From positions 1-61,357 of the IMG/VR virus record IMGVR_UViG_3300048584_000008: 61,357 nucleotides of DNA. The stretch is one strand, 5' to 3'. Shown here piece after piece: positions 1-61,357 of the stretch. Source of the stretch: a virus. The translations under genes were made by a program, and so were the position numbers. The notes under the pieces are model-generated. The model was not told where the DNA came from. It worked only from the letters and a program-made list of their open reading frames with translations, and did no database searches. How positions within the stretch are numbered: position 1 is the first letter of the stretch; each line of letters opens with the position of its first letter.

Positions 1-178
1 CTGATTCGCATTCAGGGGCCGGGCCTTGGCCTTAACATTTATTTAACATAGGGGGGGGGGTATCCCCTCGGCCGTCGCGCATGTGGGTGGGTAGGTCGGA
101 GTCCCGCCACAGTACTTCCGAACATTTCCTAGCATCTTCACATAATCTTAACAACTGAACTAATGACCGGCGGAGCGT
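1..178. repeat. Left copy of direct terminal repeat
   Basis: The first 178 bases recur at 61181-61357. The only difference I see is the length of a G run (10 here, 9 in the right copy). Short direct terminal repeats of this size are typical of T7-like and other podophages that replicate as concatemers and are cut by the terminase. The repeat contains the G run, followed directly by TATCCCC, and two TTAACAT-type A/T stretches. The unequal G run argues against a trivial assembly overlap, but long-read homopolymer error could also cause it. Confidence 0.85.
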
Positions 179-264
179 GTCTAAGCCGTTTATTAACTCA
201 ACTACTACTTCGCCGGAGTCTGCTCTGGCAGACGACTGCCCGTAAGGGCCTAGGAGACCGCCAA

Positions 265-741
265 ATGACCGACCCGCTACTACCCCTGCTCCCTAACCCA
301 GATGATCGCTTACAGGCGCTCCTAGAAGCTTCTAGAGGCATCCAGCTACGGGTACTACCCGGGGCCTCCGTCAGGCTATCTAGGTTCACCCAGAAGCAGG
401 TCAGCCGGGCGAACCCGCTGAAGAGGACCAAGGCTAAGCCGGGGAGGCCTAAGGACCACTACCAGACCCGCCGCAAGAAGAAGCGCACGCGGAACAGGAG
501 CAAGTGGGACCAGTACGCCAAATGGAAGCACAAGTTCGGAGCTAGGTGGCTCCTCACGAAGGAGGACTGGGATATGCTCTGGGAATATATAGGCGGGTAC
601 TCTCTCCGGTTGGGGACCTACGAGAGGGGGGAGCCTGTGACTCTGGAGAGTCTGTGGATAGAAACCGGCGATAGCGTGAAACCGGCTCGGCTCTGGGAAG
701 GAGCCGAAGAAAAGCTGAGGCGACTAGGCTATATTGGCTAG
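265..741 (+). CDS. Small basic protein of unknown function, first gene from the left end
   Basis: About 158 residues. An upstream in-frame start at 163 would lie inside the terminal repeat. The ATG at 265 is preferred because AGGAG lies eight bases upstream. The middle of the protein is very basic (a Lys/Arg cluster reading RRKKKRTRNRSK), followed by an aromatic segment (KWKHKFGARW) and a more acidic C-terminal half, which suggests a nucleic-acid-binding protein. I recognise no family. It is separated from the late genes by a 295-base AT-rich gap and may be transcribed on its own. Confidence 0.6.
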   Translation: MTDPLLPLLPNPDDRLQALLEASRGIQLRVLPGASVRLSRFTQKQVSRANPLKRTKAKPGRPKDHYQTRRKKKRTRNRSKWDQYAKWKHKFGARWLLTKEDWDMLWEYIGGYSLRLGTYERGEPVTLESLWIETGDSVKPARLWEGAEEKLRRLGYIG

Positions 742-1036
742 GCCTCGGCGGTAGCGTATATATAATATATATATATATATATATAATAATATATAAAAGC
801 TCTTATAAGCTCTTAGGAGCTATTAAGAGCGACTAAGAGCTATATATAAAAGCTCTTATAGCTTTAGGCTTAAGGCCTAAGAGCCGGCTTATCCAGTCCT
901 GAAAGGACGTGGAACCGGCACACCAAGTCGAAGACTACAAGCCAAGGTGGCCGGATTCAGCTCGCGTTTACGTTTAATTGAACTTAAGCCTTAGACGGGA
1001 GTCTAAGGGTCCGATACGAGATTAGGAGATTAGGCT
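742..1036. other. AT-rich, hairpin-rich intergenic region (possible origin and late leader)
   Basis: There is no credible gene here. Bases 758-796 are almost pure A/T dinucleotides. AGCTCTTA then occurs at 798, 808 and 851, and its inverse (TAAGAGC) at 823-841, giving several mutually exclusive hairpins. Further on, a GTCCT/AGGAC hairpin near 893-907 is flanked by CCGG on both sides, and a perfect 8-bp stem with a GGGA loop lies at 989-1008, just before the first late gene. The AT tract and GCTCTTA motif resemble the gap at 44725-44800. Role as origin, promoter or leader is inference. Confidence 0.5.
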
Positions 1037-1282
1037 ATGGATGGCATACGAGCGTGGTTAAACCAGAGCGTATCTCCAGAGAACTTAGCCAAGTGGCTGG
1101 CACACCTAGGCGGACGCCGGTTCATTCTAACCCTAGGAGCGGGAGTGGTTACATCCATCCTCTGCTGGTACGGGAAGATTACCCCGGAGATATACCGGGA
1201 TGTTATTATCGGTACGGTAGGACTGTTCATTGCGGGCAACACGATACAGAAGAATACCCAGATTAAAGCCGCAGGGGAGTGA
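1037..1282 (+). CDS. Small membrane protein with two predicted transmembrane segments (holin-like)
   Basis: 81 residues, starting at ATG 1037 with TAGGAG nearby. Two hydrophobic stretches (about residues 27-46 and 52-70) are joined by a short loop, and the tail is polar. Size and topology fit small phage holins, but there is no diagnostic motif and a second holin candidate sits beside the spanins at 32.6 kb. It overlaps the start of the glycosyltransferase-like gene by four bases. The stretch at 1187-1203 resembles the right-end palindromic element, possibly by chance. Confidence 0.55.
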   Translation: MDGIRAWLNQSVSPENLAKWLAHLGGRRFILTLGAGVVTSILCWYGKITPEIYRDVIIGTVGLFIAGNTIQKNTQIKAAGE

Positions 1283-1878
1283 CGGTGCCTAAGGTTGGGA
1301 TAGTCGTCCCCTCTGGGGATATGGTACACGCTAAGTTTGCGGTTTGCCTGACCGGCGTTGTACAGGCTACACAGCGGGCTGACATGGTGGTGATTAACCC
1401 CCAGTCCTCGCTAGTAGCCACAGGCAGGCAGATGGGAGTAGAAGCGGCGTTAGGCCGGGAGTGCTCCCACATTCTGTTTCTAGACTCGGATATGGTATTC
1501 CCGCCGGATACGCTGGAAATACTACTGTCCCACGACAAGCCAGTTGTAGGAGCCACATACGTCAGGCGGAAGCTACCGTCTGCGTTACTCCACAGGGAAC
1601 TGGTCGGGGAGGCGAGGGTAGGCCACGGGCTGCGGGAGGTAGCCCGCCTGCCGCTAGGGTGCACCCTGATACAGGCTGAAGTATTCGAGGAGCTAGCGGT
1701 ACCCTACTTCCGGTGTACCTACCCTAACGGGTTTGAGGCCGGAGAGGACTTCTGGTTCTGTGACCAAGCAAGAGAGAAATCATTCGGCATCTGGTTAGAT
1801 GCCAACCTGTCCAGACGGATAGGTCATCTAGGTATGTACACGCATACCGTAAACGATCTAGGAGAAAGCCTACAATGA
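1279..1878 (+). CDS. Glycosyltransferase-like protein (GT-A fold, family 2-like)
   Basis: 199 residues. The N-terminal strand-loop (KVGIVVPSGDMVHAKFA) and a central DSDM acidic motif after a hydrophobic strand (HILFLDSDMVF) match the nucleotide-sugar and metal-binding DXD region of GT-A enzymes. The later GEDFWFC segment resembles the acidic acceptor-side motif of family 2. Starts are GTG 1279 or GTG 1285; the second has better spacing from AGGGGAG. The acceptor is unknown: virion protein, host envelope glycan or modified DNA are possible. Its position among late virion genes favours virion or envelope decoration (inference). Confidence 0.7.
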   Translation: MTVPKVGIVVPSGDMVHAKFAVCLTGVVQATQRADMVVINPQSSLVATGRQMGVEAALGRECSHILFLDSDMVFPPDTLEILLSHDKPVVGATYVRRKLPSALLHRELVGEARVGHGLREVARLPLGCTLIQAEVFEELAVPYFRCTYPNGFEAGEDFWFCDQAREKSFGIWLDANLSRRIGHLGMYTHTVNDLGESLQ

Positions 1879-2123
1879 GCACTCTATTCAATCGCTTTTC
1901 CCATTTCCCCAAGCACCACGAGGTTATTACCCCCTCGGACTCGGTTAACCTAGCCAAGGGCGACCTGCTAATCTACTGTGGCTCTGCGGGTACCATCGCC
2001 GTACACGACACCTTTGACGTGCCAGTCACCTACACGGTAGCGGCTGGTGATGTCCTGCCGGTCCTAGTGAAGCGGGTGTTGTTTACTGGTACTACCGTAA
2101 CGCCTGTCATCGGGCTGTACTAA
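1875..2123 (+). CDS. Small beta-rich virion-associated protein
   Basis: 82 residues, with the ATG overlapping the previous stop (ATGA). The sequence is a run of short beta strands with glycine turns. The pattern (FPKHHEVITPSDSVNLAKGD, then GTIAVHD, AAGDVLPVLVKRV) recalls small conserved proteins found beside tail or head fibre genes in many phages. It is probably a structural or decoration protein. No enzymatic motif is present. Confidence 0.6.
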   Translation: MSTLFNRFSHFPKHHEVITPSDSVNLAKGDLLIYCGSAGTIAVHDTFDVPVTYTVAAGDVLPVLVKRVLFTGTTVTPVIGLY

Positions 2124-2127
2124 CCCT

Positions 2128-2955
2128 ATGAAGTCTGCTTCTAACAGACTAGAGGTAGGCCTACGGCTGCCGTGGAGAGGCTCCGGGATAGTTGGCGGGG
2201 CTCCGCCGTTTACTCCGGCTAGCTTGTTTAGTTCTGGAGAAGTGGGAGCGTGGTACGACGCTAGTGATCTTTCAACCATGTTCCAGGACGAGGCAGGTAC
2301 CATACCAGTGACTGCTGCGGGGCAAGCCGTTGCGCGAATCAATGATAAGTCCGGTAGAGGCATCAACGCACTGCAGGCAACGCCTGCCTCTCGCCCCCTG
2401 TATCAGACCTCAGGAGGAAAGCACTGGCTAGAGTTTGACGGAGTAGATGACTCCATAAATAGTGGTACGGCTAACTTCTCGACTACGGCTCAGATATCCG
2501 CCTTTGCTGGCGTGCGGCGACTTACTGGGGGCTCTCCTCGTGGTATCGTACGCGCAGACGCCACTAACGGATTTTACCTAACTTTTGCATCTGCTCCGGC
2601 TAACGGCTCTTTGGCAAATGAACTCTACCAATCTGGGGCGTCTACCGTGGTCGCTTCCGACACAGCGCTTAGTGTGGGGGTAGATGCTGTAGTTGGTGCC
2701 CAAATGAATCGACTAGGTGCTGCGGCAACGAATGAAGTGGTACTCCGGCAAAATGGCGCTGGAATCGCGTCAACGGTAAATAGTGCTGGACCACAGGCGG
2801 ACACTAACTTTACGAGTGCGTTTAGTCTACAGATGCCGGGACCGTTTTCTGGCAATTATCGTATGTATCAGGTGGTAGTACTGGGACGAGCCCTTACTGG
2901 CGGAGAGCTAGCCAGTCTTGAGAGCTTTATTAATACTAAGACAGGGGCGTACTAA
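2128..2955 (+). CDS. Concanavalin A/LamG-like tail protein
   Basis: 275 residues. After a short N-terminal region comes the pattern common to phage LamG-like jelly-roll domains: GAWYDASDLSTMFQD, a DKSGRG turn, HWLEFDGVDDSI, and a C-terminal YRMYQVVVLGRALTGGE segment ending in SLESFINTKTG. Such domains usually sit on tail fibres or spikes and bind glycans. It is the first of four adjacent genes that look like receptor-recognition parts. ATG 2128 lies four bases after the previous stop. Confidence 0.7.
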   Translation: MKSASNRLEVGLRLPWRGSGIVGGAPPFTPASLFSSGEVGAWYDASDLSTMFQDEAGTIPVTAAGQAVARINDKSGRGINALQATPASRPLYQTSGGKHWLEFDGVDDSINSGTANFSTTAQISAFAGVRRLTGGSPRGIVRADATNGFYLTFASAPANGSLANELYQSGASTVVASDTALSVGVDAVVGAQMNRLGAAATNEVVLRQNGAGIASTVNSAGPQADTNFTSAFSLQMPGPFSGNYRMYQVVVLGRALTGGELASLESFINTKTGAY

Positions 2956-3526
2956 TGTTCCTAGTAGCCGACCTTTCTCGAACTATAGACTTCTCATAGT
3001 GGCCCTCATACTCCCAAATTCCATGCAAGAGCTAGTAGGCCAGCGGGTATCCCGCTTCGGTCTATCCCATAACTCTAACCGATTCTTCTTTGATGTACCG
3101 GCCAAGCGGATTAACTCCAGACGGTCTAGGTATGGATACGAGCTGGCGGATGGCCTACTGCTGGTAGGCTCCCACAACATAGCCCCCCTTCTAGGGGGCT
3201 TGGTACTTGCAGTGTATGCCACTGACTCGGTGCCGGGGAGCCTTAACCAACTAGTCTTTGAGACTAATCCTACTACTAATAAAGTAGAGCGCACTATATT
3301 TTATATCGAGCAAGCCCCTGTCACAGACAGTGACTTCCTAATTGTTGAGGACGATAGCTCTAGCGATCAGTTCCTTCTAACCGAGGGACTAGACTTCCTA
3401 ATCCTAGATGGGTCAGGGGACGGGGTATCAGACGCCACCATCCAAGACGCGTCGATCAATAAAAACATATTCAGTCCTACGGACTCCGAGACTAAGTTCT
3501 TCATCATTCAAGAGGACGACTTTTAA
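2918..3526 (+). CDS. Putative tail-associated protein with uncertain start
   Basis: About 202 residues if a TTG at 2918 is used, with 38 bases of overlap. The more usual TAATG junction ATG at 2955 lies in another frame and stops after 14 codons. A GTG at 2999 or ATG at 3023 in frame are alternatives, but none has a clear ribosome site. The C-terminal half is acidic with repeated D-F-L segments (SDFLIVEDD, LDFLILDGSGD). No family recognised; the function is inferred from position between tail-fibre-like genes. A one-base indel or programmed shift near 2990-3000 would join the good start to this frame. Confidence 0.5.
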   Translation: MRALLILRQGRTNVPSSRPFSNYRLLIVALILPNSMQELVGQRVSRFGLSHNSNRFFFDVPAKRINSRRSRYGYELADGLLLVGSHNIAPLLGGLVLAVYATDSVPGSLNQLVFETNPTTNKVERTIFYIEQAPVTDSDFLIVEDDSSSDQFLLTEGLDFLILDGSGDGVSDATIQDASINKNIFSPTDSETKFFIIQEDDF

Positions 3527-3528
3527 TC

Positions 3529-4293
3529 ATGGCTAACTTTAAGTTCTCAGAACTGCCTGCGGGTACAGCAGTAGCTTTAACAGACCTACTAGCGCTATCT
3601 CAGGAAATGGCGGGAACGCCCGTTTCTAGAAAGCTCACTGTAGCCCAGCTAATAGCCCTACTGGCGGCTACTCCCGGCCTAGCAGACGTGTTCGTTAATG
3701 TAGCCGGCGACACCATGACTGGTGGGCTGACCATTTCTAGTGGTAACATAACACTAGGGGCTGGTAATGCGGACGTTACGGGCAGTGTGATAGTGCGGAA
3801 CGGGGCTAACACACTTACGGTATCTGTTGCCCCCGATGGTACTGTAAACATAGAGCCGGCCAATGGCAACGAAATTATGACAATTAACTCTGGTACGGCG
3901 GCTTCCGGGGCAACCGGCCAGCTGATTACTGGGCGCTTCCGGTCCAGCATGCCAGTAGAGATACGCAATACAGCCGCGACACTAGGCTCTGGCGCTACGG
4001 GCGTAGCCTCAGCCTTAGTAAGAGCCAGCAACGCTAGCAGCATAAACCACACTGTGCGTAAAAACACGGGCGCTCCCGGTCTAGATTTCCAAGTAGGTAA
4101 CTACTTCTCGGTCACCCAAGAGGGTGCGGGGCAGGTAGTTCTAGTGCCAGAGAATGGCAACGTAATATTCCATATCCCGTCTACCCATCTCCCGCGTACA
4201 CGCGTTCAGCACAGCACTATTACTGCTACGCTGAAAGAGGTCACCGGCTCTACAGAGACGTGGCTAATTTCTGGCGACATGGCGGCTGTCTGA
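3529..4293 (+). CDS. Putative tail fibre or tail spike component
   Basis: 254 residues. The N-terminus (MANFKFSELPAGTAVALTDLLALSQ, with a break after SELP) is the usual opening of many phage fibre proteins, followed by GDTMTGGLTISSG, a motif widely seen in fibre shafts. The rest is Gly/Thr/Asn-rich beta structure. It probably forms part of the host-recognition apparatus together with the next gene, to which it is coupled by a TGATG junction. Confidence 0.65.
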   Translation: MANFKFSELPAGTAVALTDLLALSQEMAGTPVSRKLTVAQLIALLAATPGLADVFVNVAGDTMTGGLTISSGNITLGAGNADVTGSVIVRNGANTLTVSVAPDGTVNIEPANGNEIMTINSGTAASGATGQLITGRFRSSMPVEIRNTAATLGSGATGVASALVRASNASSINHTVRKNTGAPGLDFQVGNYFSVTQEGAGQVVLVPENGNVIFHIPSTHLPRTRVQHSTITATLKEVTGSTETWLISGDMAAV

Positions 4294-6065
4294 TGCACAC
4301 AGCTCTCTACGGGAGGCCGTTTAGCCTGTCCTTACCGCCGCTAGAGCCGGACTATAACGGTATGCTTGTGCTTAGCACTAGTAACGACCTGCGTACAATT
4401 TATACAGTACAGACGTCGGAGCTTGGTGGCGTACTAATGTCTAGAGGTCAGGGGCAAAACTTTCAGCTTCCTGCTGGAGTTGGCTGGGAGCTGCAAAATA
4501 TTGCTGCCCGTACAGCCGCTGGCCCAGGGCTCCTCGTAATTAATGTGGTTGACACTAACAATGATCTAGCCCAAGCCCACGTCTTCCGTACTAGTAGCGG
4601 TGGCATACAGGCAGTCTACCCAGAAGTAACCCACGACCCAGGATTCAACGCTATGTGGACAGCAGCCGACCCCTATAATGAGGTGTTCTACAAGCTGCTA
4701 CACGATGTTAATACAGATGACGAGTATCTTGTTGCGCGCTATCACATAGTAGACAACAAAGTAGCTCTGCACGGTACAGAGGCACGACTATCTGCTAATG
4801 GAGGAGCTGTAGGGCAGTTTGAGCCGACACCAGTATTTGGGGTTATTGATGGCAATTTCGTGTTTGCAGGTAGGCGCACGGACGACCCTTTCACGCAGAA
4901 GTTCCGGGCGTGGAGGTGGAACGGCACTACTATGGAGCTAGCGCACAGTCTAGACGTGGCCTCAATCTTCCCTAATAATCCCAATGTGTGTAGAAGCATG
5001 CACGGCGATAATTGGTTTGGCGTTGTGGATGCCCTAGACCCCGACTTCAGGCTTCAGGTCTATAGGTACACCAACGCGGCGGGCTTTGTCGCGGCGTTTA
5101 TCTACAATCCTGCGGCACTGTTTACCGGTACTAAAACAAATATTACGTACAGCTACGATCCAATAACCAAGCTTATACGCGTAGTCCCGGAGAGCAACAG
5201 CGTCAGAGCTGACGACTCCTACTTCTTCTCTATAGATGCCGGAGTTACAGCACTTACCGCTGCCGGTAGTGTTGTAAACCCATCTAATCTACGTGTAGCC
5301 GAGGGGTCTTTCCTAGATAACAGAGTGTACTATCGTACTACAGACGCTACTCAAGTGGCCCGCATCGCTAAACTAAATACACCAATAACTTCGGCAACAG
5401 ACGTGGGCACGCAGTATAGCTATACTGAAAACTCTGATGTATTCCCAGTAGTGTCAGGCCCTACTCCTGATCAAGCATTTAACCAGCTGTTTAAGAATCC
5501 TAACGCGACTCTTAACTTTACCTACGCGGCAGATGACACCCTTAACACTAGTATTAGTGCTGCTGGGCAGTACGGCTCGGCACGAGCTGTGAAGCCGGTA
5601 CTAGGAAAGTCATACTTTTCTATGGTAGTTAGGCACACAGACAGTGGTGCCGTGTGCGGGGTTGGCCTTGTAGATTCCGTGCACGATCTAGCAGGTAACT
5701 CTGATTGGCCGGGACAAGACACATTTGGCATATCCGTCGGCTCCCCTAATGGTACCATATACGTTAATGGTAGCAGCATAGGGAGCGTCGGTGCCCTCGC
5801 TGCTCCGAACGGTATTGAGTTCGCAGTTGACGCAGACCTACGTAGAATCTGGATCAGGAAGTCAGGCGGTGCTTGGATAGGAGGCGGTAATCCAGCAACA
5901 AACACCTCCCCTACACACACTTTAGCGGGCACTGGGCGTATTTTTCCGGCAGGCTGGGTAAGCACGGCCGGTACAATTGTAAACAGGTTTGTCGGGCTAG
6001 ATACTACTTTTGCCAACGGGGCAGTGCCCGCAGGATTCACAGAACGAAACTGGCACGAATACTAA
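4293..6065 (+). CDS. Large putative receptor-binding protein with C-terminal SPRY-like domain
   Basis: 590 residues from the ATG at 4293, which overlaps the previous stop (TGATG). A GTG at 4260 in frame would add 11 residues but lacks a ribosome site. The first two-thirds resembles a repeated beta-sheet, propeller-like protein. The C-terminal 160 residues (VLGKSYFSMVVRH, GNSDWPGQDTFGISVG, FAVDADLRRIWIRKSG) follow the SPRY/concanavalin-like order found at the ends of phage fibres. The endolysin gene follows directly, as in several podophages. Confidence 0.6.
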   Translation: MHTALYGRPFSLSLPPLEPDYNGMLVLSTSNDLRTIYTVQTSELGGVLMSRGQGQNFQLPAGVGWELQNIAARTAAGPGLLVINVVDTNNDLAQAHVFRTSSGGIQAVYPEVTHDPGFNAMWTAADPYNEVFYKLLHDVNTDDEYLVARYHIVDNKVALHGTEARLSANGGAVGQFEPTPVFGVIDGNFVFAGRRTDDPFTQKFRAWRWNGTTMELAHSLDVASIFPNNPNVCRSMHGDNWFGVVDALDPDFRLQVYRYTNAAGFVAAFIYNPAALFTGTKTNITYSYDPITKLIRVVPESNSVRADDSYFFSIDAGVTALTAAGSVVNPSNLRVAEGSFLDNRVYYRTTDATQVARIAKLNTPITSATDVGTQYSYTENSDVFPVVSGPTPDQAFNQLFKNPNATLNFTYAADDTLNTSISAAGQYGSARAVKPVLGKSYFSMVVRHTDSGAVCGVGLVDSVHDLAGNSDWPGQDTFGISVGSPNGTIYVNGSSIGSVGALAAPNGIEFAVDADLRRIWIRKSGGAWIGGGNPATNTSPTHTLAGTGRIFPAGWVSTAGTIVNRFVGLDTTFANGAVPAGFTERNWHEY

Positions 6066-6077
6066 TAGAGGTCTCTC

Positions 6078-6605
6078 ATGAAGCTTTTAGAGCAGTACTT
6101 AAAAGACGCAAGAAAGCACGAAGGCTTTAGGGAGTACGCCTACCCAGACCCGCTATCGGTGCTGGCTAAGAAGTACAAGAACCTACGCTGGGGATTCCAG
6201 CCCGCCAGAGAACTATTGAACTTAATCGGCGAGCCGGAGTCAAAAGGAAATCCGTGGACTATTGGGTATGGCTACACCCACGGCGTCACGCCCGACCATA
6301 AGTTCTCTAGGGAGATGGCCGAGCACAAACTGAAGGAGGTGATTCTCTTATCTGTGCGAGATTCTCAGATTCTCGTATCTAACTTCGAGGACCAGCCGGA
6401 TGCTGTCAAGACTGTGCTGGTGAGTATGGCCTATAACATGGGACGTAAAAGACTAGGAGCATTTAAAAATACCCTAAGGTTCTGTAGAGAAAAGAATTAT
6501 CCTGCGATGGCGGATGGAATGGAAAAGTCGCTCTGGTACAAGCAGGTAGGTGCCAGAGCGAGAGAACTTGTACAACGAGTTCGTACCTTGAAGATTGAAT
6601 CGTAA
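6078..6605 (+). CDS. Endolysin, GH24 lysozyme (T4 lysozyme-like)
   Basis: 175 residues. It cleaves the N-acetylmuramic acid to N-acetylglucosamine bond of peptidoglycan. The catalytic Glu is in the KHEGFREYAY segment (Glu15), followed after an insertion by PWTIGYGYTHGV, the family's Gly/Thr-rich active-site strand. AYNMGRKRLGAFKNTLRF and the final LWYKQVGARARELVQR match the helical C-terminal half of T4-type lysozymes. No signal peptide is visible, so release should need a holin. It lies among tail genes, far from the spanins at 33 kb. Confidence 0.88.
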   Translation: MKLLEQYLKDARKHEGFREYAYPDPLSVLAKKYKNLRWGFQPARELLNLIGEPESKGNPWTIGYGYTHGVTPDHKFSREMAEHKLKEVILLSVRDSQILVSNFEDQPDAVKTVLVSMAYNMGRKRLGAFKNTLRFCREKNYPAMADGMEKSLWYKQVGARARELVQRVRTLKIES

Positions 6606-6632
6606 TACCCCACTAAGTAAAGGAGAACTAAA

Positions 6633-6974
6633 ATGCCTAATGTAACTAAGCGTAACAAGCTGTTCAGCTTTGACCTACTAGAAAAGCGTGCTCTTGAGGT
6701 CTGGAATGGCTACATTGACGCCTTCAACACTGTCGATCCTGCCTCGCTTGCTGCGGGTGCTTCCGGCTCGCCGTCTACTTTCTCGGTTCCGGGCGCTCGC
6801 CTAGGTGACTTTGTGGTAGCTTCGTTTAGCCTGCCTACTACTGGCCTGCAGATTCTAGCCAGCGTGTCGGCTAACGATACTGTGGCTGTTGCCTTTGTTA
6901 ACCCCACAGCTGGTATTATTGACCTTGCTCCGGGTGTTGTGAACGTGCGTGTGTTTAAGCGAGTCCCCCTCTAA
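6633..6974 (+). CDS. Small conserved structural protein of unknown role
   Basis: 113 residues with a strong ribosome site (AAAGGAGAACTAAA before ATG). The C-terminal half (GARLGDFVVASFSLPTTGLQ, then ILASVSANDTVAVAFVNPTAG) is a compact beta domain that I associate with small virion proteins near fibre and terminase genes. Codon use leans away from CTA relative to its neighbours, in the manner of the capsid gene, suggesting high expression. Could be a head or tail decoration protein. Confidence 0.6.
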   Translation: MPNVTKRNKLFSFDLLEKRALEVWNGYIDAFNTVDPASLAAGASGSPSTFSVPGARLGDFVVASFSLPTTGLQILASVSANDTVAVAFVNPTAGIIDLAPGVVNVRVFKRVPL

Positions 6975-6988
6975 TCTAGGAGATACTT

Positions 6989-7357
6989 ATGTCGTCGGAT
7001 GAAATCCTGACCCCCGCTGAAGAAGATACTGGCCTGATTGCTTATATGTTTACTAACGATGCCAAGCAGAGCTACCTTCTACAGCAGCTACTTGATATGT
7101 ACTACAGAGGTGCTTACTCCAATACTATCGGCATCATGTCCGCTCTTAACACCGAGACGGAAGAGACTGAGCTGCTTATTGTTGGGGTGAGCCATGACGA
7201 GGACGGTCTAACTAACACCTTCCCACTGGCGCGTATTCTTACCCCACAGGAAGTGGGTAAGTATCGCGGCCCGGACGGTAAGGGCGGCTGGCTAGATGGC
7301 GAGACCAGCGCCGAAGGTATCTTCGGCGAGGCAGCTAATGACCAGCCAATCAACTGA
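6989..7357 (+). CDS. Small acidic protein upstream of terminase
   Basis: 122 residues, acidic, start ATG preceded by TAGGAG. The N-terminal half is helical (LIAYMFTNDAKQSYLLQQLLDMYYRGAYSN, broken here by its position across residues 16-45) and the middle is beta (TELLIVGVSHDEDG). No known domain. Similar small proteins precede terminase genes in T7-like and N4-like phages without assigned function. Confidence 0.55.
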   Translation: MSSDEILTPAEEDTGLIAYMFTNDAKQSYLLQQLLDMYYRGAYSNTIGIMSALNTETEETELLIVGVSHDEDGLTNTFPLARILTPQEVGKYRGPDGKGGWLDGETSAEGIFGEAANDQPIN

Positions 7358-7778
7358 TTGGGCCTCTATCCTCATCTCTGAGTACGAGAGCGGGGCAGAC
7401 GACGAAGAAGTGATGGCGGCTATACGGCTATCGCGGAAGGAGTTTGCCCAGCACTACGAGGAGAGTGTGCAGTTCCGGGAGCTAGTCGATATTGGTCGGC
7501 TAGCCTCCGCTGCTTGGTGGAAGAGGGTTGCCCGTACTAACTTGTTCAACAAGAATTTCAATTCCAGTATCTGGCTGCCGGTTATGCGTCACCGCTTTGG
7601 CTGGTCGGATAAGCAGGAACTTAGCATCACGGGTAGCCAGATGGCTAACAAGAGTGATGATGAACTGAGAGCAGACATCGCGGCTAGGATGCCGGGTCTA
7701 GCTAAGAAGCTAGGCGTCGTCAAGCGGGAAGCGGATAACGTGGTACTACCCTTCCCCTCGGAGAAGTCGGATGAGTGA
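7338..7778 (+). CDS. Terminase small subunit
   Basis: About 146 residues from ATG 7338 (a longer in-frame start at 7296 would overlap the previous gene by 62 bases). The N-terminal half is a helix-turn-helix-like bundle (ISEYESGADDEEVMAAIRLS, then RKEFAQHYEES) typical of small terminases. The segment ending WLPVMRHRFGWSDKQE is also characteristic. It should bind the concatemer at the packaging site and load the large subunit, whose gene overlaps its last eight bases. Confidence 0.78.
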   Translation: MTSQSTDWASILISEYESGADDEEVMAAIRLSRKEFAQHYEESVQFRELVDIGRLASAAWWKRVARTNLFNKNFNSSIWLPVMRHRFGWSDKQELSITGSQMANKSDDELRADIAARMPGLAKKLGVVKREADNVVLPFPSEKSDE

Positions 7779-9381
7779 GCTAGACTTTAGCAACGCCGAG
7801 CAGGCTCTTAAGAGCCTACCTAAGTTTGACGTCAACGAGTTTAACCTAGCAGTACAGGCTATGGGCGAGGATATCGTGTCTGGTAAGGCAGATAATAGGT
7901 CGATGCAGACCTTTCTCGCCATGCTAGAGGAGCTAGAGAAGCGGGAGGCCGGAGCCGGTACGGGTAAGTGGTTTGTTCCCGGCACTCCCTACGGAATCGA
8001 GAACTGCCCTAAGCACCGGGCGTTCTTTGACGCCGGAGCCGAGTACAAGGAACGCATCTTTCTAGCGTCTAACCGTACTGGTAAGTCTATCGCGGGAGCT
8101 TTCGAGATGGCTTGCCACCTTACCGGGGAATACCCCGACTGGTGGAGAGGGGTTAAGTTCGATAGACCCATCTCGGCGTGGGCTACTGGCGCTACTGCCC
8201 GTACTACACGAGACGTTGTACAGCAGGAGCTTATTGGGCCTATGGGTAGCTGGGGTACCGGCATGATTCCCCTAGAGAAGATGGGCCGTTCTTGGGCGCT
8301 ACAGGGCACACCAGGCGGTCTAGACGTACTAGAAGTTAAGCACAAGTCCGGGGGCATGTCACGCCTAGGATTCAAGAATTATGAGCAGTCTATCGACACC
8401 TTCATGGGTGTCAAGCTAGACGTGGTTTGGCTGGACGAAGAGTGCCCACAGAACATTTACAACGAATGTTTGATGCGTACTATGACTACACACGGCATCG
8501 TTATGGTTACCTTCACCCCGCTTAAGGGCCTGACACCGTTTGTGGTTAGCTTCCTCAGCAAGGCAGAGTTTCTGGCAGGTGCTAGGCCGATTACGGTCCC
8601 CGCCAAGGACAAGCCGGAAGGCGACGATGAAGGAGAGGATGCCCGATTCAAGGACCTAGTTAGGTCTAAGGCCGTGATTCAGGCGGGCTGGGATGACGCT
8701 CCGTGGCTAGAAGAGAGCCAGAAGGCTAAGATGCTGGACGATACGGCCCCTCACCTACGAGCTGCTCGTTCTAAGGGTATCCCGGCTATGGGTTCTGGCA
8801 ACGTTTACCCGATTCCTTTCGAGGAAATCTCGTGTAATCCGTTCAAGATACCCGAGCACTACAAGAGAATGTACGCCCTAGACGTGGGCTGGAACAGAAC
8901 CGCCGCTCTCTGGGCCGCAATTGACCCAGATACGGACACAATCTATATCCATGACGAGCACTACATGGGAGAAGCTCCGCCAGCCGTACACACTGCCGCT
9001 ATCAGAGGGCGTGGAGACTGGATTCCGGGAGTAATCGACCCAGCCTCGCGTGGCCGTAGCCAGATTGACGGGCTTAATCTATTCCAAATCTACAAGGATA
9101 TGGGGCTTAAGCTTAATAAAGCGAATAACGAAGTAGAGAGCGGTATTGCCCTCGTGTGGGCGCTGATGTCTACTGGTAGACTCAAGATATTTTCTAACCT
9201 AACTCACTTTCCAAGTGAATATTTAATCTACCGCCGGGACGATAAGGGCCGCATAGTAAAGGAAAAAGACCATCTGATGGACTGCCTCCGATACATTGTC
9301 AATAACCAGATAAGAGCCATGTCGAAACGCGCGATATCAAACAGAGGAGTGGGGGATGGAAGCCGAAACTATGACATCTGA
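7771..9381 (+). CDS. Terminase large subunit (packaging ATPase and nuclease)
   Basis: 536 residues. The ATPase domain carries Walker A SNRTGKS (residues 100-106) after a hydrophobic strand and Walker B VVWLDEE (Asp222, Glu223). The C-terminal RNase H-like nuclease starts at YALDVGWNRTAALW (Asp371), has the second acidic region in GVIDPASRGRS, and ends with KDHLMDCLRYI. It translocates and cuts concatemeric DNA at the portal. Gene order small terminase, large terminase, portal is standard. Leucine codons here are mostly CTA: six of the first eight. Confidence 0.93.
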   Translation: MSELDFSNAEQALKSLPKFDVNEFNLAVQAMGEDIVSGKADNRSMQTFLAMLEELEKREAGAGTGKWFVPGTPYGIENCPKHRAFFDAGAEYKERIFLASNRTGKSIAGAFEMACHLTGEYPDWWRGVKFDRPISAWATGATARTTRDVVQQELIGPMGSWGTGMIPLEKMGRSWALQGTPGGLDVLEVKHKSGGMSRLGFKNYEQSIDTFMGVKLDVVWLDEECPQNIYNECLMRTMTTHGIVMVTFTPLKGLTPFVVSFLSKAEFLAGARPITVPAKDKPEGDDEGEDARFKDLVRSKAVIQAGWDDAPWLEESQKAKMLDDTAPHLRAARSKGIPAMGSGNVYPIPFEEISCNPFKIPEHYKRMYALDVGWNRTAALWAAIDPDTDTIYIHDEHYMGEAPPAVHTAAIRGRGDWIPGVIDPASRGRSQIDGLNLFQIYKDMGLKLNKANNEVESGIALVWALMSTGRLKIFSNLTHFPSEYLIYRRDDKGRIVKEKDHLMDCLRYIVNNQIRAMSKRAISNRGVGDGSRNYDI

Positions 9382-11566
9382 ACTGGACGGAGCGCCTCTA
9401 ACCGAGGAGCAGAAGCTGGAAGCCGAGCTAGCCCTAGTAGAAGAGGCTAAGGCAAACCTCGCCCGCGAGGCTGCGTTCGATAGCCTAGCCCGTTCTATTG
9501 AGTCGAGGTTCTACCAGAGAGCTTCTAGACGTAAGACTAAAGAGTCTGAGTGGATGAAGGCTATGGAATTGTACCTAGGTAATCTACTTACCTCAACAAG
9601 TACCTCCTCGGAGATGCCTTTTGCTGGTACTAACTCCAGCAGCCGCCCCTACTACAACATTATTGCCAGCAAGTGCGACATCGCAATCGCTCAGTCGGTG
9701 GATATGCAGTTTGCTGGCGGTGAAAAGAACTGGTCACTCACGGCCTCGCCCAATAACCGCGACCCGGCTAACGCAGAGCGTGCCCGTTTGATGGAAAAAG
9801 AGATTGAGACGCAGCTAGAGCGCTGTTCGTATGGTAAGAAGACTCGCCGGGCCATCGAGGATCGTGTAATTCTAGGTACTGGCGTGCTAAAAGGCCCCGT
9901 TAATACTGGCCGCGTGTATACCACGTACGCTCCCGTACCGGGAACTGACATTTGGGCACCCAAGCCGGGCGTAGATAAGTCGCCGGCCATTGAGTGGGTC
10001 AATCCTTGGTTCTTTTTCCCCGACGATAGCGTCAACGAGTTCTCTCAGGTTGGCGACACCATCGAAGTGCACCCCTCTTCTGCTATGGAACTGAAGAAGT
10101 GGCGCTTCCACCCCGGATTTATCCGAGATGCGGTGGACGAGGTACTGAAAACTAAGCCTGAAGAGTACATGATGCAGGTCTACACTGACTATAGCAGCAT
10201 AACGGACACTAATCCGTACCTCTTCAAAGAGAAGTACATGGTTCTGGAGTATCACGGCCCTATTTCGGCGGACGATTTAGCGCTTCTGTCTATTGAGGCT
10301 CCAGCTTACGACCCCATCAACGAAGAGTACTACGGTGAGGTGTGGGTTTGCGCCGGTAAGGTCATCCGTATAGAGCTAGAGAACATCGAGGCGTCCTTTG
10401 AGGTGCCTTATGCCGTGTCTACGTGGAAGAAGGACCCGGCCTCTGTGTTCGGTTTCGGTTCTCCGCTGCTTATGAAGGACTCTCAGCGTGTTGCTCGTGA
10501 GGTTTGGCGTATGGTGCTGGATAATGCCAGCCTGTCGTCCGGCCCGCAGCTAGCGATGCACCGTACTTACGTAGAGCCGCAGGATGGTAAGTGGGAACTG
10601 GCTCCTAACAAGGCTTGGAACCTACTAGACGCGTCTATTGACGTGCAGAAGGCTATCCAGTTCTTTAACGTGCCCAATATGACCACAGAGCTACTACCTA
10701 TCCTAGATGTTGCTAGGGGCATGGCCGAGGAAGAGTCCATGATGCCGATGATTTCGGCTGGCTTGGGCGGGGCTGACGTGCAGGAGTCTGCTTCTGGCAG
10801 CCTGATGATGCGGGAAGCGGCTACTACCATCGTAGACTTCCTATCTGAGGACTGGGACGATAACGTTACCGAGAAAATCATCCGCCGTACCTATGGCTGG
10901 AATATGCAGTACAATCCGTTAGCGGATATTAAGGGTGAGTACACAGTAGACGTGCGTACCGCCACCGAGTTTAAGAACAAGCAGATGTACCTACGCGACC
11001 TTGAGCGTCTAAGCATGGAAGTTACCCAGAACCCGGAAGCGGGTATGCTGGTCAACAAGGAAGAGTTGTTCCGCGCCCGCATGGCAGTTATGAAGATTCC
11101 CTACGGTGCTATTATCCGTAGCGATGAAGAGATTGCCCAGCTTAAGGCGGCGCAGGCAGCGCAGCCGTCCCCAGAAAGTATGGAGATGAAGCTTAAGCAG
11201 CAGGAGCTGGCTCTAGAGGAGCGCAGCATTGCCCTTAAGGAGAAGATGCTGGAGTTTGAGAAGGCGCAACAGCAGGCTCGTGAGGTCATGGATCATCAGG
11301 AGCGTATGTCGGCTAATAGGGCTAGAGAACTTGAAGCGATGGCTGCGGTTACCCGTACCCAGAACGAAAAGGATACTCAGTTCCTACAGCTGGCGCAGAA
11401 GATGGAGTCGGAGAAAGAGAAGAGAGCGTTGCTTGCTAGGATTGCGGTCACTAATAACGAGACCAAGAGATTCGCAGCGCAGCTGGACTCGAACGCTAAG
11501 GCTCGTCAACATATCCTTACAGCCGAAGAGATGAGGCTGAAGGCCACTACGGGGAGTGGTATCTAA
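9356..11566 (+). CDS. Portal (head-tail connector) protein
   Basis: 736 residues, a size close to P22-type portals. The N-terminal region (RPYYNIIASKCDIAIAQSVD), the GVLKGP segment, EWVNPWFFFPDDSV and the YKEKY-like YLFKEKYMVLEYHGP are portal hallmarks, as is the long central helix region. Residues from about 600 to the end form a long, charged coiled coil (EMKLKQQELALEERSIALKE and so on), corresponding to the barrel of P22-like portals. It forms the dodecameric channel for DNA entry and binds the terminase. The start overlaps the large terminase by 26 bases, with AGGAG before ATG. Confidence 0.88.
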   Translation: MEAETMTSELDGAPLTEEQKLEAELALVEEAKANLAREAAFDSLARSIESRFYQRASRRKTKESEWMKAMELYLGNLLTSTSTSSEMPFAGTNSSSRPYYNIIASKCDIAIAQSVDMQFAGGEKNWSLTASPNNRDPANAERARLMEKEIETQLERCSYGKKTRRAIEDRVILGTGVLKGPVNTGRVYTTYAPVPGTDIWAPKPGVDKSPAIEWVNPWFFFPDDSVNEFSQVGDTIEVHPSSAMELKKWRFHPGFIRDAVDEVLKTKPEEYMMQVYTDYSSITDTNPYLFKEKYMVLEYHGPISADDLALLSIEAPAYDPINEEYYGEVWVCAGKVIRIELENIEASFEVPYAVSTWKKDPASVFGFGSPLLMKDSQRVAREVWRMVLDNASLSSGPQLAMHRTYVEPQDGKWELAPNKAWNLLDASIDVQKAIQFFNVPNMTTELLPILDVARGMAEEESMMPMISAGLGGADVQESASGSLMMREAATTIVDFLSEDWDDNVTEKIIRRTYGWNMQYNPLADIKGEYTVDVRTATEFKNKQMYLRDLERLSMEVTQNPEAGMLVNKEELFRARMAVMKIPYGAIIRSDEEIAQLKAAQAAQPSPESMEMKLKQQELALEERSIALKEKMLEFEKAQQQAREVMDHQERMSANRARELEAMAAVTRTQNEKDTQFLQLAQKMESEKEKRALLARIAVTNNETKRFAAQLDSNAKARQHILTAEEMRLKATTGSGI

Positions 11567-11812
11567 ATGCGTATACCCTTAGACTTTAACACCTCATCCC
11601 GGGAGTGGGATACTATACGCAGTTTAATGGAAGAAGAAAGAGAGTTACTCGTAGGGAAGCTCTGTGCTTTAGAGTGCTCCCCAACCCAGACAGACCAACT
11701 AAGGGGACGAATAGCTTTCATACGCGACTTCCTCGCCTCAGTTGAAGCAGCCGCCAAAGAGCGCCTGCAATTAGGAGGAATGAGAAATGTCCCAAGAGAA
11801 CAGAATAGATAA
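11567..11812 (+). CDS. Small helical protein between portal and scaffold genes
   Basis: 81 residues, starting directly after the portal stop and overlapping the scaffold gene by 26 bases. It is almost entirely helical with heptad-like leucines (RSLMEEERELLVGKLCALE). No recognised family. It may be a small assembly factor; similar short genes at this position are common and uncharacterised. Confidence 0.55.
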   Translation: MRIPLDFNTSSREWDTIRSLMEEERELLVGKLCALECSPTQTDQLRGRIAFIRDFLASVEAAAKERLQLGGMRNVPREQNR

Positions 11813-12794
11813 GACCCAAGAGGAATTGTTTGAAGAGATCAACGCAGCCCGTGCCGCTGGCACCGACTACGGTAAGGTCCTAAAGAATGTAAACGTGTCG
11901 GACTCGGAATCTAATGAAGATACCGTAGTACCTAAAGAAGAGGCCCCTCTGATCGAGGTGCCAGAAGTAACAGAGGAAGTAGACACGACAAAGGTTACCA
12001 CAGAAGTTACCCCCGCTCCCGTTGACTGGGAAGCCGGGCTAAGTCCTGAGGTACTTGCTGAAGTACAGAAGCTCAAGGATGAGCGAGCCCAGTTAGAACA
12101 TCGCGTGAAGTCTGAACTGGGTAGAGTGCCTTACCTACAGCGTAAGGTAGAAGAACTGTCACGCCAAACGTCCCAGCCGCCGACTCCTCCTGTGGGGAGT
12201 ACCGCCGCTACAAAGACAAGCGGAAAGTTTGCCGAAAGACTTGCCCGAGCACGAGAGGTTGATCCCGACCTAGCAGATTTGTTTGAAGCTGCGATTGAGG
12301 AAATCTCTGCACCCTTGCGCGAAGAACTGACAAACGAGGTACACCAGACCAAGCAGGCTATTGCAGACAAAGAGTACGAGGAACTATGGCAGAGAGAGAA
12401 AGCCAAACTCCTACAACAGGTCCCGCAGGCCGATGAAGTCTTTAAGCACCCGATGTACAAGCAGTGGAAGAGTGAGATACCGGAAAATCTACTTAGACTG
12501 TCTAGCTCCGTCTACGCCGATGAGGTTGTGATTGCACTAGAGCAGTTCGCTAAGTATGTTGCCCTACAGTCACCAGAGACTCCGGCCTCGCCGCAGGCTC
12601 CGGTTGCTCCGGCCCCGGTTGATACTACCGCTAGCGATAAGTTGGCCGCTGATAGAGCTAGGAAGCTTTCCAGCGGTGCACCGAGTACGTCGGCACCCGC
12701 GCCTAGGGGTGGGACTGGAATCCCAGAAGACCCCGATGCGCTGTTTAACTACATAACTGATAAGATTCGTAAGAACGAACCTTATAAACTTTAA
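11787..12794 (+). CDS. Putative capsid scaffolding protein
   Basis: 335 residues directly upstream of the major capsid gene, which is the usual place of the scaffold. The N-terminal 80 residues are acidic and disordered. A charged coiled coil follows (LAEVQKLKDERAQLEHRVKS and onward), then a Pro/Ala/Thr-rich linker (SQPPTPPVGS, later ASPQAPVAPAPV) and a short C-terminal helix (DALFNYITDKIRKNEPYKL). This acidic, helical build with a basic end is what scaffolds share; sequence conservation is otherwise low. Confidence 0.72.
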   Translation: MSQENRIDKTQEELFEEINAARAAGTDYGKVLKNVNVSDSESNEDTVVPKEEAPLIEVPEVTEEVDTTKVTTEVTPAPVDWEAGLSPEVLAEVQKLKDERAQLEHRVKSELGRVPYLQRKVEELSRQTSQPPTPPVGSTAATKTSGKFAERLARAREVDPDLADLFEAAIEEISAPLREELTNEVHQTKQAIADKEYEELWQREKAKLLQQVPQADEVFKHPMYKQWKSEIPENLLRLSSSVYADEVVIALEQFAKYVALQSPETPASPQAPVAPAPVDTTASDKLAADRARKLSSGAPSTSAPAPRGGTGIPEDPDALFNYITDKIRKNEPYKL

Positions 12795-12810
12795 CTAGGA
12801 GGATTAAATT

Positions 12811-13818
12811 ATGGCTTCTTTTTCCCCACAGACTTATGGTGATATCGGCACTCGCGTCGGTATTGTCCTCGTCTCGGAGATGCTTGAGCATGCCCGTCCC
12901 ATCGTGCAGCTCGAAAAGTTTGGCAAGAACCAGCCCGTGCCGGCTAACAAGGGCCTCGTGCTCAAGTGGCGTCGTCCCGTTCCGCTGGACGTTTCCCCGT
13001 TCGCTCTGACTGAAGGCGTTACGCCTGCTCCGTCGGCGCTCGACTACGATGACGTGACGGCTACCCTCAGCCAGTACGGCGGATTCATTCCGTTTACTGA
13101 CGTGATGGCCGACACCCACGAAGACCCGAACGTCAAGGTGATGGCTGAACTGGTGGGCGAGGCTGCGGCTACGACCAAAGAGATTCTGATTTGGAACACC
13201 CTGCGTGGTGGCACCAACGTTATCTTCTCGGGCGTTGCTACTACCCGCGCGCAGGTGACTGCTACTATCACGGAAGATGAACTCCGTCAGGCCCAGAAGG
13301 ACCTGAAGCAGGCCCACGGTAAGCACATTACCAAGATGCTCAATGCGTCGCAGAATGTGGCTACTGAGCCTGTTGCCCCGGCGTTTATCGGCTTCGGCGA
13401 AACCGCCCTTGAGGGTGACCTGCGCGATCTTGCCGGCTTCGTGCCGCGTGAGAAGTACGCCTCGGGCTCCCTGATTTCGGACTACGAGATCGGTAAGTTT
13501 GAAGATATCCGCTTCATCCTGACCCCGGTCCTCGGCCCGTTCGTGGGTGCCGGTTCGACCAGCATCACTGGTGTTGAGAACGACGGTGTGAACGTGAACG
13601 TGTACCCGCTCGTTATTCTGGCGCAGGATGCGTTCGCTGTTACTTCGCTACGTGGTATGTCTTCGGTCGAGATTAAGGTCAAGAACCCGGAGATGGGCAA
13701 GGACTACAACGACCCGCTGGGTCAGCGTGGCTTTGTGGCGTGGAAGATGTGGTTTGTCGTTACTCGTCTCAACGAGACTTGGATGATCCGCGTCGAAACC
13801 GCTGCTTCGTCCTACTAA
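12811..13818 (+). CDS. Major capsid protein, N4-gp56 family
   Basis: 335 residues. The opening (TYGDIGTRVGIVLVSEMLEHARPIV, split around residue 20) and the features GKNQPVPANKGLVLKWRRP, LTEGVTPAPSALDYDDVTAT and YGGFIPFTDV are typical of the N4-gp56 HK97-fold capsid family. AGGAGG precedes the ATG. By hand count only one of about 26 leucines uses CTA, against strong CTA use in neighbouring genes, which fits selection for high expression in the host. It builds the icosahedral shell around the scaffold. Confidence 0.92.
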   Translation: MASFSPQTYGDIGTRVGIVLVSEMLEHARPIVQLEKFGKNQPVPANKGLVLKWRRPVPLDVSPFALTEGVTPAPSALDYDDVTATLSQYGGFIPFTDVMADTHEDPNVKVMAELVGEAAATTKEILIWNTLRGGTNVIFSGVATTRAQVTATITEDELRQAQKDLKQAHGKHITKMLNASQNVATEPVAPAFIGFGETALEGDLRDLAGFVPREKYASGSLISDYEIGKFEDIRFILTPVLGPFVGAGSTSITGVENDGVNVNVYPLVILAQDAFAVTSLRGMSSVEIKVKNPEMGKDYNDPLGQRGFVAWKMWFVVTRLNETWMIRVETAASSY

Positions 13819-13833
13819 TAAAGGAGATTAAAT

Positions 13834-14361
13834 ATGGCTATCTATCAGTCCGCCGCCTACATGGGCGACGCTAACTTCCGCACTCTAGGCGACCAGCCTG
13901 CCGAAATCACTGCTACTATTGAGATTCCGGCTAACACTCGTCTGACTACTGCGGATAAGCTTCTCTTCCTCCATATCGGTGAGGCTCACTCGATTGACGA
14001 GGTTGTGGTTCGTTTTGAGGCTCTGGATAACGCCCAGACCCCGACTCTTACCCTAAACGTGGGTTACGAGACCGTCATTGCTGCTGACGATCCCGACGCC
14101 TTTCTGGCGGCTAGCACTCTTGGCCGTGCTGGCGGTCAGGCTCAGGTCGAGAACGGTGGCAACCCGGCCTTTGCCGTGGGTGCGCTCGCTCCGATCAATG
14201 AGATTCTTGACCTCGTGGCTATCCCGGCGGCTAACGCTGCTTCGGCTGCGGGTACTGGTACCCTAGGTACTGGTATCTCTGCTAAGTCTGTGACTCTGAC
14301 GGCTAAGATCAGCCGTAAGACCTCGGGCCTGCAGGGCACCCCGTACCGCTACGGCGCGTAA
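13834..14361 (+). CDS. Probable head decoration or minor head protein
   Basis: 175 residues directly after the capsid gene, with a strong AAGGAG site and the same host-like codon choice, so probably abundant in the virion. It is a beta-rich protein (ITATIEIPANTRLTTADKL, VVVRFEALDNAQTPTLTLNV). No motif names a family. A hairpin immediately downstream suggests transcription of this high-expression pair is attenuated here. Confidence 0.62.
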   Translation: MAIYQSAAYMGDANFRTLGDQPAEITATIEIPANTRLTTADKLLFLHIGEAHSIDEVVVRFEALDNAQTPTLTLNVGYETVIAADDPDAFLAASTLGRAGGQAQVENGGNPAFAVGALAPINEILDLVAIPAANAASAAGTGTLGTGISAKSVTLTAKISRKTSGLQGTPYRYGA

Positions 14362-14373
14362 CGTAACAACTTG

Positions 14374-14395
14374 TAAGGCCCCTTCGGGGGCCTTA
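14374..14395 (+). terminator. TTCG-loop hairpin after the capsid operon
   Basis: A perfect 9-bp stem (TAAGGCCCC with GGGGCCTTA) closes a TTCG tetraloop. No long T run follows, so it may act as a weak terminator or an RNA-stabilising 3' end after the capsid genes rather than a full stop. Confidence 0.75.
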
Positions 14396-14423
14396 CCCCT
14401 AAGTGTGATTAAGGAGAAATACT

Positions 14424-15041
14424 ATGTCGGATGAAATTCTGGACCAAGAGAAGGATGCACTAGACGGACTAACTATCGCGCAGGCTCGCTCGTACGCTAA
14501 ACTGTACAACGTGGCGCTCAGCCGAGAGATGACCCTAGATGACATCAAGGCCGCTATTAAGGCCAAGCAAGCTAAGCACAAGATGGTTACGCACGCTGAT
14601 GAGAGCACCGGCCCAGCGCCGGGTAAATGGCGTATCAAGGTTCACAAGACTAATGAGCACGGAGCTAAGGCGGGCAGCCGTCCAGTCCCTGTTATGGTCA
14701 ACGGATATAAGTGTTCCATCCCGCGCAACGTCGTAGTTGACGTGCCGGAAAAGGTGGTTCGCGTACTAGAGAACTCGGTGCACTACGTGCCGATTGAGAA
14801 TGACAGTGGCTTGTGGTCGTTTGAGCCGCAGCTGACCTACCCGTTCCAAGTGATTGCCAGCACTCCCGGTGCTGACCCGTCGCCGGGCTACGAGGCTGGC
14901 CGTGCTCGCATGTACAAGCAGCGTCTTGCTTATCGTGACGAGTTTGGTTACTGGCCTAAGAATCAGGCGCAGCTACGAGAGGCTATCAGTAACGGCCTTA
15001 TCGGCAAGCCTAAGCTACCCAGCACTGAAGTCGAAGCCTAA
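14424..15041 (+). CDS. Structural protein with N-terminal HeH/SAP-like helix pair
   Basis: 205 residues, AAGGAG before ATG. Residues 14-45 (LDGLTIAQARSYAKLYNV, then MTLDDIKAAIKAK) look like a helix-extended-helix nucleic-acid-binding module. The middle (PVPVMVNGYKCSIPRNVVVD and HYVPIENDSG) is beta-rich, and the end (YRDEFGYWPKNQAQLREAI) helical. It sits between capsid and adaptor genes; it may be a head-completion or DNA-binding virion protein (inference). Confidence 0.55.
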   Translation: MSDEILDQEKDALDGLTIAQARSYAKLYNVALSREMTLDDIKAAIKAKQAKHKMVTHADESTGPAPGKWRIKVHKTNEHGAKAGSRPVPVMVNGYKCSIPRNVVVDVPEKVVRVLENSVHYVPIENDSGLWSFEPQLTYPFQVIASTPGADPSPGYEAGRARMYKQRLAYRDEFGYWPKNQAQLREAISNGLIGKPKLPSTEVEA

Positions 15042-15059
15042 CTAGGAGAACGCTTAACA

Positions 15060-16025
15060 ATGAGTACATATCTGGAGTTAGTAAACCTAGCAATTGCCGA
15101 GGCGGGTAAGGACCAAGACGACCTTACTTCGGCTAACTTTGCTAGCCCGCCTGACATCCGTATGTACGGCAGGTTCAAGCGGTGGGTCAATGAGTCTTAT
15201 AAAGAGATTCAGATGGCCCGCAACGAGTGGGAATTTAAGACCGCCCGGGCCAGCGTATTTGCTGGTCCGGCTATTTACGTTGAGCAGGGTAGCCGTGCTA
15301 CTGCCCCCACTGTGGGGAGTCTCTACGTTGGTGCAGACAGCAACTACTCGCTAGAAGTAGAGCAGGTAATTCTGCACTCCGGCACGTGGCTTGCCGGTAC
15401 AGCTAAGGCCACAATCTATTTTACCGTGCCCGGCGATGTCGAGGCTTCGGACTTTAAGTTCAACGAAGTATTCACAGAAGACCTAGGTGTTGGTACCTTC
15501 CGCGTTAAGGGCTGGGGCCGCTACGACTTTAAGGTAGACGGTCAGGTCCCTGACATCATGGAAGTGCTAGTTGAGAGCTTCTCTTCTCAGAGTACTGGTG
15601 GCTCAGCTATTCAGGATAACGATCCCGACGTAGGCCTAAGCTCCCTCACTTACGTTCCTTGGAACGCATGGGAAGAAGTGTTTGATGGTATGGCCGGTAA
15701 CAGAGGCCGTCCTAGCTTTGTCACAACGGCACCAGATGGTACCCTAGAGTTCTGGCCGAGGCCGGACAAGCAGTACGTGATTCACTTTACGTACACCAAG
15801 GATGATGCTGCTAGTATGGTCCTCTTTGATGACACACCTTCCGCAATCCACCCGCGCTACCATGACATTATTGCGTGGATGGCTGTACACAAGTCGGGCA
15901 TGTATGACCGTGATCGGACTATTACTAGCCGGGCTGACAAGCGTATTACCTATTTCCGCAACGCAATGGAGCGCAACCTGATGCCAGCCGTTAGCTTCCA
16001 GCCGTCGAGGTTTAATCGTGAGTGA
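15060..16025 (+). CDS. Head-tail adaptor protein
   Basis: 321 residues. The N-terminus (YLELVNLAIAEAGKDQDDL followed by RFKRWVNESYKEIQMARNEWEF) is the helix-bundle signature of podophage adaptor (gp4-like or tail tubular A-like) proteins. The middle is a beta insertion, and the end (YHDIIAWMAVHKSGMYD, RITYFRNAMERN) returns to helices as in this family. It would ring the portal and join it to the tail nozzle. The final codons overlap the next gene by eight bases. Confidence 0.72.
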   Translation: MSTYLELVNLAIAEAGKDQDDLTSANFASPPDIRMYGRFKRWVNESYKEIQMARNEWEFKTARASVFAGPAIYVEQGSRATAPTVGSLYVGADSNYSLEVEQVILHSGTWLAGTAKATIYFTVPGDVEASDFKFNEVFTEDLGVGTFRVKGWGRYDFKVDGQVPDIMEVLVESFSSQSTGGSAIQDNDPDVGLSSLTYVPWNAWEEVFDGMAGNRGRPSFVTTAPDGTLEFWPRPDKQYVIHFTYTKDDAASMVLFDDTPSAIHPRYHDIIAWMAVHKSGMYDRDRTITSRADKRITYFRNAMERNLMPAVSFQPSRFNRE

Positions 16026-18549
16026 TCTAGTACCGTCCATCATTCCGCTCACCAGCGGACTAGACCTATCTAGTCCTAAGATGCTGGCTGAGCCGGGGTC
16101 TATGATTGACTGCCTCAACTATGAGCTACTTGATTTCCTAGGTTATGCCCGCATAGGTGGCTATACGCGCTACGATGGTAGCGTCTATGCTACTGACATC
16201 CCTTCCTTGAAGGTCTACACGCACAGGTTCCTAATTACTGGAGGTAGCCCTCCGCTCCTTGAATCTAACGTCCTGTTCGAGGATGGTAACGGCACAGTAT
16301 CTGGGTTCCTGTTTTATGCCGATATAACTGTTGGGCCTGGGCCCGACTACGCGGATGCTACCTATATCTCCTTTACTGGTAGTAAGGTTATCTCCGCAGA
16401 CTTTGGCACGTGGACTATGAAGGCTAATCCTTCCGGGGATTTCACAGAGACTGCTATTACTCCCGCGCAGTTTAGTGCTCTAGACACTGCCCTAAGAGCA
16501 GCGGTAGGTGCCCTACCTGCTACGGCAGTTGGTCTGCAGTGGCACAGAAATAATCTGTTTGCTGTTGTTCCTCAGCTCATGATTCCTTATAGTGCGACCA
16601 ACGTTAACGAGGTTGTCGGCTACACCATTGGGGCTACTGTAACTACTACCCTAGGTAGTGGCACGGCTGTTCTTAGAGATAAGGTTGTTAGCGTAGCTGC
16701 CGGAGTGTCCACTGCTGAGAGCGGGTGGCTTGTAGTACAGGACCTAGGCTCTGGTAGCCTAGAGGCTCTTGTAGATAATACGCACACGCTAGGTGGGGCA
16801 GTCACAGTAGCAGCTGGTTCTGTATACCATCAGGCAGTTAACCTTAAAGGCATGACTTCTACGGCATGCAGCATCTACCGTGCTCAGCGCCCAGAGCTAT
16901 TTAACGTAAGCGACGCGGTTGTTGCCCCCGGCTGGATTGAGCAGGGGCTGTCCTATACTGCGCAAGTAACCCTATCTGGCGTGACTACTGAGCTGAGGGC
17001 ACTACGCCGGGGCAGCACTGCCGTCGAGTCTACATACTACTTTGACGACGGTACTGACACTAGAGAGATACAGCTACTAGACTGGTATGTTATATCTGGT
17101 TCCTACGCAGGCGGGGATGCCGTACTTGCCGTACAGTTTGCCTACCCGGGTGACGATATTACTACGGCGTTTGACCTATACTCTGATGCTGGTGCTACAA
17201 TAAAGCTAGGCGACGTCACCACTCGTATGTCCTTGAACTCCCTGCCGGGCTACCCTCAGCTGAAAGCGAAGAATAGTCGCTACCAATTCAAGAACGCTAA
17301 CTTCTACGCCTCTGATAATACGGACGCTATATATGGAGTTAGTGGTGCCAGTCGTGGGTTTGTTATGGGTGGCGCTACTGCAGCTATGTCGTTTATCTAT
17401 ACGCAGGCGGATGCCGCTTTAGATATTCCACGCCACGTAGAGTATCACGTCTATCACCTAGCTCTAGGCTTCCAGCCCGGCTCGGTGCAGCTATCAGTTG
17501 TAGGTCAGCCGACCAACTTTGATGGCGCACAAGGTGCCTCCGAGCACGGCGTAGGTGATATCCTCACCGGACTTATGTCTATGCCGGGGGTAACCTTAGC
17601 CATCTTTTGTGCGAGCAGTATCCATAGCCTAGTTGGTGCTGTTGTGGATAGCTTTAGCCTACAGGTGCTTGCTCCTAATACCGGCTGTGTTGAGTACACG
17701 CTAGTCGACATGGGCGAGCCTATGTACCTAGACAACCGAGGTGTCTGTGTCCTGTCTACCTCTGCTAACTATGGCGACTTCGTAGACGGCAGGCTATCGG
17801 AGAAGGTGTCCTCGTACCTACGGCGTAAGCTGCGTAAGGACCTTATTGGCAAGAGTACTTCGGCTGGTGTGGCGTGCGCTATTCCTGTGAGAGAGAAGAA
17901 CCAGTACCGCATATTCTTCAACGACGGCAGCATCGTTACCGTAACTATGAAAGGAAGTAAGAATGCTCCCGGCTTTACCTTCCAGAAGTACTTCCTAGAT
18001 GCCACATCTACGGAGGACTTTACTTCTACTATTGTCCCCATTGCGTGGACTTCTGAGGTAGACGACGGCGGTGTTGAGCGTATGTTCGTCAGTCACTACA
18101 ACGAGGATGCTGTCAATACCTCTAACTATGTGTACGCCCTAGACGCCGGGGACTCCTTTGACGGCAACTACATCCCGCACTACTTTACCACTAATTGGTA
18201 CCACACGGAGAACCCGGCACAGTTCCAGACCTTACAGGCAGTTAGGCTGCACGGCCTATCTAAGGGTAAGGCTGGGCTAAAGGTGCAGGCTGCGGGTGCC
18301 CAGAATGACATGGTGTTCAACGGAACAGCCCTTAGCACTACCACTACCCCAATTAACCTACCGCGTACCCCAGCTAACCTAGTCTCGGAATACCAGCCTG
18401 TCACTAACCGGGCAGACATAGCCGCCAGAGGATTAGCGGTTCAGCTTAAGTTTAGCGGGTCTAATACTGACCTAGCTGTAATTGAACCTTCGCACGTAGC
18501 GCAGGTCTTAATAACGTACTCTACCCCAGACGGAGCATTTGACCTATGA
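16018..18549 (+). CDS. Large beta-rich tail protein, probable tail nozzle or hub
   Basis: 843 residues following the adaptor gene. The opening (TSGLDLSSPKMLAEPGSMID, CLNYELLDFLGYARIGGYTR) has the sense of tail tubular protein B/nozzle proteins, which begin with a similar loss-of-helix 'PG...NYE...GY.R..G' pattern. The rest is dominated by short beta strands, fitting a propeller-based nozzle. GTG start at 16018 overlapping the adaptor. The assignment rests on order and pattern rather than a decisive motif. Confidence 0.6.
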   Translation: MSDLVPSIIPLTSGLDLSSPKMLAEPGSMIDCLNYELLDFLGYARIGGYTRYDGSVYATDIPSLKVYTHRFLITGGSPPLLESNVLFEDGNGTVSGFLFYADITVGPGPDYADATYISFTGSKVISADFGTWTMKANPSGDFTETAITPAQFSALDTALRAAVGALPATAVGLQWHRNNLFAVVPQLMIPYSATNVNEVVGYTIGATVTTTLGSGTAVLRDKVVSVAAGVSTAESGWLVVQDLGSGSLEALVDNTHTLGGAVTVAAGSVYHQAVNLKGMTSTACSIYRAQRPELFNVSDAVVAPGWIEQGLSYTAQVTLSGVTTELRALRRGSTAVESTYYFDDGTDTREIQLLDWYVISGSYAGGDAVLAVQFAYPGDDITTAFDLYSDAGATIKLGDVTTRMSLNSLPGYPQLKAKNSRYQFKNANFYASDNTDAIYGVSGASRGFVMGGATAAMSFIYTQADAALDIPRHVEYHVYHLALGFQPGSVQLSVVGQPTNFDGAQGASEHGVGDILTGLMSMPGVTLAIFCASSIHSLVGAVVDSFSLQVLAPNTGCVEYTLVDMGEPMYLDNRGVCVLSTSANYGDFVDGRLSEKVSSYLRRKLRKDLIGKSTSAGVACAIPVREKNQYRIFFNDGSIVTVTMKGSKNAPGFTFQKYFLDATSTEDFTSTIVPIAWTSEVDDGGVERMFVSHYNEDAVNTSNYVYALDAGDSFDGNYIPHYFTTNWYHTENPAQFQTLQAVRLHGLSKGKAGLKVQAAGAQNDMVFNGTALSTTTTPINLPRTPANLVSEYQPVTNRADIAARGLAVQLKFSGSNTDLAVIEPSHVAQVLITYSTPDGAFDL

Positions 18550-19403
18550 GCCTTGATGATACCGAGTTCCTTACCCCAGTCCGTAGGTCTAAGTTCGGCG
18601 GTAAGCCTGCTATGGCTGATCCAACAGCTCCGGCTAGCCCCTCCCCTACCCCCGTCTGGACGCCGCCTAAGAGCCCTGCTCCCGTAGTAGACCCTATGGC
18701 TCCGGCTAGCCCGTCGCCTACTCCTGTGTGGACGCCGCCTAAGGGTCCCGCACCAGTGCCGACTCCGCCTATGAGTACTGGCTATCCGCCTGTTGCTACT
18801 CCTACAGCTCCAGTCCCGCAGCCGGTTACTACCGGTCCCCAGAGTCCTGTTCCTACCCAGCCTCTAGGGGCTAATGGGCTAGGCCTTGACTTTATGCGAC
18901 AGGTGACTCCTAACGAGCTGGTACAGAACCAGCTTAATGGCCTGTTAAGCAATGAGAATCCGTATATACGTAATGCAAGACAGCGTGGTGCAGAGTATGC
19001 GGCTAGCCGTGGCAGCATCAACAGCTCCATTGGTGCTGGTGCTTCCCAGAGAGCTGCCCTAGAGGCGGCGATGCCCATTGCTCAGGCTGATGCCGACGTG
19101 TATCGTCAGGCTAACCAAGGTAACTTCGAGTCCCTCAGCCAGCTACGCCAGATGCGTACAGCTGCTGACCTAGACAACTGGCTATCCAGCGAAAACTTTA
19201 CCCGGGACTTTAATGGTAGACTAGCTACTATGTCTATCCAGTCCTCTCAGGATATGCTGACGTACATAACCCAGCGCGCCTTGGAAGACCCAGCAGTCTA
19301 CACCCCAGACGTTATCTCGGGGTTCAACAACTTCTTTAATCTAAACATGAAGGATATGTTTAGTAACTTCTACGGGCCTACTAACCAAGGAGGGGGCGGC
19401 TAA
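18546..19403 (+). CDS. Putative internal virion protein with proline-rich tandem repeat
   Basis: 285 residues, with an ATGA overlap with the previous gene. Near the N-terminus a Pro/Ser/Thr-rich unit ending in SPTPVWTPPK is repeated twice. The second half (NPYIRNARQRGAEYAASRG, SINSSIGAGASQRAALEAAM, PIAQADADVYRQ) matches a segment that recurs in internal or ejection proteins of podophages. It probably lies inside the capsid or at the portal and is ejected with DNA (inference). Confidence 0.6.
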   Translation: MSLDDTEFLTPVRRSKFGGKPAMADPTAPASPSPTPVWTPPKSPAPVVDPMAPASPSPTPVWTPPKGPAPVPTPPMSTGYPPVATPTAPVPQPVTTGPQSPVPTQPLGANGLGLDFMRQVTPNELVQNQLNGLLSNENPYIRNARQRGAEYAASRGSINSSIGAGASQRAALEAAMPIAQADADVYRQANQGNFESLSQLRQMRTAADLDNWLSSENFTRDFNGRLATMSIQSSQDMLTYITQRALEDPAVYTPDVISGFNNFFNLNMKDMFSNFYGPTNQGGGG

Positions 19404-19693
19404 TGAGTATCTTCTCAAAGATTTTTAGTGCCGTGCTCGGCGGCGTCAGTAGCTCTGCACAAAAGGACGCCCAGAAAGAGGACGTTAAGGGTAAGGGCCG
19501 GGAGGAGCGGGCTACGCTTTCCTTTGCCTCAGACCTTGAGTACTTCCGCAACCAGCAGCAGCGCAAGGAACGCTCCGGTGCCCTAGACTCTAACTACAAT
19601 CAGTTCTCTACAGTAAAGAATTTCGCCCCCTACTTCAAGCCGGGTAGCGGCCTAGACGCCGTACCCACCAAGCCTAAGCCGGGAGACTACTAA
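19403..19693 (+). CDS. Small virion-associated protein
   Basis: 96 residues, start overlapping the previous stop (TAATG). It has a short hydrophobic start (MSIFSKIFSAVLGGVSSSAQ) followed by a charged helical region and a proline/glycine end (KPKPGDY). No family recognised. Tight coupling to flanking ejection-type genes suggests a shared role in the virion core. Confidence 0.55.
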   Translation: MSIFSKIFSAVLGGVSSSAQKDAQKEDVKGKGREERATLSFASDLEYFRNQQQRKERSGALDSNYNQFSTVKNFAPYFKPGSGLDAVPTKPKPGDY

Positions 19694-20106
19694 TGAAAAC
19701 TACTAATAAGAAAAGCGTGTCCGACAAGGAGCTGGTCTCCATGATGGGTATGGCTATGCTAGACAATGGTGGTCTCCAGACTATCCAGCAGGCGCTCCAG
19801 TCTTCGCAGGACCCCGGCCAAGTGGTCGGACAGTTCCTTGCGCAGATGGTGGGTCAGCTAGCCGAGAGCACTCAGCAAAACTTTGGGATTGATCCATCTG
19901 TGTACGGCGAAGAGGATGGTTTCATTGACCAGACTCTTAACTACATCGAGACTTCTCTTGGACTGCCCAAGGAGTTCTCTGATCAAGTGTATGGTGAGGT
20001 ACTAGAAATTATGAAGGCCGTCTCCATGAGTGGCGGAGAACAGCAGCAGCCTCAGCAGGCACCGGCACCCGCCGGTCCTCCGGGCCTAGACGTGGGAGGT
20101 ATGTAA
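19693..20106 (+). CDS. Small helical virion protein, possible ejection protein
   Basis: 137 residues, overlapping its upstream neighbour by one base (TAATG). It is helical and glutamine-rich (QTIQQALQSSQDPGQVVGQF, LAQMVGQLAESTQQ) with a disordered Gln/Pro C-terminus (QQQPQQAPAPAGPPG). No catalytic motif. Composition is like that of internal core proteins. Confidence 0.55.
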   Translation: MKTTNKKSVSDKELVSMMGMAMLDNGGLQTIQQALQSSQDPGQVVGQFLAQMVGQLAESTQQNFGIDPSVYGEEDGFIDQTLNYIETSLGLPKEFSDQVYGEVLEIMKAVSMSGGEQQQPQQAPAPAGPPGLDVGGM

Positions 20107-20107
20107 C

Positions 20108-20845
20108 ATGGCATCTGCATTCTGGGGTGGCTTTGCCGATTCCCTCAAGGGGAGTATAGACAAGGACGAGGAAGAGAAGCGTGAAGAGAGGAAGCTCCGC
20201 CTAGCCGAGCAGCTTAAGCTAGAGTACATCGGCAAGCTTGTGGACTCTAGTCAGACTAGTATCGAAGGGGACTTTGAGGTTAAGCGTAACGCACAGGGCG
20301 AAGTGCTTTCTCGTACCCAGCTTTCCCCGGAAAGGCTTCAGGAGATTAAGAATGAACGAAAGAGGCAGGAAGCGGAGACGGAAGGTGCTATCGCTGATGC
20401 CGGTGTTAAGAAGAAAGGCCTTGAGTACTTCGATCAAGATAGACAGGCAGAGAGAGAAGACAAGGCTTTAGGCCGTAGGCTGCAGCAGGCGGGGGTGTCA
20501 ATAGCCCAAGCCCGCTTTGACTACGACAAGAGCCAAGACGAGCAAGAGCAGGCTATGGAAGATGAGCAGCTAATCAACGACGCACGCAAGATGCTGCGAG
20601 CGGTGGGAGACGTCCCAGCTGGCCTCGATAACTCGGTAGAGAGTCGTTCCGCCATTCTAGAGAACGCACTTGAGGAAGCTCTGGCGGCTGGTGACAAAGC
20701 AGGTGCTCGACGTATAGCAAACGAGATTCAAGGAGAGCTAGAGATGCCATATCTAAAGGCCAGGACACAGGCTACTAACGTCCCTAATACACCTTATCTA
20801 GAAACACCTGCCGGTCTCCGCGCAGTACCTAAGCCGGGAGGCTAA
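20108..20845 (+). CDS. Coiled-coil internal virion protein candidate
   Basis: 245 residues. After a short Gly/Phe start (MASAFWGGFADSLKGSIDKD) it is a long charged coiled coil. The whole set 18546-20845 precedes the giant ejected protein, the arrangement of internal virion proteins in podophages. The end (LRAVPKPGG) repeats the KPKPG-like ending of the 19403 protein, perhaps a shared assembly or cleavage tag. Confidence 0.55.
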   Translation: MASAFWGGFADSLKGSIDKDEEEKREERKLRLAEQLKLEYIGKLVDSSQTSIEGDFEVKRNAQGEVLSRTQLSPERLQEIKNERKRQEAETEGAIADAGVKKKGLEYFDQDRQAEREDKALGRRLQQAGVSIAQARFDYDKSQDEQEQAMEDEQLINDARKMLRAVGDVPAGLDNSVESRSAILENALEEALAAGDKAGARRIANEIQGELEMPYLKARTQATNVPNTPYLETPAGLRAVPKPGG

Positions 20846-20848
20846 GTA

Positions 20849-23800
20849 GTGGCATACATCACGCTAGACCAAAAGGCTAGTATATATAATTCCTTAGACG
20901 ATAATCTGCGAGCAAAGCTAGACGCCGGTAAAATTACTTGGGAAGAGGCCGCGAGCTATGTCGTCCCTATGGGTGACCTAGAGCTTGCGCGTGCCCGCGA
21001 ATTGCCGCAGGGTGTAGGGGCGGTCACGCCTGTAGCTCAGCCCAGCTTAGATGCCCAGCCAGCTGTAGACCCTAGCGTTGCCCGCAATAGCAGCCGCGAC
21101 GAAATCAAGAGAGGTATGATTGGCCTAGAGGGCTTCCTGCCTACTATACAGGAAGGCCTTGCTCTTTCTGAAATGGAAGCTGCTGATAGGGCTATGGCTA
21201 TTCGTGAGGGGCGAGCTGAGGCTTTTGATAGCCAGCCATACAAGGACGCCTTTGGTGACGCCCTAAATAACGCTGGCACTCGGGCCGGTGTTAACCCAGT
21301 GTCTGCTGGATACGCGGCTGTTGGTCTAGGACTAGACGCCCTAAACATCGGTACGTCCCAGATAAACGACAAACTCAATGCTACCTTCAGGTCGGATGCC
21401 GACATACAGGCTAAGCGTCAGAGAGCTGAGCAGGTAGCCTTTGAGCAGGTAGAGGCACTCACTCAAGTAAGTCGGGAGCTAGCTAAGCTACCCCCTAATC
21501 TTGCCTCTCAGGAATTTCAGGATGCCGTAGACTCTGGTAACTACTTCACTGCCGCTCAGCTAGCGCCCAGTGCTGCTTACTACGTCAGCCTACAGAATGC
21601 ACCCACGCTAGCAGCGCAGGCGGCTATCTCTGCTGCAACTGCCGCCATAACTAAGAACCCTACCGCCATCCGCACTGTCATGGGGGCTACTGGTGCTCTC
21701 GGTGAGTCTACCGAAATAAGCAATGACTACATGGATGTGCTGTCCCGCCTGTCTCCCGAGGAGCAGGCCGACCCGTCGGCTAGATTTGCCGCATTCAAGA
21801 CCGCAGCTGAGTCTACGCTAGCGCGTATGGCCGTGGGCGCTGTCGTGCCTGCTGGTCTAGCTAGTGGCACCGGCAACATAGCAAGAGATGTTGCTCAGGT
21901 AACGGCGCTGAACGTTGCTCAGGAGATGGGCGGCGAAGCTATTGCTTCCGACATCAGAGGCGCAGACTACACCGCCGGCAGCTTGCTACTAGAAGGCCTT
22001 GGTGGCCTTGGTGGTGGCGTAGCCGAGGGCGGTGGTATGGTGTGGAATGACTACCGTGAGAATAAGCTAGGCCGTAACCTAACCCGCTCCCTACAGGAGC
22101 AGGCGGATGAAGCTACGGCCAATCTAGTCAGAGACAACGAGCGCAGAGACGCCGAGCAGAGGCTAGCTGAGGCTAACCGTGAGGCGTTCGACGCCGAGGT
22201 GGAAGCTGATCGTGCGATACAGGAGATACTAGATAGGAAGGCTAGCGCCGACCAGCTGAACAACGCTACTCAGACCGAGATGCCGTTCGGCTCGGACCTC
22301 ACTCCCGGTGAGAATGACCGTACTCCTACCATTCAGGATATGTTTACTGGAGAGTCTGTTGCCGCTACTAAGGCGGAGCAGCAGCGTGAGGCTAATAAGG
22401 AGGAAGCTGGTAAGCTAGCTAAGGGCGAGCGCACTCTGACAGAGGACGAGTTTGAGCTGCAGTCTCAGCGCACTACTGCGGCTAAGGATTCTATTGATAA
22501 CCGCAAGCAGGCGGACTTCGAGACTGAAGAACAGTCTAAAGAGAAGCGTCGCACCCTTCTAGCCGAAGACCAGACCATACTTAAGAACGAGCGTCAGCTA
22601 CAGAGCACGGCGGATATTACCCGTGAGGCACAGCGCCGCCTAGAGATTGAGAAGGAAGAGATTCGCCGCAAGCCGGAGAATCGTAGAGGCGTTCGCAACG
22701 CCCGCCTAACTGAGACCCTAGATGCGTACGAGCGTAAGCGTAGGCCGGAGCTAGTTGCTCAGGTTAGAGCCGAGCGCCTCAAGCGTATCGTCGAGGCCCG
22801 TGATCGCACCATTGCAGAAGAGAACCGTAACGTCGCTCTAGATGACATCGCCGTGCAGGCGGACCTAGACGCACGTTCAGAGGCTAGGCTAGCTAAGGAG
22901 AGGGAAGATACTCTTGACCTTCCGACTGACCTATTCTCTACTCCCGAGGTAAAGGGGCAGCAGGAACTACTAAGTGGAGAAATCTCCCAGCAGCCTGCTC
23001 GCCCCACTTATACCGGCACTCTTACTGAGAAGCAAGCTCAGCAGGAAGCTGCCGCGCTTCTGCTTGCCCGCCAGAAGGCGAAAGAGGATACTCGGCCCAA
23101 GGCGCAGGCCAAGGCTACCGAGGAGGAGGTCGCTGCTGCCGAGCAGCTGGCCCGAGAGGTAGACGCCGAGCTTCCCACTATCGAAAAGATTCTGGCTAAG
23201 GCGCAGACTAAGGCCGCTAACCTAACGGTTAAGGCCTACGCTCAGAAAGAGGCTAAGGCTCAGGAAGATTTCATTAAGGAAGCTGCCGCTAAGGAAGGCG
23301 CTACTCTAGCCACCGTTAAGGTAGAGGCGGCTAGCCGTATGGCTGAGTGGCGTAAGGCTAATCCGAAACCAGCGGCTGCTCCTGAAGTAACCGCTGCCAC
23401 GGATAAGCTGGTCAAGCAGGCCGAGAAGATTCAGAAGGATAGGGAAAAGGCGGAGAAGGTTAAGGAAACTAAGAACCTTACTAAGGCTCTTAAACGTGAG
23501 ATGGCTACGGGCAAGACTCCAGCCGAGGCGGCTGAGGCTGTCAACAGGGAGCTGTCTAAGGAAGAGGATGCCGACGTACGGGCCGAGCTGGCAGGTGCCA
23601 CTACAGCTAACCCGACTGCTGCTACAGGAACCGCAACGCGCCGTCGCTATGGTGACGCTGTGCGGCAGACTACGCCTGATGGTAAGGGAGTATTCTTTGA
23701 GAGCACTGGTCTGCGGGCTGCCCTAGATAAGGTCATGGCTTCTGATTCTCGGACTAAGCCGGGAGACTTACTGCGTGCGATACTAGCCCATCCAGAAGCT

Positions 23801-26800
23801 TCGCGTGGAGAGAAGTGGCTTGCTAACAGACTAGTAGGTCTCATTGATAACCTTGACATCAAACTAATTGACGTACCCACAGAGCCTGAAACGGCTACTT
23901 GGGGCGGTGCGTTTATTCCCTCTAAGAATGCTACGTGGATTCGTGTAGCTACAGCAGAGGTAATTCTGCACGAGCTGCTGCACGCTGTCACGTCAAACGT
24001 CATAAGCTCGAAGGCTGTTAGAGCTAACCCCAAAATTGCGGCGGCTGTTCGCCAGCTCAACGACGTACTGGCAGCGGTACAGCTAGCGTACGGCGAGCAG
24101 CAGGGTAGTATCTCTGGCCGTCTAGCTACGATACTCAGCAACAAGCAAGGCCCCCTATCTAACACCACCGAGCTAGTAAGCTATGCGCTTACTGAGGATG
24201 TGTTCATGGAGTGGCTTGAGACTGTGCCCATGCCCGGCCCAAAGAAGACCGCGTGGCAGGGCTTTAAGGATGCTATCAAGTCTATCTTTACCCCACGCAA
24301 TGCGGAACAGAACACCGCCCTTGACGAGATACTCGACGCCACTTCGTCCCTGACTATGGTTCAGGAGCAGACTCCTGCGGTTAACGCATGGGCTTCTAGC
24401 GAAGCTAAGAGTAAGGCTACCAGAGTCAATCCCCAGTCTATCCCGGGGCTTCTGGGTAATGAGGAGTCTAGAAAGAATACTCTTAACAAGACGCTAGCCC
24501 AGCTATCTAGCATGTACAAGAATCTAGCTAAGGCTATAGCTGCCACCGCTAGAGACAGTACCTTAGGAGATTCCCTTGCCGAGTTTAGAGATTCGGCTTT
24601 CGAGACTCCTATCGAGGAGATGGCTAATCGTACCATTGAGAATGCCGACCTAACTACCTATCGCCAGAAGCTCGGCCAACTGCCGCGCAACCTAGCTAAG
24701 TGGGCTGGCCTAGAGAACAAGATGGTGACTGAGGATGGTGAGCTTATGCCCCTGTTTCATGGCAGCCGCGTTCAGACTGGGGCTAATGGCAAGAGCTTCT
24801 CTGCTTTTAGGATGCCAGTAGATAGCGGGCAGCTGGGTATACACGCCACTGTTGCTCCTCAGGTAGCTACCACCTTCAACAAGAAGGCCGGAGAGATGGG
24901 CCTTATGTCGCAAGCGGATGATGCCCTGTACGTCATGGCTGGTCGCATGAGTAACCCGCTACGCCTACGAGACTTCGGTCTCTGGGACGCCCGGGCTATT
25001 CTGGTCTCTCTACGCAAGAGTACTAATCCGCAAGAGATTCGTCTAGCAAAAGAGCTGAGAAGGCTGCAGGACGCGCTGGAAGAGGGTGGGGTGGTAGCCG
25101 ACGCCGACACTAGGGAGGCCATACTAAACGCCGGCTTTGACGGCATCGTTTACCTCAATCGTATGGAAATGGGCCTGACTGGTGTGGTAACAGATAAGGT
25201 TGCCGGTCCTCGTCTAGACAAGTTGGGCATACCCCTCTTGCCTCTAGACGGTGAGCAGCGTGGCTTCTACAATACTACTCAGGGCCAAAACGCGGCTCGC
25301 GTAACTATTACGCTTAACAGCCTATCCGATGAAGACTTCTCGAAGGTGTTCCCCGAAGCGGCAGAGTCCTACATCTTCCTCAAGCCACAGGATGTTAAGT
25401 CTGTTACTGACAACGACGGGGAGTTCTCCGAGTCGTCGGATATCTACGCCTCCGACGCGGGGGATGTAGAGATAACGGAAGACGAGGCCTTCACCAACCC
25501 TGTGTCCAAGAAGGTATTCTTCGGGCCTGGCGGGAAAATTCGTCCCGAGTGGGGCCACAAGGGCACCATCGTAGAGGCGGTCTTTGATTCCCTATCTGCT
25601 GGCGGCGGCAAGATTGATTACACCAAGGGTGTACGTTCTAGCATAGCCGAGATATTCGAGAGATCGGGCTCAGAGGCGGGAGCGTTAATTGCCGAGGCCG
25701 AAGGCTACTTCAAGGCAATGGACGGGGCGCTATATCGTCAGGCCCGCAAGGCTAAGCAGGACACAGATGCCTATCGTACCGGCTTCAGCTCGGCTGTGGC
25801 TGAGTTCGAGAAGTTAGGCGAGGGCCTGTCTAAGTCGCAGAAGGCTAAGGACCTTACCACTAAGTACGGCAACGCAGCTAAGGCTTACTTCCAGGCCCGT
25901 GCTAAGATTGATAGTATGTCTGCCGAGATTCTTCAGCAGCGGTTAGATGACCCGCGCCCCTTCACCGAGGCCGAGGCTAAAATCTATCGGTCCATCAAGG
26001 AAAATATGGGTCGGTACTATAGCCGTGTGTACGCTGCCAGCACCAAGGGCATCGGCACCAAGCGTGCCAAGAAGCTCTGGAAGGAGTTCGAGGAGTACGC
26101 TGCCGGCACACCTAATGCTGAGTTCAAGGATGGCTACGACATCATTCGTAACGCTATACAGTACGTGTCTAAGAACCATCTGATAGTCCCGGATGTAGAC
26201 ACCCTAGAAGAGATGTCCCTCACCGAGCTGCAGGATATGGCTACGGCGTGGGGTATTCGTACAGGTGGTCTAGCCGACATAGATAATCCGCTAACTGCGC
26301 CTGTTCGTAAGGAGCGCCTGATAGAGGAGCTGTCTAAGTTCGCAGATGCTACCCCGGCTGTGCGTCAGCAGCAGGCTCGTGTGCTGGTGGAGCAGCTCCT
26401 GTTCTCCCGCGCTCATGCCGCCCTGAATAAGTTTTATCGCGGCCAGTCGCAGGACTTGACTATTGTTAGTGAGAAGAAGGCTGTGCCGGAAGAGATTCGT
26501 AAGCTCCTAGGAGAGTACGAGGACCTACCGCTTAAGGCCATGACCACTATGATTCGTATGGCTACCTTCCGCTCTACTACTAAGGCGTTCTCGGAGCTAC
26601 TAGCTTCGCAGAAGGGTAAGACTATCCTAACCGCTGACCAAGTGCGTGAGCGCGACCTGTCTCCGCAGGAGTGGAGCCCGCTCTCTGGTGAAACCTATGG
26701 CCCCCTCAATGGGATGTACGTACGTAAGGACCTACTCGCCAACATCGAAAGCTCGATGGAGATTACCCGTACCTTCGACCAGCTCATCGGCATGGGTGAA

Positions 26801-28576
26801 CAGGGGTCGGCGGAGAGAATCAAGGCTGCAGCGTTCTGGGGTGTAGAGAAGTGGATAGGCTTTGCTGCTGGTGTGAAGATGCTGCAGTTAGTGGCTAACA
26901 TTTCTAACGCCGGTCTGAACTATGGTGGTGGTGTGGTGTCTACTATTGGTAACGGTAACCTGAACGCTAAGGCCATTGCCAAGGCTCACGGTATTGCTAC
27001 CTCGCTCATTGCTGCCCAGACTTCCTCTCACTCCACGCCGGAGATGTTGAAGGTTATCCGGGCCGGTATCACCGACAACGCCATGCTAGGTTCTATCCGT
27101 AAGGTAGAGGCCGAGAAGCTTAACGAAGTGCTATTCGCCCACCTTGAGTCTCCTATAGAGAAGAAGCGCAGTAAGGCCCAGCGTGGGCTGGCTGCCGGTG
27201 GCCGAGTCTGGAGAGAGACGTACGCTATGGCTGACGTCGTGTGGAAGATTGCTAACTTCCTAGAGGAAGAGCGCAAGCTTACCGCATTCTACAAGGCTGA
27301 GGGTATCGAGATATCTGCAGAGGAGATTGAGCGCCGGGCTGCGTGGAATACTAACCAGTCTAACTTCTCTTACAAGAGAGTGCCCAGCCTTATCAAGGAC
27401 ATCGAGAAGGGTGGTATCACGTACGTTATGCCGTACGTCTACGAGACTTTCCGTGCCCCTATCGGTAACATCTTTGTTGGACTATCCGACCTTAAGAAGG
27501 CTAGCGAAGCTAAGACTACCGAGGGCAAGAAGATTATGATGGCCTCCGGTGTACGCCGTGTGGTTGGTGGCGCTCTAGCTATGGGTGTTATGCAGATGGC
27601 TATGCACGCCACGGCCCAGATGATTGCCGAGAACTTCGGCGGAGAGGACGAAGAGTGGACCAATAAGCTTAGGGTCTTCATGCCTGACTACAAGAAGTTT
27701 GCTGACCTAATCTATCTGGGTGATAACTCAGAAGGTGAGGCGGTAATCCTAGAGTTCTCTAGACTTGATCCGTTCGGCCCGTCTACGGAGTTCTTCCGTA
27801 TGGCCGTGGCAGGTGCGGAGCCGGAAGAGTACCTGCAGGCGGCTAAGAACTTGTTGATTGTTAACCCGTACGGTAGGGGTATGGTTCAGGCCTTCTTCGG
27901 GCAGGGTGGTACCAACACTCGGATGCAGGAGATTACTCCTGAGTTCTACAGCAAACTAGTAAACGCCTTTGAGTGGGTAGGTATGGACGGTCTACGCGGG
28001 GCCAAGGCAATTGACCTGCTACTGCCCTCGGCTATAGTTCGCCCCTTCGACCCGGGCAACAAGCCGGTAGAGAATGAGATATTTACCAGTATGTTCACTG
28101 CTCTAGGCGGTCAGCTCCACAACATAGACCCGAACAAGTCTGTTAAGTTTGCGACGGATGACTTCTCTCGCGTGTCCAACGAGATACGTGGGGACTTCTA
28201 TACCCTACTCAAGACGGATACTGACCTAGATGATAACCAGCTTCTATCCAAGATGGTTGACCTCCGAGAGAGGGAGCGAGATAACTTTAAGAAGTTGCAG
28301 GCTCTACATGATGGTATGATTGACATAGGCTACACGCCACAGGAAGTCATGGCTGACCTAGCTTCGAGGAGAGTATCCCCTACCAATCTAGCCATGCTTA
28401 ACATGGGTGGCTACGTGCCTGAGGGTTCGGGCATAGTATCTGTCAGGGGTCTCAAGCAGTCTTGGTCGCAGGTTAACGCCAGCCCCATTGGCGATGACCG
28501 CAAGAATACCTACTACAACAACATCCTACGCACGCTGCAGCTCGCAGAGTCGGGGCAAATTCCGGTGAGGGAGTAA
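20849..28576 (+). CDS. Giant polyvalent ejected protein with metallopeptidase-like and ADP-ribosyltransferase-like domains
   Basis: 2575 residues from a GTG start. Residues 1-400 hold hydrophobic Ala/Gly-rich segments; about 400-900 is charged coiled coil. HELLH at 1041-1045, after an ATWIRVA strand, is a zinc metallopeptidase motif. Residues 1300-1525 (LFHGSR at 1303-1307, GIHATVAPQVATTF, GFDGIVYL, then FLKPQDVKSVTDNDGEF) follow the ART-like fold seen in phage polyvalent proteins. The last 700 residues (WIGFAAGVKMLQLVANISNA, later ITYVMPYVYETFRAPIGNIF) resemble the C-terminal 'large polyvalent protein associated' membrane domain. It is probably ejected with DNA, forming an envelope channel and delivering effectors (family knowledge plus inference). 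Confidence 0.8.
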   Translation: MAYITLDQKASIYNSLDDNLRAKLDAGKITWEEAASYVVPMGDLELARARELPQGVGAVTPVAQPSLDAQPAVDPSVARNSSRDEIKRGMIGLEGFLPTIQEGLALSEMEAADRAMAIREGRAEAFDSQPYKDAFGDALNNAGTRAGVNPVSAGYAAVGLGLDALNIGTSQINDKLNATFRSDADIQAKRQRAEQVAFEQVEALTQVSRELAKLPPNLASQEFQDAVDSGNYFTAAQLAPSAAYYVSLQNAPTLAAQAAISAATAAITKNPTAIRTVMGATGALGESTEISNDYMDVLSRLSPEEQADPSARFAAFKTAAESTLARMAVGAVVPAGLASGTGNIARDVAQVTALNVAQEMGGEAIASDIRGADYTAGSLLLEGLGGLGGGVAEGGGMVWNDYRENKLGRNLTRSLQEQADEATANLVRDNERRDAEQRLAEANREAFDAEVEADRAIQEILDRKASADQLNNATQTEMPFGSDLTPGENDRTPTIQDMFTGESVAATKAEQQREANKEEAGKLAKGERTLTEDEFELQSQRTTAAKDSIDNRKQADFETEEQSKEKRRTLLAEDQTILKNERQLQSTADITREAQRRLEIEKEEIRRKPENRRGVRNARLTETLDAYERKRRPELVAQVRAERLKRIVEARDRTIAEENRNVALDDIAVQADLDARSEARLAKEREDTLDLPTDLFSTPEVKGQQELLSGEISQQPARPTYTGTLTEKQAQQEAAALLLARQKAKEDTRPKAQAKATEEEVAAAEQLAREVDAELPTIEKILAKAQTKAANLTVKAYAQKEAKAQEDFIKEAAAKEGATLATVKVEAASRMAEWRKANPKPAAAPEVTAATDKLVKQAEKIQKDREKAEKVKETKNLTKALKREMATGKTPAEAAEAVNRELSKEEDADVRAELAGATTANPTAATGTATRRRYGDAVRQTTPDGKGVFFESTGLRAALDKVMASDSRTKPGDLLRAILAHPEASRGEKWLANRLVGLIDNLDIKLIDVPTEPETATWGGAFIPSKNATWIRVATAEVILHELLHAVTSNVISSKAVRANPKIAAAVRQLNDVLAAVQLAYGEQQGSISGRLATILSNKQGPLSNTTELVSYALTEDVFMEWLETVPMPGPKKTAWQGFKDAIKSIFTPRNAEQNTALDEILDATSSLTMVQEQTPAVNAWASSEAKSKATRVNPQSIPGLLGNEESRKNTLNKTLAQLSSMYKNLAKAIAATARDSTLGDSLAEFRDSAFETPIEEMANRTIENADLTTYRQKLGQLPRNLAKWAGLENKMVTEDGELMPLFHGSRVQTGANGKSFSAFRMPVDSGQLGIHATVAPQVATTFNKKAGEMGLMSQADDALYVMAGRMSNPLRLRDFGLWDARAILVSLRKSTNPQEIRLAKELRRLQDALEEGGVVADADTREAILNAGFDGIVYLNRMEMGLTGVVTDKVAGPRLDKLGIPLLPLDGEQRGFYNTTQGQNAARVTITLNSLSDEDFSKVFPEAAESYIFLKPQDVKSVTDNDGEFSESSDIYASDAGDVEITEDEAFTNPVSKKVFFGPGGKIRPEWGHKGTIVEAVFDSLSAGGGKIDYTKGVRSSIAEIFERSGSEAGALIAEAEGYFKAMDGALYRQARKAKQDTDAYRTGFSSAVAEFEKLGEGLSKSQKAKDLTTKYGNAAKAYFQARAKIDSMSAEILQQRLDDPRPFTEAEAKIYRSIKENMGRYYSRVYAASTKGIGTKRAKKLWKEFEEYAAGTPNAEFKDGYDIIRNAIQYVSKNHLIVPDVDTLEEMSLTELQDMATAWGIRTGGLADIDNPLTAPVRKERLIEELSKFADATPAVRQQQARVLVEQLLFSRAHAALNKFYRGQSQDLTIVSEKKAVPEEIRKLLGEYEDLPLKAMTTMIRMATFRSTTKAFSELLASQKGKTILTADQVRERDLSPQEWSPLSGETYGPLNGMYVRKDLLANIESSMEITRTFDQLIGMGEQGSAERIKAAAFWGVEKWIGFAAGVKMLQLVANISNAGLNYGGGVVSTIGNGNLNAKAIAKAHGIATSLIAAQTSSHSTPEMLKVIRAGITDNAMLGSIRKVEAEKLNEVLFAHLESPIEKKRSKAQRGLAAGGRVWRETYAMADVVWKIANFLEEERKLTAFYKAEGIEISAEEIERRAAWNTNQSNFSYKRVPSLIKDIEKGGITYVMPYVYETFRAPIGNIFVGLSDLKKASEAKTTEGKKIMMASGVRRVVGGALAMGVMQMAMHATAQMIAENFGGEDEEWTNKLRVFMPDYKKFADLIYLGDNSEGEAVILEFSRLDPFGPSTEFFRMAVAGAEPEEYLQAAKNLLIVNPYGRGMVQAFFGQGGTNTRMQEITPEFYSKLVNAFEWVGMDGLRGAKAIDLLLPSAIVRPFDPGNKPVENEIFTSMFTALGGQLHNIDPNKSVKFATDDFSRVSNEIRGDFYTLLKTDTDLDDNQLLSKMVDLRERERDNFKKLQALHDGMIDIGYTPQEVMADLASRRVSPTNLAMLNMGGYVPEGSGIVSVRGLKQSWSQVNASPIGDDRKNTYYNNILRTLQLAESGQIPVRE

Positions 28577-28580
28577 CTAT

Positions 28581-29786
28581 ATGGTTGACCAGAGTGGGCT
28601 TCAGAGTTTCGTACAGCAGGTGCAGGGTACCCACACAGCGGGGCAGGCTAATGTCCCCTCATCTGTGAACAACGGCAATCCCAACACCGTGTACAATTGG
28701 TCTAGCTATAAGCCTACCGTCTCTCAAGGGACGGGGGGCTTACCAGCTGTTAACTTCGACTTGATTACCTCGCAGGCCCCGGCCTCTTCGCCGGGCTATA
28801 CTCCGCCCTTCACAGCGGACCCCTATGCGGCTATGCTGCTGGCGGGTATGCCCCGTGCCCAGTCTACTAATAGCGTCAACCAGATTCTGGGTGGCATGTT
28901 TGGCGGAGGCGGGGGTGGAGGCTTCAGTCCTAACCCCTCTAACCCCGGCCTAGGAGGCCCTCAGACGCCGCCTACGGGCATAACTCCTAACACCCCCTAC
29001 ACCCCCCCAGCTGGGCCTAGCCGAGGCGGTGGGCTGCCTGTTGGTCCCATATCGGGACCTATCAATAGTAACCCCCATAACTGGCAGGCTAACTTCAACA
29101 ACGCCAATAACAACTCCCTTAACCCACAGGGTAGACAGGGTGCCCTTCCTTGGGCGCAGACCCTAGGCTACCAGCTGGCAGCGTCTAAGCCATCCACTGG
29201 AGATGGGGCGCTAGATGGTCTCAGGAATGCGTGGGCTACCGTTAAAACTAGCCTAGGTGGGGCTGCAGAGGGCGTAGTGGACGAGGCCAACAGCGAGATT
29301 TCGGAACTACTCAGTACGCTCTCCGGTAAGAATGGGTGGCAGGGCTGGGCGAGAGCCGCTCTAGACGGTGTGTTCCCGGGGCTAGGAGACCTAGTACCGG
29401 AGAGTGACGCCCGCCTACAGACCATCTCTCAGGAGATGTCGGCTAAAGCGCAGGCCCAGCTACAGGCTATGCTGCAGAATGTGGTCGTTAAGAATGGCGG
29501 TAATGCCGCTGTACAGGACAAGCTCAACAATCAGCTGGCTTCTATCATGCAACGGTACACCCAGCAGGCGGGCAACAACGCAGCTAACTCTATTGGCAGC
29601 TCTAACTCTAACACCCCTCAGTGGACTAACGCAGAGTTTAGGCGTCTGCTCCAGAGGAATGCGGAAGATACTGCGTTCCGTAATATGTTTGAGGAGGGGC
29701 GTGCTGGTGACATTGGACAAGAGCTAGGGCGCAAGGCTGAGGAGAAGGTCAAGAAGACCCGCGATAAGTGGAAGAGAATTAAGTGA
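28581..29786 (+). CDS. Virion-associated protein with glycine/proline-rich middle
   Basis: 401 residues. A low-complexity, Gly/Asn/Pro-rich first half (MFGGGGGGGFSPNPSNPG and onward) is followed by a helical C-terminal half with many Gln and Ala and a basic tail (RKAEEKVKKTRDKWKRIK). No recognised domain. It lies between the giant ejected protein and the tail fibre and may be a tail or core protein. Confidence 0.5.
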   Translation: MVDQSGLQSFVQQVQGTHTAGQANVPSSVNNGNPNTVYNWSSYKPTVSQGTGGLPAVNFDLITSQAPASSPGYTPPFTADPYAAMLLAGMPRAQSTNSVNQILGGMFGGGGGGGFSPNPSNPGLGGPQTPPTGITPNTPYTPPAGPSRGGGLPVGPISGPINSNPHNWQANFNNANNNSLNPQGRQGALPWAQTLGYQLAASKPSTGDGALDGLRNAWATVKTSLGGAAEGVVDEANSEISELLSTLSGKNGWQGWARAALDGVFPGLGDLVPESDARLQTISQEMSAKAQAQLQAMLQNVVVKNGGNAAVQDKLNNQLASIMQRYTQQAGNNAANSIGSSNSNTPQWTNAEFRRLLQRNAEDTAFRNMFEEGRAGDIGQELGRKAEEKVKKTRDKWKRIK

Positions 29787-29965
29787 TTGAGTACAACGTA
29801 AAGAAGTCTAATCCAGATGGAGAAAGGGTACACCTTAATCGTATCTTAGCCGATATTCAGGCTAACATCGGTAGTGGTGGTAGCTCTGCCGGTCTACTAG
29901 ACCTAGGCTCGCCGTCTACTGCTAGCAGCTCTGACCCCGTGTTTGACTTTGGGAGCCCATCATAA
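29783..29965 (+). CDS. Small protein upstream of the tail fibre
   Basis: 60 residues from a GTG overlapping the previous stop (GTGA) and ending directly before the fibre ATG. The C-terminal half is Ser/Gly-rich (GSGGSSAGLLDLGSPS) with a repeated DLGSPS/DFGSPS. No family. Strict coupling on both sides supports it being real. Confidence 0.5.
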   Translation: MIEYNVKKSNPDGERVHLNRILADIQANIGSGGSSAGLLDLGSPSTASSSDPVFDFGSPS

Positions 29966-32605
29966 ATGAGTAGTACACTACAACTAAAGAGAGACACTGC
30001 CGCTACTTGGACTGGGCTGAACTATGTTCTAGCTGAGGGTGAGCTAGGAGTAGAGACTGACACGCTACAGATGAAGGTCGGCGATGGTGTAACTGGATGG
30101 AACTCTCTGGCCTATATAGGCGCGGCGGGTGCTGCTGTGTGGGGAGGTATCACCGGCACGCTAGCATCTCAGACTGACTTGCAGACTGCTCTGAATGGCA
30201 AGGTCGGCACTGGCCGTACTATAAGCACTACCTCCCCCTTAACTGGTGGCGGTGACCTTACAGCTAACCGCACTATATCTATACCGGCAGCTACGGCTGG
30301 TGCTCCAGGCCACATGACTGCAGCGGCTATGACTAAGCTAGATGGTATAGCGGCAGGGGCCACCGTTAACTCCCCTGATGCCACGCTACTCGCCCGTGCT
30401 AACCATACCGGCACCCAGCTTGCCAGCACTATATCGGACTTCTCTGCAGCTGTGGCTGCTACTGCTGCCGTTACGGCTAACACTGCTAAAGTTACAAACG
30501 CTACACATACCGGCGATGTGACTGGTGCCACTACTTTGACGATTGCTAACGACGTGGTGACTAACGCTAAGCTAGCTAATGCCCCCGCTAATACGGTGAA
30601 AGGTAACAACACTGGCTCTGCTGCCGATCCTATAGACCTTACTGCAGCGCAGGTACGCACGCTGCTTAACGTAGCAGACGGAGCTACCGCTAACTCGTCT
30701 GATGCTGTTCTACTAGCTAGAGCTAACCACACTGGTACGCAGCTGGCTTCTACTATTTCAGACTTTGCTACTGCGGTTGCCGCCACTGCGGCGGTCACAG
30801 CCAATACCGCTAAGGTCACTAACGCTACCCATACGGGAGATGTTACGGGAGCCACAGCCCTAACTATTGCCAATGATGTTGTTACTAACGCCAAGGCTGC
30901 GAACATGCCGGCGAATACAATTAAGGGTAATAACACCGGCTCTACGGCCGACCCTCTGGACCTGACTGCAGCGCAGACTCGTACGCTACTAAATGTAGCG
31001 GATGGAGCTACGGCTAATTCATCGGACGCTACGTTGCTTGCTCGTGCTAATCACACCGGAACTCAGCTAGCTTCTACGATATCTGACTTTGCGACAGCAG
31101 TAGCGGCGACCGCTGCTGTTACGGCCAATACTGCTAAGGTAACCAACGCGACGCACACAGGCGATGTTACTGGCGCAACGGCCCTGACTATCGCTAACGA
31201 CGTAGTAACCAACACCAAGCTAGCTAACATGGCTACCTCTACCATCAAGGGCCGTGTCACAGCAGCGACTGGTGACCCAGAGGACCTGAGTGCTACGCAG
31301 GTGCGTACACTTATTAACGTGGCTAATGGTGCTACAGCTAACGCCTCCGATGCCTCGCTACGAGACAGAGCTACGCATACTGGTACCCAGACAGCTAGCA
31401 CTATCAGCGACTTTGATGCCTCGTCGAGAGCGCAGACGGAAGCAGCACTTATAGCCGGTACTAATGTCACTATTACGCCCGCAGGCAGCGGGGCTACTCG
31501 TACTCTAACCATAGCGGCGGCTGGTGGTGGCGGAGCAGTGCCTGTACAGGAAGAGGGTTCTACTGTAACTGCCTCTCCTACGGCCATCAACTTTGTGGGT
31601 GCCGGGGTTACAGCTACTGACGTAGGCGGTGTAGCTACAGTCACTATACCCGGAGGCGGTGGTGGTTCTCCCGGAGGCTCTTCTGGGCAAGTGCAGTACA
31701 ATAATGCTGGTGTACTTGGCGGTGCTGCCCTTACGACCATTGGCGCTGGTGGACGCGTTGTTCACGGAAGCTATTACGATGTAACCGGAATCACTATACC
31801 CGCTGCTCCGGGAGCTGGGGTACTACGCATGTTTGCCCGCCCGCAGGCTGGCCGCATGCTGCCAGCTATTATAGGACCGGCAGGTGTTGACACTAACTTA
31901 CAGCCGGCGCTATTCCGTAATTCGGTATACATGTGGCTACCAGGCACTGGTACTACGGCAGCCATTAACTTTGGTGTAAGCTGGACCGCTCGTAACGCCG
32001 GAACAGGGGCAGTGCAGGCCCACCCCACTAAGGCTAGTACCAACGACCTTACTTCCATGAATCGCGCTACATTCGGCACTGGTACTACGGCAACAGGGTC
32101 GAGTGGTATACAGTCTTCTGCTACTGTGGCATGGAGGGGTAACGCGGCTGGGCGTGGCGGGTTCTTCTACTTTTCACGCTTCGGTGTGGAGACATTCCGC
32201 TCCGATATTCAAATACTTAATGGCCTATCAGCACTTAACGCCGCACTGGCCGGAGAGCCGAGTGTGCAGAACAATAGTATTGGTGTGTGTAAGGACGCTG
32301 CCGACGTTAACTGGCAGGTGTTCACACGTTCTGGTACTACAACTACTAAGACGGACACAGGTGTGGCTGTAGCTGCTGGAACTATCCTAGACCTGATGAT
32401 GTTCGCACCGCCTAACGCAAGCAATGTAACTGTACGCCTAGTGGACGCAATGACGGGAGCTGTGTTGGTGGACGACCTAGTAATTTCTACTAACCTACCT
32501 ACGAATACTACGTTCCTTTTTGCGCACAGCCAGATTCGTAGTACCACAGGAATCACAGCTGCTCTTCTTGCGCTCAACCGCATCTACGTGGAAACGGACC
32601 TTTAA
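29966..32605 (+). CDS. Tail fibre with exact 108-residue tandem repeats
   Basis: 879 residues. The N-terminus ([44 protein letters not shown]) is a widespread phage fibre N-terminal module. Residues about 125-490 contain three full units and the start of a fourth, each 108 residues, built around [36 protein letters not shown] and [18 protein letters not shown]. The C-terminal 300 residues are a beta-rich, probably receptor-binding domain. The repeats should form an elongated trimeric shaft. No chaperone gene is evident downstream. Confidence 0.85.
30395..31366 (+). repeat. Three 324-bp in-frame repeats in the tail fibre gene
   Basis: Corresponding Arg codons of the RANHTG motif fall at 30395, 30719, 31043 and 31367, a period of exactly 324 bases. 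The encoded units are nearly identical, but many third positions differ between copies, so the DNA repeat is much more diverged than the protein repeat. Confidence 0.85.
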
Positions 32606-32625
32606 TTTAATGGAGACTTACTGTT

Positions 32626-32910
32626 ATGGATGATAAGTACACGGAGATGGCTGAGCGTATCGCCGTCCTAGAGGAGAAGGCTCACCGAGACGAGCGTGAC
32701 CGCGACGAAATTAAGCTGGCGCTGCAGCAGATACGCACCTCGCTATCTAACGAGGCGGCTATTATGCATAACCTTCTGAACAAGGTGTCTAAGTGGGAAG
32801 GTAGCTTTGGTGCGGTAGTGTTTGTGACAGGCTGCGTGTGGATGTTCTTCTCAGGTGTTGGCAAGGCAATAATAAACTACGTGAGTCTTACCGGGAGCAT
32901 AGGTAAATGA
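32626..32910 (+). CDS. Putative holin: coiled coil plus C-terminal membrane segment
   Basis: 94 residues. The first 55 residues are a charged coiled coil (MAERIAVLEEKAHRDERDRD and onward). Residues about 60-80 (SFGAVVFVTGCVWMFFSGVG) form one hydrophobic segment, with a possible second weak one after it. It sits immediately before the spanin pair and overlaps it by four bases, the usual position for a holin. Topology is unlike classical two-helix holins, so the call is tentative. Confidence 0.6.
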   Translation: MDDKYTEMAERIAVLEEKAHRDERDRDEIKLALQQIRTSLSNEAAIMHNLLNKVSKWEGSFGAVVFVTGCVWMFFSGVGKAIINYVSLTGSIGK

Positions 32911-33278
32911 TAGGCACGCTAGATGTGCAGATGTGGGTAGCAAAGAACACAGCCAAGCTGCTGCTAGCTGGGTTGCTGGCGCTAGGGCTGGTAGGATCGC
33001 ATACTGGTGTGTACTTCTATGGCAAGTCGGTACAGCGTACTAGCTTTGCTGCTCAGGAAAACAAGCTGCTAGCTAAGGAACTGGAACTAAAGGATAAGGA
33101 GTTGCTGCTCAACGCCCGTGAGGCGGAGACGGCGGCTGCTGTTACTGCCGCAAAGAATGCCCGCATAGAGAGGGGCCTAGGAGAACTACGTGATGCTGTT
33201 AAAGAAGCTGGTGTTAACCCTAATTGTGACCTTAGCCCTGACGAGCTGCAGTCACTTAAAGATATCGCGGGCCAGTGA
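32907..33278 (+). CDS. Inner-membrane spanin (Rz-like)
   Basis: 123 residues with one N-terminal transmembrane anchor (about residues 16-36, LLLAGLLALGLVGSHTGVYF) and a long periplasmic coiled coil of Lys/Glu/Leu heptads. The end carries a Cys (NPNCDLSPDELQSLKDIAGQ), as in many i-spanins. With the overlapping lipoprotein it should bridge the periplasm and fuse the membranes in the last lysis step. This pair indicates a Gram-negative host. Confidence 0.85.
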   Translation: MIGTLDVQMWVAKNTAKLLLAGLLALGLVGSHTGVYFYGKSVQRTSFAAQENKLLAKELELKDKELLLNAREAETAAAVTAAKNARIERGLGELRDAVKEAGVNPNCDLSPDELQSLKDIAGQ

Positions 33279-33471
33279 GTCCCCGCTGTGGTGCCCCACC
33301 GAAGGAACTTCGGCGAGGCCAGCTAGCCCTGACCCCGAGAGTATCCCCTCGGAGTTCTCAGCGTTTAAGCTATGGACTGGAGAGCTACTCGCTAACTACA
33401 GGCGACTAGAGAATCAAGACTCTATCCTACGCCAGTGCTGGGAACGAGAGCAAGAAAAGAGAAGCAAATAA
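33190..33471 (+). CDS. Outer-membrane spanin lipoprotein (Rz1-like)
   Basis: 93 residues in a different frame, starting inside the i-spanin gene and running past its end, the classical overlapping Rz/Rz1 layout. The N-terminus is a lipoprotein signal (KKLVLTLIVTLALTSC) with lipobox LTSC and modified Cys20. The mature part is Pro/Ser-rich. GTG 33190 has AGGAG six bases upstream; ATG 33193 is the next codon. A bidirectional terminator follows. Confidence 0.85.
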   Translation: MMLLKKLVLTLIVTLALTSCSHLKISRASESPLWCPTEGTSARPASPDPESIPSEFSAFKLWTGELLANYRRLENQDSILRQCWEREQEKRSK

Positions 33472-33479
33472 AAATAAAA

Positions 33480-33503
33480 AAAGCCCGGCTTTCGCCGGGC
33501 TTT
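33480..33503. terminator. Bidirectional intrinsic terminator between the convergent gene blocks
   Basis: A perfect stem (AAAGCCCGGC with GCCGGGCTTT) closes a TTTC loop. On the minus strand it is followed by a long T run (complement of the A run at 33468-33482), and on the plus strand by TTTCGCTTTT. It separates the rightward late genes (ending 33471) from the leftward early and middle genes (ending 33509). Confidence 0.92.
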
Positions 33504-33508
33504 CGCTT

Positions 33509-33895
33509 TTACGCCTTAGTAGACTGTGGTTCTCGGATCAGTTCCCAAGAAACAACCCACGCACGCCTATAGTCTAGAAGGAAGTCATCATACGGGTGTA
33601 CGTCGTCGATGCGGGGAATCCAGCTAAACAGTTTCTCGTACCAAGTCGAGGCCTTACGCGGAGGGGTGTAGATAAGGGCTGGGATACTATCGGGCACTAC
33701 CGAGTACCCGGCCTTCTTCAGGGCTAGTACCACATAGTCATCAATCTCATCGTAGCCCACTGAGTAGTACCGCGTCCCAAACTCACCAACAGCCACAGTG
33801 GTAGTGATACTATCGGCTACGCTCTGTAGGGCTAGCTCTCTCTTGTCTACGGACTTAGCCTTAGCATTTGCAGTCTTAGCTTTCATAAGTGCCAT
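33509..33895 (-). CDS. Hypothetical protein, last gene of the leftward block
   Basis: 128 residues, AGAGGAG before ATG. The N-terminus is basic and Ala/Lys-rich (MALMKAKTANAKAKSVDKRE), followed by a mixed alpha/beta domain (VGEFGTRYYSVGYDEIDDYV, VLALKKAGYSVVPDS) and a Trp-rich C-terminal region. No family recognised. Confidence 0.6.
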   Translation of the reverse strand: MALMKAKTANAKAKSVDKRELALQSVADSITTTVAVGEFGTRYYSVGYDEIDDYVVLALKKAGYSVVPDSIPALIYTPPRKASTWYEKLFSWIPRIDDVHPYDDFLLDYRRAWVVSWELIREPQSTKA

Positions 33896-33896
33896 G

Positions 33897-34178
33897 TTAT
33901 TCTCCTCTCTTCTTGAAGGGACTCACTACGGAAACGGGCTTCTCATCATCCTCGTTAGCTGGTGGTAGACCCACCCACTCTCGGGTAGTAGGATTGTAGC
34001 CCAGCATGTCACCGTCAGTGTCTATCTCTAGTACTTCTACCCCCATCTTAGCAGCAAAGTCCACTACTCCCTTAGGGAAGACTAGAATCTTATCTTCTAA
34101 GGAGAAGATAGTGGGGCCATCTGATTGCGTTGTTACGGTCAGGCTAGTCGAAGCTACTGTGTCATCCAAGTCGCTCAT
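33897..34178 (-). CDS. Small acidic hypothetical protein
   Basis: 93 residues, start ATG preceded by AAAGGAG. It is acidic and beta-like (PTIFSLEDKILVFPKGVVDF, EVLEIDTDGDMLGYNPT). It overlaps its upstream neighbour by 17 bases, with which it is probably translated. No recognised domain. Confidence 0.55.
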   Translation of the reverse strand: MSDLDDTVASTSLTVTTQSDGPTIFSLEDKILVFPKGVVDFAAKMGVEVLEIDTDGDMLGYNPTTREWVGLPPANEDDEKPVSVVSPFKKRGE

Positions 34179-34344
34179 CGCGGCGTCTCTCCTTTAGCTC
34201 AGCTATTAGTTCCGACCTAAATGATGTAGGTAGAGAGGCACATCGCTTCTCTACTTCTGACTTACCGTAGATAGCACTAACCATCTCGCAGGTACTTGCC
34301 CATTTCTCTACAAAGGCGTGGCTTATAATCACTTGTCCTGACAT
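34162..34344 (-). CDS. Small basic hypothetical protein
   Basis: 60 residues with AGGAG seven bases before ATG. Mostly helical, with a basic end (LIAELKERRRDERLG). It lies two bases after the exonuclease-like gene. No family recognised. Confidence 0.55.
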   Translation of the reverse strand: MSGQVIISHAFVEKWASTCEMVSAIYGKSEVEKRCASLPTSFRSELIAELKERRRDERLG

Positions 34345-34346
34345 GT

Positions 34347-35087
34347 CTAGACTCCTAGCGAAGTAAACTTAGACTTGTCTGCTACGTTGGCTACGTCTCG
34401 GAACCAAGTTCGGCAGGCAAGGCACTGGAAACGCTGGTACTTACCCGCTGTAGTAAAGGCAAAGCCTCGCTTCTGGAAGTGGTTACCACCACAAGTGGGG
34501 CAAACCTTCTCACCCTGGAACACGGAGCGATTGGGGTGGCCCTTAATCCACGGGAGCAGGGTGTTGTACAAGTCCTCCAGTAGCTGTACGTCGTTGCAGT
34601 TGTACTCCTCCATTATATTCCAAGCCTCGTCATCCCCGTTCATACACTTGAGCCACATCTCGTGGCCTAGGTGACTAGTCTTAGAGCCGAGGCCTAGCTG
34701 CTGAGCAACATAGTCTAGCTTGTTAGACGGGAAGCGGAACTGATTGCGGGCAGTACGGAGCAGGTCAATCTGCTTGTACGGGATAGGCGGAGGTAGGCCA
34801 TGTAGCAGGAACTCTTTGTTAAGAGTGGGCATGTCGAAGCGAGTACCGTTATAGTGGATAACAGCGTCAGCCTCGTCAAGCATAGCGTGTATTCGCTTTA
34901 TCATCTGCTTGGGATTGGAGCGGTGAACAGAGTCGAAGTAAATCCAGTCCTCTCCCAACCACTTAGCTGCCCAGCAGAGGGTGTAGCTGGACTCAATCAT
35001 CTGATTGATACCGATGTTCTGCTTGAACAGACCCCACACTGTGGCGAGGTTAGGTGCCGTCTCAATATCCAGAAGTAAGATTTTCAA
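34347..35087 (-). CDS. DEDD/RNase H-like 3'-5' exonuclease with C-terminal zinc ribbon
   Basis: 246 residues from a TTG at 35087, chosen because AAGGGGG lies five bases upstream and the protein then begins MKILLLDIETAP; a longer frame to 35174 would run back through the upstream gene. DIETA (Asp7, Glu9), VIHYNGTRFDMPTLNKE and YCNDV-like EEYNCNDVQLLEDLY supply the acidic exonuclease motifs I, II and III. The C-terminus carries CPTCGG and CLAC Cys pairs of a zinc ribbon. It resembles the YprB-type ribonuclease H-like family; a role in repair or recombination is inferred. Confidence 0.78.
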   Translation of the reverse strand: MKILLLDIETAPNLATVWGLFKQNIGINQMIESSYTLCWAAKWLGEDWIYFDSVHRSNPKQMIKRIHAMLDEADAVIHYNGTRFDMPTLNKEFLLHGLPPPIPYKQIDLLRTARNQFRFPSNKLDYVAQQLGLGSKTSHLGHEMWLKCMNGDDEAWNIMEEYNCNDVQLLEDLYNTLLPWIKGHPNRSVFQGEKVCPTCGGNHFQKRGFAFTTAGKYQRFQCLACRTWFRDVANVADKSKFTSLGV

Positions 35088-35097
35088 AGCTGCCCCC

Positions 35098-35370
35098 TTA
35101 GTGGCTACGCTGTGCCTCGCGGGCGATGCGGGCGGTAGATACCTCATCCTTCGACGACTTGTTAGGGTCACCAAAGGAGAGCGAGGGACTGAGCACCTTA
35201 CCTACAATAAGCAGCATCATCTTATGGGATGGGGGTAGCTTGTCTTCATCGCCACCAACCGCCTCAAGGGCTGCGGCAAGGGACGGCTCCCACTCAACGT
35301 TAAGCATGAAGTCCGGCTCGCCGTCAACGGCGGTGAATGTAAGAGTAGTAGAGTTAACTTTATTAGTCAT
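35098..35370 (-). CDS. Small hypothetical protein
   Basis: 90 residues, with AAGGA before ATG and an eight-base overlap with the upstream gene. The N-terminal half is beta (STTLTFTAVDGEPDFMLNVE), the C-terminal half helical and charged (SKDEVSTARIAREAQRSH). No family recognised. Confidence 0.55.
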   Translation of the reverse strand: MTNKVNSTTLTFTAVDGEPDFMLNVEWEPSLAAALEAVGGDEDKLPPSHKMMLLIVGKVLSPSLSFGDPNKSSKDEVSTARIAREAQRSH

Positions 35371-35569
35371 TATTATTTTTTCCTTCAGTTAGATTGATGA
35401 GTAGAATCACTAGCTCGATAGCAGGCCACAGCCCGGCAAATACGAAGAGAGACTTCTTATCCATATTAGACAGCTCTCCCTTGTTTTCTACAAGGATGTA
35501 CTCATAGCTTTCATACATAGTAGGTAGGGCCACGGCCCACAGAGACAGGGCTGCGTACCAGCCACTCAT
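35363..35569 (-). CDS. Small membrane protein with two transmembrane segments
   Basis: 68 residues from ATG 35569, which overlaps the stop of the lipoprotein gene (ATGA). Two hydrophobic stretches (about residues 3-19 and 42-60, LFVFAGLWPAIELVILLINL) flank a polar loop. With the neighbouring lipoprotein it forms a membrane/lipoprotein pair that could alter the envelope, for example to block superinfection (inference only). Confidence 0.6.
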   Translation of the reverse strand: MSGWYAALSLWAVALPTMYESYEYILVENKGELSNMDKKSLFVFAGLWPAIELVILLINLTEGKNNND

Positions 35570-35859
35570 TCTAGTGGACCTATAGTAGTAGTTACCGTGC
35601 AGACAGACCCGGGGTGGGCGTGATAGTGAATCCACACGCCGTCGAACCGCGCCCTAAACCCATAGGAAGTAAGCTCGTAGAAGTCATCACTCCGAACCTC
35701 TATCGCCATCAAGGGCTGGCCCACTGCGGCGCACTCTATCATCACAGGGGTAGACTCGGATGGATGGACTCTGCAGCTCGTCAAGCCCAGCAGTACTGCC
35801 ACTCCTAGTAGCGTCACTAAGCCACTCCTCAGGAACGTGGCCTTGTTCGGAAACCGCAT
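35566..35859 (-). CDS. Lipoprotein overlapping the endonuclease I gene out of frame
   Basis: 97 residues. The N-terminus is a bacterial lipoprotein signal: basic start, hydrophobic core (LVTLLGVAVLLG) and lipobox LTSC with Cys29. The mature part is beta-like with three further Cys. GAGG lies eight bases before ATG. Its first 173 bases lie inside the 3' end of the endonuclease I gene in another frame, like Rz/Rz1. Phage lipoproteins outside lysis cassettes often mask receptors or block superinfection; here that is inference. Confidence 0.68.
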   Translation of the reverse strand: MRFPNKATFLRSGLVTLLGVAVLLGLTSCRVHPSESTPVMIECAAVGQPLMAIEVRSDDFYELTSYGFRARFDGVWIHYHAHPGSVCTVTTTIGPLE

Positions 35860-36214
35860 AAGTTATACCTCGCTTTTCACACCAGTCAGAGTACCTAGTC
35901 TTACTATTCTTGGCAATCTTATTGTTGCGCATGAATAGTATTCTGATATCTAACGTGGGATTCTGTTCTAGGACTAGCGCCATCTTCTCCCGTACATCTC
36001 TATCTAACTTGCCCTTCGCCTCAATGATAACGCCATTGGGCAGCATGAAGTCGGGATTGTAGGTACGCTTCTTGGCTGGAACCGTGAAGGGTACGCGTAG
36101 CGTCTCGTATTCAAATGGTACCTTATTAGAACTCAGGTAAGCAGCTACCTTCTTCTCGAAACCGCTCTTCAGTTGCTTCGGTTTCGTCGGGGCCTTCACC
36201 TTCTTCGTAGTCAT
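35687..36214 (-). CDS. T7 endonuclease I-like Holliday junction resolvase
   Basis: 175 residues. Catalytic residues align by position with T7 endonuclease I: Glu20 in SGFEKKVAAYL, Asp55 in YNPDF, Glu65 and Lys67 in VIIEAKG. It cleaves branched DNA during recombination and packaging. T7's enzyme is 149 residues; the extra C-terminal tail from about residue 119 (beyond the WLSDATRSGS region) is read from DNA that also encodes the lipoprotein's N-terminus, and has a shadow-like composition. AAGGAG lies seven bases before ATG. Confidence 0.88.
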   Translation of the reverse strand: MTTKKVKAPTKPKQLKSGFEKKVAAYLSSNKVPFEYETLRVPFTVPAKKRTYNPDFMLPNGVIIEAKGKLDRDVREKMALVLEQNPTLDIRILFMRNNKIAKNSKTRYSDWCEKRGITYAVSEQGHVPEEWLSDATRSGSTAGLDELQSPSIRVYPCDDRVRRSGPALDGDRGSE

Positions 36215-36225
36215 CTGGTAGCTCC

Positions 36226-36987
36226 TTATACATCTGGTTTATCTCCTTCCTTGCGTTGCATCCATAGTAACGTGGCTACTTCCTGCATGGCTTCGTGCCA
36301 CGAAGGTCCGTACTGCTCTTGATACATCTGGGTCACAGCGGCCCTTACTTGCTCAAGGTCCTCGTCTACCGAGGCTATAAGCTTGTCAGCTTTCTTGGGG
36401 CCTATACCGTTGACGCCTCGGATGTTATCCGTTGCGTCGCCAACCATCATCTGCCACCAGAAGAACTTGTCTGCCTCGTGCAAGGACTGATACCAGAACA
36501 CCTTAGTCCGGGGATTGTAGTGATAGCCCGGAATCATGTTGAGGTCTTTGTCAATGGTGACTATGCAAGTACTCTTGTCCGGCTTAGCGAACTGCTGGAT
36601 AGAGATAGCATCATCAGCCTCTATGCCCTCTACTACTTCCACATCGTAGTTGTTAACTAGATACTCGCGTATTTCCTTGTAGTACTTGGGCTTATGAGAA
36701 GGATCGCGGTTACCCTTGTAGGGTAGGATGGTAGCCACATCGTAGCGGAAGTTACCCTTGCCTGTGAGATACCCCTTGTAGTATTCCCTATCGGAGAAGG
36801 TCTCTAGTACGTGGTTGACTGCCGTCTTCGCATTGCTAAGAGCAAAGGGTAGATAGTCTACCTCTAGATAGTCACCGGCATCCTCACCGTTCTCCATCAA
36901 TGCCCGTCTAATCTCCGCATCTGCGGCGAACCCCGAGGCGTAGACCGTGGGGTCTAGGTCTAGAAGGGGGTTTAGGGAAGGTATCAT
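36226..36987 (-). CDS. 5'-3' exonuclease (FEN/T7 gp6-like)
   Basis: 253 residues. Acidic metal-binding motifs appear in order: LLDLDPTVYASGF near the start, EGIEADDAI, VTIDKDLNMIPG, and GDATDNIRGVNGIGPKKADK, the last being the helix-3-turn-helix of flap endonucleases. It removes RNA primers and degrades host DNA ends. The start ATG overlaps the previous stop (ATGA). Paired with endonuclease I, as in T7-like phages. Confidence 0.88.
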   Translation of the reverse strand: MIPSLNPLLDLDPTVYASGFAADAEIRRALMENGEDAGDYLEVDYLPFALSNAKTAVNHVLETFSDREYYKGYLTGKGNFRYDVATILPYKGNRDPSHKPKYYKEIREYLVNNYDVEVVEGIEADDAISIQQFAKPDKSTCIVTIDKDLNMIPGYHYNPRTKVFWYQSLHEADKFFWWQMMVGDATDNIRGVNGIGPKKADKLIASVDEDLEQVRAAVTQMYQEQYGPSWHEAMQEVATLLWMQRKEGDKPDV

Positions 36988-37142
36988 CGAACCAGTACCT
37001 GTAACTCGTTAGCCTGATTCTGTACCCGGATAGCCAGCTCACGGATGAGCTTTATCTTATCGCCTTGGTCAAGCTGGGCCACCTGCTTATTGTCAAAGGC
37101 TAGGTTTAGCAGCTGGTCGTTGTTCATCCAACTAAAATCCAT
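36984..37142 (-). CDS. Small hypothetical protein upstream of the exonuclease
   Basis: 52 residues from ATG 37142, with AAGGA seven bases upstream. A longer frame back to 37316 exists but would overlap the small gene at 37174-37344. Helical sequence (MDFSWMNNDQLLNLAFDNKQ). No family recognised. Coupled to the exonuclease by ATGA. Confidence 0.55.
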   Translation of the reverse strand: MDFSWMNNDQLLNLAFDNKQVAQLDQGDKIKLIRELAIRVQNQANELQVLVR

Positions 37143-37173
37143 GTCGAAATCCTTAGTAGCAAAGCGTGTGAAC

Positions 37174-37344
37174 TTACTCTTCGTCGAGCTGATTAACCCA
37201 GTTCTTGCTTCTCTTATACGGCTCCATACGCGGGACGGTCTCATCGGTGCTAGCCTTCTCGTCTGCTGTAAGGCGGCGCTTCTTGGTACGATCACGGTGC
37301 TTTCTATCCTTCTCAAGGAAACTCTCTGGCTCTTTCTCTTTCAT
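37174..37344 (-). CDS. Small highly charged protein
   Basis: 56 residues, very rich in Lys, Arg and Glu (MKEKEPESFLEKDRKHRDRT, then KKRRLTADEKAST), ending NWVNQLDEE. The ATG overlaps the stop of the upstream YspA-like gene (TGATG), which is the main support. It may bind nucleic acid. No known family. Confidence 0.6.
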   Translation of the reverse strand: MKEKEPESFLEKDRKHRDRTKKRRLTADEKASTDETVPRMEPYKRSKNWVNQLDEE

Positions 37345-37688
37345 CAGTACTCCAGTACTCTGACACTAGCGTTGTCCAAACGTCTACGCATGTCCGCCGT
37401 ACCACTACCTCCGGGGAACTGAACTGCTAAATCAATTCCTGTATCTAGCATCTGCTGGTTGCGTATAGAGCCAGCACTTTTGCCGTGCCTTGCCCAGTCG
37501 GCAGCGTATCCCTCAAAGCCATGGCCGCGTTCGTCGGCCCATTCCTCTGCAATAGTATCGGCACCACGAGCCTTGCCACTCACTATCATCAGGGTACCCT
37601 GAGGCTCTTCGTCAAATGCCCCATCTAGAAAAGCAAAGGCACCTTGTCTGTTGGTGAAGTCACGCCCACCATAAATCAACACTCTCAT
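37344..37688 (-). CDS. SLOG-superfamily protein, YspA/DUF2493-like
   Basis: 114 residues. The start MRVLIYGGRDF (GGRDF at 7-11), the central LMIVSGKARGADTIAEEWAD and the AVQFPGGSGT segment match the Rossmann-like SLOG family that binds nucleotide-derived ligands. Such proteins are common in phages with no proven role; sensing of nucleotide signals is proposed for the superfamily. A tRNA gene lies just upstream. Confidence 0.8.
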   Translation of the reverse strand: MRVLIYGGRDFTNRQGAFAFLDGAFDEEPQGTLMIVSGKARGADTIAEEWADERGHGFEGYAADWARHGKSAGSIRNQQMLDTGIDLAVQFPGGSGTADMRRRLDNASVRVLEY

Positions 37689-37702
37689 TGCTTTTTCCTA
37701 TC

Positions 37703-37778
37703 TGGTGCCAGCACTAGGGCTCGAACCTAGGACCTAGCGGTTATCGACCGCTTGCTCTACCAACTGAGCTATGCTGGC
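37703..37778 (-). tRNA. tRNA-Ile (anticodon GAT), unusual C33
   Basis: A full cloverleaf with encoded CCA: acceptor GCCAGCA/TGCTGGC, D stem GCTC/GAGC, anticodon stem AGCGG/CCGCT, T stem CTAGG/CCTAG with TTCGAGC loop. The seven-base anticodon loop reads TCGATAA, giving anticodon GAT but C instead of the almost invariant U at position 33. Confidence 0.88.
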
Positions 37779-37782
37779 TATC

Positions 37783-37866
37783 TGGTGCACCCGGAGGGAT
37801 TCGCACCCCCACTCCTTGCGGAACTGGATCCTAAGTCCAGCGCGTCTACTGTTCCACCACGGGTGC
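37783..37866 (-). tRNA. tRNA-Leu (anticodon TAG)
   Basis: A class II tRNA with long variable arm and encoded CCA. The anticodon arm is CTGGA-CTTAGGA-TCCAG, giving TAG, which reads CTA. CTA is the favoured leucine codon of most genes in this genome, so this tRNA probably supplies the phage's special demand. Confidence 0.92.
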
Positions 37867-37874
37867 GTGATTAA

Positions 37875-38042
37875 TTACCGTACTGCAATAAGGTTACGGG
37901 TATCGTAGATAAACTGAGAGGAGGTCTTGCGGACGCGGGCAGCAGCTCGGGTGGCATAGCCGTGGCCGGACTTAAGTGTGTTCTTGTTGACCAGAACCCA
38001 GCGCTTACCATTGATAGCTTCATATTCATACTTGGTCTTCAT
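37875..38042 (-). CDS. Small basic hypothetical protein within the tRNA cluster
   Basis: 55 residues (MKTKYEYEAINGKRWVLVNK, ending RNLIAVR). AGGAG lies seven bases before ATG. A basic mixed beta/alpha sequence with an Arg/Lys-rich middle (ATRAAARVRKTSS). No known family; its placement between tRNA genes suggests co-transcription from the promoter at 38344. Confidence 0.65.
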   Translation of the reverse strand: MKTKYEYEAINGKRWVLVNKNTLKSGHGYATRAAARVRKTSSQFIYDTRNLIAVR

Positions 38043-38094
38043 GTGTCTCTCCTACTGGGGGTCAGAGGAAATCCCGCCTCGACTTCGGGTAAAG

Positions 38095-38170
38095 TGGTGC
38101 CGCCTGCACGAATCGAACGCGCGACATCCTGATTACAAAACAGGTGCTCTGCCTACTGAGCTAAGGCGGC
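38095..38170 (-). tRNA. tRNA-Thr (anticodon TGT)
   Basis: Cloverleaf with encoded CCA: acceptor GCCGCCT/AGGCGGC, D stem GCTC/GAGC, anticodon loop TTTGTAA (TGT), T loop TTCGATT. The top pair of the anticodon stem is a T/T mismatch (CCTGT with TCAGG), otherwise regular. Confidence 0.88.
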
Positions 38171-38175
38171 TAGGG

Positions 38176-38254
38176 TGGAGCGAGACTGGAGAGTCGAACT
38201 CCGCGTTCTTCAGCTTGGAAGGCTGCTGCCCGCCCCTTGGGCTAGTAATCTCGC
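38176..38254 (-). tRNA. tRNA-Gly (anticodon TCC)
   Basis: 79 bases including CCA. Acceptor GCGAGAT/GTCTCGC, anticodon loop CTTCCAA (TCC, reads GGA), T loop TTCGACT. The D arm is unusual: a GCCC/GGGC stem is preceded by five rather than two linker bases. It is the first gene after the promoter at 38344-38372. Confidence 0.8.
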
Positions 38255-38343
38255 AAAGGTGCCGGTACGTGGACGCTCCGGCTGCGCGTTTGGTATCGGC
38301 GGCTAGCGCCACCCACCACCCACGCTTGGTTACCAAAGAAGTT

Positions 38344-38372
38344 ACTATACTGACCTAGGCCCCTCTTGTCAA
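38344..38372 (-). promoter_or_regulatory. Sigma-70-type promoter for the tRNA and recombination genes
   Basis: On the minus strand TTGACA, 17 bases, then TATAGT. The spacer contains CCTAGGTC, and the -35 region lies in an imperfect inverted repeat (CCTAGGCCCC / GGGGCTAGG). The spacer motif is shared with the promoter at 44815. Transcription would start near 38337, run through an 80-base G-rich leader and enter the tRNA-Gly gene. Confidence 0.85.
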
Positions 38373-38407
38373 GGGGCTAGGCGTATACCATTCAGACTCG
38401 GTTAATC

Positions 38408-38638
38408 TTACCAGCTAATCTCTAGCTGCACAGACTTCGGCTCTTCCTGCACTACCCGCGTCTGAAAGCCGGCCGCGTCCAGGACGCCGTTAGCCTCGGT
38501 AAGGTTGTGGCGCTTAAGCCAAATCTTAGTGGAGCTGAAGTTATTGCTCACTGCGTTATTGACCCGCTGCTGGATGTAGTCCGAGACGGACAGGGCAGCG
38601 GCAACCTTCGGGGCGGAACTGGTAGGCTTAGTAAGCAT
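38408..38638 (-). CDS. Small hypothetical protein downstream of ribonucleotide reductase
   Basis: 76 residues from ATG 38638 with AAGGAG nine bases upstream. The sequence (SVSDYIQQRVNNAVSNNFSS, KIWLKRHNLTEANGVLDAAG) is mainly helical. No family recognised. It is the last gene before the tRNA-promoter gap. Confidence 0.58.
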   Translation of the reverse strand: MLTKPTSSAPKVAAALSVSDYIQQRVNNAVSNNFSSTKIWLKRHNLTEANGVLDAAGFQTRVVQEEPKSVQLEISW

Positions 38639-38651
38639 GTTGTGGTTCTCC

Positions 38652-40664
38652 TTATTTAACGGGGCACACACCACCAGCACACTCATCATCTGAGTCGAAC
38701 GTGGCGGTAGCAACGGAAGTAATCATAGTGGAACGGGAAAGCATATCGAGGTACGTGGCCTTATCAATCTCCTCAAGAGGGGCTTGGTCGAAGCCGTGAC
38801 CAGAATGGAGCAGGAAGCTCAAGCTCTTAAAGTTATGGGTGAAGTTCTCCTTAAGGTACTCTTGAATCAGGGGCAACTCTTCCATCCGGTAGTACACAGT
38901 GCAGCTAACAGAGTTGTCAGACCACTCAGCCTGCAGACGCCGGACTACCTCAAGTTGGTCGATGGCAGTCATATCTGCTGCTAGCTTAGTCCCTTCGGGG
39001 TAGCTAAAGGGGAAGCTCACCACCACCGTCGAAGTGTCATTCGTGCCATCGAAGTTACGCTGGAACTCAACGTCATAACCATGTGCACGGCAAACATCAA
39101 CGAGAGGACTATCACTGGCAACACGAATGCGCCTAATAAGATAGTTGCTAAAAGCAGGGTGACATCCCGGAGTAACGCCGGGAAGCAGAGATAGAGTACC
39201 ACTAGGCTTAACAGTAGTGAGTTTAATAGATTCGGGGAAATCGTGTATGTAAGAATACGCCCTATCGTACAGACGCAGGCTGTCATACGTTTCACTCAAC
39301 CAGCTCCGCTGCTCTTCGGTCGCTTGTAGGTAACCTGTAATGCCAATTCCCATCCGCATATTCTTATGAACAACTTGCTCCGTCTCCGGGAGATGGCATG
39401 GTAGGGCAAGACTATGCTTACAAACCCTATACAGTAGAGTTGCAACATCCAGAAGTTCGGCTCTCGAATCAATGTTGGGTAGAAAGATTTCAGCAAGGCA
39501 GCAAGTTTCATAGTCTTCTAAGCTCTGCTCGGCACAGGGGTTGTATCCTCGCACGCTGGCATCTGGGTAACTAGTGTCGCCAGTCCGTCCAACAGCTCTT
39601 GATAGGTCAAGGTTAATGATTCCGTACGGCTCCCCGTTCCCTTTGTACCCTTCCCAGAAACTGTCAGGCAACAGACGAATGTCCGAGCAGACAACGGAGT
39701 TGTTGGATTTACTTCTCCACGAAGGGATAGCTCCCAAGTCCCAGCGCTTGGCTTGCATGTACTCTTCGTCATCGTAATCTCCAATAGCCAGCTGGGCTGA
39801 GCGTCGCACGTTACCAGCTACAACCACCGCCCCGATTATGTTCATGATATCTAGACAGTCGATAGGCCTCAGCTTTTGTCCGGCTCGCCTCTCAAGGATA
39901 CCAGCGATCTCTCCAATTCCCCACACAAGGTCTTCAGGTCCACTAGCAACGCCTCCGAATCCTCTAATAGGCGCACCCTTGCTTCTAACCAGCTGACAGG
40001 AGTATCGGAGTACCTTCCCGCTGGCCTCACGCGATTCAAATGCGGATGCCAGTACACGTTCAAGAAGTTGTACCCAACCCTCTCTTGTATCTGGAACAAT
40101 AAAGTCTGCACTTGAAGTGTCATCTCGTACTGGTGGTGCAAATGAGGCTCTAACTGGGGGAAGTTCATTTACGTACTCCCGTTGAATGTTATACCCTACG
40201 CCGCTTCCGAGCATAAGGAGGTCGAAGGCCCAAGTGAATGCTCTTGGGGAGTCCACTGTAACGAAGGCACAGTTCTGAAGGGACGCGAGTCCAAGCTTGC
40301 CAACAGTAGCAGTTCCCAGTTGCCAGAGGAATCTGCCCGCAACTGAACCTTTAAGTCCTTCGAGATATGATCCCAGCCTCCGCTGTTCGTCTCCTGTAAA
40401 TCCGCAATGCAGTTGGTCATTAGCTGCGTCAAGGACTCGTTGAACTGTGTCACTCCATTCTTCTGTTGGGCCAGTAGTATCATCTTCGTGTAGTCTCCGT
40501 GAGTAGGTTCGCTTGTAGGTCAGGTAGCCAACACTAGACCACGGCGTGCTAGCTGCAGTTAGTGGGGTGCGGGATTCCTCCTCGGTTAAAGTCCTGTGCT
40601 CGCTGGACTGTGGGGCAAGTGGCGAGGGTAACCTGTAGTTCTCTGAGTCGGGCGGTAGCTTCAA
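38652..40664 (-). CDS. Adenosylcobalamin-dependent (class II) ribonucleotide reductase
   Basis: About 670 residues from a TTG at 40664 that has AAGGAG seven bases upstream; an ATG at 40736 is the alternative and no ATG lies closer. It reduces ribonucleotides to deoxyribonucleotides with B12. YKRTYSRR near the start, NCAFVTVD, GGVASGPEDLV, GNVRRSAQLAIGD, NPCAEQ, TVKPSGTLSLLPGVTPG and the C-terminal redox pair CAGGVCPVK match monomeric RTPR-type enzymes. It overlaps the upstream diphosphohydrolase-like gene by 116 bases. No small subunit is needed. Confidence 0.88.
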   Translation of the reverse strand: MKLPPDSENYRLPSPLAPQSSEHRTLTEEESRTPLTAASTPWSSVGYLTYKRTYSRRLHEDDTTGPTEEWSDTVQRVLDAANDQLHCGFTGDEQRRLGSYLEGLKGSVAGRFLWQLGTATVGKLGLASLQNCAFVTVDSPRAFTWAFDLLMLGSGVGYNIQREYVNELPPVRASFAPPVRDDTSSADFIVPDTREGWVQLLERVLASAFESREASGKVLRYSCQLVRSKGAPIRGFGGVASGPEDLVWGIGEIAGILERRAGQKLRPIDCLDIMNIIGAVVVAGNVRRSAQLAIGDYDDEEYMQAKRWDLGAIPSWRSKSNNSVVCSDIRLLPDSFWEGYKGNGEPYGIINLDLSRAVGRTGDTSYPDASVRGYNPCAEQSLEDYETCCLAEIFLPNIDSRAELLDVATLLYRVCKHSLALPCHLPETEQVVHKNMRMGIGITGYLQATEEQRSWLSETYDSLRLYDRAYSYIHDFPESIKLTTVKPSGTLSLLPGVTPGCHPAFSNYLIRRIRVASDSPLVDVCRAHGYDVEFQRNFDGTNDTSTVVVSFPFSYPEGTKLAADMTAIDQLEVVRRLQAEWSDNSVSCTVYYRMEELPLIQEYLKENFTHNFKSLSFLLHSGHGFDQAPLEEIDKATYLDMLSRSTMITSVATATFDSDDECAGGVCPVK

Positions 40665-41043
40665 TCTTTTTCTCCTTGTCTTTGTTAGCGTACTCAGCCT
40701 GTAGCCGAGACGCGGCACCCTTCTCTGGGCGGTCATCTACTAGAACACCCACACTTAAAGCATCCAGCACTAGTGCTGCACAGGCCATAGCATGGGCAAG
40801 GTGGTGTACTTGTGAATCTTGAGCCAAGTCTTCCCCATCCCAGAAGGCATCCCAATGTCGCTGGGCTGCAGCCTTGTAGGTAGAGATAGAGATGGGGGAA
40901 GTACGCCAATTGTACGGGCCGTACTTACTAGCACCATCCGCCAGTGCCAGTGCTAGGTAGTGCACGGCAGACGGCGGTACTAGGTGAAGCGGTACTTTGG
41001 TGGCACCTACTAAAGTCTTCGGGTTGTTATCAGGATAGTTCAT
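40549..41043 (-). CDS. dATP/dGTP diphosphohydrolase N-terminal domain-like protein (MazG-like fold)
   Basis: 164 residues from ATG 41043 (ATGA overlap with the methyltransferase-like gene; ATG 41055 also possible). The pattern (KVPLHLVPPSAVHYLALALADG with a break, ASKYGPYNWRTSPIS, AAQRHWDAFWDGEDLAQDSQ, VHHLAHAMACAALVLDAL) matches the phage helical family annotated as dATP/dGTP diphosphohydrolase N-terminal domain, related to all-alpha NTP pyrophosphohydrolases. It probably shapes the dNTP pool together with the reductase. Confidence 0.78.
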   Translation of the reverse strand: MNYPDNNPKTLVGATKVPLHLVPPSAVHYLALALADGASKYGPYNWRTSPISISTYKAAAQRHWDAFWDGEDLAQDSQVHHLAHAMACAALVLDALSVGVLVDDRPEKGAASRLQAEYANKDKEKKIEATARLRELQVTLATCPTVQRAQDFNRGGIPHPTNCS

Positions 41044-41627
41044 AGGTCGCTCCATTGTGCAGCCATAGCGGCTGCGAATCCGGGAAAGGTTGTGCTTCTA
41101 ATGCCCGCTCTCTCGGCGCTAGGTGGAAGGTTATACCATTTAGGTAAGCTACGTCCAGACTTAGTTACGTGCCTCTCCCCCTTACCTACGATGTTAGTAG
41201 GCACGAGCTTAGGCAGGTTCTTCAGCCATAGGCAAGTAGTCTTTGTTGCTTCGTCGCCAAACATCCACGGCTGTACTATCTGGTCAGGCTTACGGATGTA
41301 GCTAGAGATTACACTTACTGGATTTTCGATAGCTATCTTAGGAATAGGTGCGTCCATCAGTAGCTGCACAAATCGTAAGGCTTCTTTCTGTTCTTTCTGC
41401 TTATCCTTAAACCATCTAGCGCCGGACACTGCGAGGTGGGTACACGGCGGATGGGCAATCATCAAGTCCCACTTACCGTTGTATGCAGTCAGTAACACAT
41501 CTGCTTGAATGTGATACGGGCTGTCGTCGGGGCTGGGGAGCAAGTCAAAGCTCCAAGCATCATGGCCTAGCGCACGAAACGCATCCCGGACCCTACCTGA
41601 AAACTCACACGCTACCAGTACTTGCAT
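41040..41627 (-). CDS. C5-cytosine methyltransferase-like protein
   Basis: 195 residues. It opens with MQVLVACEFSGRVRDAFRAL (cofactor-binding motif I), has the PPC loop of motif IV in IAHPPCTHLAVSGA (Cys62) and the ENP motif VI at 101-103. A separate target-recognition domain of full-length enzymes is missing, which is usual for this short phage family. It may methylate phage DNA or act on a modified pyrimidine; the short form makes activity uncertain. Confidence 0.72.
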   Translation of the reverse strand: MQVLVACEFSGRVRDAFRALGHDAWSFDLLPSPDDSPYHIQADVLLTAYNGKWDLMIAHPPCTHLAVSGARWFKDKQKEQKEALRFVQLLMDAPIPKIAIENPVSVISSYIRKPDQIVQPWMFGDEATKTTCLWLKNLPKLVPTNIVGKGERHVTKSGRSLPKWYNLPPSAERAGIRSTTFPGFAAAMAAQWSDL

Positions 41628-41847
41628 TGTTCCACCTTGCTTTGTAGTTGTTCATCACTCGTCGCAGCACGTAGCTGCGTACCACAGAAATTACAGTGAA
41701 GATTACCCCTATCCACAGCGCGTCGCTGTAGCTTACGTTAAATCCAAACAGGGGTAGGATGAAGATGTTACCGGCGTAGTTGATGCCGAAGCCTACGGCT
41801 ACGTTGAACCACGCCTCGGCGAATGAGCCGAGCTTTGTCTGAGACAT
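41605..41847 (-). CDS. DUF7220-like small membrane protein
   Basis: 80 residues with two transmembrane segments (about 14-34 and 42-62). MSQTKLGSFAEAWFNVAVGF, a pair of short loops and FTVISVVRSYVLRRVMN are the conserved shape of a small phage membrane protein family of unknown function. Overlaps the methyltransferase-like gene by 23 bases. Confidence 0.78.
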   Translation of the reverse strand: MSQTKLGSFAEAWFNVAVGFGINYAGNIFILPLFGFNVSYSDALWIGVIFTVISVVRSYVLRRVMNNYKARWNNASTGSV

Positions 41848-41868
41848 GGCTGCCCTCTAGGAACAAAG

Positions 41869-41939
41869 GCCCCGGCCTACTAAGGACAGCTAGCAACAGC
41901 CCGCTTGGTCGGGTACTTGCTAGGCCTGTAGGCCGGGGC
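41869..41939 (-). ncRNA. Long nested hairpin, possible structured RNA or processing/terminator element
   Basis: A 12-bp perfect outer stem (GCCCCGGCCTAC with GTAGGCCGGGGC), then AGG/CCT, a 7-bp stem (CTAGCAA with TTGCTAG) and a 4-bp tip (CCCG/CGGG, loop CTTGGT) stack into one 71-base hairpin. It fills most of the gap between a tiny membrane peptide gene and the DUF7220-like gene. No T run follows on either strand, so RNA processing or mRNA protection is as likely as termination. Confidence 0.6.
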
Positions 41940-41954
41940 ACAACTTAGAACACT

Positions 41955-42050
41955 TTAGCGGCTAGAAGTTCTCGCTTTCCTGACTGCCACTATAACGAAG
42001 CCTATCAGTATTACAATGGGCAGTATTAACGAGGCCTGAATGAACCTCAC
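41955..42050 (-). CDS. Tiny membrane peptide
   Basis: 31 residues: MRFIQASLILPIVILIGFVI then VAVRKARTSSR, one transmembrane helix followed by a basic tail. The GTG start overlaps the stop of the OB-fold gene (GTGA), and GAGGAG lies upstream. No family; similar very short single-span peptides recur in this genome. Confidence 0.5.
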   Translation of the reverse strand: MRFIQASLILPIVILIGFVIVAVRKARTSSR

Positions 42051-42598
42051 TCCCACTCCTCAGCAACGCCCGAGGCAGGGACGCCAGCCCCAGCCTCCGG
42101 GGTGGTAGCCCGAACAGCACGCGGCTTGAACGTGGTCTTACCCTCGGTATTGACAAGGAGGAACTCAGCCGCCTTCTCATCTACAAGCGCCTCTAAGAGG
42201 GCGAACTTCTCGGCGGGGGTAGACTTAGCCGTAGTCCCGGGAATGGCACCAGCGGCCACCACGGCGGCTACAAAGGCTACTGCCGTGTTGTAGGCCGACT
42301 GCCTAGAGATGACGTCCTGCTTGTAGTCACCGCCTGCAGTAGCTGGCGGCTTAGCCAGCCCACCCGTCTGCTGGACAGCGGCAGCTGCGTTAGCCACCAC
42401 GCTCAGGGTGCGGGTATCGGCGTTAAGGAAGTTACCATTCTGGGTAGCCGTGAAGCTAACAGTATCGCCGGCCTTGGCAGCTGGCGGCTTGTTGCCACAG
42501 CCATAACGGTTACCGTCTACGATCATGGTGTACATCATAGCGCCCGTCTTGGTGGGGAACGCCTTAATCTCACTGACCATGCCTTGAATCTGAGCCAT
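42047..42598 (-). CDS. Putative single-stranded DNA-binding protein (OB-fold-like)
   Basis: 183 residues. The first 70 residues (GMVSEIKAFPTKTGAMMYTM, YGCGNKPPAAKAGDTVSFTA, TQNGNFLNADT) look like a small OB fold that replaces a bacterial SSB, and the acidic C-terminal end (GVAEEWE) is typical of SSBs. The middle is an Ala-rich helical region. It lies next to the DNA polymerase gene, which supports a replication role. Confidence 0.65.
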   Translation of the reverse strand: MAQIQGMVSEIKAFPTKTGAMMYTMIVDGNRYGCGNKPPAAKAGDTVSFTATQNGNFLNADTRTLSVVANAAAAVQQTGGLAKPPATAGGDYKQDVISRQSAYNTAVAFVAAVVAAGAIPGTTAKSTPAEKFALLEALVDEKAAEFLLVNTEGKTTFKPRAVRATTPEAGAGVPASGVAEEWE

Positions 42599-42601
42599 GT
42601 T

Positions 42602-44497
42602 TTACTTCTCCTTAAAGGTAAAGGTACCATCGGGAAACACATTCCAAATGGATTCACTAGAGGCGGTGCCCCAGTTGCGTGAAGCCTTGACGCCCACGCC
42701 TAGCGGTGTAACAAACTCATAGTCATAAATCTCCCGCAGGTAGCGGTATACATCATCCGTCAGCGACTGCTTAAGTAGCTGCTTACAAATCTCTACTGCA
42801 TCCTTGTGAACTATTGCTCCAATAGAATCGTGGATCGTGGTGAAGATTCGGATTGCAGCACCAGCACTCCTGTGCCAGAAGTGTACCAAGGCTATCGGGA
42901 TAATCTCTCCAGTAGCAAACCCCTGTACAGGGTAGTTATAAATCTGAGTGGTGTTGGTTATGTATCCACCCCTATTCATCTTGGTGCCCGGCCAGTAGAA
43001 TGTCATGCCGTATGGTGTACGCTGCTGCTTAGTGTCTATGGCCCTTAGTGCCCACGAGTACTGCTCGTTGGCTATGTAGGTGTACTTGGCCTTGAAGAAC
43101 TCGCAGTATTCTACTACAGCATCTGAGCCTGACGCACCGCCATACAGCGGCTTGAAGGTAAACGCCTTACTATCTTGTCGCCTCTCCTTAGCAGTCATTG
43201 TATCAAAGCCTGGGTGTCCGTGCTCGAACAAGAAGTTAGCAGTAATCGTATGAACATCTACATCTTCCGCAATCTCCTTGATAGCTACTGGGTCACGGCA
43301 AAGGTCTGCAGCTACACGGAACTCTAGTTGTGCGCCGTCGCCCTCTACTACTACCCAATCTTCATGACCTGACCAGAACAATCTCTTGTACTCACGTGGG
43401 ACATTCTGTAACTGGATGCCTCGCGGCTTCTTCTCACCAGCAAATAATAGCGGCTTGCCCGACGAGGTTAGCCGGTGTGTACCGGCTCGGCCTAGGTTGA
43501 ACGAGCCGAAGAACTTACCACCATACTCGTCACACACTCCCTTGAAGAACACAAGGTTCTTAGTAAGCAGGCTGTCAAGCCTGTTGAAGCGGCGGTACAG
43601 GTCGAGGAAAGCTTCCTGCTTAGGGGTCTTAGCTACTAGCCTAGACAAAGCATCTGTGCTAGTAGATGGGGCACCCTTGCCGGTAAGCATCTCCTTACCA
43701 CGGTGGTCGGTAGGTACCCTGAACTTAAGCACGCTGAATAGGAACTCACCTACCTGTTTAGGGCTAGCTAGATTGATGCCGCCTGTCTGCTCGTACAACT
43801 CTGTGTTAGCTGCCTGCCACTCAGTCTGCGTCTTGCGGTACTCCTCTGCTACAGCTACAGGGTCTAGGGTCAAGCCCTCAAACTCTATATCGGCTAGCAC
43901 CGCAGCTGTCAGGTTGCGGGTGTGTACTAGGTGCATCTGCTCCATGTACGTGAGCTTAGCTATCTGATCTACAAAGACTCGGTGCGTAATGTCTACGTCC
44001 TGCTTGCAGTACTTGAGTAGCCAGTCCTGCTTAATAGTGGAGGGGCACATGCCCATCCGCATCAGCGTAGCTACAAGGTTACCCTTGCCCGCTATACCTA
44101 TACGTGCAGCTAGTGCATCTAAGTTGCGCTCCAGCTGGCGGTTACCGTCGAGTACCCAAGCACCTAGCATAGTATCGTAAAAGAGTACGGTGCGTAGGTC
44201 GAGGCCACATCGCTTGAGCCATTGCATCTCGAACTTGGAGTTCTGTGCAACAACAAACTTAACGCGGCGTATGTCTTCTAGCAGTTCCTCTAGTTCGTAC
44301 TCATCACCGAACTTATACTTCTCCTCTAACAGCACGCCCTTCTTGTACCTAGACCAGCAGGCTAACACTATCCTGTTGTCAGGGCACAGGGCAGAGCCCT
44401 TGTCCTTGTTCGTGGTCTCGAAGTCTAGTACTAGATACTCCGCGTCGCTGGTGTATACGTACTGGCTATCCTTCTGCAAGAACCACGGAAGGCTCAT
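42602..44497 (-). CDS. Family A DNA polymerase with 3'-5' exonuclease
   Basis: 631 residues. The exonuclease domain shows VLDFETT (Exo I), VVAQNSKFEMQWL (Exo II) and YCKQDVDIT (Exo III). The polymerase domain has motif A EGDGAQLEFRVAADL, motif B RQDSKAFTFKPLYGGASG and motif C TTIHDSIGAIV. Motif A has GDGAQLE in place of the usual DxSQIE; both catalytic Asp residues are present. It replicates the phage genome. ATGA junction with the upstream small gene. Confidence 0.93.
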   Translation of the reverse strand: MSLPWFLQKDSQYVYTSDAEYLVLDFETTNKDKGSALCPDNRIVLACWSRYKKGVLLEEKYKFGDEYELEELLEDIRRVKFVVAQNSKFEMQWLKRCGLDLRTVLFYDTMLGAWVLDGNRQLERNLDALAARIGIAGKGNLVATLMRMGMCPSTIKQDWLLKYCKQDVDITHRVFVDQIAKLTYMEQMHLVHTRNLTAAVLADIEFEGLTLDPVAVAEEYRKTQTEWQAANTELYEQTGGINLASPKQVGEFLFSVLKFRVPTDHRGKEMLTGKGAPSTSTDALSRLVAKTPKQEAFLDLYRRFNRLDSLLTKNLVFFKGVCDEYGGKFFGSFNLGRAGTHRLTSSGKPLLFAGEKKPRGIQLQNVPREYKRLFWSGHEDWVVVEGDGAQLEFRVAADLCRDPVAIKEIAEDVDVHTITANFLFEHGHPGFDTMTAKERRQDSKAFTFKPLYGGASGSDAVVEYCEFFKAKYTYIANEQYSWALRAIDTKQQRTPYGMTFYWPGTKMNRGGYITNTTQIYNYPVQGFATGEIIPIALVHFWHRSAGAAIRIFTTIHDSIGAIVHKDAVEICKQLLKQSLTDDVYRYLREIYDYEFVTPLGVGVKASRNWGTASSESIWNVFPDGTFTFKEK

Positions 44498-44724
44498 CCA
44501 AAGACCTCCGTGAATTGTTCGCGTGTCATAGTGTGGCTAGGTGCCAGTCCACCAGACGGTAGTCTTTTGTGGAAGATTAGGAAGCCACCTAAGGCTTCCG
44601 GTAATACGGCCCACTCAGTCCCTGACAGGTCGTACCCCCACAGGGTACCATGTAGTTCGTGTGTGAATCCCTTGTGGTACAACAACACAAGGTCTGTGTA
44701 GTCTAGATAGTCTTCTTGCTCCAT
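44494..44724 (-). CDS. Small hypothetical protein, first gene after the 44.8 kb promoter
   Basis: 76 residues (MEQEDYLDYTDLVLLYHKGF, then a Gly/Leu/His region). No recognised domain. Translationally coupled (ATGA) to the polymerase gene. The mRNA leader upstream is the AT-rich stretch from 44725. Confidence 0.6.
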   Translation of the reverse strand: MEQEDYLDYTDLVLLYHKGFTHELHGTLWGYDLSGTEWAVLPEALGGFLIFHKRLPSGGLAPSHTMTREQFTEVFG

Positions 44725-44814
44725 ATGCTCCTATAATGCTCTATATAATATATGCTCTTATATATTTATATATATTTATATATTATATATATCTCTTCGC
44801 TGACCTAGGTCCAG
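44725..44814. other. AT-rich leader with GCTCTTA motif (possible origin)
   Basis: No gene. Nearly pure A/T from 44758 to 44792, with GCTCCTATA, GCTCTATA and GCTCTTATA at 44727-44763. Composition and motif resemble the left-end gap (742-870). It lies just downstream of a strong promoter and beside polymerase and helicase genes. Role as an origin with a transcription primer is inference. Confidence 0.45.
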
Positions 44815-44843
44815 ATTATAAAGACCTAAGCCACTCGTGTCAA
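44815..44843 (-). promoter_or_regulatory. Perfect-consensus sigma-70 promoter for the replication genes
   Basis: On the minus strand TTGACA, 17 bases, TATAAT. The palindrome GACCTAGGTC lies just after the -10 box (about 44802-44811), and the spacer carries CTTAGGTC. The 38344 promoter also has CCTAGGTC. It would drive leftward transcription through the AT-rich leader into the polymerase gene. Confidence 0.92.
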
Positions 44844-44881
44844 TAGTTTATCATCTGTTCATTCACTCAAGGTACATCTAG

Positions 44882-46087
44882 TTAAACAGATGTATAACGA
44901 GAGATGCTTGGACTCAGCCTTACAGGGAAGCTAGCGTGGTCACCAGACAACTTATTCTTGGGAAGACTAATCATTCTCAGCCCCTGATTCTCTAGTGCCG
45001 GGGTCACACCGATACCAATCATCACGTCCGCTTGCGACGGAATGCCTACGTTAGAGAAGTCAACGTCACCTTGGTCAAGTACTTCCTTGTTGCGAGCAGA
45101 CTCACCTGCCTGCGTCACAGAAAACACAGCGATGCCCATCTTCTTAGCTAGGTTACGCATGGCAGTAGCCGCTGCTTCCAGCTGAAGTACCCTACTCTCA
45201 GACTTCATAGCCACGTTACGCAGCTGGTCAACGACAATCCACTTAGCATTGTACCTATCTGCGTAGTCCTCAATCTGCCGGGGAGTACCCGGTGCCACGC
45301 TAAGGAACTGAACGTTAGCTAAACCTTGGTCCGTTGCTTGCTGAAGTGCGGCCTCCGGGTTAGCCAGTATCTCGTGCTTAGTCATGCCGGTGAGGCATGA
45401 TATCAGCCGAACTAACATGTCCTGCGGCCTATCCTCGTTGCCGAAGTACACACCCATCAGTCCCTGCCTAGCGAATCCAGCAGCGATGGTCAGCATCAGC
45501 GCAGTCTTACCTGCCTCTGACATACCGTACACTACTACGTGGTGGCCCCCTCTCACGCCACCGTCTATGTGATTAGAGATAGCCATAGGGTATACAGCCA
45601 TCTTAGTACTATCATCTGCCTCGCCAGTAAGGATGGATAAGAAGTTAGTACTATCTACTACCTCAACCCCTTCCTCTGTTAGGTCCTCTAGCTCGGTCAA
45701 CCTACATACTGTTTGATACTCTTCTAGTAACCCCTCGTGGTCTCTATCCTCAACAATTGCTTGCGCTAGAGATAACCCTAGCTCCGTTTTCCTAGCCCCC
45801 AATACTACCTGCCGCACGTTAACCTCTGATATATCCAGAGATACTGCACTGTCTACTAGGGTACTAAACTCTAGTAAGTGCTTGTCGTTACGCGTAGTAT
45901 CTTCGAGTAATCCCTTAAGGGTATTACCGTCTACTTTAGTAGCCGTAGTATCTCGGCCATAGTAACTAGATACTTGGTCGAATACTATCTGAAAGGCTCG
46001 TGAGTATTTCCTTAAGTCAATGTGCCCAGAGATAAGGTCGAAGCTTTCTCTTGAGCGCAGACTCGCCGCTAATAGTGTGGTCTCCAT
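44882..46087 (-). CDS. Replicative DNA helicase (DnaB-like, RecA-fold)
   Basis: 401 residues. Walker A GMSEAGKT at 188-195 after HHVVVYG; Walker B in YNAKWIVVDQLRNV; the Gln of IAVFSVTQAGESARN and NVGIPSQADVMIGI match DnaB motifs 3 and 4. An N-terminal helical domain of about 150 residues precedes the ATPase. It unwinds DNA ahead of the polymerase. TAATG junction with the previous gene. Confidence 0.88.
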   Translation of the reverse strand: METTLLAASLRSRESFDLISGHIDLRKYSRAFQIVFDQVSSYYGRDTTATKVDGNTLKGLLEDTTRNDKHLLEFSTLVDSAVSLDISEVNVRQVVLGARKTELGLSLAQAIVEDRDHEGLLEEYQTVCRLTELEDLTEEGVEVVDSTNFLSILTGEADDSTKMAVYPMAISNHIDGGVRGGHHVVVYGMSEAGKTALMLTIAAGFARQGLMGVYFGNEDRPQDMLVRLISCLTGMTKHEILANPEAALQQATDQGLANVQFLSVAPGTPRQIEDYADRYNAKWIVVDQLRNVAMKSESRVLQLEAAATAMRNLAKKMGIAVFSVTQAGESARNKEVLDQGDVDFSNVGIPSQADVMIGIGVTPALENQGLRMISLPKNKLSGDHASFPVRLSPSISRYTSV

Positions 46088-46455
46088 TAGATAACATCAT
46101 ACTGTTCAACAATCTGCGAGACTAGCTCGGGGTCGTCGTATTGAAACCTATCAGGCAGGTTAAGCGTACGTATCTGTTTGTCCTCCATCTTACCAAAGTG
46201 GGCAGACAGCTGATGGAACACCTCAGGGTTAGCACACACAATCTCGTCAGCCCACTCAATCAGTACCTCGTCCACAGGTATGAGAGCGTAGTCAGTATAC
46301 ACACCCGCCGCTCTGGTGTTGAAGTTGTACGGCGGATTGGCAAGCACCTTAGCCATAGTGGGGCTACGCAGAAGTCCAGCCGAGCAAAGGCACAAGACCT
46401 TATAGGCCGGGCCTTGGTTAGGATTCTTTACATTGTACATGCGGTTGTGCGACAT
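46087..46455 (-). CDS. Low-molecular-weight tyrosine-phosphatase-like protein
   Basis: 122 residues, AAGGAG before ATG. CSAGLLRSP at 24-32 is the CX5R phosphate-binding loop (Cys24, Arg30). TRAAGVYTD, DEIVCANPEV and IRTLNLPDRFQYDDPELV follow the order of the 'predicted protein tyrosine phosphatase' family (COG4551-like). It may remove phosphate from host or phage proteins or RNA ends. A counter-acting kinase was not found. Confidence 0.78.
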   Translation of the reverse strand: MSHNRMYNVKNPNQGPAYKVLCLCSAGLLRSPTMAKVLANPPYNFNTRAAGVYTDYALIPVDEVLIEWADEIVCANPEVFHQLSAHFGKMEDKQIRTLNLPDRFQYDDPELVSQIVEQYDVI

Positions 46456-46464
46456 GCTTTCTCC

Positions 46465-47127
46465 TTATACGTCAATCACCATCGGTGGGTTAGTCTGGTC
46501 ATAGTTCCTATCACACATGGCTACGTTGTAGAACTCGCAGCCTTCGTGTGTATCACGGCCATAGCTCTCGTGTATGTGCCCGTTAATCCAGTGCTTAGGC
46601 TTGACACTCAGTGACTGGAACCACTGTGCGTACGCCCACGTACCTACTGGCTGGCGGTTATAGTCCACAGCGTCGGGCTTCAGAGCATCTAGCCTCTGCC
46701 ACATGGGGGCGTGAGATACCACAATGTCCGGCGTCTCATCTCCTAGCATGTGTAGCTTACGCATGAGGTCTGCATCCTCTACATTCCACGCCCAGCCACG
46801 TAGCCCGGTAACAAACTGTAGACCGAGCAAGGTCATGCGGTTAGGCAGGATAGTTATACCATCCTCAAAGACTACTAGCTTTACGCCTGACTCTCTTCGT
46901 AGCTGGGCACCGGCTAGGCCCTCGTAGTCTCGGATGTAGTAGTCGTGGTTGCCGGGGATAAGCAGCTTAGTCTTGTGAGGTAGGGCACCCAGCCAGTCTA
47001 GCTTATCCTGCCACTCACTTACCTGCCCACTGTACATCAGGTCGCCAGCGTGGATGAACACATCTCCATCCGGTATCTTAGCTGGGTCAGTCTTGAAGTG
47101 GGTGTCACTCGTTGCTACGATTCTCAT
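46465..47127 (-). CDS. Calcineurin-like metallophosphoesterase
   Basis: 220 residues. Metal-binding motifs in order: SDTHFK, HAGDLM, PGNHDYYI, then VSHAPMW and INGHIHESYG. Likely substrates are nucleotides, nucleic acid ends or phosphoproteins. It is next to the tyrosine-phosphatase-like gene and overlaps its upstream neighbour (ATGA). Confidence 0.88.
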   Translation of the reverse strand: MRIVATSDTHFKTDPAKIPDGDVFIHAGDLMYSGQVSEWQDKLDWLGALPHKTKLLIPGNHDYYIRDYEGLAGAQLRRESGVKLVVFEDGITILPNRMTLLGLQFVTGLRGWAWNVEDADLMRKLHMLGDETPDIVVSHAPMWQRLDALKPDAVDYNRQPVGTWAYAQWFQSLSVKPKHWINGHIHESYGRDTHEGCEFYNVAMCDRNYDQTNPPMVIDV

Positions 47128-47657
47128 ACTCTACTCCCCCTCGCCGCGCTGAGTGCTGCTTCAAGTACGGCCAGTTCATCAACATACTTCGGCCCGGTGT
47201 ATTGTCCATGATGGTTTTGGTGCAATGTCCAAACGCTGAGGTAACGAGAATCTGCGTGGATTTCTCGCAGCTTCGCGCATAGCGCGTTGGCCGCCTCCGT
47301 CACCCCGGCGCTGGCGGTGGGCGGGGCGGCGAAGTAGTACGGGATGGCCTCTATGGGTTTGTTGCCGTTGCGCTCTTGCCCTCCGCTGAACTCAATTACG
47401 GTTCGGCCCGAACCCCATGCGTCGGAATAGCGGTAGGCGTAGCCATCAGGCTTTCGCTCCCCGGCCAGATCAGAAAGGCGGGCGGCGATGCCATCCAGCG
47501 CGGCGTATGCCGCCTCTTTTGCGGAGTCGAGGCCGCAGCCACAGGTCTGCACGGCTTCGTTGTTGTACGCGTCCAGGTCGCCACAGGAATCATCGTGCTT
47601 GGCGTAGGGAAAGATCGCCTCCAACACCGCCAGCGCCTGTTTATGGGTCATGGTCAC
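47124..47657 (-). CDS. GC-rich hypothetical protein (host-like codon use)
   Basis: 177 residues from GTG 47657, which overlaps the previous stop (GTGA) and has AGGAG eight bases upstream; ATG 47651 is also possible. The N-terminus is helical with Cys (CGDLDAY, QTCGCGLD); the C-terminus (LREIHADSRYLSVWTLHQNH, HGQYTGPKYVDELAVLEAAL) is conserved-looking. Base composition is clearly more GC-rich and CTA-poor than the flanking helicase and primase genes, suggesting later acquisition. Confidence 0.6.
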   Translation of the reverse strand: MTMTHKQALAVLEAIFPYAKHDDSCGDLDAYNNEAVQTCGCGLDSAKEAAYAALDGIAARLSDLAGERKPDGYAYRYSDAWGSGRTVIEFSGGQERNGNKPIEAIPYYFAAPPTASAGVTEAANALCAKLREIHADSRYLSVWTLHQNHHGQYTGPKYVDELAVLEAALSAARGSRV

Positions 47658-48094
47658 GGTGCGTTCTCCTGGAGGGCGGCGGCTATCCATTCGGCGTCAT
47701 TGCTTCGGGCGCGGGCTTGAGAAGCGGCGTTGCGCCAAACGTCACGGCGCTCAAACTCATCATCTTCGCGGGCCGCTTGCGCCATTTCATCAAACTGCTC
47801 GGCAATAGCCTTTAGAATTAGGCGGGGCGCTTTCTCGGAAACGATGCGGAACTCCGCCCGATCAACCGCCAGCATTGCCGCCGAGCGCGTCAGGTCATTC
47901 ACCTCCCCGCCCCCGGCCTGCTCGACGGCTGCGCGGGTGTTCTCGTCAGAAAGTTCATCACGCAAGACTATGGCCGCTTGTCCCAGCTTCTTGACTATGA
48001 CTTCTTCGATTAGCGGAGTTATAGCGCTATGAACGAAGGCTTGGATTGCGCGGCGCTGTTCTTCTGTCACGTTGCTCGGCAGTTCGTTAGTCAC
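47654..48094 (-). CDS. GC-rich hypothetical helical protein
   Basis: 146 residues, helical and charged. The segment EEVIVKKLGQAAIVLRDELS resembles a segment of the next gene (RQVLVKKLSMAVVYAARELN), so the two are probably distant duplicates. The end (RSNDAEWIAAALQENAP) is typical of small phage proteins. No function recognised. Confidence 0.58.
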   Translation of the reverse strand: MTNELPSNVTEEQRRAIQAFVHSAITPLIEEVIVKKLGQAAIVLRDELSDENTRAAVEQAGGGEVNDLTRSAAMLAVDRAEFRIVSEKAPRLILKAIAEQFDEMAQAAREDDEFERRDVWRNAASQARARSNDAEWIAAALQENAP

Positions 48095-48285
48095 GGCTTG
48101 CTTTCCTTGTTCAGTTCCCTGGCGGCGTACACCACAGCCATGCTCAGCTTCTTGACCAAAACTTGCCTGATGCAGTCCATCAGCATGGTGTCCACCAGAG
48201 CCTCAACCTGTTTGCGAATTTCCGGCGTCACGACAATTGGCTCGTCGTCCGCCACCAGCGCCTCGCATTGTGAGCGTAGGGTCAT
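48091..48285 (-). CDS. Small protein paralogous to its downstream neighbour
   Basis: 64 residues, ATGA junctions on both sides. The central helix RQVLVKKLSMAVVYAARELN matches the neighbour's helix. No family recognised. Confidence 0.58.
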   Translation of the reverse strand: MTLRSQCEALVADDEPIVVTPEIRKQVEALVDTMLMDCIRQVLVKKLSMAVVYAARELNKESKP

Positions 48286-48413
48286 TTCTTTCTCCAGTAT
48301 AGAAAGTCGAGAAATCCAAGGAACAACACAAGCAGCAGCACTAAGCCGACTACCATGCCCAGCTCAAACAGGGCCTTTGCCGCCCAGAACTGTATGGATT
48401 CAATGAACGTCAT
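48282..48413 (-). CDS. Small single-span membrane peptide
   Basis: 43 residues (MTFIESIQFWAAKALFELGM, then VVGLVLLLVLFLGFLDFL and basic end WRKK). One long hydrophobic helix. ATGA overlaps with both neighbours make it almost certainly translated. Confidence 0.62.
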   Translation of the reverse strand: MTFIESIQFWAAKALFELGMVVGLVLLLVLFLGFLDFLYWRKK

Positions 48414-49288
48414 TTGCTAACCTCCTTAATATCCTGCGGTATATGCAGCACGCTTTCCTTAATCAACCAGTCAACCAGCTGCTCTTCGCTCAGGTCCTTT
48501 ATGTCCTTGTCCAGTCTAGGTACGTACACCTTAAGCTTGTTACGTATACGCAGGGCGGTCTTAACTGCCTTATCGTAGGCGTCCTTATCCAGAGCAAGGT
48601 GTACACTATCATACCCTTGCTGAACTAGAGCTGAAAGGAGTTCGTCTGACAGGTTTGTACCGAGCAGGGCCACGGCATGTAGATACCTCGACGCCCGTAT
48701 AGCGGATAGCTGGTCCTCTACTATGATGACTTCCTTAGCACCGGCACACGGGTACCATGCCCCCCTGTTACCGTCGAGGAACGACAGGGTTTTAGGGCCG
48801 TCGTTAGTACCTAGGCTACGGGCAACAAAGCCATACAGCTTACCGTATGTATCTCGTACGGGCATGAGCAGCCTCCCCTCCCCTTCCCGGGCGTACTCTC
48901 TTGTCCAGCTCAGCTCGCCCCGAGCGAAATCCTGTTGCCGTAGGAAGTACCTGTCCGCAAGGTATCCCGATACTCCTTTAGGGAGCGGACCTTTTCCAGT
49001 AAGGCGATAACGTTCGACACCACTGAGTCGCTTGGGTCTCCCTGCCTCAAAGCCTTCGTATACATCTCCGTTGCCGAGTACCGTAACTCCTCCTCTAAGA
49101 GAGCAAGCCGCACGATGGCAGATGAAGAGTAAGGAATGGTTAACTCTGGAAACTGAGAAAGTACGCTCACCTGTTCGACCGCCTTCGCAGGCGGGGCAGA
49201 GTCTTCCACTAACTGAAACCCCATCGGCAAGCGTTCCGTATTCAAGTCGTACGGCGTCGGCGTATTGATGTTTTGCATTTGTATTCAC
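48410..49288 (-). CDS. DNA primase with zinc finger and TOPRIM domain (T7-like)
   Basis: 292 residues from a GTG start with GGAAGGGAA upstream. A zinc finger is formed by Cys31, Cys34, Cys57 and Cys62 (CPAC and CHRAAC). The TOPRIM domain shows VIIVEDQLSAIRAS and LALDKDAYDKA. It makes RNA primers for lagging-strand synthesis; the helicase is a separate protein here, unlike T7 gp4. A 122-codon open frame overlaps its 5' half. Confidence 0.88.
   Translation of the reverse strand: MNTNAKHQYADAVRLEYGTLADGVSVSGRLCPACEGGRTGERTFSVSRVNHSLLFICHRAACSLRGGVTVLGNGDVYEGFEAGRPKRLSGVERYRLTGKGPLPKGVSGYLADRYFLRQQDFARGELSWTREYAREGEGRLLMPVRDTYGKLYGFVARSLGTNDGPKTLSFLDGNRGAWYPCAGAKEVIIVEDQLSAIRASRYLHAVALLGTNLSDELLSALVQQGYDSVHLALDKDAYDKAVKTALRIRNKLKVYVPRLDKDIKDLSEEQLVDWLIKESVLHIPQDIKEVSK
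48910..49278 (-). CDS. Possible overprinted protein inside the primase gene
   Basis: 122 residues in another frame, starting at an ATG ten bases downstream of the primase GTG and sharing its ribosome site. The translation looks protein-like: a disordered start (MQNINTPTPYDLNTERLPMG), then amphipathic helices (IVRLALLEEELRYSATEMYT, VSNVIALLEKVRSLKEYRDT). The zinc finger shows primase is real, so this would be a genuine overprint or a chance frame. Confidence 0.35.
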   Translation of the reverse strand: MQNINTPTPYDLNTERLPMGFQLVEDSAPPAKAVEQVSVLSQFPELTIPYSSSAIVRLALLEEELRYSATEMYTKALRQGDPSDSVVSNVIALLEKVRSLKEYRDTLRTGTSYGNRISLGAS

Positions 49289-49297
49289 TTCCCTTCC

Positions 49298-50572
49298 TTA
49301 ATGTAAGACCGCGTTATTGCGGAGCTTATCAATCTCTTGTGATACAGCGTCGGCAATACTATCGGCATCCTTGCTTGAGTTATTACGACGGACAACGAAC
49401 GACATCTCTCTTGCCCCACTTACGTTATCAACTACGGGGAAGGCACCAACAATTACCACAGGTACCACCGCCTCCTTGCGTATGAACTCATAGGCACCGG
49501 GAGATACGTGGCGCATCACAGCCCGTGTGCTGTCTCCATCCAGCTCGGCCTCACCATACAGGGTGTAGGAATCGGAGTCGTATACGTCACCCATAAAGCT
49601 GCATTCCACGCCCGCTACAGCAGCTACCTTGGCAAGACGCATTTCCTCTTCGTTGGCGTGTACCTTGAACTTCATTCGTACCTTAGCCCCAGTAGGGGCG
49701 GGAGTAACAACAGCGGGAGTTACCTCTGCCGGCTTTAGCAGCGCCAGCATACTATTGACCATCTGCTCTTGCGTGTTAACCACCGAGTAGCCACGCGACC
49801 TACCCCGTCTGGACCAGCCGGGCTGCCACTCCCCCTCGTTGTACACTGCAGCCGGGGTCACGGCCTGCGGAAGAGGAGAAGAGCTGAACTGGCGGGGGTT
49901 CGTGACATCGAACGTGTACTTACGCTCGGGCTTGAGATCAAGTACCTCAGGCTCAAGGGACAGACCGTTGCGACGGCAGAGCCACGCCATCATCTCTGGC
50001 TCGGACGCCAGCAGCATGCGGTTAGTGTCCTTGATGTAGCCTGCAAACATCGGGCGATCTGCGTTACGAGCGATGAACAGCTTATCCTTCTCATCCTGAT
50101 CGTACCACACGAAGGCGAACGCACCCTTGAACAGAGCGAACGCCTCGTCACCCTGCTCGGCGATCATGTTCATCGCCCACTCTGAGTCCACGTCATACTT
50201 GACAGAGTTCCAGCCCTGAAGCGTGCCGTTGTGCACGCCTATAAGCAGAGACTTATTAGCCTTCTCTGCCGTGAACGGATGGGCCGTGGCGTCGAGGATA
50301 TCTCCCGTAGTAGCCGCCCGATTGTGTCCGATAGTAATCCGGCTGCTGTCTGTGTCCCTAAGAAAGCCGCTAGCCTTAGGGTCATTAACGAAATCCCAGC
50401 CTGCCTTAGCAGCCTTATAGGAGTACAGCTTCTTAGCGTCTAGCTGAAAGAGCCCAGTAGAATCATCCCCTCGCAGGGAGTTACACACCAGAGCCTGCTC
50501 GAACAGCTTTGTGATAGACAGGTCAGCACTACGACTACCTTCCCCATTAACTATACCTACGATACCACACAT
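49298..50572 (-). CDS. Class II glutamine amidotransferase with C-terminal extension
   Basis: 424 residues. It starts MCGIVGIV, exposing Cys2 as nucleophile, with SLRGDDSTGLF, GHNRAATTGDIL, HPF and VHNGTLQGW of the Ntn glutaminase fold. It releases ammonia from glutamine for a partner. About 200 C-terminal residues (a linker rich in Arg/Ser, then a beta domain) are unlike standard enzymes. It neighbours amidoligases, so ammonia or a glutamine-derived amine is probably used there (inference). Confidence 0.85.
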   Translation of the reverse strand: MCGIVGIVNGEGSRSADLSITKLFEQALVCNSLRGDDSTGLFQLDAKKLYSYKAAKAGWDFVNDPKASGFLRDTDSSRITIGHNRAATTGDILDATAHPFTAEKANKSLLIGVHNGTLQGWNSVKYDVDSEWAMNMIAEQGDEAFALFKGAFAFVWYDQDEKDKLFIARNADRPMFAGYIKDTNRMLLASEPEMMAWLCRRNGLSLEPEVLDLKPERKYTFDVTNPRQFSSSPLPQAVTPAAVYNEGEWQPGWSRRGRSRGYSVVNTQEQMVNSMLALLKPAEVTPAVVTPAPTGAKVRMKFKVHANEEEMRLAKVAAVAGVECSFMGDVYDSDSYTLYGEAELDGDSTRAVMRHVSPGAYEFIRKEAVVPVVIVGAFPVVDNVSGAREMSFVVRRNNSSKDADSIADAVSQEIDKLRNNAVLH

Positions 50573-51768
50573 TAGAACTGCTCCTCATTGATACCCTCGG
50601 GCTGATCAGGTAGTCCTACCTCAACGGGCGGCTGCTCGCCAAAGGGCGACGGGTCGTACCCCCCGGAAGTGAGATAGGGCGGCGGAGTAGTTGGTCTAGA
50701 CCTCGCTCTAGAAGACTCCTGCATCCGCGCGAGTTCGCTGATAGTAAATGTCGCACCCGATGTAATTACCTCTGGCCGTGGGATAGCCGAGGCACGCACG
50801 GTGGTTGTCTTAGGACGGGCAACCTTAGGTGCCGGAGGCTTGACTTCTGGGCGCTTAGCTCGGGCCTTACCGATAAACGTAGCGAGGAGATTGTTGGTCT
50901 CCCACCCACGCAGCGCATCCGAGTCAGCCCCACCGTAGCACGCGATCATACCAAGGCGACGATACGCCTGTCTGTCAGGCACGATGCTACGCAGCTGGCT
51001 GCCGAAGGTAGGCATCAAGGACTCGATGACGGCCATGTCTTCGGGGCTGTTGTACATACTGAGCACGGATACATCGCGCTCGGCCAGTTCGGTTGCTGCC
51101 TTCTTAAGCTCCATCAACAAATGAATCCAGCGGATAAGCCGGCCCATGTCCGAAAGCCCGGGCATGTGGCGGAACTCGATAGTACCATAGCGCATCAGCG
51201 CATACAGGTTCAGACCATAGTACCTGCTGGCGTTGCTGCTCGTGTCATTCAGCAGACGGGAAACGGTCTCGATGCTTTCACTACGCAGCACAGCAACGAG
51301 CGGCTCAGGCGGAGAGTCCTCGAAGGGGTGGCAGTACGAGCACCACTTGCGCTGCGGATCAGACAGACGGAAGAACGCATCCTCGTAGATGTAGTAGAGG
51401 GCGCAGAGATTGTGCAACGACTCCATCGTGTCCGTGTCTTGCCGCATGTTCATGTGGATATGCACCGACGTGCGCGGTCCAGTCGTGTAGCTGGTGACGA
51501 AGCGGAAGAAGTCGTTGATCGCCTGCGTTAGGTGGGTGCCCATGAGTGGCTCGGCCAGTACCAGCTCGGTACCACTACGAAGGCTGTGATCTTCCTTGTT
51601 CTCCCAGAAAGGGGACTCCGCCAGCAGACGACGCACCTGCCCATTGCTGTAGTTCTCAATCTCTATCTCCACTCCGATGTACTGGCCGGCGAGGGGCCAC
51701 TCCGCACCCGGCTGAGGGATGAGCATCGGGCGGCGCTGGGTAAGACGGAACAACTTAGTGTTAGCCAC
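50572..51768 (-). CDS. Amidoligase-like enzyme (COOH-NH2 ligase, first of three)
   Basis: 398 residues from GTG 51768 with GAGGAG upstream. Motifs of the glutamine-synthetase-like amidoligase fold appear: YIGVEIEIENYS (Mg/ATP Glu residues), DHSLRSGTELVLAEPLMG, TSVHIHMNM and YGTIEFRHMPG. It should join an amine to a carboxyl using ATP. The C-terminal 110 residues are Pro/Thr-rich and disordered. TAATG junction with the glutamine amidotransferase. Confidence 0.82.
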   Translation of the reverse strand: MANTKLFRLTQRRPMLIPQPGAEWPLAGQYIGVEIEIENYSNGQVRRLLAESPFWENKEDHSLRSGTELVLAEPLMGTHLTQAINDFFRFVTSYTTGPRTSVHIHMNMRQDTDTMESLHNLCALYYIYEDAFFRLSDPQRKWCSYCHPFEDSPPEPLVAVLRSESIETVSRLLNDTSSNASRYYGLNLYALMRYGTIEFRHMPGLSDMGRLIRWIHLLMELKKAATELAERDVSVLSMYNSPEDMAVIESLMPTFGSQLRSIVPDRQAYRRLGMIACYGGADSDALRGWETNNLLATFIGKARAKRPEVKPPAPKVARPKTTTVRASAIPRPEVITSGATFTISELARMQESSRARSRPTTPPPYLTSGGYDPSPFGEQPPVEVGLPDQPEGINEEQF

Positions 51769-52417
51769 GGGTGGTCTCCTCTTCCCAAAGACTATTAACG
51801 GTGGGGTTACTTATGGACATTGTTACTGCTCCGCTCGGAGTGATGTAGCCTATTTTACGGCGGCGGTACAGGATATCAAGCTCTTCCGAACGGGGGCTAG
51901 GTGCTATCGCAAACTCCGCAGATGAGCAGAAGAACGGAATCTCCCCGGCCAGTACCTTAGGCAGGCCTACGGCAAACGGGGTGTACTTAGGCATCATCAC
52001 TGCCTCCATCTTCCTCTCTACCAGTACCGAGTGGTGGCGAGATGTAATACCGGGCTCGCCTAAGTAACCGAGGTTACTCTCGATAGCCTCACATGCGAAG
52101 TGAGGAACCACCAGCACGTCCTGCATGTGCAAGCCTCTACGAGTAGATGGGCGGCGAAAGTAATAGCCGAGGAAGTTGCCTGCCTCATCTTGGCGATAGC
52201 CCAGAGTGGGGTAGGAAAACTTATCCCACGTGTCGAAGTACTCCGCGTCGATGATCACGTCGTGCTCCTCTATCTCGCAGTTGGCATAGCGTACGGCTAA
52301 CGCCCGGCCTGAATCAGTTACACCCTGTAGTACGTGAGGCTTCCCCTTGTAGAGGAAGCTAGCTCCGTTAAACATATCGTTCGCGTAGCCGAAGCCAAGC
52401 TCCGAGAATAGGCTCAT
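51761..52417 (-). CDS. Hypothetical protein of the amidoligase island
   Basis: 218 residues from ATG 52417 (AAAGGAG ten bases upstream). Beta-rich first half (GASFLYKGKPHVLQGVTDSG) and a C-terminal segment with LDILYRRRKIGYITPSGAVT. I recognise no domain. Its place between ligase genes suggests it is a substrate, carrier or accessory protein. Confidence 0.62.
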   Translation of the reverse strand: MSLFSELGFGYANDMFNGASFLYKGKPHVLQGVTDSGRALAVRYANCEIEEHDVIIDAEYFDTWDKFSYPTLGYRQDEAGNFLGYYFRRPSTRRGLHMQDVLVVPHFACEAIESNLGYLGEPGITSRHHSVLVERKMEAVMMPKYTPFAVGLPKVLAGEIPFFCSSAEFAIAPSPRSEELDILYRRRKIGYITPSGAVTMSISNPTVNSLWEEETTRG

Positions 52418-52418
52418 C

Positions 52419-53087
52419 TTAACTGCTCTCCTTTTGCACACGGGTGAGGGGGATCATAAACTTTGTGTTCTCTGTCGCAAGCAAGGCTCGGAAATTACGT
52501 ATCATCATCTCCTTCTCCGTCACCTTTGGGGCTGGTGTCTCAGGTGCTACAACAGCTATCCCCTTGCCGGGCATCTTGCCCTTGCTCATCACAGTATGGA
52601 AGCTACCATCCTGCATGTAGCGTTGCACCAAGAAGTTACCAGACTTACTGATGCTGTCCACCTTGTACAACTTAAGCACAGCAGTAAGGGCCTCCTCTCC
52701 GCTGCGTGCCTGCATGTCGTGCATCACGACGTAGGCAGCTAGCGCCGTAGGATAAGCTGAGACACGGTACTTCTGGAAAGGAAGTTCTACACTCTCTGCA
52801 GCTGGGGCTTCGGAGGCCACAGTTCTGCGTAGCCCTGCCCCATATACAATCTTGGCGGCCCCGGACTTATCTAGGGCCAGCACTACGCCCTTAACTCCAA
52901 CCTCGTTCGGACCACCTATACCGATAGCCCGGCACACTTTACTCAAGGCCTCAATCTTGCTAGCCCCACTACCTGTTACAACGGATACCTCCTTTACTTC
53001 GCCGCTGTCGTAGTGTACATGACCTATCCACGAGGCTAGACCTGTATCTTGTGGATCGTACGGCCAGTGATCATCGTGCTCCTGCAT
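52419..53087 (-). CDS. Hypothetical protein of the amidoligase island
   Basis: 222 residues from ATG 53087 with AGAGGAG six bases upstream, overlapping the ATP-grasp gene by 17 bases. It has a beta N-terminal part (SWIGHVHYDSGEVKEVSVVT) and an Ala-rich helical middle (PTALAAYVVMHDMQARSGEE). No family recognised. Possibly a peptide carrier or regulator. Confidence 0.6.
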   Translation of the reverse strand: MQEHDDHWPYDPQDTGLASWIGHVHYDSGEVKEVSVVTGSGASKIEALSKVCRAIGIGGPNEVGVKGVVLALDKSGAAKIVYGAGLRRTVASEAPAAESVELPFQKYRVSAYPTALAAYVVMHDMQARSGEEALTAVLKLYKVDSISKSGNFLVQRYMQDGSFHTVMSKGKMPGKGIAVVAPETPAPKVTEKEMMIRNFRALLATENTKFMIPLTRVQKESS

Positions 53088-53841
53088 CTCTGACTCCTCT
53101 GATGTACTCGACGTAAGCAGCCAAGACCGTAGGGCTTTCGATACCCGGTGCCGTGTTGACTTCCAGGACATAGGCCTCTGTTCCCTTCTTGTTCACGATG
53201 ATATCAACTGCTCCGAAGTCAAGCCCTAACGCCTTGACTGCGGCAACAGAATACGAACGTACCTTCTCCTCTATTTCCGGTGAAGTAAAGCGAACATCGT
53301 TAACCGCAAAGACCCAGCCGTTAGCGGCGTTGCGGATGAGCGCGGCATCTCCTGTTAGCGCATCACCATTGCGTCGTCGCTTCTGCTGCACTACGGCAGC
53401 CCGATCACCCAGTACATGGACGCGATACTCCGCTGACTTGCGGATGTACTCAACGTACAGTGGGGCAGGCGGAATCACCGTGTCCTCTGGTCGTATGACT
53501 ATGATACCCCGCCCACCCGAGGCACGCAACAAAGTGCGGGCCAGATAAATCTTATCTCGGGGGGACGTTGTTGACAAATCGTCACCCGCCGATGGGACCG
53601 GGAGCCCCGCTGAGGACAGAATCGAAATGGACGTGGACTTGTTCACGGCTTGGGCTACTGCGGCGGGGCTGTTGAGCACGCGGTCGTGCGGAAGAGGCGA
53701 GCTGCTGCCCCAGTTCACGATCAAGGACGAGAGTATCCGCGTGTTCAATGCCCGTCCAGGGCGCAGACGACGAAAGTTCCCCGCCCTCTGCAATAAGAGT
53801 GCAGATGCGGATGGCCTGCTCCGGTAAACGTACACTGGCAT
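53071..53841 (-). CDS. RimK-like ATP-grasp ligase
   Basis: 256 residues. VLNSPAAVAQAVNKSTSISI is the typical N-terminal subdomain, LYVEYIRKSAEYRVHVLGD the central lid, and AYVLEVNTAPGIE the Mg/ATP site. Phage RimK-like proteins add amino acids or make amide bonds. The ATG at 53841 has AGGAG nine bases upstream and lies 260 bases inside the neighbouring amidoligase gene in another frame. Its N-terminal 86 residues, including the INWGSS motif, look authentic. Confidence 0.82.
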   Translation of the reverse strand: MPVYVYRSRPSASALLLQRAGNFRRLRPGRALNTRILSSLIVNWGSSSPLPHDRVLNSPAAVAQAVNKSTSISILSSAGLPVPSAGDDLSTTSPRDKIYLARTLLRASGGRGIIVIRPEDTVIPPAPLYVEYIRKSAEYRVHVLGDRAAVVQQKRRRNGDALTGDAALIRNAANGWVFAVNDVRFTSPEIEEKVRSYSVAAVKALGLDFGAVDIIVNKKGTEAYVLEVNTAPGIESPTVLAAYVEYIRGVRDAGAR

Positions 53842-54715
53842 AGACTATATCTCCTATTACGAAGTCGTTGCGTGAAGACATGCGTATCGTATCAGACACG
53901 GTAATGCTATTGATGAACTGCTGCAGCTCCTCAGAGGTAGCATTAAGGGGGGGAAGAACCGGAGTAAGCATGCGCTCCACCAGCACACGTGAGTAGCTAC
54001 TAGCCTGAGTCATCACTGAGTGTGCAAAGCAGGCCGCAAGCCACAGGTCTACTCTGCTCTCGACCCGCTCGGCCACATCGTACACGAACTCAACGCACCG
54101 CCGCAGGTTGCTGGGGTCTAGCGTACTTGCCGGAGCGCGGAACTCTAGCACCCACGTCGGACTGCTCGGGTCTACCTGCCTCATCCGTGCGGGCTGGTAC
54201 TTCGTGGGGCTGGTATACACGGTACGGCTACCGTTTCCACCAAAGGCACCAAGACGCATACTTGGCACGCCTGCTGTGGCTCTGGTTGCTACTCTCCCTG
54301 CTACTCGTGCTACCTCGGGAGTCATCCAGCCCAGCAGGTATGCCACTACCTGCCGCTGTCTGTACGACCAGTCGCTGACGTTGAAGTTGACGTGCATGCC
54401 GTACCCGGAGCGAGTCTCTTCCGTACCGGCAGCACGCAACCGCTCCATCATACGGGTTATGTACCCGTTGTCAGCCAGCACTTCCTCCACTGGTAGTGGC
54501 GGGCACACAATCTCTACTCCGTTGCGGTTGTCGAGAGACCCGTCAAGTTCGAGGATAGGCGCAGGCCATTGCCCATACTCAACCTGATCCATCGCTTGGG
54601 CAACTACATCGGAGCCGCTGTTGTGGTGTACCTCAAGCTCAAGGCCGATCCACTTACCTGACAGGGCACTCTCTCGCCAGTCAGGCTGCTGCGAGTGGTA
54701 TGAAGTAATACGCAT
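53582..54715 (-). CDS. Amidoligase-like enzyme (second of three)
   Basis: 377 residues. WIGLELEVHHNS, LELDGSLDNRNGVEIVCPPL, YGMHVNFNVS and WVLEFRAPASTLD carry the Glu/His/Arg pattern of the amidoligase fold. The last 86 codons are shared out of frame with ATP-grasp and look like passive sequence (SSARPRAQQPRRSSPSREQ). Starts four bases after the next gene's stop. Confidence 0.82.
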   Translation of the reverse strand: MRITSYHSQQPDWRESALSGKWIGLELEVHHNSGSDVVAQAMDQVEYGQWPAPILELDGSLDNRNGVEIVCPPLPVEEVLADNGYITRMMERLRAAGTEETRSGYGMHVNFNVSDWSYRQRQVVAYLLGWMTPEVARVAGRVATRATAGVPSMRLGAFGGNGSRTVYTSPTKYQPARMRQVDPSSPTWVLEFRAPASTLDPSNLRRCVEFVYDVAERVESRVDLWLAACFAHSVMTQASSYSRVLVERMLTPVLPPLNATSEELQQFINSITVSDTIRMSSRNDFVIGDIVYASVRLPEQAIRICTLIAEGGELSSSAPWTGIEHADTLVLDRELGQQLASSARPRAQQPRRSSPSREQVHVHFDSVLSGAPGPIGG

Positions 54716-54718
54716 GGG

Positions 54719-55339
54719 TTACACCTCTCTGCCGTAGGAGGACGCTCCACTCGTGGGAACCGAGCACACACCGGGGCCGCCGATGACAGCCGGAGTGTTG
54801 TGGCTGCGGTAAGGGCGGAAGCCACTGTGAGAATACCAGATGCCGTTATCCCACGTACCCTGTGCAGCGTTGGCAATCAGGTACGTGTTGTCGCTGAACA
54901 AGAATGCCATCTTGTTGTAGTAACCAACCAGCTCTCCTATCTTGGTGAGCTGCTCTCCTACCTTGCCGGGAGTAGCGTACTCCAAGATAGCCGAGGCAAG
55001 GATGTTGGTATCCGAGGGACCAGTCTGTCCCGGGTAGAAGAAGCTGCCGTTGTGGATGATAGCAGTCTTGCCGTTGCTGAACGGGTGGGTGTTATCCGCC
55101 GACCTGTCACCACCCGTAGAGATGCGGAAGTGGATGAGGAAGTTGGAGTCAGGGTTATCCCGCTCGTCTGCCCGGTAGCTGGCAATGAAATCACCTATCT
55201 CGAAGAAGCCCTTGCGTACCTCGACCTTATCCTCCTTGACGAAGGCATAGCCGCCGCCGTCGCGGTTCTGCGAGGCACAGTGGCGCAGGATTTCGTCGGT
55301 GATAACAGTACGGCGGGGCCGAACAATTGCGATGCACAT
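54719..55339 (-). CDS. Second class II glutamine amidotransferase
   Basis: 206 residues starting MCIAIV (Cys2 nucleophile), with NRDGGGYAF, LIHFRISTGGD, NTHPF and IIHNGSF. Shorter than the first copy and without an extension. It should supply ammonia by glutamine hydrolysis. AAGGAAGG lies upstream, and a palindromic element sits immediately before this ribosome site. Confidence 0.84.
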   Translation of the reverse strand: MCIAIVRPRRTVITDEILRHCASQNRDGGGYAFVKEDKVEVRKGFFEIGDFIASYRADERDNPDSNFLIHFRISTGGDRSADNTHPFSNGKTAIIHNGSFFYPGQTGPSDTNILASAILEYATPGKVGEQLTKIGELVGYYNKMAFLFSDNTYLIANAAQGTWDNGIWYSHSGFRPYRSHNTPAVIGGPGVCSVPTSGASSYGREV

Positions 55340-55355
55340 CTTTACACCTTCCTTT

Positions 55356-55372
55356 TATATACCGGGATATTA
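55356..55372. promoter_or_regulatory. Palindromic element, copy 1
   Basis: TATATACCGGGATATTA, a member of the right-end family (consensus GAATATACCGGGATATTC). It lies just upstream of the second glutamine amidotransferase ribosome site. Confidence 0.6.
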
Positions 55373-55376
55373 AAAC

Positions 55377-55484
55377 TCAGTACTTGAAGCCGGGATTGCG
55401 GGGCCAGCGTGGGCGAGACCTCATCCTAAGATGGATGAGGACTGCCACAACAGCGACGGCACCGATGCTAGCGAGCACCAGCAC
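55377..55484 (-). CDS. Possible small membrane peptide
   Basis: 35 residues (MLVLASIGAVAVVAVLIHLR then basic RSRPRWPRNPGFKY). One hydrophobic helix and a basic tail. GTG start with AGGAAG six bases upstream; overlaps the previous gene by 17 bases. Weakly supported but in line with the other tiny membrane peptides here. Confidence 0.4.
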   Translation of the reverse strand: MLVLASIGAVAVVAVLIHLRMRSRPRWPRNPGFKY

Positions 55485-56487
55485 GGCGCGCTTCCTGCAC
55501 GACAGGCATGTCCCCGGTAGCAGTCAGCGGGCTACGCTGCTCCAGCTGTGCGAACACGGCTTCGATACCGCCATAACCACCATCTCGGATGTACGTAGCA
55601 ATGGCGACAGTAACCTCCTTGTACCAGCGCAGCTTGAGGATATCCGTGGTGGAGTTGAACAGCTTCATCTCGATCCACCTACGAGGCTGGCCGTTGACGG
55701 TAGTACTCTGCGGGTAGAGGTAGCCGTAAGGCCTGCGCCCGAAGAGTTTGTACACGCAGTTGTCGGGCTCACCAGACCTATCACGCTCAGCCCAATCGTC
55801 GTAGTCTCCGTCGCAATCCTCACAACAGTAGCTGTCTGCGCTACCGCGCATATCCTCGATAGCTCTCGTCACTTCATTCACACGTGCCGCCACGACCACG
55901 CTGCCCCGATGGAGGGCCGGCCACGACACATTGAAGTGGGTACCAATCATGTCGCTGTTGTCCCAAAGCTCCGGCTGCTTGCCCATCACATTGTCGTAGT
56001 ACCCCAGCAGCTGGCACCCCGGCTCAAGCAGCTGGTCTGCCGGGATCGGCGGGAACGTAGCCTCAAGGGGGAACTCGTCGTAACCCTCCATGTCGGCGGT
56101 ACAGTACTCGCACTCGTCCATCAAGTAGGAGTAGGCCTTGCCGTGCTGGGTGGTGTTCTTAAACCCGGCCTCCACTTCCACGCCGATGAGCAGCGGGGCT
56201 TCCGGGTAACGGGCCACGAAGTCAACGTGACTCCACGGACGCACGCCCTTGAAGATACTACGCGTCAAGTTACCCTCTCGATACGCGGCGAAAAGCTGGT
56301 CAGCGGTAGCGCTGCTGAAGCTGACGTCGCGCCAGCGAGATGCCCACTCTGCAACGCTGCCCTTAGGCGTCTTGCCCTCACGGTACCGCAGATCATCCAG
56401 CCCACTGCTCATGAGCCCACTCAGTACGCCACTCATCTCAGTACGGAGACGGGAGTTCCCTTCGATATCCTCTTTGGTGACGATCAT
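55468..56487 (-). CDS. Amidoligase-like enzyme (third, divergent)
   Basis: 339 residues. LLIGVEVEAGF, EFPLEATFPPI, MIGTHFNVSWPAL and RWIEMKLFNSTTD follow the amidoligase order. It differs by an N-terminal extension of about 95 residues and Cys-rich inserts (ECEYC, SYCCEDCDGDYDDW) that could bind zinc. Substrate unknown. AAGGA before ATG. Confidence 0.72.
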   Translation of the reverse strand: MIVTKEDIEGNSRLRTEMSGVLSGLMSSGLDDLRYREGKTPKGSVAEWASRWRDVSFSSATADQLFAAYREGNLTRSIFKGVRPWSHVDFVARYPEAPLLIGVEVEAGFKNTTQHGKAYSYLMDECEYCTADMEGYDEFPLEATFPPIPADQLLEPGCQLLGYYDNVMGKQPELWDNSDMIGTHFNVSWPALHRGSVVVAARVNEVTRAIEDMRGSADSYCCEDCDGDYDDWAERDRSGEPDNCVYKLFGRRPYGYLYPQSTTVNGQPRRWIEMKLFNSTTDILKLRWYKEVTVAIATYIRDGGYGGIEAVFAQLEQRSPLTATGDMPVVQEARRAGAR

Positions 56488-56488
56488 G

Positions 56489-56692
56489 TTACGTGTCCTT
56501 CTTCAAAAGGGCGGTAAAGCCGGTGATGAGGCTGTCTCTCTGCTCCTGTTCGCTTGCTTCAAAGTCTACCCACTTGAAGAAGTTGCGAACAGCGCGGCGC
56601 TTGCGGGGGGCGGGGCCTACCGTGTCGAGGTCATAGCCCTCTTTGCGCCAGTACTCCTCCCACTCCTTGTCAATATCTCTGGACTGATTCAA
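56489..56692 (-). CDS. Small hypothetical protein
   Basis: 67 residues from a TTG start (MNQSRDIDKEWEEYWRKEGY). Charged and helical with a basic patch (RKRRAVRNFFKWVDF). It ends directly before the third amidoligase. No family recognised. Confidence 0.52.
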   Translation of the reverse strand: MNQSRDIDKEWEEYWRKEGYDLDTVGPAPRKRRAVRNFFKWVDFEASEQEQRDSLITGFTALLKKDT

Positions 56693-56696
56693 GTTG

Positions 56697-56795
56697 CTAC
56701 TCTCTCTGGTTGTAGTTGCCGGGAAGTAGGTAGCTAAGGGCGCAAGCCCCAGCCAGTAAAAATATACCGATCAGGAAGAAGTATATTACCTCCAT
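56697..56795 (-). CDS. Tiny membrane peptide
   Basis: 32 residues (MEVIYFFLIGIFLLAGACAL, then SYLLPGNYNQRE), one transmembrane helix. It starts one base after the previous stop. No family recognised. Confidence 0.5.
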   Translation of the reverse strand: MEVIYFFLIGIFLLAGACALSYLLPGNYNQRE

Positions 56796-56796
56796 C

Positions 56797-56919
56797 TTAG
56801 TTCCTCGTGAGAAGTATCCACGCACCAACGATTACCGCCACCGCCACTAGCGGAGAGCTAGGCGGCAGTAGCAGTAGGAACACCAGCAGTAACGCCGCTG
56901 TGCCTATGCTTCCTCTCAT
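56797..56919 (-). CDS. Tiny membrane peptide with two hydrophobic stretches
   Basis: 40 residues (MRGSIGTAALLLVFLLLLPP, then SSPLVAVAVIVGAWILLTRN). The ATG overlaps the preceding stop (ATGA). With the next peptide it makes a tandem pair of minimal membrane proteins. Confidence 0.55.
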   Translation of the reverse strand: MRGSIGTAALLLVFLLLLPPSSPLVAVAVIVGAWILLTRN

Positions 56920-57155
56920 GCCTTGGCCTTGGGGGAAGGATTCCCAGTCGTCCGGGCGGTGGACTTCGGGAAGTGGATGACCCGCACCACGTCGTAAAGA
57001 CCGAGGATGATTTCCTTTGACGCCGAGTACGCGTGAGAGTGGGAGTTACCCATCTTCACGAACACACCTTCACGCGGCTTGTCGAATCCCTTCTCCTTGA
57101 GGATGCGGAACACGGCGCGGTTCGGCACATCTTTGAACTCCATGACGGTACGCAT
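56916..57155 (-). CDS. Small basic hypothetical protein
   Basis: 79 residues, mixed alpha/beta (MEFKDVPNRAVFRILKEKGF, DKPREGVFVKMGNSHSHAYS). Basic end. Host-like codon use. No family recognised. Confidence 0.55.
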   Translation of the reverse strand: MRTVMEFKDVPNRAVFRILKEKGFDKPREGVFVKMGNSHSHAYSASKEIILGLYDVVRVIHFPKSTARTTGNPSPKAKA

Positions 57156-57167
57156 TGCGGTATCTCC

Positions 57168-57521
57168 TTAGCCGATGAAAAGGTGAGAGTCGTTCGCATC
57201 TTCGTCCAGCCCAGACTGGTAAAAACGCCAGCTTGCGAACACGGTGGGGAAGTCGTCGCCGGCTACTGCAACCCTGTTGCCAGCGAACCACTTGCGGCGG
57301 GCCACGGTGCGCCCCACCTTGCGATTGAACTGGTCACGGCTGTCGCACTCGGCAAAGCTGGCGTACAACTGGCCGCTCTTGTCCGGGCGGATGAACGCCG
57401 TGGCATTGTCGACCACTCGCGTATCTCCCGGCTTATCGCCAAACACGAGCACGCTGACGTTACGCGCATGGTGGTACGTTTCCTTGACTTTCGTGGAACG
57501 GTGTGGGTGTTTGGTACTCAT
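57168..57521 (-). CDS. Hypothetical early protein
   Basis: 117 residues, GAGGAG before ATG. Beta-rich (VSVLVFGDKPGDTRVVDNAT, AFIRPDKSGQLYASF). GC-rich with few CTA codons, as in other right-end genes. No family recognised. Confidence 0.58.
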   Translation of the reverse strand: MSTKHPHRSTKVKETYHHARNVSVLVFGDKPGDTRVVDNATAFIRPDKSGQLYASFAECDSRDQFNRKVGRTVARRKWFAGNRVAVAGDDFPTVFASWRFYQSGLDEDANDSHLFIG

Positions 57522-57553
57522 CGCACTTGCTCCTCTCTTGTTGTGAAACGAGG

Positions 57554-57639
57554 TGGTGCCAACGGCGGGACTCGAACCCGCACGGCATTTAGCCAGCGGT
57601 TTTTAAGACCGCTACGCCTACCAGTTACGTCACGTTGGC
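57554..57639 (-). tRNA. tRNA-Leu (anticodon TAA)
   Basis: A class II tRNA with encoded CCA: acceptor GCCAACG/CGTTGGC, anticodon arm GCGGT-CTTAAAA-ACCGC (TAA, reads TTA), long variable arm. Its 5' end overlaps the last codons of the upstream small gene by 15 bases. Confidence 0.9.
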
Positions 57640-57828
57640 TTTGGGTTCAAACAGATGGCCCTCCGGGCCGCAGATTCCAATAGTCCGCTCCTCCTCGCAG
57701 TCTCTTACCTGAACGTGCTCCGCTCCCGTCACAGGAGAGGTTTGCACGTCTGCGTAGCAACGGTGCTGCATGCCTCTCAGTGGCGCGTAGTACTGGAAGT
57801 GGTGCTTACAGTTTACGCAGAGCTTCAT
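57625..57828 (-). CDS. Small Cys-rich (zinc-binding) protein overlapping a tRNA
   Basis: 67 residues from ATG 57828 with GGAGG upstream. CVNCKHH near the start and further Cys (HRCYAD, RDCEEE, GICGPEGH) suggest a zinc ribbon. Its final codons and stop lie in the 5' end of tRNA-Leu. A longer frame to 57900 would run through another tRNA and is not used. Confidence 0.58.
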   Translation of the reverse strand: MKLCVNCKHHFQYYAPLRGMQHRCYADVQTSPVTGAEHVQVRDCEEERTIGICGPEGHLFEPKANVT

Positions 57829-57842
57829 CTTGTAGCCTCCAT

Positions 57843-57859
57843 TTATATACCAGTATATC
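57843..57859. promoter_or_regulatory. Palindromic element, copy 2
   Basis: ATATACCAGTATAT (57845-57858) is a perfect palindrome of the right-end family. It lies just before the ribosome site of the Cys-rich gene and just after tRNA-Ile2/Met. Confidence 0.55.
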
Positions 57860-57866
57860 TTTACTT

Positions 57867-57943
57867 TGGTGGGCCTGCTCGGGCTTGAACCGAGAACCAA
57901 ACGATTATGAGTCGTACGCTCTAACCAATTGAGCTACAGGCCC
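57867..57943 (-). tRNA. tRNA with anticodon CAT, resembling tRNA-Ile2 (lysidine type)
   Basis: Full cloverleaf with encoded CCA: acceptor GGGCCTG/CAGGCCC, anticodon loop CTCATAA (CAT). The arm and variable loop (ACGACTCATAATCGTTTGG) match bacterial tRNA-Ile2, whose C34 becomes lysidine to read ATA, better than elongator tRNA-Met. Identity needs a proper comparison. Confidence 0.82.
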
Positions 57944-57950
57944 GGCGATT

Positions 57951-58027
57951 TGGCGCGCCGAGAGGGACTCGAACCCCCGACCACAAGCTTAGAAGGCTCG
58001 TGCTCTATCCAGCTGAGCTATCGGCGC
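57951..58027 (-). tRNA. tRNA-Arg (anticodon TCT)
   Basis: Cloverleaf with encoded CCA: acceptor GCGCCGA/TCGGCGC, anticodon loop CTTCTAA (TCT, reads AGA), T loop TTCGAGT. Close to bacterial tRNA-Arg(TCT). AGA and AGG are used often in the phage but rarely in GC-rich hosts. Confidence 0.9.
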
Positions 58028-58037
58028 AAGCGTAGGG

Positions 58038-58292
58038 TCATGGCGAACATCCGTCCCCGGAGCCGTAGCCGTCGCCGCAGCCGTAGCCGTTGCCGGAGCC
58101 GTAGCCGTAGCCGGTGCCGGAGCCGTCGCCGGATTCGGAGCCGTGGCCGGAGCCGTAGCCGTAGCCGGTGCTGTAGCCGTAGCCGGCTCCCGAGCTGTAG
58201 CCGTGGCCGTAGCCGGTGCCGGTGCCGGAGCCGTAGCCGTAGCCGTAGCCGTCGCCGAAGCCGTAGCCGACAAGCCTCAGCGTGCGTGCCAC
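58038..58292 (-). CDS. Gly/Tyr/Ser-repeat protein
   Basis: 84 residues from a GTG overlapping the previous gene. After MARTLRLVGYGFGDGYGYG the whole protein is a G-[Y/S/D/T/H]-G repeat ending GDGCSP. Encoded by a hexanucleotide-type DNA repeat. Such low-complexity phage proteins occur but have no assigned role; phase-separating or surface-binding behaviour is speculation. The other two minus-strand frames give Arg- or Ala/Thr-rich repeats and lack a better start. Confidence 0.55.
   Translation of the reverse strand: MARTLRLVGYGFGDGYGYGYGSGTGTGYGHGYSSGAGYGYSTGYGYGSGHGSESGDGSGTGYGYGSGNGYGCGDGYGSGDGCSP
58045..58270. repeat. GCCGTA/GCCGGA hexanucleotide-like repeat tract
   Basis: About 225 bases built from imperfect copies of GCCGTAGCCG with variants at every sixth base. 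It encodes the Gly/Tyr-repeat protein on the minus strand. The repeats could vary in number by slippage. Confidence 0.85.
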
Positions 58293-58594
58293 TTCGCACC
58301 GTCCGCGTCAATCAACGCAATGAGCGCCCGCAGAGGGGCGCGAACCGTTCCGGTGGCATCCAGCACGGTCTTGGGAAGCGGGCCATTGACCAGCTCGCCC
58401 AGCCCTTTCGTCGTTCCCCACACGCGGATATTCATCGCATGGTGGATGGTCACGAAATCGTTGGCGACCTGCACCGTCCCGGCGTACACGAAGCCTCGGT
58501 CAAGCACGACGATCTTAAAGTCACCCTCCGGCTTCGGCAGAGTGTCTGCGCGGACGTACTCGGTGTTGTCGATTTTGATGGTTGTGGGTGTCAT
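58277..58594 (-). CDS. Hypothetical early protein
   Basis: 105 residues from ATG 58594 (AAGGAG six bases upstream). Beta-rich (IKIDNTEYVRADTLPKPEGD, FKIVVLDRGFVYAGTVQ) with a helical end. No family recognised. Host-like codon use. Confidence 0.6.
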   Translation of the reverse strand: MTPTTIKIDNTEYVRADTLPKPEGDFKIVVLDRGFVYAGTVQVANDFVTIHHAMNIRVWGTTKGLGELVNGPLPKTVLDATGTVRAPLRALIALIDADGAKWHAR

Positions 58595-58604
58595 GTAAAG
58601 CTCC

Positions 58605-58856
58605 TTAGTCGAACTCGTGGGAAATAAAGCAGAAGCCAGCGTAGCCACGGCCACGCAGCACTTCCCTGATGCGCGGGAACTCCGAGTAAACCTCGGGGAT
58701 TTTCTGGAGAGCGGCGTACAGCGGATAGCCGCCGGTCCCGGATGTCATGCCGAACATCACGCACAGGACGCGGGCCTCTTCGAGCGTCAACTCGACGATG
58801 ATCTTTTCGATCTTCGGCGGCGGCGCAGGTTCGCGGATTACGACTGCCTTGTTCAT
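58605..58856 (-). CDS. Small hypothetical early protein
   Basis: 83 residues. EKIIVELTLEEARVLCVMFG followed by a Gly/Tyr turn and a charged helix (SEFPRIREVLRGRGY). The pattern 'VELTLEEA..L' is common in small phage early proteins. No specific function. Confidence 0.6.
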   Translation of the reverse strand: MNKAVVIREPAPPPKIEKIIVELTLEEARVLCVMFGMTSGTGGYPLYAALQKIPEVYSEFPRIREVLRGRGYAGFCFISHEFD

Positions 58857-58868
58857 GTTTACTGCCCC

Positions 58869-59159
58869 TTAGTAGGTGGTGGCGGCGGCGGATTCGACCA
58901 GCAGGCGCTCGACCCGCAGGTACGGGCGGGAGTTGGCCGGGCGATTCAGCTTCAGGATACCGGGCCGGCGAATATACCGAGTATATTCGGCAACCGCCTT
59001 GAAGCCCCGGAGTACCGGCTTGTACGACACCACCACCACGCGACGGGCGGTGTTGGAGCGCCGGACAACCAAGAGGTCGTCGGGCGACCGACTCGGCGGC
59101 TCGGGCCGGCGAGTGCGGGCGGCGACGATGGTGTGGAAATTGCGGGCAAAGTTACGCAT
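58869..59159 (-). CDS. Small basic early protein
   Basis: 96 residues, very Arg-rich (VAARTRRPEPPSRSPDD, RRSNTARRVVVVSYKPVLRG). A palindromic element (58970-58988) lies within its coding sequence, where EYTRYI is encoded. Could bind nucleic acid. Driven by the promoter at 59281. Confidence 0.58.
   Translation of the reverse strand: MRNFARNFHTIVAARTRRPEPPSRSPDDLLVVRRSNTARRVVVVSYKPVLRGFKAVAEYTRYIRRPGILKLNRPANSRPYLRVERLLVESAAATTY
58970..58988. promoter_or_regulatory. Palindromic element, copy 3 (best palindrome, inside a gene)
   Basis: GAATATAC-CGA-GTATATTC, two perfect 8-base arms (9 with the flanking C/G). It lies within the coding sequence of the Arg-rich protein. Confidence 0.62.
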
Positions 59160-59228
59160 AGCAGGTGACTCCCTTAATCGAGCCGGCTGGCTCGGCCTAG
59201 GCAGCTAAGCATCTAACTGACTAGACCA

Positions 59229-59245
59229 AATATACCGGGATATTC
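59229..59245. promoter_or_regulatory. Palindromic element, copy 4
   Basis: AATATACCGGGATATTC, about 30-45 bases downstream of the expected start point of the 59281 promoter, a position suitable for a roadblock-type operator. Confidence 0.65.
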
Positions 59246-59280
59246 GGTGAACGTCGGCTAACAGTTCCCATCTAGGAACC

Positions 59281-59309
59281 ATTATACTCCTATTCAGCTT
59301 GCTTGTCAA
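59281..59309 (-). promoter_or_regulatory. Perfect-consensus early sigma-70 promoter
   Basis: Minus strand TTGACA, 17 bases, TATAAT. The spacer has AAGCTGAAT, shared with the 60019 promoter. The transcript would begin with a hairpin (GGTTCC/GGGAAC) near 59262-59280 and pass palindromic copy 4 before the first gene. Confidence 0.92.
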
Positions 59310-59316
59310 GTGGCCT

Positions 59317-59526
59317 TCAGCCCAAATCGTCCTCCTCGCCAGCGAGGTACTCTACCAGCACCACGCCCAGCCACCCCAGCCCGAACGCCAGCGCGAAGCA
59401 TCCGGCCAGCCCCAACCAGCGTAAGGCGTCGGGCGCGTAGGTGACCACGAAGCCGACCGCCAAAATCAGGTTCATCAGAACCACCCCGGCCAGCACCACA
59501 CCGCCAGCATCATCAGGCTGCTGCAT
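59317..59526 (-). CDS. Small membrane protein, two transmembrane segments
   Basis: 69 residues with hydrophobic stretches at about 8-30 and 36-58 and an acidic tail (GEEDDLG). Overlaps the upstream gene by 14 bases. No family recognised. Confidence 0.6.
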   Translation of the reverse strand: MQQPDDAGGVVLAGVVLMNLILAVGFVVTYAPDALRWLGLAGCFALAFGLGWLGVVLVEYLAGEEDDLG

Positions 59527-59701
59527 TTTCTATCTCCTCGATGCGCTCCTCGAATCCGGCAATCTGCGCGGCAACTTCCGGCGAACGCCGGTACGGCTGT
59601 CCCCGAACCCCACACTCCAAAAGCCGGGCCAACTCCTCATCCCGCAACTCGGCCACGCGGGCCTTCATCGCGGCCAACAACTCCCGATGATGAGCGTTCA
59701 T
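59513..59701 (-). CDS. Small charged helical early protein
   Basis: 62 residues (MNAHHRELLAAMKARVAELR, then a short loop with Cys and a helix ending EERIEEIENAAA). Likely coiled coil. TGATG-type junction with the upstream gene. Confidence 0.58.
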   Translation of the reverse strand: MNAHHRELLAAMKARVAELRDEELARLLECGVRGQPYRRSPEVAAQIAGFEERIEEIENAAA

Positions 59702-59889
59702 CAGGTCACCTTGGCAATCTTGCCGGCAACCATCGTGACCTCCGCGAACCAGTTACGCTTCGGCGGGCATCCCAGCACCTTACCATCCCGCCGGTACTCC
59801 GGGCCAAACACAGACGTTTCGCGGAACGCCAGCGGCTGCCCAACTGCCGCCTTCAGGTCTGCCTTTTTCTTGTAGTTAAAAATGACCAT
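59701..59889 (-). CDS. Small early protein
   Basis: 62 residues (MVIFNYKKKADLKAAVGQPL), basic, with a C-terminal beta segment (NWFAEVTMVAGKIAKVT). Short sequences of this type are frequent in early regions. First gene after the 60019 promoter. Confidence 0.58.
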   Translation of the reverse strand: MVIFNYKKKADLKAAVGQPLAFRETSVFGPEYRRDGKVLGCPPKRNWFAEVTMVAGKIAKVT

Positions 59890-59925
59890 CTAACTATCTC
59901 CTCGACCCTAGCCCGAACGGCTAGC

Positions 59926-59943
59926 GAATATACCAATATATTC
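59926..59943. promoter_or_regulatory. Palindromic element, copy 5
   Basis: GAATATACCAATATATTC, in the leader between the 60019 promoter and the gene at 59889. Confidence 0.62.
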
Positions 59944-60018
59944 GATAGGCGTCCAACTAACTACTAACCTCCGAGTCGCTATCTACTACTAACTAGATAG
60001 CTCTACCAACTAACAACT

Positions 60019-60047
60019 ATTATACGCCCATTCAGCTTCCAAGTCAA
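60019..60047 (-). promoter_or_regulatory. Near-consensus early sigma-70 promoter
   Basis: Minus strand TTGACT, 17 bases, TATAAT. The spacer AAGCTGAAT matches that of the 59281 promoter. It follows a terminator (60100-60129), so it restarts leftward transcription. Palindromic copy 5 is in the leader. Confidence 0.9.
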
Positions 60048-60099
60048 TAGGGGCTTAGGCGGATTCCAGGCGGTTGCTCCAGGCCCAGGATTTTAGGCC

Positions 60100-60129
60100 A
60101 AAAAAAACCCCCGCCGGTTAAGGCGGGGG
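60100..60129 (-). terminator. Intrinsic terminator of the rightmost early gene
   Basis: On the minus strand an 8-bp GC-rich stem (CCCCCGCC with GGCGGGGG) is followed by a run of T. It sits 12 bases after the stop codon at 60141. Confidence 0.92.
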
Positions 60130-60140
60130 CTTGGGGCTTG

Positions 60141-60827
60141 TTACGCGGCCTTACGCTTGCGCGGGGCTTCGGGCTTGGCTTCGGTCTTGGCTTCCACGTG
60201 GGAAGCCGCATCACCCGAACCCGTCGCGGCCTTCTGTTTCGCGAGGATGGAAACGGCGAGCGTTTCGGCTTCCCGCATGAATTCCGCGCGGAACGGGCCT
60301 CTAAGCTGCCCGACAACCTGCATGAGCGAGGACAGCGGCGCATCCTTCGCCAGCTCTGCGACGCTCTCGCCTTCGCCTTCGGTCTTGGCTTCGCCTTCGG
60401 GCTTAGCAGCGGCAGGACGGCCGGATGCAGCCTTCAGCTTGTGTTCATCCCAAAAGACATGGGCCGTCCAATCACCCCGGCTTGCGGTCACCAGCTCCGG
60501 CGGCAGGGCCAGCCCTTTCTTAGCGGCCTTGTACGCTCTCTTGAGGTCGCTGGCGTACTGTATGCCCCGCTGCATCGTTTCCTGTCCGGCGTCCTTCGCT
60601 TCCTTGCATTGCAGCTTCAAGGCTTCCAAGACCGCCAGCCCTTCCTCCTTATCCTTCGCAAGCACGGGGAGGAACGTATCACGGCACGCGTTCCAGGCGG
60701 TCGCTGTCGCGGCCTTGAGGGCGATTACGGATGCGTCACGCGTATCAGCTTCCAACTTGACGGCTGCGAACATGGCGGCAACGGCTGCGGACAGGGTGTC
60801 GCTCAAAACTTTGGTTTCGATGGTCAT
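60141..60827 (-). CDS. Rightmost early protein of unknown function
   Basis: 228 residues, mostly helical and Ala/Lys-rich, with a Lys/Glu linker (AAAKPEGEAKTEGEGESVAE) and a basic end (PEAPRKRKAA). Its own terminator follows, and it lies nearest the right terminal repeat, so it is probably the first gene expressed. The strong GC and host-like codon use differ from the replication genes. No domain recognised; a host-takeover or DNA-binding role is inference. Confidence 0.7.
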   Translation of the reverse strand: MTIETKVLSDTLSAAVAAMFAAVKLEADTRDASVIALKAATATAWNACRDTFLPVLAKDKEEGLAVLEALKLQCKEAKDAGQETMQRGIQYASDLKRAYKAAKKGLALPPELVTASRGDWTAHVFWDEHKLKAASGRPAAAKPEGEAKTEGEGESVAELAKDAPLSSLMQVVGQLRGPFRAEFMREAETLAVSILAKQKAATGSGDAASHVEAKTEAKPEAPRKRKAA

Positions 60828-60947
60828 AAATAGTCCTAGTTTTAAAAGATATAGAACGGTAGCCCGAACGCATCCGGGCGCAAGGTAGGCGTTTCACCTA
60901 CCAGAAGCGATTTTCTCACGGTTTCAGCTTGGAACGCAAGGGCTGGC

Positions 60948-60965
60948 GAATATACCGGGATATTC
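60948..60965. promoter_or_regulatory. Palindromic element, copy 6
   Basis: GAATATACCGGGATATTC, about 120 bases upstream of the rightmost gene. A weak promoter-like TTGCGT with the AAGCTGAA spacer motif follows it in the minus direction (about 60910-60940). Confidence 0.65.
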
Positions 60966-61180
60966 CCCGGTTACCCGGCGTTAAGCTTGGCGCTAGCACG
61001 GCAAGCCCCAACGGATGCTGAACAGCCGTAAGGCGATTTAACATTTATCCGGGGATATTGTGTTAGGGCCTGGGGATAGCCAATCAGCCCTTGCCTGTCC
61101 CCTTCCCATGTGATAGGCACGCTATGCTGCACCGCACCATGCGAACGCAAGCCGAAGCGCAAGCGGTAGTGCAAACGAAT
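60966..61180. other. Right-end gap with no supported gene
   Basis: No convincing gene. It contains a half-like copy of the palindromic element (TCCGGGGATATT near 61045) and TTAACATTTAT at 61038, similar to the terminal repeat. It probably holds early promoters and the terminase cut site. Confidence 0.4.
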
Positions 61181-61357
61181 CTGATTCGCATTCAGGGGCC
61201 GGGCCTTGGCCTTAACATTTATTTAACATAGGGGGGGGGTATCCCCTCGGCCGTCGCGCATGTGGGTGGGTAGGTCGGAGTCCCGCCACAGTACTTCCGA
61301 ACATTTCCTAGCATCTTCACATAATCTTAACAACTGAACTAATGACCGGCGGAGCGT
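61181..61357. repeat. Right copy of direct terminal repeat
   Basis: 177 bases matching 1-178, with a G run of nine rather than ten. See the left copy. Confidence 0.85.

Follow-up and report, generated by a model that had tools for sequence, protein, structure and literature searches.

Which system does an eight-gene phage island rich in amide-bond enzymes belong to, and what might it make? The window analyzed here is the whole of IMG/VR record IMGVR_UViG_3300048584_000008, 61,357 bases of linear DNA without terminal repeats. Structural genes (terminase, portal, major head protein) are carried on the plus strand of its first half, and replication or early genes (DNA polymerase, helicase, exonucleases, ribonucleotide reductase) on the minus strand of its second half. 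The nearest terminase is that of Stenotrophomonas phage StenR_269 (53% identity), a podophage put forward as the founder of a new family (PMC10747016).

The island spans positions 49298 to 56487, and its eight genes are all on the minus strand. Each open reading frame was found where the original prediction had placed it, with a plausible ribosome-binding site, and the description of the locus as an island with enzymes for amide-bond chemistry was borne out. The short motifs on which that description relied (IGVEIEIE, IGLELEV, IGVEVEA, MCGIV, MCIAIV and LEVNTAPG) are likewise all present. Start sites were set at 52417 for U1 and 53087 for U2, the same choice as before. The island is almost certainly a variant of a known cassette rather than a novel type of system, and its composition is what is unusual.

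Enzymes of the island

Claims of family membership rest on profiles built without sequences from the window, because iterated profiles for GATs and MEPAL drifted into GAT2 and AL1. Five enzymes could be assigned with confidence: two are class II glutamine amidotransferases, two belong to the Amidoligase_2 family and one is an ATP-grasp ligase. The count of six enzymes given originally therefore stands for these five, but the remaining protein, AL3, matches no Pfam (E 1), PHROG or NCBIfam model.

GAT2 (49298–50572), a class II (Ntn-type) amidotransferase and a member of the canonical cassette, scores 60 bits against Pfam GATase_6 (cut-off 27) and is matched by phrog_4736 (E 5e-49) and by an independent profile (E 7e-66). 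Its Cys2 nucleophile and its GHNRAATTG and VHNG motifs are intact, and it is 39% identical to GAT2 of StenR_269 and 37% identical to that of viral contig L092. GATs (54719–55339) is a small protein that by itself scores below the Pfam cut-off; the profile of its family matches the solved structures of PurF and GlmS (E 2e-9), which assigns it to the class II amidotransferases, and Cys2, HFR and HNG are present. Relatives of GATs occur in MEP401, StenR_269, and Christensenellales and cave-spring phages. The family was found at 67 further viral loci, with an amidoligase adjacent in most and often an ATP-grasp gene as well.

AL1 (50572–51768), the canonical Amidoligase_2 ligase, scores 47 bits against PF12224 (cut-off 22) and is matched by phrog_7469 (E 2.5e-37) and by an independent profile of 87 sequences (E 9e-52). 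Its GxExE, HxH and EFR motifs are intact and its catalytic columns are invariant. AL2 (53582–54715), which at its 3′ end shares 260 bases with the ATP-grasp gene in a different frame, scores 36 bits against the same model and cut-off, has the GxExE and EFR motifs, and is recovered by the independent AL1 profile (E 1.2e-11; 97% in hhalign). At the active-site position where 86 of 87 AL1 relatives have HxH, AL2 (GMHVN) and all AL3 proteins have HxN. Since AL2 scores above the Amidoligase_2 threshold and has both HxN and neighborhood in common with AL3, it may link the AL1-type and AL3 groups.

AL3 (55468–56487) is a remote amidoligase-like protein. Its profile scored 40.7 against the AL1 family in hhalign, compared with 23.4 when reversed and 12.7 ± 2.0 (maximum 19.7) over 60 column shuffles, and its GxExE motif, conserved acidic stretch, HxN and E(F/M)K are colinear with the AL1 family. 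Because the alignment exceeds the shuffled and reversed controls and the motifs fall into register, AL3 is probably an amidoligase. An AlphaFold2 model from an alignment of two sequences is too poor (pLDDT 43) to establish a fold; its matches to GCS/GS folds are weak and stand beside matches to others. The possibility that AL3 is homologous to the COOH.NH2 ligase was considered as well, and a profile comparison gave no support. As to the catalytic residues on which the original prediction was to stand or fall, the motifs are kept in all three proposed amidoligases, but HxH has become HxN in two.

Scans of viral contigs with the single AL3 sequence and with a profile gave no match. Homologs were reached by other routes, one contig through a genome collection and contigs L096 and L097 through the small amidotransferase, and they comprise two proteins in StenR_269 and one each in L092, L096 and L097. 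The Cys-rich insert that had been pointed out in one amidoligase is real but lineage-specific, being missing from four of these five relatives; the protein from L092 (Clo_AL3) has a different Cys insert at another place. Three amidoligases in one phage, originally described as unusual, are not peculiar to this record, for StenR_269 has three as well. The number is also less striking because the canonical cassette already contains two such ligases, a COOH.NH2 ligase and an Amidoligase_2 protein.

U1, U2 and the ATP-grasp ligase

Like AL3, neither U1 nor U2 gave useful scores in the Pfam, PHROG and NCBIfam libraries. U1 (51761–52417) belongs to a conserved, phage-only cassette family of 180–240 residues, whose members in relatives correspond to phrog_11055 and phrog_4877. 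A profile of 77 relatives, from which both the window and StenR_269 had been left out, matched it at E 1.2e-11, and hhalign aligned it to the family over nearly its whole length (97.8%). The family is present at 67 of 71 related IMG/VR virus loci, its gene usually overlapping or abutting that of AL1. The AlphaFold2 model of U1 is confident (pLDDT 84, pTM 0.80) and matches eight phage proteins at E ≤ 0.001; at the same threshold nothing was matched in the PDB. U1 had been suggested as a possible substrate or carrier. That role found no support: the family is conserved, folded, phage-only and usually encoded next to the amidoligase, and neither a tag-like tail nor a carrier domain was recognized in U1. 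U1 is a core member of the cassette and not an orphan.

U2 (52419–53087) lies between the ATP-grasp gene and U1, a slot occupied by differing small proteins in relatives. It was matched by neither Pfam nor PHROG nor tblastn against phages, its hhalign comparison with the small proteins of the same slot did not rise above shuffles, and a search for internal duplication gave nothing above shuffled controls.

ATPg (53071–53841) is an ATP-grasp amino-acid or peptide ligase of the canonical type (phrog_2599, E 5e-55), with its Mg ligands, D and ExN, present. In an ATP-grasp tree, it groups with the proteins of StenR_269 and L092 in a single clade (support 100/98). Its best NCBIfam matches, MptN and the RimK family, are below their cut-offs, RimK itself scoring 18.6 against 21 in Pfam and 41 against 143 in NCBIfam; the match to D-Ala-D-Ala ligase models is weak and below the Pfam cut-off for D-Ala ligase. 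A graspetide-type maturase was also tried, and the MvdC/MvdD-type models scored far below cut-off.

The PHROGs annotation of ATPg as an S6 glutaminyl transferase family member, together with its matches to RimK-family models, raises the possibility that a host or phage protein is modified, for example a ribosomal protein or one of the transcription machinery that would be amidated or receive a RimK-like glutamylation, U1 being a conserved folded partner that could act as targeting subunit. ATPg misses the RimK cut-offs, however, and a protein tag has no obvious need of several GCS-type ligases, two amidotransferases and gamma-glutamyl hydrolases; we regard a protein target as improbable.

The published cassette and its likely chemistry

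The original prediction had referred to amide-forming clusters of this type known from comparative genomics, and the same core is indeed found in LUZ24, PA11 and others. The reading of these genes as a cassette reportedly goes back to comparative genomics by Iyer et al. in 2009 and Hardies et al. in 2013, as later papers relate. It has been published under the name putative peptidoglycan modification cassette and interpreted in terms of peptidoglycan and superinfection (PMC5498523; PMC11945000), and the superinfection reading has been reported for phiEco32 (PMC10580990). In the literature searched, we found neither a biochemical or phenotypic test of the cassette, peptidoglycan modification included, nor a report determining its product.

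The canonical cassette combines two ligases of the amide-forming type, COOH.NH2 ligase and Amidoligase_2, with a GATase II, an ATP-grasp ligase and a protein some 190 residues long, and these genes lie together in LUZ24, PA11, CVT22, LAMP, LAh_9 and Privateer as well as in several marine phages. A related cassette is carried by hundreds of known phages that infect Pseudomonas, Escherichia, Vibrio and other hosts, with 312 records matching AL1 and likewise 312 matching ATPg. We surveyed 71 IMG/VR loci, each with a relative of AL1 recovered by a profile search; at 64 of them the five core genes are all present inside 8 kb. A gamma-glutamyl cyclotransferase (GGACT) or a C26 peptidase lies within 8 kb in 61 of these 64 canonical cassettes, only cassette-bearing loci being counted. 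When 42 of these virus records were examined in full with Pfam models, a C26 peptidase was present in 31 and GGACT in 18, almost always as one copy per record.

Both families cleave gamma-glutamyl bonds, from which we infer that the cassette probably makes such a bond, by gamma-glutamyl-type amide chemistry. That a gamma-glutamyl hydrolase accompanies nearly every canonical cassette thus gives a specific hint as to which kind of bond is made. For the phage studied here the argument is weaker, since neither gamma-glutamyl cyclotransferase (PF06094) nor C26 peptidase (PF07722) was matched anywhere in the window.

The same hydrolases would also suit a product other than modified wall. Their substrates are small gamma-glutamyl compounds; in NCBIfam, ATPg is matched best by MptN, an enzyme that glutamylates a cofactor; and no carrier protein was recognized among the eight island genes. 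The product may accordingly be a small soluble metabolite that serves the phage within the cell, such as an amidated amino acid or a peptide with a gamma-glutamyl bond acting as an antimetabolite or signal, but the sequence names no metabolite, and ATPg weakly matches D-Ala-D-Ala ligase models too. This explanation is unlikely, though to be taken seriously.

Taken together, the enzymes point to an ATP-dependent formation of amide bonds for which glutamine is the feed. What the sequences show is the identity, conservation and order of the genes, the ligase replacement and the lack of a detectable gamma-glutamyl hydrolase in this record; all of the reactions, as well as the target, are ones that we infer from the protein families. 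In the scheme we favor, the two class II amidotransferases would hydrolyze glutamine and so supply ammonia (or act as glutaminases), while the GCS/GS-like amidoligases would use ATP and Mg to turn a carboxylate, probably that of a glutamate side chain, into an acyl phosphate and then couple it to an amine or to ammonia. The ATP-grasp ligase would add one further amino acid, and U1 may be an accessory subunit. In most relatives, the gamma-glutamyl cyclotransferase or C26 peptidase would trim or recycle the gamma-glutamyl bond. In this phage, AL3 (and AL2) with the small amidotransferase take the place of the COOH.NH2 ligase, so that the linkage made would probably be related and not identical. 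The likeliest target would be a cytoplasmic peptide belonging to the envelope pathway, either a muropeptide or a peptidoglycan precursor; formed early in infection, beside the replication genes, the product would alter the host surface. The envelope as target is plausible yet doubtful.

Note that the position of the cassette, which abuts a primase gene both in the window and in L092 and lies near primase or helicase genes in many relatives, would suit a function in replication or in supplying nucleotides equally well. Such a role might be the recycling of host glutamine or glutamate nitrogen, or the making of an amidated base. Duhaime et al. mention limiting-resource recycling, and the authors of StenR_269 labeled its cluster as glutamine synthesis genes that may raise phage fitness (PMC10747016). 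Recycling alone would not require dedicated amide ligases, however, and no base-modification enzyme lies beside the cassette among the genes examined, which leaves this role quite improbable. The best overall explanation, held tentatively and a little short of even confidence, is a lineage-specific variant of the peptidoglycan modification cassette, with the mechanism and envelope target as proposed above.

Ligase replacement and comparison with known cassettes

The window contains the canonical class II GATase, Amidoligase_2 protein, phrog_2599-type ATP-grasp protein and, beside the amidoligase, U1. No open reading frame in it matches the 78-sequence family profile of the COOH.NH2 ligase (PF14395), and GATs, AL2 and AL3 are found in its place. 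This variant is common to StenR_269, L092, L096 and L097: StenR_269 and L092 have the same gene order, with GATs and AL3-type ligases, and both AL3 and GATs are present in L096 and L097. A further contig, L098, has GATs, with a COOH.NH2 ligase (PF14395) in the AL3 slot. The simplest reading is that one ligase has been replaced by another inside a conserved cassette.

A stronger reading of the same contigs is that the study phage, StenR_269 and the three contigs carry a second, separate version of the cassette, in which an HxN subclass of amidoligases, paired with the small amidotransferase, replaces the COOH.NH2 ligase and yields a different amide product; in the study phage, the missing hydrolase would imply that this product is kept and not recycled. 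We think this rather unlikely. On the preferred reading, a variant of the peptidoglycan modification cassette, the main interest lies in the ligase swap and in the recognition of U1 as a core component. The variant separates the constant parts (GATase II, Amidoligase_2, U1 and ATP-grasp) from the swappable ones (COOH.NH2 ligase and gamma-glutamyl hydrolases), and thereby narrows the chemistry and singles out U1 as a structure worth solving.

Among described phages, the same GATase II, Amidoligase_2, U1-type and ATP-grasp proteins are encoded near replication genes by gp16–gp22 of LUZ24 and gp4–gp8 of PA11, and the canonical cassette has also been reported for phiEco32, RIO-1, PSA-HP1 and CW02. 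Compared with LUZ24 and PA11, the island lacks PF14395 and any detectable GGACT or C26 peptidase, and has GATs, AL2 and AL3 in addition. Viral contigs resembling MEP401, with others of the same set (L099–L162), share a small GATase beside an amidoligase, often with an ATP-grasp gene; unlike the window, most show no GAT2, U1 and AL1 part in the available DNA, and their amidoligases are longer and keep HxH, whereas AL2 and AL3 have HxN. L098 follows the order of the window (GATs, ATPg, a small protein, U1, AL1, GAT2) but has retained the canonical COOH.NH2 ligase at the position taken by AL3 in the window, and so represents an intermediate arrangement. The closest named relative is the cluster at positions 7097–15255 of StenR_269 (OR838459.1), which shares the order GATs, AL3-type ligases, ATP-grasp, U1, AL1 and GAT2; it carries two AL3-type ligases and a GGACT, whereas the island studied here carries one AL3, one AL2 and no GGACT.

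Apparent overlap of the amidoligase and ATP-grasp genes

Across 260 bases (53582-53841), the frame of the second Amidoligase_2 gene (53582..54715, minus strand) enters the ATP-grasp ligase gene (53071..53841, minus strand), whose start is backed by homology. Stop codons in a different frame occur at 53859, 53856 and 53847. Because these fall just before the ATP-grasp start, the sequence suggests that the 3′ end of the amidoligase gene may be frame-shifted, either naturally or through assembly.

Other features of the window

Small tRNA clusters were located at 37703-38254 (Ile, Leu, Thr and Gly) and at 57554-58027 (Leu, Met and Arg). A degenerate tandem repeat at 58015-58296, comprising 11 overlapping copies spaced mostly by 18 bases, runs over the edge of the tRNA-Arg gene (57951-58027). 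The 2575-residue ORF at 20849-28576 had no match in Pfam; in Stenotrophomonas phage StenR_269, the closest named relative, a similar location is occupied by a large ORF whose annotation reads putative virion-associated RNA polymerase. A 122-residue ORF at 46087-46455, searched against Pfam and PHROG and matched in neither, contains the motif CLCSAGLLRSPT, which resembles phosphatases.

Related cassettes

The “glutamine amidotransferase” adjoining many of the putative peptidoglycan modification cassettes matched Peptidase C26 (gamma-glutamyl hydrolase type) at 2105-2737 of locus L020 and at 47 IMG/VR loci, rather than a class II glutamine amidotransferase. Contig L092 (CANRNE010000028.1, 1-10877), which shares the window's cassette variant, was binned with an uncultured Clostridia genome; it is probably phage DNA, since the cassette there precedes primase and helicase genes. 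An insert of intein-like appearance interrupts the helicase ORF of this contig (8282-10483). Two more conserved proteins of unknown function, phrog_9504 and phrog_7973, are encoded in locus L004 (1699-3636) and its relatives. Unlike the window, which has neither, LUZ24-like and phiEco32-like phages have them ahead of the cassette.
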